From Bacteroidota bacterium (GTDB lineage: Bacteria > Bacteroidota > Bacteroidia > Palsa-965), in assembly GCA_003151415.1 (NCBI GenBank), contig PLXK01000186.1, forward strand, positions 1-36,560: DNA of 36,560 bases. The letters run 5' to 3'. The notes beneath the pieces are model-generated. The model was given only the letters and a program-made list of their open reading frames with translations, was not told where the DNA came from and did not search any database. Below, one piece after another: positions 1 through 36,560 of this stretch. How positions within the stretch are numbered: the first letter of the stretch is position 1; each line of letters starts with the position of its first letter. Made by a program: the position numbers and the translations under genes.

Positions 1-1
1 G

Positions 2-322
2 GGTGCGATCGGACCAATTGGTCCGGTGGGGCCTGCTGGCGCAACCGGCGCACAAGGCATTCAAGGCTTAACCGGTACAACAGGACCCGCAGGTGCTACA
101 GGTGCGATCGGGCCAATCGGTCCCACTGGTGCTACGGGTGCACAAGGAATTCAAGGTTTAACCGGTGCAACAGGAGCGGCAGGGGTTAAAGGGGCAACCG
201 GTGCTAGCGGGCCTGCTGGTGCAACCGGTGCACAAGGCGTTCAAGGCTTAACGGGAGCACAAGGTATTCAGGGTATAGCAGGTCCTGTTGGGCCAACAGG
301 CGCCACAGGTCCTGCCGGCTCA
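2..322 (+). repeat. Collagen-like Gly-X-Y tandem repeat, 9-base unit with 90-base super-period
   Basis: Thirty-five consecutive Gly-X-Y codon triplets give a 9-base DNA periodicity. On top of it is a 90-base (30-residue) period seen in the GAQG(I/V)QGLTG units at 47, 137 and 227. Two GAIGPIGP units at 2 and 101 lie 99 bases apart, so the super-repeat is not perfectly regular. Such arrays change length easily by recombination or slippage. Confidence 0.85.
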
Positions 323-601
323 TTGACATCAGGGAATTCTGTGGTATTGAAATTTTGCATTCAGACTGCGGGCATTTTCCCGTCACAAGGTGGAGGCAGT
401 TACAGCGGCCCCTGGCTGGGTGAAATTCACATGTTCGCCGGCAATTTTGCTCCCGATGGAACATTGCCTTGCGATGGACAGCTTCTGCCAATCAACCAGA
501 ACCAGGCATTGTTTTCGATTCTCGGAACACAGTACGGAGGAAACGGCACCATTAACTTTGCGCTGCCCAATCTCAACGGGAAAGTAGCAGTAGGAAATTA
601 A
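2..601 (+). CDS. Collagen-like repeat protein with C-terminal phage tail collar domain (5' partial)
   Basis: The reading frame is open to the left edge, so the N-terminus lies outside the window; the GTG at 26 is only an internal valine. The first 35 triplets are unbroken Gly-X-Y, rich in GAT, GPA, GPT and GAQ. A higher-order repeat is visible: the unit [10 protein letters not shown] recurs every 90 bases (codons starting at 47, 137 and 227). After a short linker (about 318-400) comes a tail collar domain (Pfam PF07484 type) with the features [32 protein letters not shown] and [10 protein letters not shown]. Family members usually continue about 100 residues past this point with a Gly-rich, His-containing tail; this one stops directly after VAVGN. 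Collagen plus collar fusions are known in Bacteroidota surface or fibre-like proteins. The role here is probably a trimeric extracellular fibre, which is inference. A terminator follows at 648. Confidence 0.8.
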
Positions 602-647
602 GAAAACAAAAACCTTCTTTATATTGAATTTATTTTTTGCAACTAAG

Positions 648-682
648 GCCGGAAAAGCAGCCAAGCTTTCCCGGCTTTTTTT
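648..682 (+). terminator. Rho-independent terminator after the collagen/collar gene
   Basis: A stem of GCCGG-AAAAGC against GCTTTC-CCGGC has 10 of 11 pairs (one A-C mismatch) and a six-base loop. It is followed immediately by seven T residues (676-682). It lies 46 bases after the stop codon. Confidence 0.85.
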
Positions 683-900
683 ATTTGGTAAAAATTGATC
701 CATCTTTTTTTTAGCCTCCATCTGCTCCTGCCTACCCTCATTTTTTTCCGTTGAACGATTTAAAATTATTTTCATCTTTTTTAGATGTAACATTATTTGA
801 TGGAATATTCACAAAAAACAGATAGCGGAGAAGTTCGTGTGCCGGTTGAATGGCGACTTAATATGCATATTTAAACTAATTCATAAAAAGCAAAACGCCA

Positions 901-1629
901 ATGGACAAATCAGACACAAACAATCTCAATATGCACATTGTTGTGAGTAAAAATGGACCTTACCGGGTATCAGGCCGGATACCCCTGCAAATCCAGGAAA
1001 TTGTTTCCAACAAAGATGGAATGTCCTGGGATTGGAAAACAGGTCAGACTTTTGAAACCCCAAACGAGTATCTCCTATGCCGCTGTGGGCAATCCGGGAA
1101 TAAGCCCTTTTGTGACAACAGCCATTTGAAATATAAATTTGACGGACTGGAAACCGCCAGCCGCATTCCCTATGCCAGACAAACAAAAAACTATGAGGGC
1201 TCCACCCTCATTTTAAATGACAATGAAAAACTTTGCGCCTTTGCAAGGTTTTGTGATCCCGGAGGAAAGATCTGGGGCTTGATTGAACGAACCGACATCC
1301 CCCAGGCCCGCGATCTGGTTATCAGAGAAGCCACGCATTGCCCCTCTGGTCGGCTGACCTTGCATGACAGAAAAACCAATGAAGAAATCGAAGAGCACCG
1401 TGAAACTTCAATTGGCATTGTCGAAGACCTCCCACTTGGTTGCAGCGGACCACTTTGGGTTCAGGGGAAAATTCCAATTGAATCGGAAGATGGCAAAGCG
1501 TACGAACCACGTAACCGGGTAACCTTATGCCGCTGTGGGGCGTCTGACAACAAACCCTTTTGCAATGGAAGCCATGCGAGTATGAGATTTCACGATGGTC
1601 TTTTTCAAAGAAAAACGAGACCTCTTTAG
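901..1629 (+). CDS. Double CDGSH-type iron-sulfur protein with central Fer4_19-like domain
   Basis: This is a 242-residue soluble protein with two copies of the CDGSH cluster-binding pattern C-x-C-x8-C-x3-H, 150 residues apart. Ligands are C60, C62, C71 and H75, then C210, C212, C221 and H225. The signature itself is altered in both copies: CDNSH in the first and CNGSH in the second. The three-Cys-one-His set that holds a 2Fe-2S cluster in mitoNEET-type proteins is intact in both. Between them, residues about 105-155 (LCAFARFCDPGGKIWGL and ATHCPSGRLTL) resemble the divergent mono-cluster 4Fe-4S domain Fer4_19 (PF06902), which often accompanies CDGSH domains in bacteria. The likely role is electron transfer or redox sensing in the cytosol, with no partner obvious here. 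It has no signal peptide. It is separated from the preceding gene by a terminator. Confidence 0.88.
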   Translation: MDKSDTNNLNMHIVVSKNGPYRVSGRIPLQIQEIVSNKDGMSWDWKTGQTFETPNEYLLCRCGQSGNKPFCDNSHLKYKFDGLETASRIPYARQTKNYEGSTLILNDNEKLCAFARFCDPGGKIWGLIERTDIPQARDLVIREATHCPSGRLTLHDRKTNEEIEEHRETSIGIVEDLPLGCSGPLWVQGKIPIESEDGKAYEPRNRVTLCRCGASDNKPFCNGSHASMRFHDGLFQRKTRPL

Positions 1630-1685
1630 AGATAGACAAGACATATAAAAGGTAAACATAAATCCATTACATTTACCCTGCTTAT

Positions 1686-3326
1686 ATGTCCGAAAAAACA
1701 ATCAGCTCTAAACTGCTTCCCTTTCTTGGTTTGTTATTGCTGTGGTTCATGGCCTTAATTTGCATCCACCCTTTCGGAGAGTTTCCGGTAAATGACGACT
1801 GGTGTTACGCAAAAGATGTATACAGCCTCTCTGTCAACAAAAAATTCACCATTGACCTCTGGCCATCGATGACCCTTATATCCCAAACACTTTGGGGTAC
1901 GTTATTCGCATCTGCTTTCGGTTTTTCTTTCACGGCCTTGAAGTGCTCGACATTGGTGCTGGCTGTAGCGGGTTCATTTTCGTTGTATCTGCTTCTCACC
2001 AAACTTATCAAGAACAACATCGTTTCCTTTTTATTTACCTGTTCCTTTTATTTTAACCCCCTGTTTCTGCCCCTGTCGTTTACGTACATGACCGATGTTT
2101 TTTTTGTGACCTTTGTGCTCCTGTCGTTTCATGCAGCATACAATTACCTGCACTCCGGAAAGCGCGCTCCCTATGTCTTGTTTATCACTTTCTGCACCAT
2201 TTCCACGCTGGACCGGCAATACGGCTTGCTGACTGCCTTTATTTTCATTCCGGCGCTGTTGTTGCTCAAACCCTTATCGGTAAAATCAGTCTTTTATGCA
2301 GGCTTGCCAATGGCCGTTTCTTTGTTTTTTCATTTTTCATACCGCCTTTTTTTAAAAATAAATCACATCCCTTCCAACAGGTATGGGGTCTCGATGATTG
2401 CAGATTTCATCCGGAATTTCAAATTGGCGCTTAGTCTTTCGAAAACCGTTGATATTTTCTTACTCGCAGGCATTCTCCTGATACCTTGCGCTCTTATTTT
2501 TGTCCTAAACAAAGTGCACGTGAATCGCCGCTTACTGATCATTCTCGGCCTTTGCCTTTGCCTTTTTTCCATCCTCACTTACAACTCCGGCTCGTCATTC
2601 CCTGTCGGAAACACATTAAACTTAAGCGGCATCGGGCCAAAACTGACAAAGGATTTATCCTGGAACGAGAATGTGAAGTTTACCATAAACCCGGCCTCTT
2701 TGCTTCTATTGAAAATACTGGGGGTGCTTTCAATTTCATTCATTGTCTCCGGGATACTGAACTCTTTTTCATTTAAGAACGTTACGCGCAGCCCCGGACA
2801 ACTTTTTTCGTTCAGCTTGATTTTGTATTTCCTTGTCTATTTCGCCTTCAGCATCATCAAGGAGAGCTATTTCGATCGGTACGCCTTGCCCCTTATCCTT
2901 GTTTTACTATTGCTTCTTGCTCCCGAAATCCGAAACATTGGATCGTCAAAGTTTCATTTAGCCACATGCGTTCTGATCATTACTTATACGCTAAGCGTTC
3001 TGGCTTCAAAGGATTTTTTCAGCTGGCAGCATAGCCGCTGGGAAGCCATAAACTATATGAAATCAAAAGGAGTTGACGCACACCGTTTAGACGGAGGCTA
3101 TGAATTCAATGGCTGGTATCAGGCCGGCTCCTTCGGTATCATTAAAAAAGAAGCTCCCAGCTGGTGGTGGGTGGACAAAGATGATTTTATGATTGCCAAT
3201 GGTCCTCTGGACGGATATTCAAAAATAAGATCATTCCCCTATCAGCGCTACATTCCGTTTACGCCGGACACTTTGTTCATTTTAGAAAAACACGCGCTCC
3301 CCGATTCACTGAAACTCCATTTGTAA
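1686..3326 (+). CDS. Polytopic membrane protein, GT-C/GT39 type glycosyltransferase-like
   Basis: This 546-residue protein is mostly hydrophobic, with about 10-12 predicted membrane segments and a short C-terminal hydrophilic part (from about 450). After the first helix comes the loop GEFPVNDDWCYAKDV, with an acidic pair at D37-D38. This is the position where GT-C enzymes of the GT39/ArnT/PMT type carry their catalytic aspartate. Such enzymes move a sugar from a polyprenyl-phosphate carrier to a lipid, glycan or protein on the outer face of the inner membrane. The substrate cannot be told from sequence. It starts 56 bases after the CDGSH gene and could share its transcript. The GT-C assignment rests on topology plus the DD loop, so it is less certain than a full domain match. 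Confidence 0.65.
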   Translation: MSEKTISSKLLPFLGLLLLWFMALICIHPFGEFPVNDDWCYAKDVYSLSVNKKFTIDLWPSMTLISQTLWGTLFASAFGFSFTALKCSTLVLAVAGSFSLYLLLTKLIKNNIVSFLFTCSFYFNPLFLPLSFTYMTDVFFVTFVLLSFHAAYNYLHSGKRAPYVLFITFCTISTLDRQYGLLTAFIFIPALLLLKPLSVKSVFYAGLPMAVSLFFHFSYRLFLKINHIPSNRYGVSMIADFIRNFKLALSLSKTVDIFLLAGILLIPCALIFVLNKVHVNRRLLIILGLCLCLFSILTYNSGSSFPVGNTLNLSGIGPKLTKDLSWNENVKFTINPASLLLLKILGVLSISFIVSGILNSFSFKNVTRSPGQLFSFSLILYFLVYFAFSIIKESYFDRYALPLILVLLLLLAPEIRNIGSSKFHLATCVLIITYTLSVLASKDFFSWQHSRWEAINYMKSKGVDAHRLDGGYEFNGWYQAGSFGIIKKEAPSWWWVDKDDFMIANGPLDGYSKIRSFPYQRYIPFTPDTLFILEKHALPDSLKLHL

Positions 3327-3617
3327 TAAAGCAAAGAAATACCGGTCCTTTCCTGAATTCAATTCCGATTCGCAGGATACGAACGTTGCAAACCACAGCC
3401 TTCTTCACCCAATTCAATCAGTCAGACATACCGCCTGCTCAATGGTCATAATTGCCATAATTAAAAGAAATATCTTTGTTTGTCGCTAAGAAACCTTGCA
3501 AAGCCTGATAAAACGGAACGCAAAACGAATTTTCCTGTATCTTTTTTCCATTTCAAGGTTATCCATACAAAAGAGAAGGATTTACAATTGAATCCGACAA
3601 ACGCCAAATACCGAATC
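3327..3617. other. Intergenic region, 291 bases
   Basis: No gene, RNA or clear terminator was seen. It holds the promoter-like element at 3452-3478. The reading frame of the next gene stays open back to 3480, but that stretch encodes a Lys/Asn-rich peptide with no signal character and is judged to be untranslated leader. Confidence 0.5.
3452..3478 (+). promoter_or_regulatory. Bacteroidota-type promoter for the T9SS/PKD gene
   Basis: An exact TAnnTTTG (TATCTTTG, 3471-3478) forms the -7 element, with a TTG at 3452-3454 as a possible -33 element (16-base spacer, slightly short). Transcription would start near 3485 and leave a leader of about 130 bases before the ATG at 3618. This argues against translation beginning upstream at 3480. 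Confidence 0.5.
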
Positions 3618-4679
3618 ATGAAAAAAATACAGCTCCAATTGAGTTTGCTCGGTTTCCTTTTTTTTTCGGCTGGGGAGACGCATGCAACGAATATAACAGT
3701 CTCTTTAATTCCTTCTGTAACCATTTGCATAGGACAATGCGTTTCTTTGAGTGCACTGGCTTCCGGCGGAACCCCACCTTATACATACAGCTGGACTCAT
3801 TCTGGGCTGCCCGTAAGCTTAACCTCGTGTCCAGATGTAAGTTCCTGGTATAAAGTCATCGCAACCGATCACAATGGCCTTGTATCCAATGGCGATTCGG
3901 TGCACATCCTTGTGAATCCACCGCTTGAAGTCATCTGCAATTCCAATGCAACAGTTTGTCCGGGTAGCTCCGTTCAGCTCATGGCAACCGCCAGTGGAGG
4001 CAATTCAACATACAGTTATTCCTGGATCCCATCAACCGGTTTAAACAATCCAAACATTCAAAACCCATTGGCATCGCCAGGCACACCAACAACGTATACG
4101 GCTATCGTTTCTGACAATTGCGGCACGCCCACGGATTCGTCGTTTACAACTGTAACCGTTTATCCATCGACTCAAACAGCTATTTCAGTCAGCGATACAC
4201 AAGGGTGTGTTCCCTTTTGTGTCCATTTTCTTGCTTCCTCCATACCGGCATGCGCAAATGCAGTGTGGGCGTTTGGCGATGGAGCCATGGGAACCGGATG
4301 CGACAGCACACAACATTGCTTTACAGTTTCGGGTCTATATTCAGCTAACTTCTCTGTTACAGATATCCATGGATGCAAAGGCAATTCAAGTGTGCAAATC
4401 CCGGTTCTGGTTTGTGCCGGTGTTCAGGCTGATCCGGATCTGGAAAGCACACTGAAGTTGTATCCAAATCCTTTTAAAGATCAGGTCACATTTCAATTTG
4501 AGGCCTACGACAAGAATCGTCGCATCGTGCTATATGACGCAACGGGGAAAAAAGTATTCGGATCTTCGGCTTGTGAACAGACAATTACCCCAGACCTTGT
4601 TTTCCTGCCGAGGGGACTGTATTACCTGCAGGTGACTTCAGGACAAGAGAATTCTGTCCGGAAAATAAGTAAGCAATAA
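3618..4679 (+). CDS. Secreted PKD-domain protein with T9SS type A sorting domain
   Basis: The start is placed at ATG 3618 because it opens a classical signal peptide (MKKIQLQLSLLGFLFFSAGE...THA, residues 1-23), giving 353 residues. Two Ig/PKD-like modules follow. One (about 30-100) has SGGTPPYTYSW, and one (about 104-183) has CPGSSVQLMATASGGNSTYSYSW. A PKD-like segment (about 190-265) contains WAFGDGAMGTGCD. Residues about 278-353 are a typical T9SS C-terminal sorting domain (LKLYPNPFKDQV, LYDATGKKV, LPRGLYYLQV). The protein is therefore expected to cross the outer membrane by the type IX system and be attached to the surface or released. It has ten or more cysteines, suggesting disulfide-stabilised modules. 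No catalytic domain is visible, so an adhesin-like role is plausible. Confidence 0.85.
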   Translation: MKKIQLQLSLLGFLFFSAGETHATNITVSLIPSVTICIGQCVSLSALASGGTPPYTYSWTHSGLPVSLTSCPDVSSWYKVIATDHNGLVSNGDSVHILVNPPLEVICNSNATVCPGSSVQLMATASGGNSTYSYSWIPSTGLNNPNIQNPLASPGTPTTYTAIVSDNCGTPTDSSFTTVTVYPSTQTAISVSDTQGCVPFCVHFLASSIPACANAVWAFGDGAMGTGCDSTQHCFTVSGLYSANFSVTDIHGCKGNSSVQIPVLVCAGVQADPDLESTLKLYPNPFKDQVTFQFEAYDKNRRIVLYDATGKKVFGSSACEQTITPDLVFLPRGLYYLQVTSGQENSVRKISKQ

Positions 4680-4806
4680 CCGGCGTACGCATAGTCCGGA
4701 GAAAGCGGTTCAATCACTTTTCGCCAAGCCGGTGCCCGCGCAGGGCATTCCCCCTCTCATCCTAAATTTCCTTCCCAAATAATCTTTATTCACCTGAATA
4801 TACCGG

Positions 4807-4814
4807 TATCTTTG
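4807..4814 (+). promoter_or_regulatory. -7 promoter element (TATCTTTG) upstream of the LLM oxidoreductase
   Basis: This is an exact match to TAnnTTTG, identical to the octamer at 3471, 87 bases upstream of the ATG at 4901. No clear TTG -33 element lies at the right distance, so the call rests on the -7 box and its position. Confidence 0.4.
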
Positions 4815-4900
4815 AAGATGCCGAGCAGGTTTGAATATTCCTTACTCTGCATAGACACGCTATAATTGGTGTAGGTCTGCCTGAATTTTATTTACATCGT

Positions 4901-5929
4901 ATGGAAATTGGAATAGACAGTTTTGCCGCCATGTTCAGTGCCAGCAGCACTAAAGCCCTCAGTGACGTTGATGCACTGGCACAATTACTGGAACGAATAG
5001 AACATGCCGATCGTTCCAGTCTTGATGTATTTGGGATTGGCGAGCATCACCGAAAGGGTTTTCTTGATTCCGCACCAACCCTTATTCTGTCTGCAGCAGC
5101 GGCACGGACAAAACACATACGTCTTTGCAGCGCTGTTACTGTGCTCAGTGCAGCCGATCCGGTAAGGGTTTTTCAAAATTTTGCAACACTGGATCTGATT
5201 TCTTCCGGTCGCGCAGAAATAGTTGCCGGTCGTGGCTCGTTTATAGAAGCTTTTCCTTTGTTTGGTCTTAAGTTGGATGATTATGACGAGCTGTTTTCAG
5301 AAAAACTGGAGCTTCTGCTTCAAATCCGCAACAATGAATTTGTTACCTGGTCAGGAAAATTCCGCCCTGCACTTAAAAACCAGCCGGTCTATCCAAGACC
5401 CTTACAGGCTTCCCTGCCGGTTTGGGTTGGTGTCGGCGGCACACCAGAATCTTTTGTCCGTGCAGGCAGGCTGGGATTGCCGCTGATGGTTGCAATAATT
5501 GGAGGAGAAACACATCAATTCCGGCCTTTGGTCGACCTTTATCGGGAGGCTGGTCATAAGGCTGGCTTTAAACCCGAACAACTCAAAATAGGTATGCATT
5601 CTTTGGGCTATGTTGCAAATACGACACAGGAAGCCATGGATGATTTCTATCCGGGCTATGCCGAATCAATGACAAAGGTTGGAAAGGAGCGCGGCTGGCC
5701 AGCGATGACCAGAGGCCGATTTGAAGCACAACTGGGACCCAAAGGGGCTTTGCTTGTTGGAAGCGTGGAAGAAGTGGCAACAAAAATCCAACGGCATTCC
5801 GATGCACTGGGCGGTATTTCCCGGATCACCTTTCAGATGGATACCGCAGAATTGCCACATGAAAAACTAATGCAATCGATTGACATTATTGGCAAACGTC
5901 TCAAGCCATTGCTCTCCAGGCAGATTTAA
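4901..5929 (+). CDS. LLM class flavin-dependent oxidoreductase (luciferase-like)
   Basis: This is a 342-residue luciferase-like monooxygenase fold protein of normal length. It has the N-terminal strand MEIGIDSF, the FGIGEHH segment (residues 44-50) in the active-site region of the family, GRGSFIEAFPLFG (about 110-122), and PVWVGVGGTPES, where the flavin phosphate is usually held. It resembles the uncharacterised TIGR03858-type LLM oxidoreductases. These proteins use reduced FMN (or F420 in other phyla) for oxygenation or dehydrogenation. They often need a partner flavin reductase, and the nitroreductase encoded next (6116) is a candidate. The substrate is unknown. It has no signal peptide, so it is cytosolic. 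Confidence 0.87.
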   Translation: MEIGIDSFAAMFSASSTKALSDVDALAQLLERIEHADRSSLDVFGIGEHHRKGFLDSAPTLILSAAAARTKHIRLCSAVTVLSAADPVRVFQNFATLDLISSGRAEIVAGRGSFIEAFPLFGLKLDDYDELFSEKLELLLQIRNNEFVTWSGKFRPALKNQPVYPRPLQASLPVWVGVGGTPESFVRAGRLGLPLMVAIIGGETHQFRPLVDLYREAGHKAGFKPEQLKIGMHSLGYVANTTQEAMDDFYPGYAESMTKVGKERGWPAMTRGRFEAQLGPKGALLVGSVEEVATKIQRHSDALGGISRITFQMDTAELPHEKLMQSIDIIGKRLKPLLSRQI

Positions 5930-6115
5930 TTTCATGTTACACTGTCTGTATCGGTCCCCTTATTTATTAAAATAAACGTATTTTTATATGTTGAAACTTT
6001 TCAATCTTACTGATTTCCATGATTCTGCCACCTATCTCGTACGTTCTGTAACGGTAAATTAGAATACCAGGTCGCAACAAACATTCTGAAAAATAAACCT
6101 TTAAACAAAACAATT

Positions 6116-6748
6116 ATGAAACTGATTGAAGTACTGAACTGGCGCTATGCAACCAAAAGAATGAACGGACAGAAAGTTCCGAAAGAAAAACTGGATCGAA
6201 TTCTGGATGCGACAAGACTTTCTGCTTCTTCCTTTGGCTTGCAACCCTATACTATTTTCCTGATCGAAAACGAAGAACTCCGAAGAAAGATTCAGGCAGT
6301 TGCCTTCAATCAGCCGCAGATTACTGAAGCGTCTCATTTGCTCGTGTTTTCAGCATGGACGAATGTTACCGATGAACGTGTCACTGATTTTATGAAGGAT
6401 GTTTCAAGGGAACGCGGCATACCTGTTGAAAGCCTCAGTGACTATAAAGGACGTATCCTTGGAAGCGTTCAGGGAAAATCGGCCGAAGGTGTGATTAGCT
6501 GGACTGCCCGCCAGGCTTTTATCGCATTGGGCACTGCACTCATTGCCGCCGCTAACGAAGAAGTGGATGCCACACCCATGGAAGGATTCAATCCGGATGC
6601 CCTTGACGAACTTTTACACCTGGGCGAAAAAAGTCTTCGCAGCGTAGCCATTCTTACGCTCGGCTATCGCGATGCCGAAAAAGATCCCCTTTCCAAGTCC
6701 AAAAAGGTGAGAAGGGAAAAAGATAAACTCCTCGTCACTTTGTCGTAG
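6116..6748 (+). CDS. Nitroreductase family NAD(P)H-dependent FMN oxidoreductase
   Basis: This 210-residue protein matches the NfsB-like nitroreductase family in length and layout. It starts with the WRYATKRMNG segment (residues about 9-18), where Arg and Lys bind the FMN phosphate. LSASSFGLQPYTIFLI follows (about 38-53), then a C-terminal LRSVAILTLGYRDAEKDP segment. These enzymes are homodimers that use NAD(P)H to reduce quinones, nitro compounds or free flavin. It sits 186 bases after the LLM oxidoreductase and 34 bases before the MFS gene, so co-transcription with the transporter is likely. It could supply reduced flavin to the neighbouring LLM enzyme, though this is inference. Confidence 0.88.
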   Translation: MKLIEVLNWRYATKRMNGQKVPKEKLDRILDATRLSASSFGLQPYTIFLIENEELRRKIQAVAFNQPQITEASHLLVFSAWTNVTDERVTDFMKDVSRERGIPVESLSDYKGRILGSVQGKSAEGVISWTARQAFIALGTALIAAANEEVDATPMEGFNPDALDELLHLGEKSLRSVAILTLGYRDAEKDPLSKSKKVRREKDKLLVTLS

Positions 6749-6782
6749 AAGTTCTCAGAACCTGTATTATGTCGGTCTGTAA

Positions 6783-8018
6783 ATGAATATCAGTACATTC
6801 AGAGCTTTCAAAAGCCCCAATTACAGGTTGTTTTTTTTCGGACAATCCTTCTCGCTTATCGGGACATGGATGCAAAGAACAGCCGTTTACTGGCTGATTT
6901 ATATACAGACACATTCTTCATTTGTATTAGGCGTAACTGCATTTGCAACACAGTTTCCGTCTTTTTTGTTTTCTCTTTTCGGCGGTATTGTGTCTGACAG
7001 ATATAACCGTTTCCGTGTTTTGCTTTTTACCCAGATTGCCTCCATGATTCAGGCCAGTTTGCTTGCACTGCTGGTTTTATGGAAACATGCTTCGGTTTGG
7101 GAGATCCTTGTTTTCGGAGTTGCGCTTGGCATCATCAATGCTTTCGATGTGCCTGCCCGGCAATCGCTCATACACGACATGGTCAATGCTAAAGACGATC
7201 TGGCTAATGCCATCGCCCTAAACTCTTCCATGGTAAATCTGGCAAGGCTGACTGGTCCTGCAATAGCGGGCATTGTACTCGAAAGATTCGGGGCCGGAAT
7301 CTGCTTCCTGGCAAATGCAGCGAGTTTTGTGGCTGTCCTGGTTTCCTTGTTGCTCATGAAACTTCCCAAACATGTCAAATATGTGCCAACAAAAAAGGCT
7401 GTGGGGGATTTCCGGGAAGGTTTGGACTATTTAAAACAAACTCCTTCCATCGGATTCATTATTCTTTTGCTGGCATGCATCAGTTTCCTGGTGTTGCCCT
7501 TCACAACCTTGCTGCCTGTTTACGCCAAAGAAATATTCAAAGGAAACGCTTCGACTTTTGGCTACCTCAATAGCTTCATCGGCCTTGGCGCTATCGGCGG
7601 TACATTTTTTCTCGCCTCTTTAAAACCGGGAACTGATCTGAAACGAATACTCTTTATCAATACCTGTATTTTTGGCGCCGGCTTGATCTTGTTTTCCCAT
7701 ACGACTAACCTTCCTTTGGCACTCTTGTTTGCCTTAATAACCGGCTTTGGAATGATGTCTCAGACAACCATAAGCAATACAATTATACAAACAACGGTTG
7801 CTCCCGGAATGCGGGGAAGAGTGATCAGTTATTTCGCAATGGCCTTTTTCGGAATGTTGCCCTTGGGGGGGCTGCTCATCGGTTTTGTTTCTCAATCCAT
7901 AGGTGCGCCAAACACGATTCTGGCCGAAGGCATTGCAGCTATTCTCATCACTTGCCTATTTTACTTATTTCTAAGCAAATACCGTTTAAATCGGAACAAA
8001 AGAGTTCGTGTCACTTGA
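6783..8018 (+). CDS. MFS transporter, EntS/MFS_3-like exporter
   Basis: This 411-residue protein has about 12 hydrophobic segments. The N-terminus (FRAFKSPNYRLFFFGQSFSLIGTWMQRTAVYWLIY) is typical of the MFS_3 (PF05977) exporters related to the enterobactin exporter EntS. The loop GGIVSDRYNRFRVLL is the MFS motif between helices 2 and 3, and DVPARQSLIHDMV is characteristic of this subfamily. It likely exports a small molecule or xenobiotic by proton antiport across the inner membrane. Its neighbours are flavin redox enzymes, which fits a modify-and-export arrangement. The substrate is not identifiable. Confidence 0.88.
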   Translation: MNISTFRAFKSPNYRLFFFGQSFSLIGTWMQRTAVYWLIYIQTHSSFVLGVTAFATQFPSFLFSLFGGIVSDRYNRFRVLLFTQIASMIQASLLALLVLWKHASVWEILVFGVALGIINAFDVPARQSLIHDMVNAKDDLANAIALNSSMVNLARLTGPAIAGIVLERFGAGICFLANAASFVAVLVSLLLMKLPKHVKYVPTKKAVGDFREGLDYLKQTPSIGFIILLLACISFLVLPFTTLLPVYAKEIFKGNASTFGYLNSFIGLGAIGGTFFLASLKPGTDLKRILFINTCIFGAGLILFSHTTNLPLALLFALITGFGMMSQTTISNTIIQTTVAPGMRGRVISYFAMAFFGMLPLGGLLIGFVSQSIGAPNTILAEGIAAILITCLFYLFLSKYRLNRNKRVRVT

Positions 8019-8100
8019 AGATGACTCCAACAGACTTTGTCTTGATAAAATTCGCCCCATTAGCATCAAATTATTCAATAACATTAAATTTAATTCACAA

Positions 8101-8415
8101 ATGAAAATAATTAGAGTTCAGTACATGGTCAAAGAAGACTATTCAGAACAAAATCAAAAAAACATCAAGCAGGTTATGTTTGATTTGCAAAATCTGAACC
8201 ATTCCGGCCTCAATTACAATGTTTGCCTCAGCGCCGATGGAAAAACATTTACCCACACGGCATTTTTCAAAACTGAGGCCGACAATAAAATCCTGCTTGA
8301 ATTGCCTTCTTTTATCTATTTTCAGGAGCAACTAAAATTAAAGGGGCTGGAAATTCCACCTAAACAAGAATTTTTGACCTTAGTAGGCTCTTCAGGACCT
8401 ATATTTATCAGCTAA
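8101..8415 (+). CDS. Small ABM-like (dimeric alpha-beta barrel) protein, function unknown
   Basis: The frame is open from 8008, but that would overlap the MFS gene and begin without conserved sequence. ATG 8101 gives a compact 104-residue protein beginning MKIIRVQYMVKEDY. The pattern of a beta strand, a long helix, DGKTFTHTAFFKTEADN, then a helix around FIYFQEQLKLKGLE resembles small dimeric alpha-beta barrel proteins of the antibiotic-biosynthesis-monooxygenase type. No cofactor ligands are evident. It follows the MFS gene by 82 bases and may belong to the same redox group. Confidence 0.6.
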   Translation: MKIIRVQYMVKEDYSEQNQKNIKQVMFDLQNLNHSGLNYNVCLSADGKTFTHTAFFKTEADNKILLELPSFIYFQEQLKLKGLEIPPKQEFLTLVGSSGPIFIS

Positions 8416-8460
8416 ATGGATCTCTTTTACGACCAAATGAAAACTTAAAATTCCTTAATC

Positions 8461-9093
8461 TTGGTTCGATTAAAATTGTGGGATATTGGTTGCTACAAAA
8501 AAGCCGGTTGTAAAATCAAATATTTCGCACCCCTATTTATTCTTGTTTTTGCCTTTGCTGCATTTTTGCAAAGTAACGAGGATCGTTATCTGTTTTGGAA
8601 GCCAGGTCTTAAATTAAAATGGTCTGATTTTCATGGACACGTCAAATCCGAGGACGATGCTTCAGCTTCTGCCTCTTATATTGGTTTTTTTCATAAAATA
8701 AAAAAATCTGCACATGCAGACAGTATCCTTTTGGATACCCGGGCTTTTTTTAATAAAGCCAAATCCTGGGTGAAAGTACCTTCCGTCAATCCTGATTTGC
8801 TGGCTCATGAACAATTGCATTTCGATCTGGCGGAACTCTTTTCGAGAAAGTTCAGGAGGGCCGTTGAGCAGATTAACATCAGGGAAATATCCCTCAATCG
8901 CATTGTAGATTCAACCTATAAATACTATGCGAACAAAGGCGACAGCATGCATTTTTTGTATGACATTGAAACAAACCACGGGCTAAACCGGGAAAGCCAA
9001 TACAAATGGAATGAAAAAGTCAAAGAAGAACTTCTGCAGTTGGCTAATAACCAATCCCCATTCTTAAAGATCTGCATTAAGCCGCGCAAATAA
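8461..9093 (+). CDS. DUF922-like membrane-anchored putative zinc metalloprotease
   Basis: This is a 210-residue protein. Residues about 21-37 form a hydrophobic segment (YFAPLFILVFAFAAFL) that could be an uncleaved anchor or signal. The body contains LKWSDFHG and then HEQLHFDLAE, a zinc-protease-like HExxH motif at residues 116-120. This layout matches DUF922 (PF06037), a family predicted to be secreted Zn-dependent proteases. The catalytic domain would face the periplasm. The start is uncertain: no ATG lies ahead of the hydrophobic segment, so a TTG at 8461 is the best choice in view. It lies 45 bases after the previous gene and is the last gene before the polysaccharide locus. Confidence 0.65.
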   Translation: MVRLKLWDIGCYKKAGCKIKYFAPLFILVFAFAAFLQSNEDRYLFWKPGLKLKWSDFHGHVKSEDDASASASYIGFFHKIKKSAHADSILLDTRAFFNKAKSWVKVPSVNPDLLAHEQLHFDLAELFSRKFRRAVEQINIREISLNRIVDSTYKYYANKGDSMHFLYDIETNHGLNRESQYKWNEKVKEELLQLANNQSPFLKICIKPRK

Positions 9094-9183
9094 AATCCCC
9101 GATCTCTCTTTTTAAAAGAAAGGTGTATTATAACAAGGTCTCAATCTCCTGAAGGTTATTTTGAAAAGCATTACAGAAAAGAG

Positions 9184-9195
9184 CCTTGGCCAAGG
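9184..9195. repeat. Perfect 12-base palindrome, possible operator
   Basis: CCTTGGCCAAGG is fully self-complementary and is flanked by GAAA on the left and TTTC on the right at unequal spacing. It lies about 255 bases upstream of the promoter-like element, in the only long intergenic gap before the polysaccharide genes. No T-run follows, so a terminator is unlikely. A regulator site is possible but unproven. Confidence 0.35.
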
Positions 9196-9422
9196 TTTCA
9201 TTTCTTCGACAAAAAGATAAAAAAAAAACGCCCTATCGACAAACATCCATTATTCCCATTCCGTGTTTTATTAAACAAATCCGAAATCCCTGTAACTCAG
9301 CATCCCAAACAAAACTTTAACCGGGTTCCGAAAGACCCTACTTATTCCCAACCCATTCCGAAACAACTTTTATATAATACATCCAATATGGAATATCCAT
9401 AATATTACAATAATTTATTTCT

Positions 9423-9457
9423 TTTGATCCTTCCGAATCAAATTTTATGTACTTTCG
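9423..9457 (+). promoter_or_regulatory. Candidate promoter of the polysaccharide operon
   Basis: TTTG at 9423-9426 and TACTTTCG at 9450-9457 fit the Bacteroidota TTG / TAnnTTTG arrangement with a 23-base spacer and one mismatch in the -7 box. The expected start near 9464 gives a leader of about 60 bases before ATG 9522. Confidence 0.4.
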
Positions 9458-9521
9458 TTATATAATATCAAAAAGTGTTCTTTTATGATGCTTTATATAG
9501 TATGTTGCATATCTAATTATC

Positions 9522-10625
9522 ATGATACCTTCAGCCATTCTGGCTCTACCTCCTGTTAAGAAGGCACTGTTTCACCACCAATTCTCTTTATTAAACATAA
9601 TTGTAGCCGAAGGGGGGAAGGGTGTAGCAAAATTCGTTACAGAACAAGTCGATTTAAACAAAAAAGGGGTCTTGCTTCTTTCTTCAAGCGGCAAACACTC
9701 CTCGGATGGCAAATCCGCAGGCAAGACCAGAACAATTATTGATTTGAAAATAATCAATAACCGTCCGATAGATCTTGACACTTTCTTTCGCACAATGAAT
9801 GCCAAACTGCCAGATGCCGGCATATACATTGGTTGCGTGGAGAGTAATTCAATCCGTAAAGAACGCATCTTCCGGAAATTCGGAAAACCAGCAGCAAAAA
9901 TTGTCTGGGCTTGCGATTTTGTTGTGAACAGGGTGCTGCCCAAACTGGCCATCACCAAAAAAATCTATCACAGCCTTTTTCCCGGGCGAATGCATTTCGT
10001 GTCAAAAGCAGAGGCTCTTGGTCGCTTAAGTTATGCGGGTTTCTCCATCATTGGACATGAACTGATCAATAACAAATTTTATTTTTCCGTGATTAAAGTC
10101 AATGCCCCCCGGTCTGATGTCAAACCTTCCTGCGGGCTTCTATTCAAAATGCCGAGAATCAGTAAAGGAGGAAAAATAATCGGCATTTATAAAATACGGA
10201 CCATGCATCCCTATTCGGAATATTTACAAGATTACGTTGTGAAAATGAATGGATACAACGAAGTTGGCAAACCTAACAAAGATTTCAGGTTAACAAGCTG
10301 GGGAAAGATTATCCGAAAGCTTCATTTGGATGAGCTTCCGCAACTGCTCAATGTGCTCAAAGGAGAGTTAAATTTGGTTGGGGTACGTCCAATAAGCAAG
10401 TTTGGTTTCGAATCTCTGCCGGTTGATTTGCAGCAGGAAAGGATAAAATACAAGACTGGATGTATTCCGCCGAATGTATCGCTGGGTATTACAGGATTTG
10501 ACGGAGTAATTCAGGCCGAAAGAAAATATCTTTCAGAATTAAAAAAACACGGGACAATCATCAATTTCAAATATTTCTGGTTGGCTCTTTACAATATTGC
10601 AATCAGAAAGGAAGAGAGTGCATAA
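9522..10625 (+). CDS. Initiating sugar (phosphoglycosyl) transferase lacking membrane helices
   Basis: This is a 367-residue protein. Residues about 203-365 are a bacterial sugar transferase domain (PF02397, PglC/WcaJ/WbaP catalytic part): GKIIGIYKIRTMHPYSEYLQ, then LDELPQLLNVLKGELNLVGVRP with the expected catalytic Asp-Glu pair at D270-E271. Such enzymes move a sugar-1-phosphate from a UDP-sugar to undecaprenyl phosphate and begin repeat-unit assembly. The N-terminal 190 residues are soluble. They carry the segments LPDAGIYIGCVES and FVSKAEALGRLSYAGFSIIG, which resemble a class I methyltransferase-like scaffold seen in a Bacteroidota subgroup of these transferases. Neither WcaJ-type helices nor a PglC-type re-entrant helix is visible. 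As the first gene of the operon it probably sets the first sugar. Confidence 0.85.
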   Translation: MIPSAILALPPVKKALFHHQFSLLNIIVAEGGKGVAKFVTEQVDLNKKGVLLLSSSGKHSSDGKSAGKTRTIIDLKIINNRPIDLDTFFRTMNAKLPDAGIYIGCVESNSIRKERIFRKFGKPAAKIVWACDFVVNRVLPKLAITKKIYHSLFPGRMHFVSKAEALGRLSYAGFSIIGHELINNKFYFSVIKVNAPRSDVKPSCGLLFKMPRISKGGKIIGIYKIRTMHPYSEYLQDYVVKMNGYNEVGKPNKDFRLTSWGKIIRKLHLDELPQLLNVLKGELNLVGVRPISKFGFESLPVDLQQERIKYKTGCIPPNVSLGITGFDGVIQAERKYLSELKKHGTIINFKYFWLALYNIAIRKEESA

Positions 10626-10744
10626 AGGGTCCACACTTCTTTTGCAAATTTCATATCCTGCCGATAATTACCTGGCAGAGGCGTCAGAATTAGCCAAATC
10701 AATCCTGAACCTTTGTCATTCAAGTTGAAATTAATTTAGAAATT

Positions 10745-11509
10745 ATGAGAAACTGTTTCTTCATTTTGCTTTTTGCCAATTTTCTAACGGCATGTGTCCC
10801 CCATAGCAAAATTGTGTACGTACAATCTTCAACAGATAAAGCAAAGTATGAATATTTTTCAGAAAGCAAAAAGAGCGTCAAAATCGAACCTTTCGATGTC
10901 CTGTATATCAGCATTAACAGCGCCGATGGGGAGCATTCCGGCTATAATTTCTTTAACGAAGATAAACAGCACTACAATTCAGTCTCCGAACTGTCGCTAT
11001 CTGTACTGAGCTACACAGTCAATGATTCAGGGAATATTATCCTGCCGGTTGTCGGCAAAATTAAAATGCAGGACCTAACATTGACCGAAGCGGCCTTGCT
11101 CATTAAAGAAAAAACCAAAAAAGAGATAAGCGATCCCATTGTGTCTGTCAAATTTGTGAATAGTACAGTCACGCTACTCGGAGAGGTTGCAAAACCGGGG
11201 ACCTATGCCTATCAGAACGAAAAATTAACTGTTTTTTATGCGCTCGGAATGGCGGGGGACATTACCGAATATGGCAATCGAAAAAAAGTAGTCCTTATTC
11301 GTGAAAGTAACAATATTGTCCATAAATACTTTCTGGATCTTACACAGGATGCTATTTTTCAATCCGATTTTTATTACCTACGGCCCAATGACGTATTGTA
11401 TGTGGAGCCCTTGAGAATCCGCCGGTTCGGAATGAAAGAGTACCCTTTTGCACTTGTTGCTTCCTTAATTACTTCTGCGCTTCTCGTCCTATTTTATGTA
11501 AAAAAATAA
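10745..11509 (+). CDS. wza: Wza-like polysaccharide export lipoprotein
   Basis: This is a 254-residue protein with a lipoprotein signal: hydrophobic residues 5-14, then LTAC with Cys17 as the lipidated residue. Residues about 48-125 are the Poly_export domain (PF02563: IEPFDVLYISI, GNIILPVVGKIKMQDLTLTEA, IVSVKFVNSTVTLLGEV). An SLBB-like part follows (about 128-215), with KPGTYAYQNEKLTVFYALGMAG. A C-terminal hydrophobic helix (about 231-250) takes the place of the amphipathic helix that lines the outer-membrane pore in E. coli Wza. It likely forms the oligomeric channel that works with the Wzc-like protein, whose gene starts 7 bases later. Confidence 0.9.
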   Translation: MRNCFFILLFANFLTACVPHSKIVYVQSSTDKAKYEYFSESKKSVKIEPFDVLYISINSADGEHSGYNFFNEDKQHYNSVSELSLSVLSYTVNDSGNIILPVVGKIKMQDLTLTEAALLIKEKTKKEISDPIVSVKFVNSTVTLLGEVAKPGTYAYQNEKLTVFYALGMAGDITEYGNRKKVVLIRESNNIVHKYFLDLTQDAIFQSDFYYLRPNDVLYVEPLRIRRFGMKEYPFALVASLITSALLVLFYVKK

Positions 11510-11516
11510 CATTACA

Positions 11517-13880
11517 ATGCACACCGAACAGAATACAGAAAGCTATTACTATGTAAAATCTGCGATACGCACAATCCGGCGGTATTGGTATTTATTCGCG
11601 TTTTCCATAGCCGTTTCCCTGAGTGTTGCTGAATTTCTAAACTGGTATTTTCAACCCGTCTTTGAAGTGGGAAGCACAATTCTCATTGATGAAGACGCAT
11701 CAGGAAATAAGCCCGATGCTTCTCATGAATTCATGAAGTCCTTTTCCATTTTTACGGAAACAAATGATATACAGCTGGAAATATTGAAAATGAAATCGCT
11801 CGATATCATTTATAAGGCTTTGGAAAAAATTCATTCCGAAATAACTTATTTTTCGGGAAATGGCCTAAAAACAAATGAATTGTATACCGACTGCCCTTTT
11901 AAGGTAACCTTCCTGAAGAACCATTGGCAACCTGTCGACGTCCAATTCCGAGTCATCCCGATATCAAAAAGCCGTTTCCGGATTCAGGTGGAAAAAAACA
12001 CAGAGCCTTTGCGCCTGTTCAATTACGAAAACCACAAAACGAGCCTTGTTACCGGCCTGTCACTCAACAAAATCTATACATTCGGCGATACGATTCAATC
12101 CGCATCCTTTTGTTTCCAGGTATCCAAAACACAAGATTCCTTCGGTTACTACCCCAGCGCGGCAAGGTATAATTTCACTTTCAATGATCTGGATTTACTG
12201 GCATACACGTATCAAAAAGAGATCAGCATCGAACAGCTCGCAAAGGACGTGCATGCCGCCAGCATCAAGTTAAAATCAAAAAACGCACAAAAAGGTATCG
12301 ATTTCATTGATGCATTGACCCTGGCCTATTTACAGCGGAATAAAGACAAAAAGAATTTCCTTGCCGGTAATACAATTCAATACCTGGATAATCAATTGAG
12401 CGTTATCGAAGATTCCCTGAATCTGACTGAAAATAAATTACAGGCATTCCGGTCATCCCAAAAAGTTATGGAAATAGGCCCAAAGGCAGATCTGGAGTTT
12501 AAAGGCGCAGGAGATTTGGAAAATCAAAAGGAAGAGCTTCTGGCTAAAACGAATTATTATAACTACGTAATGAAAACATTGGAAAAAGACAAGGATATGA
12601 GTTCCATGCTTGTTCCCTCTTCCATGGGAGTTAATGACAATGTTCTGACAACAATCATCGACGAGTATGTAAAGCTGAACAACGAACGGAACGGTCTCAT
12701 CCAAAACAACCAAACGGCCAGCCATTATTTTCAAACGCTAACGGTTAAAATCAGTAACCAAAAGAACACCCTTTTAGAAAACATCAGATACCTGGTCAAT
12801 ACAAACAATCTGCTGCTAAACTCGATTGAAGACCGTTTGAAGAAAAAAAATGCGCAAATAACCGTCTTACCGGCCATTCAAAGAGAGATGGTTGGGATTG
12901 AAAGAAAATATAAGCTGAATGACAACATTTACAACTACATGCTTCAAAAAAAAGCAGAAGCTGAAGTTGCAAAAGCCTCCAATATTCATGAAAATGATGT
13001 TCTTGAGCCCGCCCGCCTGCTCCAGCCCAAACCTGTTTTCCCAAACAAAGCATTGAATCTGGGACTCGCCATAGTGCTGGGATTCATATTTCCCTTCGCA
13101 GGATTTGGGATGAAGGACTTCATGAATAACACAGTAACCAGTGAGCACGAGATACAGACACGCACCCATATGCCATTTCTGGGAAGAGTCTATCACAAAA
13201 AAGGAAGGAAGAACCAATCCTTATTGACCGATGCACCTAAGTCTGCCGTTTCAGAATCCTTCAGAACTGTCCGTACCAATCTCGAACACTACCTGAACGG
13301 TAAAACCAATCAAATTGTGCTTTTGACTTCAACATTGCCGGCAGAAGGGAAATCTTTTGTGGCATTGAATCTGGCTACAAGCCTGGCCTTATTGGGAAGA
13401 AAAACAATCATGGTCAGTTTCGACATCCGAAAACCGGGTATTTATCCGACATTAAAACTGGATTGTCAACTGGGAATCAGCTCTATTCTTTCCGGACGAG
13501 CCACGCTTGCCGAAACACAGGAGAAAACATCCGTTCCACATCTGGATTTTATTGGCTCCGGACCCGTTCTCTCCAATCCTTCCGAGCTCATCTGTTCTCC
13601 TAACACAGAGGCGCTGCTTTCGGAATTGAAGATGAAATACGATTATGTCATCATTGATACCCCGCCACTGGGGCTGGTTACAGATGCCTTTTTGCTTATG
13701 AAATATGCTGATCTGAAAATATTTGTTATCCGCGAAAAGGTGACTCCGCGGGATCAACTGACCAAACTCCTGAAAGAAATTGAAAACAAGAAAATAGCGC
13801 ATTGTTATTGGATGCTAAACGATGTGGATTCCACCGACAGATACTATGAAAAAAACAGTCAATATTTTTCACAGGACTAA
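11517..13880 (+). CDS. wzc: Wzc-like polysaccharide co-polymerase / BY-type tyrosine kinase
   Basis: This is a 787-residue inner-membrane protein. The Wzz domain at the N-terminus has TM1 at about 24-42. A long periplasmic part follows with predicted coiled coil (about 275-500), and TM2 lies near 511-532. The cytosolic kinase domain holds Walker A STLPAEGKS (605-613), Walker A' FDIRKPG (D636) and Walker B YDYVIIDTPP (D714). In Walker A' the usual first Asp of DxD is Ser634. The C-terminal tyrosine cluster is short (Y776, Y777, Y783). Family members control chain length and couple Wzy polymerisation to Wza export through cycles of autophosphorylation. No cognate tyrosine phosphatase gene is in the window. 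Confidence 0.92.
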   Translation: MHTEQNTESYYYVKSAIRTIRRYWYLFAFSIAVSLSVAEFLNWYFQPVFEVGSTILIDEDASGNKPDASHEFMKSFSIFTETNDIQLEILKMKSLDIIYKALEKIHSEITYFSGNGLKTNELYTDCPFKVTFLKNHWQPVDVQFRVIPISKSRFRIQVEKNTEPLRLFNYENHKTSLVTGLSLNKIYTFGDTIQSASFCFQVSKTQDSFGYYPSAARYNFTFNDLDLLAYTYQKEISIEQLAKDVHAASIKLKSKNAQKGIDFIDALTLAYLQRNKDKKNFLAGNTIQYLDNQLSVIEDSLNLTENKLQAFRSSQKVMEIGPKADLEFKGAGDLENQKEELLAKTNYYNYVMKTLEKDKDMSSMLVPSSMGVNDNVLTTIIDEYVKLNNERNGLIQNNQTASHYFQTLTVKISNQKNTLLENIRYLVNTNNLLLNSIEDRLKKKNAQITVLPAIQREMVGIERKYKLNDNIYNYMLQKKAEAEVAKASNIHENDVLEPARLLQPKPVFPNKALNLGLAIVLGFIFPFAGFGMKDFMNNTVTSEHEIQTRTHMPFLGRVYHKKGRKNQSLLTDAPKSAVSESFRTVRTNLEHYLNGKTNQIVLLTSTLPAEGKSFVALNLATSLALLGRKTIMVSFDIRKPGIYPTLKLDCQLGISSILSGRATLAETQEKTSVPHLDFIGSGPVLSNPSELICSPNTEALLSELKMKYDYVIIDTPPLGLVTDAFLLMKYADLKIFVIREKVTPRDQLTKLLKEIENKKIAHCYWMLNDVDSTDRYYEKNSQYFSQD

Positions 13881-13923
13881 TTCCTGTCGTGGCTTAAAAT
13901 AAAACAACACTAAAGAACCATTG

Positions 13924-15258
13924 ATGCTTCTCAAAAGATATTATTTACGGGGTAATAAGCGATCTGTGAAGGCGGTCAGAAACATTGTGAGTTCACTGGC
14001 CATTAAGGTCATCAGCGTAGCAATCAATCTTGCCTTGGTGCCCTTGACGATAAACTATCTGAGCCCAACAAAGTACGGAGTCTGGCTCACCATCAGTTCC
14101 ATGTTGGGCTGGATCAGTTTCTTCGATATTGGCCTTGGCCATGGTTTGCGAAATAAACTGGCAGAGGCCCTTGCCAAAGAAGAAATGCACAAAGCCAAGT
14201 CATACGTCAGCACTGCTTATTTTTCCATTTCCGTGCTTTGTTGCTTCCTCTTCCTGGTCTTTGTTCTTATAAACCATTACTTGAACTGGAACTCGATTTT
14301 ACATGTACCCAAAGAAATTGATGAGAACCTGAAAGCCATTGCCCTGATACTTTTTTCCATGTTTTCCATCCAATTCATTCTTCAGCTTATCAACAGCATA
14401 CTTTTGAGCAACCAGCAACCTGCCCGGGTTTCTTTTTATAACATGCTGTCCAATCTGATGGTATTGATTGCAATTACTCTTCTGACCAGGTTCACAAAAG
14501 AATCCCTGTTTCACATTGCCTTTGTTTTTTCAATTATCCCCGTGATTGTGTTGGGACTTGTGAACGTTTACTACTTCAGAAACAATTTCAGAAGTTTTTC
14601 ACCCAGCATTCAGAAGATTGATTTTGGTGTTCTTCAGGAGGTACTGGGGTTGGGTGTCAAATTTTTCATTATCCAGATCTCCGTATTGATCTTTTTTCAG
14701 ACAAGCAATTTGCTCATCTGCCGCTACTTTTCCCCTGAATTGGTAACACCTTACAATATCGCCTTCCGTTATTTTGGTGTAATTACCATGCTTTTCAGCA
14801 TCATTACCGCGCCATATTGGTCAGCCTATACCGAAGCCTATGTAAAACAGGATTTTGTTTGGATAAGAACCTCGCTGAAACAATTGTTCAAAATGTGGCT
14901 CATACTTGTTCTTGTAGCTCTGCTGATGCTCCTTTTCTCCAAATACGCCTATCATTACTGGATTGGGGACAAAATACAAATCGACTTCAAGATCTCCCTG
15001 TTTATGATGATCTATACGATTACAATAAGTTTTGGCAATATATACATCATGGTACTCAATGGGATAGGCAAAATCAGAATACAAATGCTCGTGAATCTCA
15101 TTGGCATGCTGCTGTTTATTCCATTGTCGTATTACCTGGCCGTTGTCCTGAAGACGGGAATTGTTGGAATCATTATTTCAACGATCGTCTGCAGCATATA
15201 TGGAACAGCCATAGCCCCATTCGAAGTAAAAAGAATTCTGTTGCGTAACCAAAAATGA
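13924..15258 (+). CDS. wzx: Wzx-like lipid-linked repeat-unit flippase (MOP superfamily)
   Basis: This is a 444-residue protein with 12 or more predicted membrane helices. The conserved beginning SSLAIKVISVAINLALVPLTINYLSPTKYGVWLTI is typical of polysaccharide biosynthesis flippases (PF01943/PF13440). A TTG lies directly before ATG 13924; the ATG is preferred. The expected role is moving undecaprenyl-diphosphate-linked repeat units to the periplasmic face. The gene begins 43 bases after the Wzc-like gene and ends 10 bases before the polymerase. Confidence 0.9.
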   Translation: MLLKRYYLRGNKRSVKAVRNIVSSLAIKVISVAINLALVPLTINYLSPTKYGVWLTISSMLGWISFFDIGLGHGLRNKLAEALAKEEMHKAKSYVSTAYFSISVLCCFLFLVFVLINHYLNWNSILHVPKEIDENLKAIALILFSMFSIQFILQLINSILLSNQQPARVSFYNMLSNLMVLIAITLLTRFTKESLFHIAFVFSIIPVIVLGLVNVYYFRNNFRSFSPSIQKIDFGVLQEVLGLGVKFFIIQISVLIFFQTSNLLICRYFSPELVTPYNIAFRYFGVITMLFSIITAPYWSAYTEAYVKQDFVWIRTSLKQLFKMWLILVLVALLMLLFSKYAYHYWIGDKIQIDFKISLFMMIYTITISFGNIYIMVLNGIGKIRIQMLVNLIGMLLFIPLSYYLAVVLKTGIVGIIISTIVCSIYGTAIAPFEVKRILLRNQK

Positions 15259-15268
15259 AATTCAATTC

Positions 15269-16552
15269 ATGTCCCGAATACTAAAAGCGAAAACCGCTAC
15301 AGATTATTTGCTCGTCGCAGGACTGATTGCCGTCAGCGGATTTCCCTATTTTATGGTTTCCCAGGTCAACTTTTTTTTGCTTTTTGTATTTGCTGCCTTG
15401 GTCTATTTAAAGCGAAGCGTTCCTTTTGAGCCGCAGTTACTGGTGGTTGTTTTTGCCTTTCTTGTAGTGGAAGTGCTCCAGTATTTTGTTCTGCGGGCCG
15501 TCGACCTGGTGACCATTTCCGGAACGGTAATCCGAATGTTTCTCAGCATCTTTATTCTGTGCCTGGTTCGCGGAAAATTCATCACGTATTTTGTCAATAT
15601 CCTTTATGTTCTTTCCCTTATCAGTTTTCTGTTTTTCATTCCATCGCTCTTGTTTCCACCTTTTTTTAATTTTTTCGTTACACACATTTGCCCTATTTTC
15701 AACTCCCCTTTTGCCGACCCGGACGGATTCTATATTGTTTGGCCTACGAACCTTCTTTTTTGCTTTCACGATTGCGTCCTTTCCGAATTCCGGAATCCAG
15801 GTCCTTTCTGGGAACCCGGATTATTTGCCGTGTTCCTTACTCTTGCTTTGCTATTCAATCTGATTTTGGAAAAAAAACTTTGGACCAAAAAAAACATGGT
15901 TTTTATTCTGGCATTAATCAGCACATTTTCCACAGCCGGTTACATTGCGCTTTTTGTTCTTTTGTTTTCGTTTTATATCGTAAACCAAAGCCTGGTAAAA
16001 AAAATAATTTTGAGTCTGCTTATATTACCCGCTCTTCTGACCCTTTATTTCTCTCTCGACTTTCTCAGCACCAAGGTCGAACAAAACATAAACATGGCCG
16101 GATCGACGACCTCTTCGAGATTTGGCAGTGCTCTGATTGACTTTACGGATTTTCTGAAGAGTCCATATATTGGATGGGGCCGCGGCGCCCTGCGTTACGG
16201 AGGAAGAACATTCACCTTCTTTTCGGATGACCAGCACAGAAACAACAGTGTAACCGATGTGCTGGCGACTTATGGGTTGTTTTTATTCCTATTCTATTTT
16301 TATTCTTACTATTCCTCACTCAAGTCATTGTGCCTCACAAACGGATTCAATACGCATTTTGCATTCTACGCTCTCCTGGTCATTCTAATTCTTGGCTTTA
16401 GTCAATCTATCTTTTTGAAACCATTCTTTTACAGCATTCTTTTTTTGCGATTTATTGGCAAAACCAATCAAACCCAAGCTCGTGAGGAACAACACGATAA
16501 GGAGGGCCAAACCGGAGCTGTCACATTGCTCACAACAAACGAATCCGAATGA
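15269..16552 (+). CDS. Wzy-like O-antigen/EPS polymerase
   Basis: This 427-residue protein has about 10-12 hydrophobic segments and a larger periplasmic loop before the last helices. NPGPFWEPGLFAVFLTLALLF (from about residue 173) and the loop SPYIGWGRGALRYGG (about 297-311) resemble the O-antigen ligase/polymerase group (PF04932), in which a large loop carries conserved Arg residues. Polymerase rather than ligase is inferred from the position beside Wzx, Wzc and Wza. Its stop overlaps the next start by four bases (ATGA, 16549-16552), indicating translational coupling. Confidence 0.8.
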   Translation: MSRILKAKTATDYLLVAGLIAVSGFPYFMVSQVNFFLLFVFAALVYLKRSVPFEPQLLVVVFAFLVVEVLQYFVLRAVDLVTISGTVIRMFLSIFILCLVRGKFITYFVNILYVLSLISFLFFIPSLLFPPFFNFFVTHICPIFNSPFADPDGFYIVWPTNLLFCFHDCVLSEFRNPGPFWEPGLFAVFLTLALLFNLILEKKLWTKKNMVFILALISTFSTAGYIALFVLLFSFYIVNQSLVKKIILSLLILPALLTLYFSLDFLSTKVEQNINMAGSTTSSRFGSALIDFTDFLKSPYIGWGRGALRYGGRTFTFFSDDQHRNNSVTDVLATYGLFLFLFYFYSYYSSLKSLCLTNGFNTHFAFYALLVILILGFSQSIFLKPFFYSILFLRFIGKTNQTQAREEQHDKEGQTGAVTLLTTNESE

Positions 16553-17661
16553 AAATATTTATTGATATCGGCCACCCGGCTCATGTGCACTATTTTCGGC
16601 ATTTCACAACAATCATGAAAGAAAAGGGGCACAGCATATACATCACAGCTAGGGACAAGGAAGTCACATTCAGCCTTCTTGATTTTTATAAACTCCCCTT
16701 TGCAAACCGCGGCAAAGGCAAAAAAGGAATTTTAGGGAAGCTCTTCTACATATTTCAGGCCGACCTGTTTCTGATCCGGAAAGCACTTCGGATAAAACCC
16801 GATGTTTTTCTTAGTTTTGGTTCCCCTTATGCAGCGCATACAGCATGGCTGCTCAGAAAACCGCATATTGCATTCGATGACACCGATCACAATGTGTTTG
16901 AACATCTGATGTATGTCGCCTTCACAAAATCGATTTTAACTCCTGCTGTTTATAAAAAAGACTATGGACAAAAGCAGGTACGTTTCAACGGCTTTATGGA
17001 ATTGTGTTCTTTGCATCCGAATCGTTTCACAATTAATTCCGAGGGACTCTCCGAAGCTTTGCAGACGCATAAATCCGGGCTGTATATTATTTTACGCTTC
17101 GTATCCTGGGAAGCCAGCCATGACATCGGGCTATCAGGGCTTTCCATGGCAGAAAAATATGCACTGGTTCGGGAACTCTCAAAGTATGCGGCAGTTATCA
17201 TTTCCTCGGAATCTGTCTTGCCAAATGATTTACAAAAATACGGCTATTCCGTGCATCCAGCCAGGATGCATGATTTGCTGGCCGGAGCACAACTTCTGGT
17301 TAGTGAAAGCCTGACCATGTCGGCAGAATCCGCCTTTCTTGGAACGCCTACCATATGCATCAGCACAGCAAGGGCAGGCACACTGGATGAAGAAGTGAAA
17401 CTGGGTCTGATCGAGCTATTCAGAACAAGTGAGGGGGTCATTGAGCGTGCCATAGAAATAGTCAAAAATCCAGCCATTAAGCCCGCTTTTCGCCTGAAAT
17501 CGGCTACGGTAGTAAAAGAGTTGATCGATGTTACTGCCTTCATGACCTGGTTCGTTGAAAATTACCCCGAAAGCTCAAATGAACTTAAAAGAAACCCTTC
17601 CTACCAGCTCAATTTCAAGAATTCTGCAATTGGATCACCACTGAATTTAACACATAATTAA
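16549..17661 (+). CDS. DUF354 glycosyltransferase-like protein
   Basis: This is a 370-residue soluble protein. The N-terminus MKIFIDIGHPAHVHYFRHF and the later FGSPYAAHTAWLLRKPHIAFDDTDHN are hallmarks of DUF354 (PF04007). That family has a GT-B fold related to UDP-GlcNAc 2-epimerase and MurG-like enzymes. The C-terminal half contains SESLTMSAESAFLGTP (about 252-267), similar to nucleotide-sugar binding segments of GT-B proteins. It likely acts as a cytosolic glycosyltransferase adding a sugar to the lipid-linked repeat unit. It is coupled to the polymerase gene by a four-base overlap and is followed after 7 bases by a deacetylase-like gene. Confidence 0.82.
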   Translation: MKIFIDIGHPAHVHYFRHFTTIMKEKGHSIYITARDKEVTFSLLDFYKLPFANRGKGKKGILGKLFYIFQADLFLIRKALRIKPDVFLSFGSPYAAHTAWLLRKPHIAFDDTDHNVFEHLMYVAFTKSILTPAVYKKDYGQKQVRFNGFMELCSLHPNRFTINSEGLSEALQTHKSGLYIILRFVSWEASHDIGLSGLSMAEKYALVRELSKYAAVIISSESVLPNDLQKYGYSVHPARMHDLLAGAQLLVSESLTMSAESAFLGTPTICISTARAGTLDEEVKLGLIELFRTSEGVIERAIEIVKNPAIKPAFRLKSATVVKELIDVTAFMTWFVENYPESSNELKRNPSYQLNFKNSAIGSPLNLTHN

Positions 17662-17668
17662 ACTTTGT

Positions 17669-18421
17669 ATGAGAGACTTCACCTTATCCGCTTATAAAAC
17701 CCTGCTGACAACCTTAAAGTCCAGAGGGTATCAATTTTTAACCTTTGAACAATTCCTGACAACCACCAAGGGAGGCAAGCAAATCATACTCAGACACGAT
17801 GTGGATGATTTGCCGATAAATTCGCTCAATACGGCCCTCCTGGAAAAAGAGCTTGGAATCAGGTCAAGTTATTATTTCCGTATCGTCAAACAAAGCAACC
17901 ATCCCGAAATTATCCGGACTATTGCCGACTTGAATCACGAGATCGGTTATCATTATGAAGATCTGGCTTTGGCCAAAGGGGATAAAGAACTCGCCCTGAA
18001 ACATTTCATTGAAAATCTCACATATTTCAGGCAATACTACCCCGTCCGAACGATTTGTATGCATGGTAGTCCCATGACAGCGTGGGACAATCGGACACTG
18101 TGGGACAATTATAAGTATACCGATTACGGTGTGATTGGCGAACCTTATTTCGAAACCGATTTTTCAAAATTTCTTTACCTGACCGATACAGGAAGAAGAT
18201 GGAACGGAGCTAAGGTCAGTATCAGAGATAAAGTGCGTTCCAGCAGCAAGCAGGAATACCGGACAACATTTGATATTGTGGAAAACATCGACGAACTCCC
18301 CGATCAAATCATGATAACCACACATCCTCAACGTTGGGAAAACAATCTGTTCCCATGGATGAAGGAACTTGTATTCCAAAATATCAAAAATCAGATCAAG
18401 CGATTGATCGTGAAAAATTAA
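17669..18421 (+). CDS. Polysaccharide deacetylase-like (CE4 superfamily) protein
   Basis: This is a 250-residue protein without a signal peptide. ILRHDVDD (about 40-47) carries the Asp/His metal-binding part of the NodB fold, EIGYHYED (about 91-98) corresponds to the second motif, and ICMHGSP (about 129-135) and TTHPQRW (about 217-223) complete a circle of conserved histidines. It differs from canonical NodB (TFDDGP, HxxxH), like the deacetylase-like proteins found in LPS and capsule loci. Being cytosolic, it may deacetylate a nucleotide- or lipid-linked N-acetyl sugar before polymerisation. It lies between the DUF354 and amidotransferase genes with gaps of 7 and 4 bases. Confidence 0.78.
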   Translation: MRDFTLSAYKTLLTTLKSRGYQFLTFEQFLTTTKGGKQIILRHDVDDLPINSLNTALLEKELGIRSSYYFRIVKQSNHPEIIRTIADLNHEIGYHYEDLALAKGDKELALKHFIENLTYFRQYYPVRTICMHGSPMTAWDNRTLWDNYKYTDYGVIGEPYFETDFSKFLYLTDTGRRWNGAKVSIRDKVRSSSKQEYRTTFDIVENIDELPDQIMITTHPQRWENNLFPWMKELVFQNIKNQIKRLIVKN

Positions 18422-18425
18422 GGTC

Positions 18426-20249
18426 ATGTGTGGAATTGCAGGCATAGTTAATTTTTCAGGCCAACACGTGAATCCCCAAACAATCAGGGCAATGCTTACG
18501 CTCATCAAACATCGTGGCCCTGACGATGAAGGCTTGTTTGTGAAAGAGAACGTCGGTCTTGGGCATGTCCGATTGAGTATCATCGATTTGTCATCAGCCG
18601 GTCATCAGCCGATGCTCAGCTCCGATGAACGTTATTGCGTTGTCTTTAACGGAGAGATTTACAACTACCTGGAAATTAAGTCGGAATTAAAGAGTAAATA
18701 TGCCTTTAAATCAAAGACCGATACAGAAGTTCTACTGGCCGCCTACCAGGAATGGGGTCAGGATTGTTTGTCCAAATTCAATGGCGATTTTGCATTTGTG
18801 ATCTACGATCGTGTTAACCGGAGTCTTTTCGGAGCCAGGGACCGTTTTGGAATAAAACCATTCTATTATAAATTGGATTCCGAAAGGTTTGTTTTTGCTT
18901 CAGAAATAAAGGCGCTCATTCCCTTCGAGGAAAATCTAAAGCCCAATGATAAAACGATTTTTGAATACCTGGTTTATAACCGTACGGACCAATCGGAAGA
19001 AACGTTTTTCAATTCCATTTCAAAACTCAAACATGGTCATTCCTTTACCCTGAGCGACGGCAAATTCACCATACAAAGATGGTATGACCTTTCAAGCAAA
19101 ATACACTACCCTCTTTCATTAAGGCCAGAGGAATTCAGATACGAGCTAACGACATCCATAGGTCTTCGCCTGAGGAGTGATGTTCCAATTGGTGTTTGCC
19201 TGAGCGGCGGGATCGATTCTTCTTCCATCACCTCCATTCTCTATCACGACTTCAACCAGCGCGGGCTGAAAACTTTTTCCGCCACATTTGACAAAAAAGA
19301 TCCGGAAGATGAAAGTGTGTTCATCAACACTTACAAACACCTGCTCACCGAGATGCATTTTGTCAGTCCCACGGCAGACTCCTTTTATAAGGAGTTTTCC
19401 GGATTCATTGAATCGCAGTCCGAGCCCCTTCCGGGAATAAGCCCCTATACCCAGTTTAAAGTGATGCAATTGGCAAAAGGCAATGTCTCGGTGACACTCG
19501 ATGGACAGGGCGCCGATGAAATGCTGGGAGGTTACAATTATTTTTATGGCAGTTATTTCAAGGAATTACTGAAAAATTATCGGTTACTCGCTTTACTGCG
19601 GGAAGCGGGCTCACATTACCGAAAAAATTCATCCAAAGAAGCCTTTTCCTATTTCGCCTATTATTTATTGCCGGTTATGCTTAAAAACTTCTTTGGCCGA
19701 AAGAATGGATGCATTTCCAAAGAATTTTACAAAAATCATTATAAAAAGTCAACCCTTTCGGCTGACCTTTACAATCCGCTGTCCTTGCATGATTTTTTTC
19801 TTCAGCACTTCGAATACAAACTGGAGCACTTGCTAAAATGGGATGACCTGAACTCCATGAGCTTTTCCATAGAGTCGCGGATTCCTTTTCTGGATCACAA
19901 TCTGGTGGAAAAAACCTTGTCCTTACCCTCAGATCGGATCCTTAAAAACGGAGTGAGCAAATACATCCTCAGAGAATCGGTAAAGGACATCCTTCCGGCT
20001 CCGATCTACAACCGCACCGACAAAATAGGATTCGGTACCCCTTCGGATGAATGGCTGAGATCAAAATCGTTTCAGTCTTTCATCCAGAACATGCTCAATT
20101 CCAGAGAATTCGCTAATCGCGGTTATTTCGATGTGGCTGAATGCAAGCAAAAATACCAGATTCACCTTCAAAGAAAAGCCAATTTATCCAAAGACATCTG
20201 GAAATGGATAAATCTGGAAACCTGGTTTCAAAAATTTATCACCCGGTAA
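18426..20249 (+). CDS. asnB: Asparagine synthase (glutamine-hydrolysing) family amidotransferase
   Basis: This is a 607-residue protein. The class II glutamine amidotransferase domain begins with the catalytic Cys2 (MCGIAGI) and continues with KHRGPDDEG and VFNGEIYNYLE. The synthetase domain has the PP-loop SGGIDSSS (about 260-267), GQGADEMLGGY (about 359-369) and ESRIPFLDHNLVE. All catalytic landmarks are intact. AsnB makes asparagine from aspartate with glutamine and ATP. Paralogues inside polysaccharide loci often amidate a sugar carboxyl group (uronamides) instead. The tight linkage to the deacetylase gene (4 bases) favours the sugar-modifying role here, but this is inference. Confidence 0.9.
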   Translation: MCGIAGIVNFSGQHVNPQTIRAMLTLIKHRGPDDEGLFVKENVGLGHVRLSIIDLSSAGHQPMLSSDERYCVVFNGEIYNYLEIKSELKSKYAFKSKTDTEVLLAAYQEWGQDCLSKFNGDFAFVIYDRVNRSLFGARDRFGIKPFYYKLDSERFVFASEIKALIPFEENLKPNDKTIFEYLVYNRTDQSEETFFNSISKLKHGHSFTLSDGKFTIQRWYDLSSKIHYPLSLRPEEFRYELTTSIGLRLRSDVPIGVCLSGGIDSSSITSILYHDFNQRGLKTFSATFDKKDPEDESVFINTYKHLLTEMHFVSPTADSFYKEFSGFIESQSEPLPGISPYTQFKVMQLAKGNVSVTLDGQGADEMLGGYNYFYGSYFKELLKNYRLLALLREAGSHYRKNSSKEAFSYFAYYLLPVMLKNFFGRKNGCISKEFYKNHYKKSTLSADLYNPLSLHDFFLQHFEYKLEHLLKWDDLNSMSFSIESRIPFLDHNLVEKTLSLPSDRILKNGVSKYILRESVKDILPAPIYNRTDKIGFGTPSDEWLRSKSFQSFIQNMLNSREFANRGYFDVAECKQKYQIHLQRKANLSKDIWKWINLETWFQKFITR

Positions 20250-20327
20250 TCAAAATCAGATATTTGAAAACGGGTTATTTTCTCACGTTTGAAAAAAATG
20301 CAAATAAAACATATACTTACATACAGT

Positions 20328-20365
20328 TGGCCCGCATATGCATTGGCCACTTGCACTTCGGGCCA
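20328..20365 (+). repeat. Inverted repeat in the leader of the beta-helix gene
   Basis: TGGCCCG (20328-20334) and CGGGCCA (20359-20365) form a perfect seven-base-pair stem with a 24-base loop that itself contains GGCCA. No T-run follows. It lies in the 165-base gap between asnB and the beta-helix lipoprotein, the largest gap inside the operon. It could be an RNA processing or stability element, or a weak attenuator. Confidence 0.35.
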
Positions 20366-20414
20366 CAGATGGTCTGGGAAGAAAATTGAATTCGTTTCAC
20401 AAAAAACATTGAAC

Positions 20415-21776
20415 ATGAAACATTCACTACTCTTTGTATTTTTGTTTGGCTGCGTTTTCTTACTCCAGTGCCGAAAGGAAAAGCAGCAAAATCCGACCCT
20501 GAATGCTGCGGGCAACCTAAAACAGGGCGGCTTACTGAATAAAACAGTTGTTCTCGTGCCTAACCCGGGGGCGAATCACGATATACAACCTTTCATTCAG
20601 CAGGCAGTGAATAATGCCCGAAACGGCGACGAGATAGATCTGCCCGAAGGTTCATTTACAATAAGCCGAACGATTCAAATAACCAAATTCATCTCCATCC
20701 GGGGGGCCGGGTTATCCAAAACCATTTTATATCGTTCTGAAACCATGCCAGATACGGTTCTTTCAAGTGATGGCGTGAACTGCATTTTCAAATTCCTCAT
20801 CAATTCTTCCACACCAAGCAATATCGTGGTTTCTGATTTGTGCCTGAAAAGTAAAATCCCTAGTGTCACAGCCGGTGACGGGGGATCTCTGGCCTGTGAC
20901 TACGGAATCAAATTCATCAATTGCATTGACTTTGTAATTACCCGCTGCAGGTTCGAAAATTTCGGTGATGCGGCTGTATCCATCCAGCATCCGGACAACT
21001 CAGCCAAGGGACTGGTCTGCAAAAATCAATTTTTTCACAATGTGAAAGGGCCAACCGGCCTTGAGCTGGGGTATGGAGTAGAAGTCTTTGGCGAAAATAA
21101 ACAATGGGTAAATGATGCCCAATTCGGGTCCGCTAATTTTATATTTGTTGAAGACAACACCTTCGATGTTCACCGGCATGCTATTGCCGGAGGGGGCTGC
21201 GGTCTTTATGTCTTCCGGTACAACATCATCATCAATAACAACATCGGAAGGAATTCAGGGCAGGCAATCGATGCACATGAGGCCAGGCAAACACCCGGGG
21301 CCAATTATTACAGTACAAGAGCCGTTGAAATTTACAACAATCAGGTGATCAATACAACATTCGAGGATGGGACGGAAATTGCACCAGGCGGGAGTGCCAA
21401 ATCTCTTGTAGAAAATGCCATCTTAATCCGAGGAGGAGAGGCTCTAATCCATGACAATGAACTCCAGGGATACCGGTTTGGAATAGGGGTCATGAATTTT
21501 GTCGCCACGGGTCTTCAGCAATACCCCGTATTCACTCAGATCGGCTATGCAAGTGGCTTGAATTATGGCCCAAATCACAAAGGAGTGGATTCGAATTATG
21601 GAAATGGCGATTTATTCGCCTGGAACAATTCGTTTACTCCCTATCCGGGTACCGACACCTCCAGCCTTTTCTATAATTATCAACCGGGGTATTTTCAGGA
21701 AGACAGAGACTACCATTTTGTCGCCAAGCCCTCTTATGAACCTTACGTATACCCACATCCCCATTCAAATAAGTAA
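20415..21776 (+). CDS. Right-handed parallel beta-helix lipoprotein
   Basis: ATG 20415 is chosen over the longer frame (open from 20289) because it starts a lipoprotein signal: MKHSLLFVFLFGCVFLLQC, with Cys19 as the lipidation site. This gives 453 residues. After a short linker come about 10-12 irregular beta-helix turns. They begin with NGDEIDLPEGSFTISRTIQI and ISIRGAGLSKTIL, the typical N-cap of pectate-lyase-like folds (PF13229/PF12708 type), and continue with Asn-rich turns such as IINNNIGRNSGQAIDAHEA. Relatives include polysaccharide lyases, C5-epimerases and phage depolymerases, but no catalytic triad can be assigned. The position between asnB and two glycosyltransferases suggests it trims, epimerises or binds the exported polymer at the cell envelope. 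Confidence 0.8.
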   Translation: MKHSLLFVFLFGCVFLLQCRKEKQQNPTLNAAGNLKQGGLLNKTVVLVPNPGANHDIQPFIQQAVNNARNGDEIDLPEGSFTISRTIQITKFISIRGAGLSKTILYRSETMPDTVLSSDGVNCIFKFLINSSTPSNIVVSDLCLKSKIPSVTAGDGGSLACDYGIKFINCIDFVITRCRFENFGDAAVSIQHPDNSAKGLVCKNQFFHNVKGPTGLELGYGVEVFGENKQWVNDAQFGSANFIFVEDNTFDVHRHAIAGGGCGLYVFRYNIIINNNIGRNSGQAIDAHEARQTPGANYYSTRAVEIYNNQVINTTFEDGTEIAPGGSAKSLVENAILIRGGEALIHDNELQGYRFGIGVMNFVATGLQQYPVFTQIGYASGLNYGPNHKGVDSNYGNGDLFAWNNSFTPYPGTDTSSLFYNYQPGYFQEDRDYHFVAKPSYEPYVYPHPHSNK

Positions 21777-21830
21777 AGCTGAGCGCGGAAATATTAAATC
21801 ATATTAAAAACCAAATGCCAATTTCAATTT

Positions 21831-22748
21831 ATGCAGCGTGAAAATCCTGAAAAAAGTATTTGTATACTCATTCCAACATTCAACAGGGTTTCCTATTTAC
21901 GAATACTTTTAGAACAACTCAGAGCACAGGTATGTACGCCTGGTTTTAAATTCATTCCTTTGATCATCGTGGACGGCTCTGCCGACGGCACTTTGGAAAT
22001 GCTTTCTGCCGAATTTCCGTCCGCATCCGTTCTTAGAGGAACGGGGGACTGGTGGTGGACAAAATGCATCAATGAAGGAGCCAAATATGCCATCCAAAAT
22101 CTTTGTCCTGATTATTTACTGCTCATGAATGACGACTCTCAGATACAACCCGGTTATTTGAGTGCGCTGATTGACTCCTCAAAACTGGCCCAAAATGATT
22201 GCATTATCGGAAGCCTTTCAGTAACAGAAAAGACTCCTCACAAGGTAAGTTTCTCCGGAGTAAAGGCCATCAACTGGTTCCTTTTAAAAAAGAAATTGTA
22301 TTTCAAAAGCTTTGAGCTCTTGGAAAATATCCCCTCCACAGGTCTTTTCCCCACCTATGCCTTAAATGGCCGGGGCACACTGATCAGTTCGTCACTTTTT
22401 CAAAAATTGACATTTCTGAATGAGCGCTCGTTCCCTCAATACGGATCAGACGACGACCTCGCTCTGAGGGCCTGGAAAAAAGGACACGGTGTGTATATTT
22501 CCTATTCCTGCAAAATATATGACCGAACCCATGACACGTCAAAAGGAAGCGCTTTCAGGCAGGATGCAATCCCGGTGTTTGTAAAAAGTTTCTTCACCCG
22601 AAATTCGGTCAACTATATCCCGAAACAATTCGTTTTTTTTTATTACCATGGAATCAAAATTCTTATGCCGTTCTATTTAATGAAATTTATTTTAGGTACG
22701 AGCTATGCATATTTTTTTAAATACAAAAAAATGAAATATGAATTATAG
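21831..22748 (+). CDS. Glycosyltransferase family 2 protein
   Basis: This 305-residue protein has a GT-A fold. SICILIPTFNRVSYLRILLEQL lies near the N-terminus, then IIVDGSADGT, and LLMNDDSQIQPGY, where NDDS (about 98-101) is the DxD-like metal and nucleotide-sugar site. The segment RGTGDWWWTKCINEG (about 65-79) and the later GSDDDLALRAWKKGH (about 206-220) are seen in rhamnosyltransferase-like GT2 enzymes of surface polysaccharide clusters. It ends with a hydrophobic stretch that may associate with the membrane. The last 11 bases overlap the next gene. Confidence 0.87.
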   Translation: MQRENPEKSICILIPTFNRVSYLRILLEQLRAQVCTPGFKFIPLIIVDGSADGTLEMLSAEFPSASVLRGTGDWWWTKCINEGAKYAIQNLCPDYLLLMNDDSQIQPGYLSALIDSSKLAQNDCIIGSLSVTEKTPHKVSFSGVKAINWFLLKKKLYFKSFELLENIPSTGLFPTYALNGRGTLISSSLFQKLTFLNERSFPQYGSDDDLALRAWKKGHGVYISYSCKIYDRTHDTSKGSAFRQDAIPVFVKSFFTRNSVNYIPKQFVFFYYHGIKILMPFYLMKFILGTSYAYFFKYKKMKYEL

Positions 22749-23598
22749 CATCATTACTCCAACACGTGATGAAGGGAAGTACATAGAGGAAACGATCAGG
22801 TCGGTCATTTCCCAGACGATTTTGCCAACAGAATGGTTTATCCTGGATGATGACTCAAAAGACAACACGGGCTTCATTGTGAACAAATATCTCAGTAATT
22901 ATCCCTTCATCAGGTACATCAAACTGAATGATTTCCGCAATGATCTGACAAACACAGGGGGCCGTGTTGCCGCTATAATCAATTATGCAGAAAGCCTGTT
23001 TTCAAAAACGACAGACCTTTTGGCAAAAATAGATGCAGATACCAGTTTTGAACCCGATTTCTTTGGCCGAACCCTGAATGAATTCATGAAAGATCCCACT
23101 CTTGGAATTGCATCAGGTCACCTTGTCGAAAACGGCGTTCCCGAAAAGGTAAAAGATTGGACCAGTGGAAGGGGTGCCTGCCTGATCATAAGGCATACGT
23201 GTTTCATTCAAATAGGCAAGTTTTTTGAGTCAAAGACCCGGGGCGAAGACGTTCTGGCTTTTGTTGCGGTCAGGGCAATCGGTTACAAAACGCGCACTTT
23301 TGATTTTCATTTCAATCATTTAAAACCTGAAGGTATTCGAAAATCAAGGCTAAAAAATCACTATGTCACTGGATTTTACAAGGGCTCCATTCCCTATTGG
23401 CTACCTTTTTTCCTGGCCAATATGTTGAGGGACTTATTTAAAAGACCTTATTTCATCGGAGCCTTCGTTCAGTTTTATTCCTATTGCCTATCCCGCTTTT
23501 TTCTCCGATACAAACCTTTTCCGGATTTTGTTTCTTTCCAGTTGTGCAAGGAGCAAAAGATGAAAATGCGAAAGAGGATAGGCTTTAAAAACACCTGA
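22738..23598 (+). CDS. Glycosyltransferase family 2 protein
   Basis: This 286-residue GT-A protein begins with YSIITPTRDEGKYIEETIRSV. WFILDDDSKDNT is the nucleotide-binding acidic motif, and LLAKIDADTSFEPDFF (about 96-111) contains the DxD motif D-A-D. A hydrophobic part near 220-250 may contact the membrane. It starts inside the preceding GT2 gene (11-base overlap), so the two are translationally coupled and probably act in sequence on the same repeat unit. Confidence 0.87.
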   Translation: MNYSIITPTRDEGKYIEETIRSVISQTILPTEWFILDDDSKDNTGFIVNKYLSNYPFIRYIKLNDFRNDLTNTGGRVAAIINYAESLFSKTTDLLAKIDADTSFEPDFFGRTLNEFMKDPTLGIASGHLVENGVPEKVKDWTSGRGACLIIRHTCFIQIGKFFESKTRGEDVLAFVAVRAIGYKTRTFDFHFNHLKPEGIRKSRLKNHYVTGFYKGSIPYWLPFFLANMLRDLFKRPYFIGAFVQFYSYCLSRFFLRYKPFPDFVSFQLCKEQKMKMRKRIGFKNT

Positions 23599-23683
23599 AT
23601 TCCGAACCTCGATTCACAATGAAATTCAATTCGGTATCTTGCTAAACCTCAAAAACATCCATTTTCTTTTAGAACAAACGATT

Positions 23684-24424
23684 ATGAATTTGTACTTCAA
23701 AATAAAGAGAGCCATTGCCTGCTTTCTGATTCAGGAAAAAATAAAGACAAAATTAGACGAACCACTTATTTCCTTTTCCTTTGACGATGCTCCCAATTCT
23801 GCTTTTGTGGCAGGCCGCAGCATTCTGAATAAATATGGATACAAAGCAACCTATTACATTTCTTTAGGAATCCGCGAGCAAGACAATCCGCAAAAAGGAT
23901 ATTTTGAAACGGCCCACCTCAAAGAAGTGATTGCGGAAGGCGGGGAACTGGCTTGTCACACGTATAGCCATATCCATTTTTATACTTCATCCATAAAAAG
24001 TCTCCAAAACGATTTGGAGGAAAACCAAAGAAAACTGAATGAAATATTACCGGAATATCGTTTTTCCAATTTTTCTTACCCTTACGGAGAACAGACCATA
24101 TCCGGCAAAGTCCTTGTTCGCTCCAAATTCAGAAGCGCCCGGAGTGTAAAGGCCGGAATCAATTCCAATCCGGTCGACTTGAATAACCTCAGGGCCTTGC
24201 AGCTGGAGAAAAGCCTGACATTGGAAAAAGCTTTTGAGTATATCGATCAAACCATTGCACAAAAAGGCTGGCTGATCTTTTATTCTCATGACATACAGGA
24301 CGATTGTTCATCCTGGGGTTGCACCCCTTCCTTTTTTGAACAGGTTGTTAAATATTGTTCCGATAGAAAACTCAACGTGCGCACAATTGATCAGGGTCTC
24401 GATCTGCTGAAGGTGCGCAAATAA
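23684..24424 (+). CDS. NodB-type polysaccharide deacetylase (CE4)
   Basis: The frame is open from a TTG at 23639, but ATG 23684 is the likelier start and gives 246 residues. The CE4 motifs are visible in order. SFSFDDAP (about 29-36) is motif 1 with both Asp. CHTYSH (about 91-96) is the HxxxH metal pair. FSYPYGEQT (about 125-133) is motif 3, with Tyr-Pro in place of the common Arg-Pro-Pro. YSHDI (about 200-204) is the last His motif. Gly of FDDGP is replaced by Ala. No signal peptide is visible, so it probably acts inside the cell or at the inner face. It would remove N- or O-acetyl groups from sugars and is the second deacetylase-like gene of the locus. Confidence 0.83.
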   Translation: MNLYFKIKRAIACFLIQEKIKTKLDEPLISFSFDDAPNSAFVAGRSILNKYGYKATYYISLGIREQDNPQKGYFETAHLKEVIAEGGELACHTYSHIHFYTSSIKSLQNDLEENQRKLNEILPEYRFSNFSYPYGEQTISGKVLVRSKFRSARSVKAGINSNPVDLNNLRALQLEKSLTLEKAFEYIDQTIAQKGWLIFYSHDIQDDCSSWGCTPSFFEQVVKYCSDRKLNVRTIDQGLDLLKVRK

Positions 24425-24460
24425 ATAATTTCGGCCAAATACCATGAACTGCTAATTTAT

Positions 24461-24468
24461 TACATTTG
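24461..24468 (+). promoter_or_regulatory. -7 promoter element (TACATTTG) upstream of the DUF4184 gene
   Basis: This is an exact TAnnTTTG located 50 bases before ATG 24518, in the 93-base gap after the deacetylase gene. No TTG -33 element is seen at the right spacing. It may give the last gene of the locus a promoter of its own. Confidence 0.35.
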
Positions 24469-24517
24469 ACTTTTATGTTAACGCCTAGTTTTTTTCCGGC
24501 AACTTTTAAATTCAATT

Positions 24518-25270
24518 ATGGGCTTTACCCTTTCACACCCCGCTTTGATATTGCCCTTGCGTTACCTGCCCCGGCGGTTTTACTCCATCAGTGGGCTCAT
24601 TGCCGGAAGCATCATACCCGACTTCGAATATTTCATCCGTTTTAGTCATATCAGCCTTTTCAGTCACACCCTCTCCGGACTATTCTGGTTTGATGTTCCA
24701 TCGGCCTTTCTTCTTTTATTTTTTTATCATCAATTTGTTCGTGATGCATTCATTGCCAATCTTCCTGATTTCCTGAAATTCCGTCTCGGGAATTACGACT
24801 CATTCAATTGGCCGATTTACGCAAGACGGAACTGGCACATCGTGCTGATTTCCATTTTCATTGGCATTTTCAGTCATTTGTTTTGGGATAGCTGGACATC
24901 TGAAAATGGTTGTTTTGTAGAAAGATATCCGCTATTGTTGCAACCTTTCCATTTCGCCAACGTTCGAATTTTATTTTATCAGATCATTAAACAATTGAGT
25001 TCTGCATCCGGGGCCCTGATTATTTCCTGGCAACTGTTTCGCTTGCCCAAACGCATCTCTTCTGAAAACCGAAAGAACAAACAGTATTGGCCATTTTTTT
25101 TCTGTCTTTTTTTCGGTATAATTTTACTTCAAATCCTGATTGGATTCCCAGACAAATCCTTCAGTTGTGTAGTTAAAAAATTCCTCGCAAGCGCCCTGGC
25201 CTCCCTGGCTCTTGTTTCACTGCCTTTTCAGAGGAAACGAACAAATCCTTATAAGACGCACTCCTTATAA
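24518..25270 (+). CDS. DUF4184 family membrane protein
   Basis: This 250-residue protein begins MGFTLSHPALILPL and contains GLIAGSIIPDFEYFIRF, SHTLSGLFWFDVP and IGIFSHLFWDSWTSENG. These His/Asp-rich loops between hydrophobic helices are characteristic of DUF4184 (PF13803), an uncharacterised integral membrane family. About six membrane segments are visible. The conserved loop His and Asp residues resemble the metal site of distant membrane hydrolases (YdjM-like), so an enzymatic role is possible but unproven. It is the last gene before a terminator and may or may not serve polysaccharide assembly. Confidence 0.75.
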   Translation: MGFTLSHPALILPLRYLPRRFYSISGLIAGSIIPDFEYFIRFSHISLFSHTLSGLFWFDVPSAFLLLFFYHQFVRDAFIANLPDFLKFRLGNYDSFNWPIYARRNWHIVLISIFIGIFSHLFWDSWTSENGCFVERYPLLLQPFHFANVRILFYQIIKQLSSASGALIISWQLFRLPKRISSENRKNKQYWPFFFCLFFGIILLQILIGFPDKSFSCVVKKFLASALASLALVSLPFQRKRTNPYKTHSL

Positions 25271-25283
25271 AAACATTTTCACA

Positions 25284-25320
25284 GAAAAAAGGAAGGACTT
25301 CTGTCACTTTCCGTTTTTTC
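25284..25320 (+). terminator. Intrinsic terminator closing the polysaccharide locus
   Basis: GAAAAAA-GGAA on the left pairs with TTCC-(G)-TTTTTTC on the right, giving 11 pairs with one bulged G and a loop of about 13 bases. The right arm supplies the T-run. It starts 14 bases after the stop of the DUF4184 gene. Confidence 0.65.
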
Positions 25321-25442
25321 CCGGCAGACCACTCTCCTTCCAGGATAAAATTACGGACATCTAGTTCCATATTGCATATTTATTATGACATATATCATCG
25401 TAATAAACACATACAATTTATTCATTTTCGATTTCAATGATT

Positions 25443-25450
25443 TAATTTTG
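25443..25450 (+). promoter_or_regulatory. -7 promoter element (TAATTTTG) upstream of the beta-barrel gene
   Basis: This is an exact TAnnTTTG in an AT-rich stretch 88 bases before ATG 25538. No good -33 TTG is present at the expected spacing. Confidence 0.35.
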
Positions 25451-25537
25451 TATAGTATAAATGTGTCACACTCATCAGTATGGCTTCTATGATCCGCAAA
25501 AACAGAAACATGTCTAACCATTTTAAACTCATATGTC

Positions 25538-26248
25538 ATGAAAAAACTAGTCTTCAGAATTACCTTGAGTGCAGGTAGTTTGTTAGCCGCAACAGGTTTC
25601 ACAGATGCACAACAGGGTCTCATGCTAGGTGTGGAAGCGACTCCCCAGTTAAGTTGGCTCACAAACAAAGACGACAATTCCAATTCCGACTTCAAATACG
25701 TGACCACATTTAACAGTTCCTTCGGCATCACAGGTCAGTATGGATTCACCAAAATTCTTGGTATTGGCCTTAATGTACTTTATTCATTTCAGGGACAGCG
25801 GTATCAATTGAGCGGAATAGAAAATTACAAAAAGGTAGATTACGTCAAAATCCCCCTGATGTTTGTCTACTCCGCCGTCATCAGCTCCAATGTCATGTTC
25901 ATTGGAAAAATCGGGCCAGAGCTGGAGATTCTTTCGATGGCCAAACTAACCGACAAGAACAACAACACCCTTGTCATTGATGTGAGCAGTGCCTATCAAA
26001 GCACCAATATCAGCGGAGTCATTCATGCGGGTTTCAGTTTCAAACTGACAGAACTCCTGATGCTGGATGCCACATTAAGGTACGACTACGACTTTGCGGA
26101 TGCTGAAATGTCAAGTTACAAAACAGTCGTTAACAATCCCAGCCCTTCACTGACCCGCATTCCACTTTCAACAACAACAACAAGAAATGCTTCGACCTAC
26201 AACATGACCGCCGGAGTATCTGTCGGCCTCAAGTATTTATTCAAATAA
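25538..26248 (+). CDS. Outer-membrane beta-barrel protein (PorT-like / OMP_b-brl_2)
   Basis: This 236-residue protein has a signal peptide (MKKLVFRITLSAGSLLAATGFTDAQ). The rest is alternating-hydrophobic beta strands: LMLGVEATPQLSW, FGITGQYGFTKILGIGLNVLYSFQG, VDYVKIPLMFVYSA, and GVSVGLKYLFK ending in the terminal aromatic residue typical of BAM-inserted proteins. The pattern matches the small Bacteroidota outer-membrane beta-barrel families (PF13568 type), expected to have about eight strands. The function is unknown. It is a single-gene unit, bounded by terminators on both sides. Confidence 0.82.
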   Translation: MKKLVFRITLSAGSLLAATGFTDAQQGLMLGVEATPQLSWLTNKDDNSNSDFKYVTTFNSSFGITGQYGFTKILGIGLNVLYSFQGQRYQLSGIENYKKVDYVKIPLMFVYSAVISSNVMFIGKIGPELEILSMAKLTDKNNNTLVIDVSSAYQSTNISGVIHAGFSFKLTELLMLDATLRYDYDFADAEMSSYKTVVNNPSPSLTRIPLSTTTTRNASTYNMTAGVSVGLKYLFK

Positions 26249-26281
26249 GGGCATCAGCGTTTAGACGATTATGTACAACGA

Positions 26282-26311
26282 AAAATGCTGGCTCAATTGA
26301 ACCAGCATTTT
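26282..26311. terminator. Bidirectional terminator between convergent genes
   Basis: AAAATGCTGG (26282-26291) and CCAGCATTTT (26302-26311) form a perfect ten-base-pair stem. The loop contains the palindrome TCAATTGA, which can extend the hairpin. The A-run on the left and T-run on the right let it end transcripts from both the + strand beta-barrel gene and the - strand DUF2911 gene. Confidence 0.8.
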
Positions 26312-26380
26312 ACATATTTGTTGAAACAAAATCAGATGCAACAGGCAGGATTTCTCCTTCTGATTGCCTTTTTTTGTATG

Positions 26381-26896
26381 TTATTTAATACTTACAGGTA
26401 CAACAATATTTTCCCAGCTCAAAGAGATTCCGTCAGCATTGATTTTGTAAACCAGGCGTTCAGTTAAGGATTTCGATTTTGCAGGCTTTACATCGACACG
26501 CAGCGCATCTTCTTTGGGGTCGTATTTGAATGCGCCCCATTGTTTGAAGGTTTTATTAAAAATGATTGTCCATGTGGTTTCGCCCGGTATTACAAAGAAA
26601 CCGTATGTTCCCGCTGGCAATGCTTTGCCTTCGACAGTTATATTCTGATCGGTTTTAAATGTTGTGGCCTCGTTGGCCCCAGCTCTCCAAACTTTTCCAT
26701 AAGGGATCAGATCGCCCCATATCTTGCGTCCTTTTACAGAGGGACTTCCATAGTTCATGGAAATTGTTGCCTTGCCTATTTTTCCGCTGCAGCTGTCACG
26801 CGGGCTTTCCATTTTTTTTTGTGCATAACCGGAAAGGGCAAAAAGAAGGGAAAAACAAAGGATTGATATTCTTTTTACTAAACTGAATTTATTCAT
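26381..26896 (-). CDS. Secreted DUF2911 domain protein
   Basis: The start is set at the ATG at 26896 because it opens a signal peptide (MNKFSLVKRISILCFSLLFALSGYAQ); the frame continues upstream without signal character. The 171-residue product has the DUF2911 (PF11138) landmarks: ISMNYGSPSVKGRKIWGDLIPYGKVWRAGANEAT, then ALPAGTYGFFVIPGETTWTIIFN. The family is common in Bacteroidota and has no known activity. It is predicted to be periplasmic or exported. A promoter-like -7 element lies at 26936-26943 on the same strand. Confidence 0.85.
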   Translation of the reverse strand: MNKFSLVKRISILCFSLLFALSGYAQKKMESPRDSCSGKIGKATISMNYGSPSVKGRKIWGDLIPYGKVWRAGANEATTFKTDQNITVEGKALPAGTYGFFVIPGETTWTIIFNKTFKQWGAFKYDPKEDALRVDVKPAKSKSLTERLVYKINADGISLSWENIVVPVSIK

Positions 26897-26935
26897 GTCT
26901 GAAAGGTATAAGTGAATGTTTTTAAAATTGTTTTT

Positions 26936-26943
26936 CAAAAGTA
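26936..26943 (-). promoter_or_regulatory. -7 promoter element on the minus strand upstream of the DUF2911 gene
   Basis: The plus strand reads CAAAAGTA, so the minus strand reads TACTTTTG, an exact TAnnTTTG. It is 40 bases before the ATG at 26896. Its place between the DUF2911 and GH25 genes suggests that DUF2911 has its own promoter. Confidence 0.4.
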
Positions 26944-26962
26944 AAGAATCTTTTCTGACTCC

Positions 26963-28342
26963 TTAGTCTTTCAAAAACTTTTTAACTTCAACTCCATTGT
27001 CGTTTTTTAAAACCACCACATATATCCCACGGCCAAAACCCGAAATGTTTATTTCCGTTAACTGTTCATGCATGATTTCCTGAAGGACCACTTGTCCCTG
27101 CATGTTGTAAACGGATATAAATTCGTCCGGATTGCCTGAAAAAGATACATTTTCAATAACAATATGATCGTTGGCCGGATTGGGATACAATTTAAAATTG
27201 GAACCGGAAGCGATTTCCGGAATGCCTGTAGCCGTACATCCAATCAAATTGTTGAATGCGGTTTGGTTTCCGTTGAAAACATTCATATCCACCTGGCTGC
27301 TGATTCCGGCCACAGTTCCTGTCCAAGAATATTGTTTAAAGGTCCAGGTAGGCCAGGAACCAATATTCGAGGGTTGTGCGGTTGAACTTCCATCGGGATC
27401 AGCAATCCAAATCGGGTATGTTTTCACCGAACTGCCTAAATACGTGGCAATGGATCCATTGGTATAAAGAACAGGAGTAATGCCGGTTTGCGTTTTTATT
27501 GCAGACATCCAATCCTGCACCCAGGTGGTCAGAGCAGCGCTGGTCATACTCGACACCAAAGAAGGGCCTCCCGAAGGGTCTTCCAGATCCAGTGCCGGGG
27601 GCAGGTAACAAGGCTTGATGTAAGAGCCTGCAATCCCCAAGAAGAACGATGCTTCGGAAGCAGCCGAGTTGGTTTCGGGATGTGCAAAATGATACCCCGC
27701 CATGGCAATTCCGGCCGCGGTACCGTTAACCATGTTGGCAGCATAGGTGGCATCGGTAATCGTGGTTCCTTCGGAAGCTTTGGCCCAGGCAAAAGACACT
27801 CCGGTTGACTTCACCGACGACCAGGTGATGGTACCATCGTAATGAGAAACATCCACACCCATTATCGAGGTGCTTGCGCCTCCATTTGCTTGTCTCCATA
27901 CCAAAGTGTTGTATGGCGCACCCGTATTGCTCACACAATTCGACTGGGTCGTTAACAATTTAACTACGCCTGTAAATGTGGCAGTCCAGTTGATATAGGG
28001 CGCATTCCCGCTGGTGCCGCACACGTTATCACTGAAACACAGATTCTGCCCTGTAGCGTTGTTGGACAAAGTCAACTGAGCATCCCAGTTTGCAGAGACT
28101 CCGCCATAAGCCTCGCAATAGCTCCATTCGTATATATCACCGGAAGTCACATTGAAAAGTGTGTAGTTTCCGGCATTCATATAGGCGCTCACCGTTGACC
28201 AGGTAGACGTGGTTGTGGATAAGGTGCTGGTTGGATACTGATTGGTGGCGGTGGTGCAAAACCCAGAACTGAGACATTGCTGCGCATGGGCTCCAAACCC
28301 GCAAAACGCCATTACCAGTAGAACAGGTAAATGTTTATTCAT
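26963..28342 (-). CDS. T9SS-exported GH25 muramidase (lysozyme)
   Basis: The start at 28342 opens the signal peptide MNKHLPVLLVMAFCGFGAHAQ, giving 459 residues. Residues about 22-155 form a Cys-containing, Thr/Ser-rich beta-type domain (YTLFNVTSGDIYEWSYCE, FTGVVKLLTTQSNC), resembling an Ig-like or carbohydrate-binding module. Residues about 160-370 are glycoside hydrolase family 25: MGVDVSHYDG with D164, then YLPPALDLED (about 246-255) with the acidic catalytic pair, and PIWIADPDG. Family members cleave the MurNAc-GlcNAc bond of peptidoglycan. Residues about 383-459 are a T9SS type A sorting domain (FKLYPNPANDHIV, VYNMQGQVV, GFGRGIYVVVL). A surface-exposed or released lysozyme suggests attack on other bacteria or scavenging of cell walls rather than growth of its own wall. 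Confidence 0.9.
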   Translation of the reverse strand: MNKHLPVLLVMAFCGFGAHAQQCLSSGFCTTATNQYPTSTLSTTTSTWSTVSAYMNAGNYTLFNVTSGDIYEWSYCEAYGGVSANWDAQLTLSNNATGQNLCFSDNVCGTSGNAPYINWTATFTGVVKLLTTQSNCVSNTGAPYNTLVWRQANGGASTSIMGVDVSHYDGTITWSSVKSTGVSFAWAKASEGTTITDATYAANMVNGTAAGIAMAGYHFAHPETNSAASEASFFLGIAGSYIKPCYLPPALDLEDPSGGPSLVSSMTSAALTTWVQDWMSAIKTQTGITPVLYTNGSIATYLGSSVKTYPIWIADPDGSSTAQPSNIGSWPTWTFKQYSWTGTVAGISSQVDMNVFNGNQTAFNNLIGCTATGIPEIASGSNFKLYPNPANDHIVIENVSFSGNPDEFISVYNMQGQVVLQEIMHEQLTEINISGFGRGIYVVVLKNDNGVEVKKFLKD

Positions 28343-28559
28343 TTTAATAGTGTTAAAATGCGTGAGTATCCCTTGGAAATACCGCACCGGTTAAACAGAA
28401 AATATCGTGATTGAAGAGTTAAGATAGGAAAAATTGCCGGACAAACAAGACAAGGCCAAATTTATCCTGATTTTGGATGCCAGGATTGGCTTCGCTCTTA
28501 TGCAAAGAAGCCCGCGTGAAGTCTGTTCAGTTTCTTGGTTTCAGAAAATCATTCCATCC

Positions 28560-29318
28560 TCACTTCGATACCCCGATGATGGCTCCAAAATTTCCATCGG
28601 TCTGGGTCCATTTCTTCTCCGGCAAATAAGCCCGGGAAACAAAACCGTCCAGATACAACGCATTTTTACAACCCAGGCTTTTGAAGTATACCGCAAAATC
28701 ATAAAAATTGACTTCTTTTTTTGACAAGACAAATACAATTTTGTTGTCTGGCAAAATTCCCACTCCATTTCTGATATTCAGATTGACTGATCCTTTTTTG
28801 AATGCAGGATGTATTTTTCCATCAATGACCAGCATAGGTCCCGACTGTGTGGCAAAAGCGATTTCTGTATTTTTAAATTCGGAAGATTGACAAACCCCTG
28901 CTTTTTTATTTTCTGTCAGATAGAAGACACCATTCGGTTTCAGATAGAAATTTCCGGGACCAGACAATGTATCCATCTCCGTCATCCTGTTTTGAGATTG
29001 AATAAAAAGTCCCCGGGGAGAGTTGTCTGGCTTATACATGCCACCATTCATGGCAAAGACCAGGGTTTTGTGTTTGCCTTCCAACCAGGTTTTCAAATTT
29101 TGGATGCTCCTAAACACTTTTCCGCTATCGTCTTTCCAGTAAAACTGAAGATCCTCAGATTTTAAATCCACCGTATAAGTCAAATATCTGGGGTCATCCA
29201 GATTTTGTACGGATCTGAATGAGAAGAACACCAAAGCAAAAACCGCACCCAAACCAATTGTCCTCTTTATTGATTGCATGGCCCTGTTTTTTCTGTTAAG
29301 AAAAGATTTATCTTCCAT
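28560..29318 (-). CDS. Phosphodiester glycosidase family protein (NAGPA domain)
   Basis: This is a 252-residue protein with an N-terminal hydrophobic anchor or signal (about 20-34, TIGLGAVFALVFFSF). A second ATG at 29279 is a possible start. The body has the PF09992 (NAGPA/DUF2233) signatures: LVFAMNGGMYKPDNSPRGL (about 86-104), GPGNFYLKPNGVFYL, SGPMLVIDGKIH, NGVGIL and NALYLDGFVSRAY (about 219-231). The eukaryotic founder removes GlcNAc from a phosphodiester-linked glycan; bacterial members are proposed to cut sugar phosphodiesters in envelope polymers. It lies upstream of the GH25 gene on the same strand with a 217-base gap. Confidence 0.87.
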   Translation of the reverse strand: MEDKSFLNRKNRAMQSIKRTIGLGAVFALVFFSFRSVQNLDDPRYLTYTVDLKSEDLQFYWKDDSGKVFRSIQNLKTWLEGKHKTLVFAMNGGMYKPDNSPRGLFIQSQNRMTEMDTLSGPGNFYLKPNGVFYLTENKKAGVCQSSEFKNTEIAFATQSGPMLVIDGKIHPAFKKGSVNLNIRNGVGILPDNKIVFVLSKKEVNFYDFAVYFKSLGCKNALYLDGFVSRAYLPEKKWTQTDGNFGAIIGVSK

Positions 29319-29383
29319 TTTTTTGACTAGCTAAGACCCAAGATAGACAATTCGTTGTGCTCTATCGAAACGCCTGACAAAAA

Positions 29384-30080
29384 TCACAAATTCAGTTTGA
29401 TCCCCGCATTCATTACAAATCCGTCCAGGGGGGCATATATCTCTTTGAAAGACGGGCTTGCTGCTGTCCCGGTATAAATGTTTTCAAAACGTGTTTGCCT
29501 CACATTGAGTACATTTTCAAAGTTGGCATAAATAGAAATATTTTCCACATTTTCTGCACCATAAAACCGCAAAGCCAGTAGTCTTTAATTTCGTAAACCA
29601 AATCCGAGTTGATGCGGTTCCGGACGGTCAGGGGATAATCCGTCACTGTTCCATTGAATTGATTTCGGGTATCTGTCAAAGTATAGGCATAAAAGAACTG
29701 GTATCTTTTGTAGGTCAGTTTGCCTGTAAGCTCAGCGCCTCGGGTATCGGTAATCCCCATTTGCATTGATGAACTGGTAACCCCCCAATACACCGGGCGT
29801 CAGAACAAGCGGGTGGTCGAGCCGGGTATAAAAGAAAAGTGTGGTGAGGTTCAACGAAGCTTCATTTCCGAAAAGTCCTGTCCGGAAATTGAGATCCATA
29901 TTGCCGCCTTCCGATGTTTCTGCTTTCGGGGCCGTTTTATCGATTGGTAAAACATTTCGAAACTGAAGTTCCTCGGCACCCTCTGTAAAGATTGTGGGTG
30001 TTTTGTCCATAACTGCAAACAGAATACAAGCCAGCCAAAATCAGCAGGCCAATCCTCAAATACTTTTTCAATCCATGCAT
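29384..30080 (-). pseudogene. TonB-dependent receptor pseudogene (internal deletion plus two frameshifts)
   Basis: Four pieces in different frames line up as one decayed receptor. From the 5' side (30080) there is a signal peptide MHGLKKYLRIGLLILAGLYS...YGQ. The frame then changes near 30010 directly into C-terminal barrel sequence (TEGAEELQFRNVLPIDK, LNLTTLFFYTRLDHPLVL, YQFINANG). A second shift follows at the C-run 29755-29758, where one extra base breaks NANG-ITDTRG. Barrel sequence continues (ELTGKLTYKRYQFFYAYTL, RNRINSDLVYEIKDY) to a third frame change near 29575. The end (RFYGAENVENISIYANFENVLNVRQTRF...AGIKLNL) is the typical last strands with a Leu-terminated tail. The plug and most of the barrel, probably well over 1 kb, are missing. 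The piece cannot encode a working receptor. Confidence 0.8.
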
Positions 30081-30137
30081 GAAAGCAATACAGATTTTCC
30101 TGTTCGGGCTTAACGTTTCATTGTATCCGGCCAATGG

Positions 30138-30145
30138 CAAAATTA
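30138..30145 (-). promoter_or_regulatory. -7 promoter element on the minus strand upstream of the receptor pseudogene
   Basis: The plus strand reads CAAAATTA, so the minus strand reads TAATTTTG, an exact TAnnTTTG, 58 bases before the ATG at 30080. It may be the preserved promoter of the lost receptor. No -33 element is evident. Confidence 0.3.
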
Positions 30146-30257
30146 AATGAAATATTAAATAACCCGTTTACATTTCCCAGGCAAACCGATATTTCTTCCT
30201 TAAAAATCAAGGCTAATAAACAAAGGACAAGATCAGATTCTCTTAAATCAGTTAAAC

Positions 30258-33029
30258 CTAACTTCTCAAGGGAAGCTCTTTTTTCAATTCCGCGCAGGCC
30301 TGCAGACATACTGCTTCAATCTTTAAAAACAATGTCCACAGCAGATCGGTTGTTTCCTTTTCCACAGATCCGATTGCCTTTTTGTCACAAAGACTGGCGG
30401 CCTGCGTTTCCATTGTTTCTGCACTGTTTTCGAACTCCGGAGCTATTCCCATTATTGAAAAAGAAGGCCGGATGGAATGGGCCGCGATCTTTAACGAATC
30501 CCAGTTTTGGTTGTCCATGGCCAATTTCATTGTTTTGATCAGCTGAGGGGTTTGCACAAGGTAGATTTCAATCATTTCCCTGATTGCATCGGTGCTGTTT
30601 CTGGTAAGCTCTTTTAAGTAATTTAAATCCGTACATCTTTTTCTCTGCTTCTTCTCCTCCTTTTTTTCCTCCTTTTTCCCTTCCCTGGCTATTTTCCTGT
30701 GGCCAGCCGTTTTTAAGTGCCGGATGATTTTTTCATACAATATCGTTTCATCAATAGGTTTTGAAATGTAATCATTCATTCCGGCCAGTTTGCACTTCTC
30801 GCCATCAACTGAAGTGACATCAGCCGTGAGGGCAATAATCGGCATTTGCAAATTCATGTTTTTCCGAATCTGTTCGGTCGTTTCAAACCCGTTCATTTCA
30901 GGCATTTGCAAATCCATCAAAACAATATCATACCGGTTGGTCTTGAGTTTCTCCAGGGCAATTTTTCCATTGTCCGCGACATCCGATTCGAAACCAAATT
31001 CCAGCAGGAGCGTTTTCATTAAAAGCTGATTCAGCGGAACATCCTCAACAACCAGGACTTTTATGTTTTGAATTCCAACTTCCGGGATAAAGTTTTTTTC
31101 CGTTTCCGTTTCCGCCTTGGCCTTGGTTTTTTTGAAATCCAGTGTAAAGCTGAATCTGGAACCCTGACCCATCTGGCTTTTCACCTGAATACTTCCTCCC
31201 TGGGCCTCTATAAGCTGCTTGACAATTGCAAGACCCAGGCCCGTACCGCCAAACACGCGCGAGGTGCCACTCGATGCCTGCTGAAAATTTTCAAATATGC
31301 TTTCCAACTTATTTTCGGCAATGCCTATGCCCGTATCTTCAATGGCAAATTCGATCGTGACCTTATCCGCATCCTCGCCGATTAAACGAACATCCACTGT
31401 TATGGCGCCGTTTTTTGTAAACTTTGCAGCGTTACTCATCAGGTTCATAATTATCTGATGCAGCCTGACCGGGTCGCCCACCAAAACTTCGGGAATGCCC
31501 TGGTCGTATTTCCGAATCAGTTTCAATCCGTTTTCTTCCAGTTTTGTCTCAAACATATGAAGCATCGCCGCAATTGAAGCCGACAAGTTGAACGGAATGT
31601 GCGAGAAGGTCATCTTTCCAGCATCCACCTTGGCGAGATCCAGGATGTCATTAATCAGTACGATGAGCGTATCTCCTGAGGTTTTGATGGCGCCCAGGTA
31701 TTCCTTTTGTTTTTCATTCAAATCGGTTTTCATGATCACCTTGGTGAACCCGATAATTGCATTCATCGGTGTCCTTATTTCATGGCTCATATTTGACAAA
31801 AATTGTTGCTTTGCCTTTACTGCAGCTTCGGCAATATGTCTTTCCTGTTCCGCACTTTTCTTTGCCTCAATCAGTTCGTTTTCAAATATTCTTTGGGCGG
31901 TGACATCTCTGGCAATAATAACGACACCCTGAACGTGACCCCGGTCATCCTTATAAACAGACCCGTTAAATAACACTTCCGTCAGCTTCCCGTCATTGTG
32001 CCGCAGGGTAAGCGGGTAATCCATGACAAATCCATTTTCAAACACTTCCTCGTAAACCTTCCGTGCTTTTTCCTGTTCGGTAAAATAGTCGAAGAAATCA
32101 GTTCCTTTGATTTTTTCGCGAGCCATACCCACTATATTTACCGTAGCCTCATTCATGTCGGTAATTTTACCTTCGGGACTAATGGTCACCAGGGGATCGA
32201 GACTGGCCTCAATCAGGGTGCGGGAATATTTGGAAAGGATTTTTTCCCTTGCGACGATAACCACACCCACCACTTTGCCCGAGTCGTCCTTATGTACGGC
32301 GCCATTGCATAACATTTCAATCAGTCTGCCATCCTGATTCCGAAGTGTAAGCGGAGAATCGATGATGGACCCCTGGCTGAATATGTGTTCATACATCTCC
32401 TTTGCCATTTGCCGGTTGGTGAAATAATCAAAAAAGGAAGTGTATATGATCTGGTCCCATGCTTTACCCGTAATATTGAGCAGGGCCTCATTCATATCCG
32501 TAATTTTTCCGTCTGAGTTCACCGTAATCAAAGGGTCCGGGCTTGCCTCGATCAGGCTTCTGACATACTTGGATTGCTGATGCAGGCGATCATTGAGCCC
32601 GTTCAGTTGTTCCTTTTGCCGGAGCAACTCCTGTTTCTTTTTATACAACTCTACAAACACGGCCACTTTGGCCTTCAGTATTTCGGGCGAAAACGGTTTA
32701 ATCATGTAATCAACCGCTCCGGCCTGATAGCCTTTGAACACATGTTCCGGGGCATTCATGTTGGCCGTTAAAAAGATGATCGGGAGGTGTTTGAACTTTT
32801 CGCTCTGCCGAATCAGTTCGGCGGTTTCGAAACCATCCATAACCGGCATCTGCACATCCATCAATATAATGGCGAAGCCGTACTCCCGGAGAAGAATCTT
32901 CAATGCCTCTTTGCCGGAGTTTGCTTTTATGCAGGAATAATTTCCGCTGGAAAGAATGACTTCAAGCGCCAGCAAATTTTCCGGCCTATCGTCTACCAAC
33001 AATATTTTAATCGCTTCTTCTTTTTCCAT
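30258..33029 (-). CDS. Hybrid histidine kinase: REC-PAS-PAS-HisKA-HATPase-REC-Hpt
   Basis: ATG 33029 is chosen; the only upstream option is a TTG at 33089. The protein has 923 residues and no membrane segment, so it is cytosolic. In order: receiver 1 (ILLVDDRPEN, phospho-acceptor D58, LTAN, KPF); two PAS domains (about 155-262 and 270-376); a helical linker; HisKA with SHEIRTP and H416; HATPase with NLMSNAAKF, DTGIGI and GGTGLGL; receiver 2 with D706; and an Hpt domain with H851 (AAHSIRPSFSIMGI). A Lys/Glu-rich linker (about 784-797) joins receiver 2 to Hpt. It follows the larger kinase gene by 69 bases, and its N-terminal receiver is well placed to take phosphate from that kinase. The output regulator is not in the window. 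Confidence 0.92.
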   Translation of the reverse strand: MEKEEAIKILLVDDRPENLLALEVILSSGNYSCIKANSGKEALKILLREYGFAIILMDVQMPVMDGFETAELIRQSEKFKHLPIIFLTANMNAPEHVFKGYQAGAVDYMIKPFSPEILKAKVAVFVELYKKKQELLRQKEQLNGLNDRLHQQSKYVRSLIEASPDPLITVNSDGKITDMNEALLNITGKAWDQIIYTSFFDYFTNRQMAKEMYEHIFSQGSIIDSPLTLRNQDGRLIEMLCNGAVHKDDSGKVVGVVIVAREKILSKYSRTLIEASLDPLVTISPEGKITDMNEATVNIVGMAREKIKGTDFFDYFTEQEKARKVYEEVFENGFVMDYPLTLRHNDGKLTEVLFNGSVYKDDRGHVQGVVIIARDVTAQRIFENELIEAKKSAEQERHIAEAAVKAKQQFLSNMSHEIRTPMNAIIGFTKVIMKTDLNEKQKEYLGAIKTSGDTLIVLINDILDLAKVDAGKMTFSHIPFNLSASIAAMLHMFETKLEENGLKLIRKYDQGIPEVLVGDPVRLHQIIMNLMSNAAKFTKNGAITVDVRLIGEDADKVTIEFAIEDTGIGIAENKLESIFENFQQASSGTSRVFGGTGLGLAIVKQLIEAQGGSIQVKSQMGQGSRFSFTLDFKKTKAKAETETEKNFIPEVGIQNIKVLVVEDVPLNQLLMKTLLLEFGFESDVADNGKIALEKLKTNRYDIVLMDLQMPEMNGFETTEQIRKNMNLQMPIIALTADVTSVDGEKCKLAGMNDYISKPIDETILYEKIIRHLKTAGHRKIAREGKKEEKKEEKKQRKRCTDLNYLKELTRNSTDAIREMIEIYLVQTPQLIKTMKLAMDNQNWDSLKIAAHSIRPSFSIMGIAPEFENSAETMETQAASLCDKKAIGSVEKETTDLLWTLFLKIEAVCLQACAELKKELPLRS

Positions 33030-33098
33030 TTCCTTAAAATAGGGTTGCTTTATTTTATCGGGGAGAACGATGCTTCCCCACTCTTCCAATCATCCTAC

Positions 33099-36000
33099 TC
33101 ATTTCAGCCACACGCGCATGAGTGAAGACAACTGACCCACATTCACAGGTTTGGTGATGTAATCCGAGGCTCCGGATTCGATGCATTTCTGCCGGTCTCC
33201 CTTCATCGCTTTGGCGGTGACGGCAATGATTGTCAAATCTTTGTTTTTGAGAACGGTGCGGATTTTTTTCATGGTTTCATATCCGTCCATCTCAGGCATC
33301 ATGATATCCATCAGAACGATATCGATGTCTTTTATTTTCTCCAACAAACCAATGGCTTCCTGTCCGCTTTCTGCGCTCAGCACATTCAATCCAAAACGTT
33401 CCAGGGCGGTGGTCAATGCGAAGAGGTTACGCACGTCGTCATCCACGATGAGCACTTTTTTCCCGTAGAGCACGTCTTCCTTCAGGTTAAATGCTTCTAT
33501 TCTGGCCCTCATTTCTTCCGACAGGCCTTTGTGAACCCGGTGAAGAAACAATGCCGTCTGGTCAACCAATTGGTCCAGAGAGCTGGCGCTTTTTAAAATA
33601 ATCCGATTTGCAAATTTATTCAGCCTCGCTCTTTCCTTTTTTGTCATGTCTTTTGCAGAATAAACAATTAAGGCCGTTTCCGGGTCTTCTTTATCATGCT
33701 CCAGCTCTTTTATGACATCCAGTCCGTCCGCATCGGGCAAAACCAAATCGAGGATAACGCAATCAAATGTTTCTTCCCGGATGAGATTAATGGCTTCTTT
33801 TGCCGTTTGGGCCGTTGTAATTCGGGTGTCAGCACCTTCAATGGCCTTTACCACCTTGGAAAGTTCCTGTTCGTTATCATCAATCACCAGAAGACTTCTT
33901 ACCTTTCTGTTGCTAAAATCGTGAATGTCATTAAACAGATTTTTCAAGGCTTCGTCCTTCACCGGTTTGAGCAGAAAATTTCTCGCCCCTTGTTTCAACC
34001 CGTGGCTCCTGTTGTCTTCACCGGAAATGATGTAAATGGGAATGTGGCGCATATTGAAATCGGTCTTTAGCCGGTCCAATACTTTCCATCCGCTCGTGTC
34101 CGGCATGTTGATATCTATCGTTACGGCATCGGGATTGAAGTGGTTGATGAAGTCGAGTACGTCGTTACCCTTTGTTGTGACAATGGCCTTCATTCCATTC
34201 TGGTGTGCTTTGTCGAGCATTATTTTAGCGAAAGTCAGATTGTCCTCAACAATCAGCAGCACTTTATCGTTGGCCTTGATGTCGGTTCGGTCATCACCCA
34301 GTTCATTCACAAAAAACAATTCGATGTCCGATTTATGGAACGTGGAAGAGGGGGAGGATTTGAGACCACCCTTTACCGCAGATTGATCATCGAGGGCTTT
34401 TATTTTATTTTCCGACTGAGGCGCAAACTTAAGGGGCAGGAACAGGGTGAATTTGCTTCCCTGGCCGACTTCACTTTCAAGTTCTATAGTCCCGCCCAAC
34501 AAGTCAGAAAGCCCCCGGCTGATTGACAATCCCAGTCCGGTACCGCCGTATTTACGCGAAGTCGATCCTTCGGCTTGCTGAAATGCCTCAAAGATGATGT
34601 TTTGTTTTTCCTTTGAAATTCCGATCCCCGTATCTGATATTTCGAATGCAATTACCGTCTCGGCGGTGTCGAGATTTGCATTTTTTGTTTTCCAGTTTTT
34701 GTTTGATTTGGATATCCTCAAAGCCACGGCTCCCTTTTCTGTAAATTTAAATGAATTGGAAAGCAGGTTTTTCAAAATCTGATTCAGTCTCTGAGAGTCC
34801 GTTTCAATGAATTCTGGCAGATTTTCATCCATCTCAATATTGAACTTGAGGTGTTTGGCTTCTGATATGTGGTTGAATGTGGATTCCACGAATTTGCTGA
34901 TGCTTTTAAAATCGAGTGCGGCGTAATCGATGGAAATATATCCGGATTCGATTTTTGACAAATCCAGGATATCGTTGATCAGCTGAATGAGGTCATCTCC
35001 ACAGGAATTGATGGTTTTGGCAAACTGAATTTGTTTTTCGGTCAGATTTCCATCGTGATTGGAGATGAGTTCATTGGCCAATATCTGCAAGCTGTTCAGC
35101 GGAGTTCTCAACTCGTGCGACATGTTGGCCAAAAACTCGGATTTGTATTTGGATGTAAGGGTCAGCTGATCGGCTTTTTCCTCGAGCGCTTTCCGTGCCA
35201 CCTCCACTTCCTGGTTTTTTTGTTCCACCTCTTCTTTCTGATTGGCCAGAAGAATCGCTTTTTCCTCCAGCTCTTCGTTCGTATTGCGAAGTACCTCCTG
35301 CTGGCTTTTCAGCTCTCCTGCAAGTGACTGCGACTGAACAAGGAGCTCTTCGGTTCGGGAGTTCGATTCAATCGTATTTAAGACAATACCGATACTTTCC
35401 GTCAAACCATCAAGAAAGTCAAGGTGTGTTTGACTGAACGAATCAAAGGAGGCCAATTCAATAACGGCCTTTAAACGGCCTTCAAAAAGAACCGGCAGAA
35501 TAATAACGTTCAGCGGTTTTGCGTCACCCAGACCGGAATTTATACGGATATAATCTTTGGGAACATTGGTCAGCAAAATCCGCTCTTTACCGACGGCGCA
35601 TTGTCCGATTAAGCCTTCTCCGATTGCATAGAGGGTTGCCGAATCCTTTCTCTTTTTAAAAGCGTAAGAAGCAATCAGCTGGAGTTTGGAATTCAGGAAC
35701 GTATCATCTTCCTGCAAAATATAAAACAGACCATGCTGAGCGGTAACCACCTGCGCCAGCTCCGAAAGAATTTTTGTAGTCACCGAATTGAGCTCTTTCT
35801 GACCCTGAAGCATCTGTGTGAACTTGGCCAGGTTGGATTTAAGCCAATCCTGTTCCTGGTTTCTCAGCGTTGTTGCTTTCAGGTTAGAAATCATTTGGTT
35901 AATGGTGTCTTTTAAAGCTTCCACTTCACCTCTTGCATCGACGCGGATTGTTCGTGTCAAATCCCCCTGGGTCACGGCAGATGCCACTTCAGAGATGGCC

Positions 36001-36560
36001 CGGACCTGTGTTGTGAGATTGGCCGCCAGTTGATTCACATTTTCAGTCAGATTTTTCCATGTTCCCGAAGCCCCCGGTACGTTTGCCTGTCCGCCCAGCT
36101 TACCTTCGGCACCCACTTCACGAGCCACCGTAGTTACCTGGTCGGAGAAGGTGGCCAGGGTGTCGATCATTTCATTGATTGTGTCTGTTAACTGAGCCAC
36201 CTCTCCTTTGGCATCGATTGATAATTTCTGTTTCAGATTGCCCTTGGCAACGGAAGTAACAACTTTGGCAATACCCCGAACCTGTCCGGTCAGGTTTGAA
36301 GCCATCAGATTCACACTGTCTGTTAAATCCTTCCAGGTACCGGCAACCCCTTTCACCTGCGACTGTCCTCCAAGTTTACCTTCCGTACCTACTTCCCGTG
36401 CCACCCGGGTCACTTCCGATGCAAAAGAATTTAACTGTTCAACCATCGTATTGATGGTATTTTTCAGATCCAGAATTTCTCCTTTTACATCCACGGTAAT
36501 AGGCTTGGAAAGATCGCCGTTGGCAACCGCTTTTGTCACTTCGGCAATGTTCCGCACCTG
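33099..36560 (-). CDS. Poly-HAMP GAF hybrid histidine kinase with three receivers (5' partial)
   Basis: The frame runs off the right edge, so the N-terminus is missing; the GTG at 36557 is internal. Numbered from it, 1152 residues are visible. HAMP-type repeats of about 92 residues (1-92, 93-184, and a partial one from 185) each carry GDL/GNL, VDxKGE, LKDTIN and the AREVG-EGKLGGQ segment. A GAF domain (about 250-395) and a coiled coil (about 400-470) follow. Then come HisKA with H481 (SHELRTP), HATPase ([24 protein letters not shown]) and three receivers with D815, D937 and D1084. In receiver 1 the loop is TIDINMPD instead of the usual MDxxMP. Similar poly-HAMP kinases (fungal group III Nik1 type and bacterial relatives) sense osmotic or envelope stress. 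It probably forms a relay with the kinase encoded downstream. Confidence 0.92.

Follow-up and report, generated by a model that had tools for sequence, protein, structure and literature searches.

Organization of the locus

The window, i.e., the entire 36,560-nucleotide stretch of Bacteroidota DNA analyzed here, contains a Wzx/Wzy polysaccharide operon of 13 genes, three of which, adjacent to one another, encode a DUF354 protein, a deacetylase-like protein and an AsnB-like glutamine amidotransferase (Table 1). These genes are arranged head to tail, and their close packing, remarked upon in an earlier reading of the DNA that was made from the sequence only (hereinafter, the sequence-only reading), is borne out by the predicted ORFs: the 5' end of the DUF354 ORF overlaps the Wzy-like ORF by 4 bases, and the two subsequent gaps are 7 and 4 bases long. 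However, the 12 gaps of the operon range from -11 to 119 bases, i.e., tight packing is a property of the entire operon rather than of the trio, so that the spacing by itself proves little and was rejected as proof of a shared function. A Wzy-like gene adjoins the trio also in G458, G459 and G460, and a beta-helix gene is found downstream of the AsnB-like gene also at the loci L107 and L109. The match of the second deacetylase to the HfsH model (176.5 bits) is below the cut-off of 400. The window also encodes proteins with T9SS tails.

Table 1. Predicted products of the polysaccharide operon genes and the evidence for their annotation
Product	Coordinates	Strand	Evidence
Initiating sugar-phosphate transferase (bacterial sugar transferase family)	9522..10625	+	PF02397, E 4e-23
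Wza-like polysaccharide export protein	10745..11509	+	PF02563, E 1.1e-13
Wzc-like chain-length regulator/tyrosine kinase	11517..13880	+	TIGR01007, 138.5 bits (above the cut-off of 108.05)
Wzx-like flippase	13921..15258	+	MatE, E 1.9e-7
Wzy-like polymerase	15269..16552	+	Wzy_C, E 5.1e-4, 20.3 bits (below the cut-off of 31.7)
DUF354 protein of 370 aa with a GT-B fold; probably a glycosyltransferase or an enzyme acting on sugar nucleotides	16549..17661	+	PF04007; structural model
Divergent CE4-fold de-N-acetylase (predicted), 250 aa, RHDVDD motif	17669..18421	+	Predicted structure; VimE/WbmS-like role proposed
AsnB-like glutamine amidotransferase, 607 aa	18426..20249	+	TIGR01536, 435.8 bits; WbpS-like role (uronic acid to uronamide) proposed
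Right-handed beta-helix protein	20289..21776	+	Weak PF12708 and PF13229 matches, below cut-off
GT2 glycosyltransferase	21831..22748	+	PF00535, E 2.9e-14
GT2 glycosyltransferase	22738..23598	+	PF00535, E 5.2e-17
Second deacetylase, HfsH-like	23639..24424	+	HfsH model, E 7.4e-52; PF01522, E 2.3e-16

The deacetylase-like protein

The middle gene of the trio encodes a protein that has no match in Pfam at E ≤ 0.01, including PF01522 and the WbmS-like PF22537, and shows a weak PdaB-type match in NCBIfam (E 4.2e-4). A Foldseek search started with its predicted structure (pLDDT 93.2) retrieves CE4 proteins in the top rows (E 4.7e-5), and structural comparison detects similarity to PplD (6dq3, Z 13.1), WbmS (3hft, Z 12.8), IcaB (4wcj, Z 12.4), BC0361 and PgaB, with the CE4 matches spanning Z scores from 13.1 to 12.2. 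The residues H43, D44, D46, H95, H132 and H219 are conserved in the family. The CE4 enzymes possess an Asp-His-His metal site, with the pattern HxxxH in motif 2; in the present family, H95 is invariant whereas the residue at position +4 is not histidine (YHYEDL). As modeled, the protein is a divergent CE4-fold deacetylase. In agreement with the sequence-only reading, inspection by eye reveals no signal peptide. A literature search on WbmS as a deacetylase returned nothing relevant.

Conservation of the gene neighborhood

Co-occurrence of the three families in other genomes, proposed in the sequence-only reading as a check, was analyzed in a phylum sample of 395 genomes, from which the loci L043-L057 were drawn. 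The deacetylase is present in 16 of these genomes and DUF354 in 31, with 14 containing both (p 1.4e-15 by Fisher's test, or 1.6e-14 when the window genome is left out), which supports non-random co-occurrence. In each of the other 13 genomes that encode the two, the genes reside on the same contig and the same strand, separated by 5 to 5888 bases. The unit that is robustly conserved is the pair of DUF354 and the deacetylase (14 of the 16 deacetylase-positive genomes in this sample), often located near FemAB (VimA-like) or ATP-grasp genes; the trio was rejected as a universal unit. Two loci without a separate deacetylase ORF (L049 and L056) were dropped from the count of neighbors, leaving 13 of 15, and some of the AsnB matches in this count are weak (about 50 bits at L046 and L047). 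The counts within L008-L041 are not independent because the sequences in the DUF354 alignment (A2) had been selected for proximity to the deacetylase, and neighbors in these same loci supplied the models of FemAB, ATP-grasp and hexapeptide proteins.

The AsnB-like gene is an addition to this pair that is found in the genus of the window and in two other families, represented by G480 and G655. All three other genomes of the genus that were examined (G458, G459 and G460) contain the trio in the same order along with the surrounding operon. In G480, genes for a FemAB protein and for another DUF354 protein accompany the trio; no homologs of Wzx, Wzy, Wza or Wzc were found within the 14.6 kb examined around it. 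In G655, genes for GT4, AsnB, FemAB, DUF354, WecB and the deacetylase are contiguous on one strand. Across 34 loci, AsnB adjoins the deacetylase in one (L008, same genus) and lies within 10 kb of it in five. The distance is about 6.7 kb in G109; G123 and G066 have weak AsnB-like matches no farther than 6 kb away.

This distribution bears on the question of whether all three enzymes modify the same residue. Under an alternative that we consider unlikely but worth keeping in view, DUF354 and the deacetylase would act together on one amino sugar (de-N-acetylating it, often with subsequent re-acylation in other systems), AsnB would amidate another residue within that polymer, and the trio would reflect operon neighborhood rather than a single pathway acting on a single sugar. 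This is the direction in which the far wider conservation of the pair points, as does the finding that, in the phylum sample, none of the 15 other genomes with the deacetylase has an adjacent AsnB. However, genes for AsnB proteins of the window subtype (at least 48% identity) lie no more than about 4 kb from DUF354 and the deacetylase in 6 of the 8 genomes of the class sample where this subtype was found; 4 of the six belong to the genus of the window, and the set represents three families and two different arrangements. G505, with a 49% identical AsnB but neither DUF354 nor the deacetylase detected within the 14.9 kb examined, speaks against the trio as a single module.

The DUF354 protein

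The first protein of the trio matches PF04007 with an E-value of 1.1e-12 (48.1 bits, compared with the Pfam cut-off of 22); against solved structures, both this sequence and that of the deacetylase yield weak matches only. The hhalign comparison with MurG is also weak (about 100 columns only, probability 48). The predicted structure (pLDDT 89.3) adopts a GT-B fold, with UDP-GlcNAc 2-epimerases as the closest matches (Z 27.8 over 331 residues, rmsd 3.4), followed by UDP-GlcNAc3NAcA 2-epimerase (Z 27.2), versus about 22 for glycosyltransferases. This ranking would fit an enzyme that, sharing the fold of UDP-GlcNAc 2-epimerases, epimerizes or hydrolyzes a sugar nucleotide and so makes the substrate of the deacetylase, a rather improbable role that would nonetheless be compatible with the interpretation we favor for its two partners. 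Of the residues invariant in the epimerases (R18, D111, H220 and others, A5 numbering), most appear to be replaced in DUF354, judging from a rough alignment (hhalign probability only 35), and a separate WecB-type epimerase is encoded beside DUF354 at L055, L056 and L124. We found no assigned function for DUF354 in the literature searched, and the listed papers that name it are mostly unrelated, judging by title. In its treatment of DUF354, a 2015 study predicted a glycosyltransferase, with few catalytic residues kept, and called the function obscure (PMC4520260). Most likely, DUF354 handles the same sugar as its partners, as a glycosyltransferase; given that its nearest folds are epimerases, the transfer step is an unproved candidate role.

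The AsnB-like protein

The third protein exceeds the cut-off of TIGR01536, the asparagine synthase equivalog (435.8 versus 267.1 bits), but not that of TIGR03108, eps_aminotran_1 (365.4 versus 816.9 bits), a family in which WbpS was placed in print on the basis of conserved-domain matches rather than this cut-off (PMC7468200). The sequence-only reading credited the protein with every catalytic landmark. The glutaminase Cys2 and NGE and the PP-loop SGGIDSS are indeed present, so that the landmarks of the glutaminase and of the ATP pyrophosphatase hold, but the TTIR segment is missing (PGISPYT is followed by a gap), and GEGSDE is replaced by GQGADE. TTIR and GEGSDE, both of which E. coli AsnB retains, are signatures of true asparagine synthetases. 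A paralog encoded on another contig of the same genome (C94) contains TTIR and GEGADE. In human ASNS, the E364Q variant is reported to be inactive with aspartate (PMC6748925). These motifs led us to reject asparagine synthesis as the role of the protein, and the paralog likewise makes it very unlikely that the protein is an asparagine synthetase, in line with the sequence-only expectation. The score above the equivalog cut-off notwithstanding, it is very improbable that the protein simply synthesizes asparagine, or that it is an amidotransferase with no connection to the polymer, encoded in the operon by chance, considering the altered motifs, the paralog and the retention of the gene in the polysaccharide operon genus-wide and, in two further families, alongside these partners. 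The AsnB homologs of this set are probably misnamed asparagine synthases.

Proposed pathway and relationship to known systems

On balance, we favor the interpretation of the trio as a cytoplasmic sugar-tailoring module of the Wzx/Wzy operon that would resemble the late steps of the Wbp/Vim pathway of Porphyromonas gingivalis, with the VimA step lacking; de-N-acetylation combined with uronamide formation appears to be the best reading. The sugar-modification cassette suggested by the sequence-only reading thus largely survives as a tailoring module that probably acts before export, with AsnB only an addition to the more widespread pair. The combination of uronamide formation with de-N-acetylation is not new because similar pathways, Wbp/Vim and WbpS, have been published, and the trio probably represents a known type of pathway in variant form, with DUF354 as a partner family. 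The tight link of DUF354 to a distinct family of CE4-fold deacetylases and to enzymes of the FemAB, ATP-grasp or AsnB type suggests a testable role for it, namely making amino-sugar derivatives for surface glycans.

The analysis demonstrates the gene order with its conservation, the modeled folds, the active-site signatures and a candidate precursor pathway, whereas we infer the substrates and the order of the steps as follows, with all three enzymes acting on one residue. The order given in the sequence-only reading, with transfer ahead of deacetylation and amidation, does not follow from the sequence. The substrate would be a 2-acetamido-uronic acid, either as the UDP derivative (UDP-GlcNAcA or UDP-GalNAcA) or linked to a lipid; its probable source is TviB/TviC-like enzymes whose genes lie elsewhere in the genome. 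The CE4-fold protein would remove the N-acetyl group, and the AsnB-like protein would convert the C6 carboxylate to an amide using glutamine and ATP. DUF354, most likely a glycosyltransferase, would add the sugar to the undecaprenyl-PP-linked repeat unit, to be flipped by Wzx. Genes for a UDP-GlcNAc 6-dehydrogenase-like (TviB-like) protein (482.3 bits, below the equivalog cut-off of 592) and a TviC-like 4-epimerase are located close together on a contig other than that of the window (C15) and could supply UDP-GlcNAcA and UDP-GalNAcA.

In P. gingivalis, a mutant of WbpS (PGN_1234) lacks the uronamide, VimE is the proposed 2-N-deacetylase, and VimA is an aminoacyl transferase (PMC7468200). Both systems combine a CE4-type deacetylase with an AsnB-like amidotransferase whose substrate is, or in the window would be, an amino-uronic acid, and the clusters of G480 and G655 include a FemAB (VimA-like) protein, which is also found near relatives of the deacetylase at L043, L045 and L053. 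The likeness to VimE is one of proposed role and of CE4 type, and the 2,3-diamino steps (WbpB/D/E) are not established here. Unlike Wbp/Vim, the window system includes DUF354 and belongs to a Wzx/Wzy exopolysaccharide operon. Because a profile search detected no VimA-like FemAB in the window genome, which is 84.5% complete, at E ≤ 0.001, the parallel with Vim is only partial; the same model does find a match in G395.

The window protein shares with WbpS of Pseudomonas aeruginosa O6 and WbqG of E. coli O121, described as uronamide-forming amidotransferases (PMC7468200, PMC3684757), the glutaminase and PP-loop, the location in a polysaccharide cluster and the presence of TviB/TviC-like enzymes in the genome, but differs in scoring below the TIGR03108 cut-off and in having a dedicated deacetylase next to it. 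Likewise, XrtA/PEP-CTERM exopolysaccharide clusters group the same kinds of enzymes, FemAB, a deacetylase and a TIGR03108 amidotransferase, in operons (PMC7468200 and NCBIfam names); in contrast, the window AsnB belongs to another subfamily (365 bits against the cut-off of 817), the window has the T9SS-tailed proteins, and DUF354 is not named where PMC7468200 describes these clusters. It is highly improbable that the product of the module is a linking sugar used in type IX secretion, such that the deacetylase would free the amine on an amino-uronamide, the T9SS sortase would join cargo C-termini to it directly, with no VimA aminoacyl step, and DUF354 would be the glycosyltransferase for such sugars across Bacteroidota.

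The deacetylase resembles WbmS, from a Bordetella O-antigen locus, in its CE4 fold (the Z score given above extends over 182 residues) and its surface-polysaccharide context, but shares 12% identity with it and lacks a PF22537 match, and other CE4 structures score as well. In Bordetella, WbmE is an amidation gene. Among Porphyromonadaceae-like genomes, the deacetylase family is present in 4 of 5 and in 39 of 61.

Conservation of the DUF354 and deacetylase genes

A scan of genome contigs with the deacetylase-like protein (DAC) identifies 34 loci, in 25 of which DUF354 is encoded within 10 kb of DAC, being its same-strand neighbor in 16, whereas AsnB is found within this distance in only 5 and is adjacent in one (L008, apparently the record of G460, a genome of the same genus); FemAB or ATP-grasp genes lie within 10 kb in 23. 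In a sample of 395 genomes of the phylum (thresholds E<=1e-20 for DAC and E<=1e-10 for DUF354), DAC is present in 16, DUF354 in 31 and both in 14 (Fisher p 1.4e-15). With the window genome excluded, DUF354 accompanies DAC in 13 of 15 genomes (p 1.6e-14), in all 13 on one contig and one strand, 5 to 5888 bases apart; AsnB adjoins DAC in none of the 15. The sequence-only reading, which proposed that DUF354, the deacetylase and AsnB form a sugar-modification cassette, was right in spirit, and co-occurrence across genomes bears out the link between the first two, but the widely conserved core consists of this pair only, with AsnB as an add-on.

DAC is encoded in all three other genomes sampled from the genus, where the order DUF354-DAC-AsnB is kept together with the flanking operon, in none of eight genomes representing the family's other genera, and in 2 of the 47 remaining relatives listed (G480 and G489). 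A sample of 395 genomes of the class contains AsnB at E<=1e-112 in 11, eight of which (the window's own counted) share 48% or more identity with the window protein. DAC and DUF354 lie near AsnB in six of these eight subtype genomes, namely, all four from the genus plus one from each of two other families (G480 and G655); in G505, neither is found in 14.9 kb, and the 4.4 kb contig of G549 is too short to judge the neighbors. The three AsnB proteins at 39-43% identity (G550, G012, G516) have neither DAC nor DUF354 nearby.

The gene order in G480 is HDVD-type deacetylase, DUF354, FemAB, DUF354, DAC, AsnB, MBOAT, an unnamed ORF, HfsH-like deacetylase and DUF4184. The trio of this genome is 60-65% identical to that of the window, comparable to the 61-70% within the genus, and no homologs of Wzx, Wzy, Wza or Wzc are detected in its 14.6 kb, a pattern suggesting that these genes travel together as one module. 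In G655, a single strand encodes GT4, AsnB, FemAB, DUF354, a WecB-type epimerase and DAC; because the G655 DAC is placed far from that of the window in a 34-row tree, the grouping of AsnB with the pair is probably not just the shared descent of one locus. The additional HDVD-type deacetylase heading the G480 cluster (L108:13658-14512) gives a weak WbmS-like Pfam match (3.4e-5, below the cut-off).

Operon context

The trio occupies a central position in an operon-like run that encodes, in order, an initiating transferase, Wza, Wzc, Wzx, a Wzy-like protein, DUF354, DAC, the AsnB-like protein, a beta-helix protein, two GT2 enzymes, an HfsH-like deacetylase and a DUF4184 protein. The three ORFs and their spacing are exactly as originally reported; all 12 gaps between the 13 genes range from -11 to 119 bases, so that tight packing is an operon-wide trait and nothing special to the trio. 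One polysaccharide cluster is served by two deacetylases from different families; an HfsH-like gene follows the trio in G480 too, where no Wzx or Wzy gene is seen, and DUF4184 also adjoins HfsH in G480 (L108) and G458 (L110). The operon is flanked by two proteins with type IX secretion tails, and two putative hybrid kinases are arranged head to tail downstream of it.

Features of the operon and its surroundings
Feature	Position	Strand	Remark
Type IX secretion tail protein (Por_Secre_tail)	3480-4679		outside operon run
Operon-like run	9522-25270		
DUF354	16549-17661	+	
DAC	17669-18421	+	
AsnB-like	18426-20249	+	
Second deacetylase, HfsH-like	23639-24424		PF01522
DUF4184 membrane protein	24518-25270		3' of HfsH-like gene
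Type IX secretion tail protein, GH25 lysozyme-like	26963-28387		outside operon run
Very large putative hybrid sensor kinase with receiver domains	30258-33089	-	by eye
Very large putative hybrid sensor kinase with receiver domains	33099-36560	-	by eye

Predicted functions of the three proteins

No Pfam family matches DAC at E<=0.01. The AlphaFold2 model of this protein (26 input sequences) is confident (pLDDT 93.2), and a Foldseek search started with this model places CE4 enzymes in the top rows (E 4.7e-5). VIA-align gives tied scores for PplD (6dq3; Z 13.1, rmsd 3.4, 176 aligned), Bordetella WbmS (3hft; Z 12.8, rmsd 4.1, 182 aligned) and IcaB (4wcj; Z 12.4, rmsd 3.3, 175 aligned). The conserved HDVD, H95, H132 and H219 look like a metal site; the second histidine carried by canonical CE4 motif 2 is absent. 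In agreement with the sequence-only reading, no signal peptide is visible by eye, which suggests that DAC acts in the cytoplasm ahead of flipping.

The DUF354 model (pLDDT 89.3) has a GT-B fold and is nearest to non-hydrolysing UDP-GlcNAc 2-epimerases (3ot5, Z 27.8, rmsd 3.4, 331 aligned; the UDP-GlcNAc3NAcA 2-epimerase 8sxy, Z 27.2), with glycosyltransferases ranked next (1rrv, Z 22.4; PglA 8dqd, 21.9; MurG 1nlm, 21.6). Given that the majority of epimerase invariants are lost in a rough profile alignment and that a separate WecB-type epimerase is encoded beside DUF354 in several relatives, a glycosyltransferase is favored. A 2015 study made a similarly uncertain prediction for DUF354 (PMC4520260). 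No link of DUF354 to such sugar-tailoring genes was found in the literature searched, and the main value of the present observations is that DUF354 gains a testable setting.

The window AsnB retains the signatures of a glutaminase and of a PP-loop, but the region matching TTIR of E. coli and the GEGSDE motif are altered, so that the claim of a full set of catalytic landmarks holds only in part. All eight subtype sequences (window, G458, G459, G460, G480, G505, G549 and G655) read GQGADE at this motif and are without TTIR. Human ASNS requires its conserved Glu-364, and E364Q is inactive with aspartate (PMC6748925); judging by the residues named around it in that work, Glu-364 would correspond to the Glu of GEGSDE. 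Pfam Asn_synthase matches occur on six contigs of the window genome; AsnB-like proteins are encoded on five besides the window's (C106, C171, C239, C49, C94), four of them missing both TTIR and GEGSDE/GEGADE, and the 541 aa paralog on C94 has TTIR and GEGADE, as in E. coli AsnB. The altered motifs, the inactivity of E364Q and the presence of this paralog make it very likely that the window AsnB amidates a carboxylate other than that of aspartate.

Precursors and comparison with the Wbp/Vim pathway

Two nucleotide-sugar dehydrogenases of the window genome pass the TIGR03026 cut-off, one UDP-glucose dehydrogenase-like (C218) and the other TviB-like (C15; 482.3 bits against an equivalog cut-off of 592), with genes for a TviC-like 4-epimerase, an RmlB-like dehydratase and a Gfo/Idh oxidoreductase near the latter. 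The TviB-like and TviC-like genes make UDP-GlcNAcA and UDP-GalNAcA plausible precursors for the operon, with C15 as the candidate supply; these sugars bear both an N-acetyl group and a carboxylate, the groups that the trio would alter.

The published Wbp/Vim pathway of P. gingivalis combines VimE (a putative deacetylase), VimA (an aminoacyl transferase) and WbpS, which converts a uronic acid to a uronamide, and its authors state that PEP-CTERM clusters join VimA-like, deacetylase and asparagine synthase genes (PMC7468200). The window AsnB falls short of the TIGR03108 cut-off, so it is best described as putatively WbpS-like in action rather than as a WbpS. The trio is a variant within an already known class of sugar-tailoring module. 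In contrast to Wbp/Vim with its FemAB-like VimA, the window genome (4.31 Mb, 268 contigs, 84.5% complete) has no detectable FemAB, so that the amine may remain free, unless an enzyme not recognised as such acylates it. A distant DAC relative in G009 (L057:6790-11543) is accompanied by a DegT aminotransferase, a FemAB-like protein, a radical SAM/SPASM protein and a hexapeptide transferase, a set that resembles the Wbp/Vim type with a radical SAM step added.
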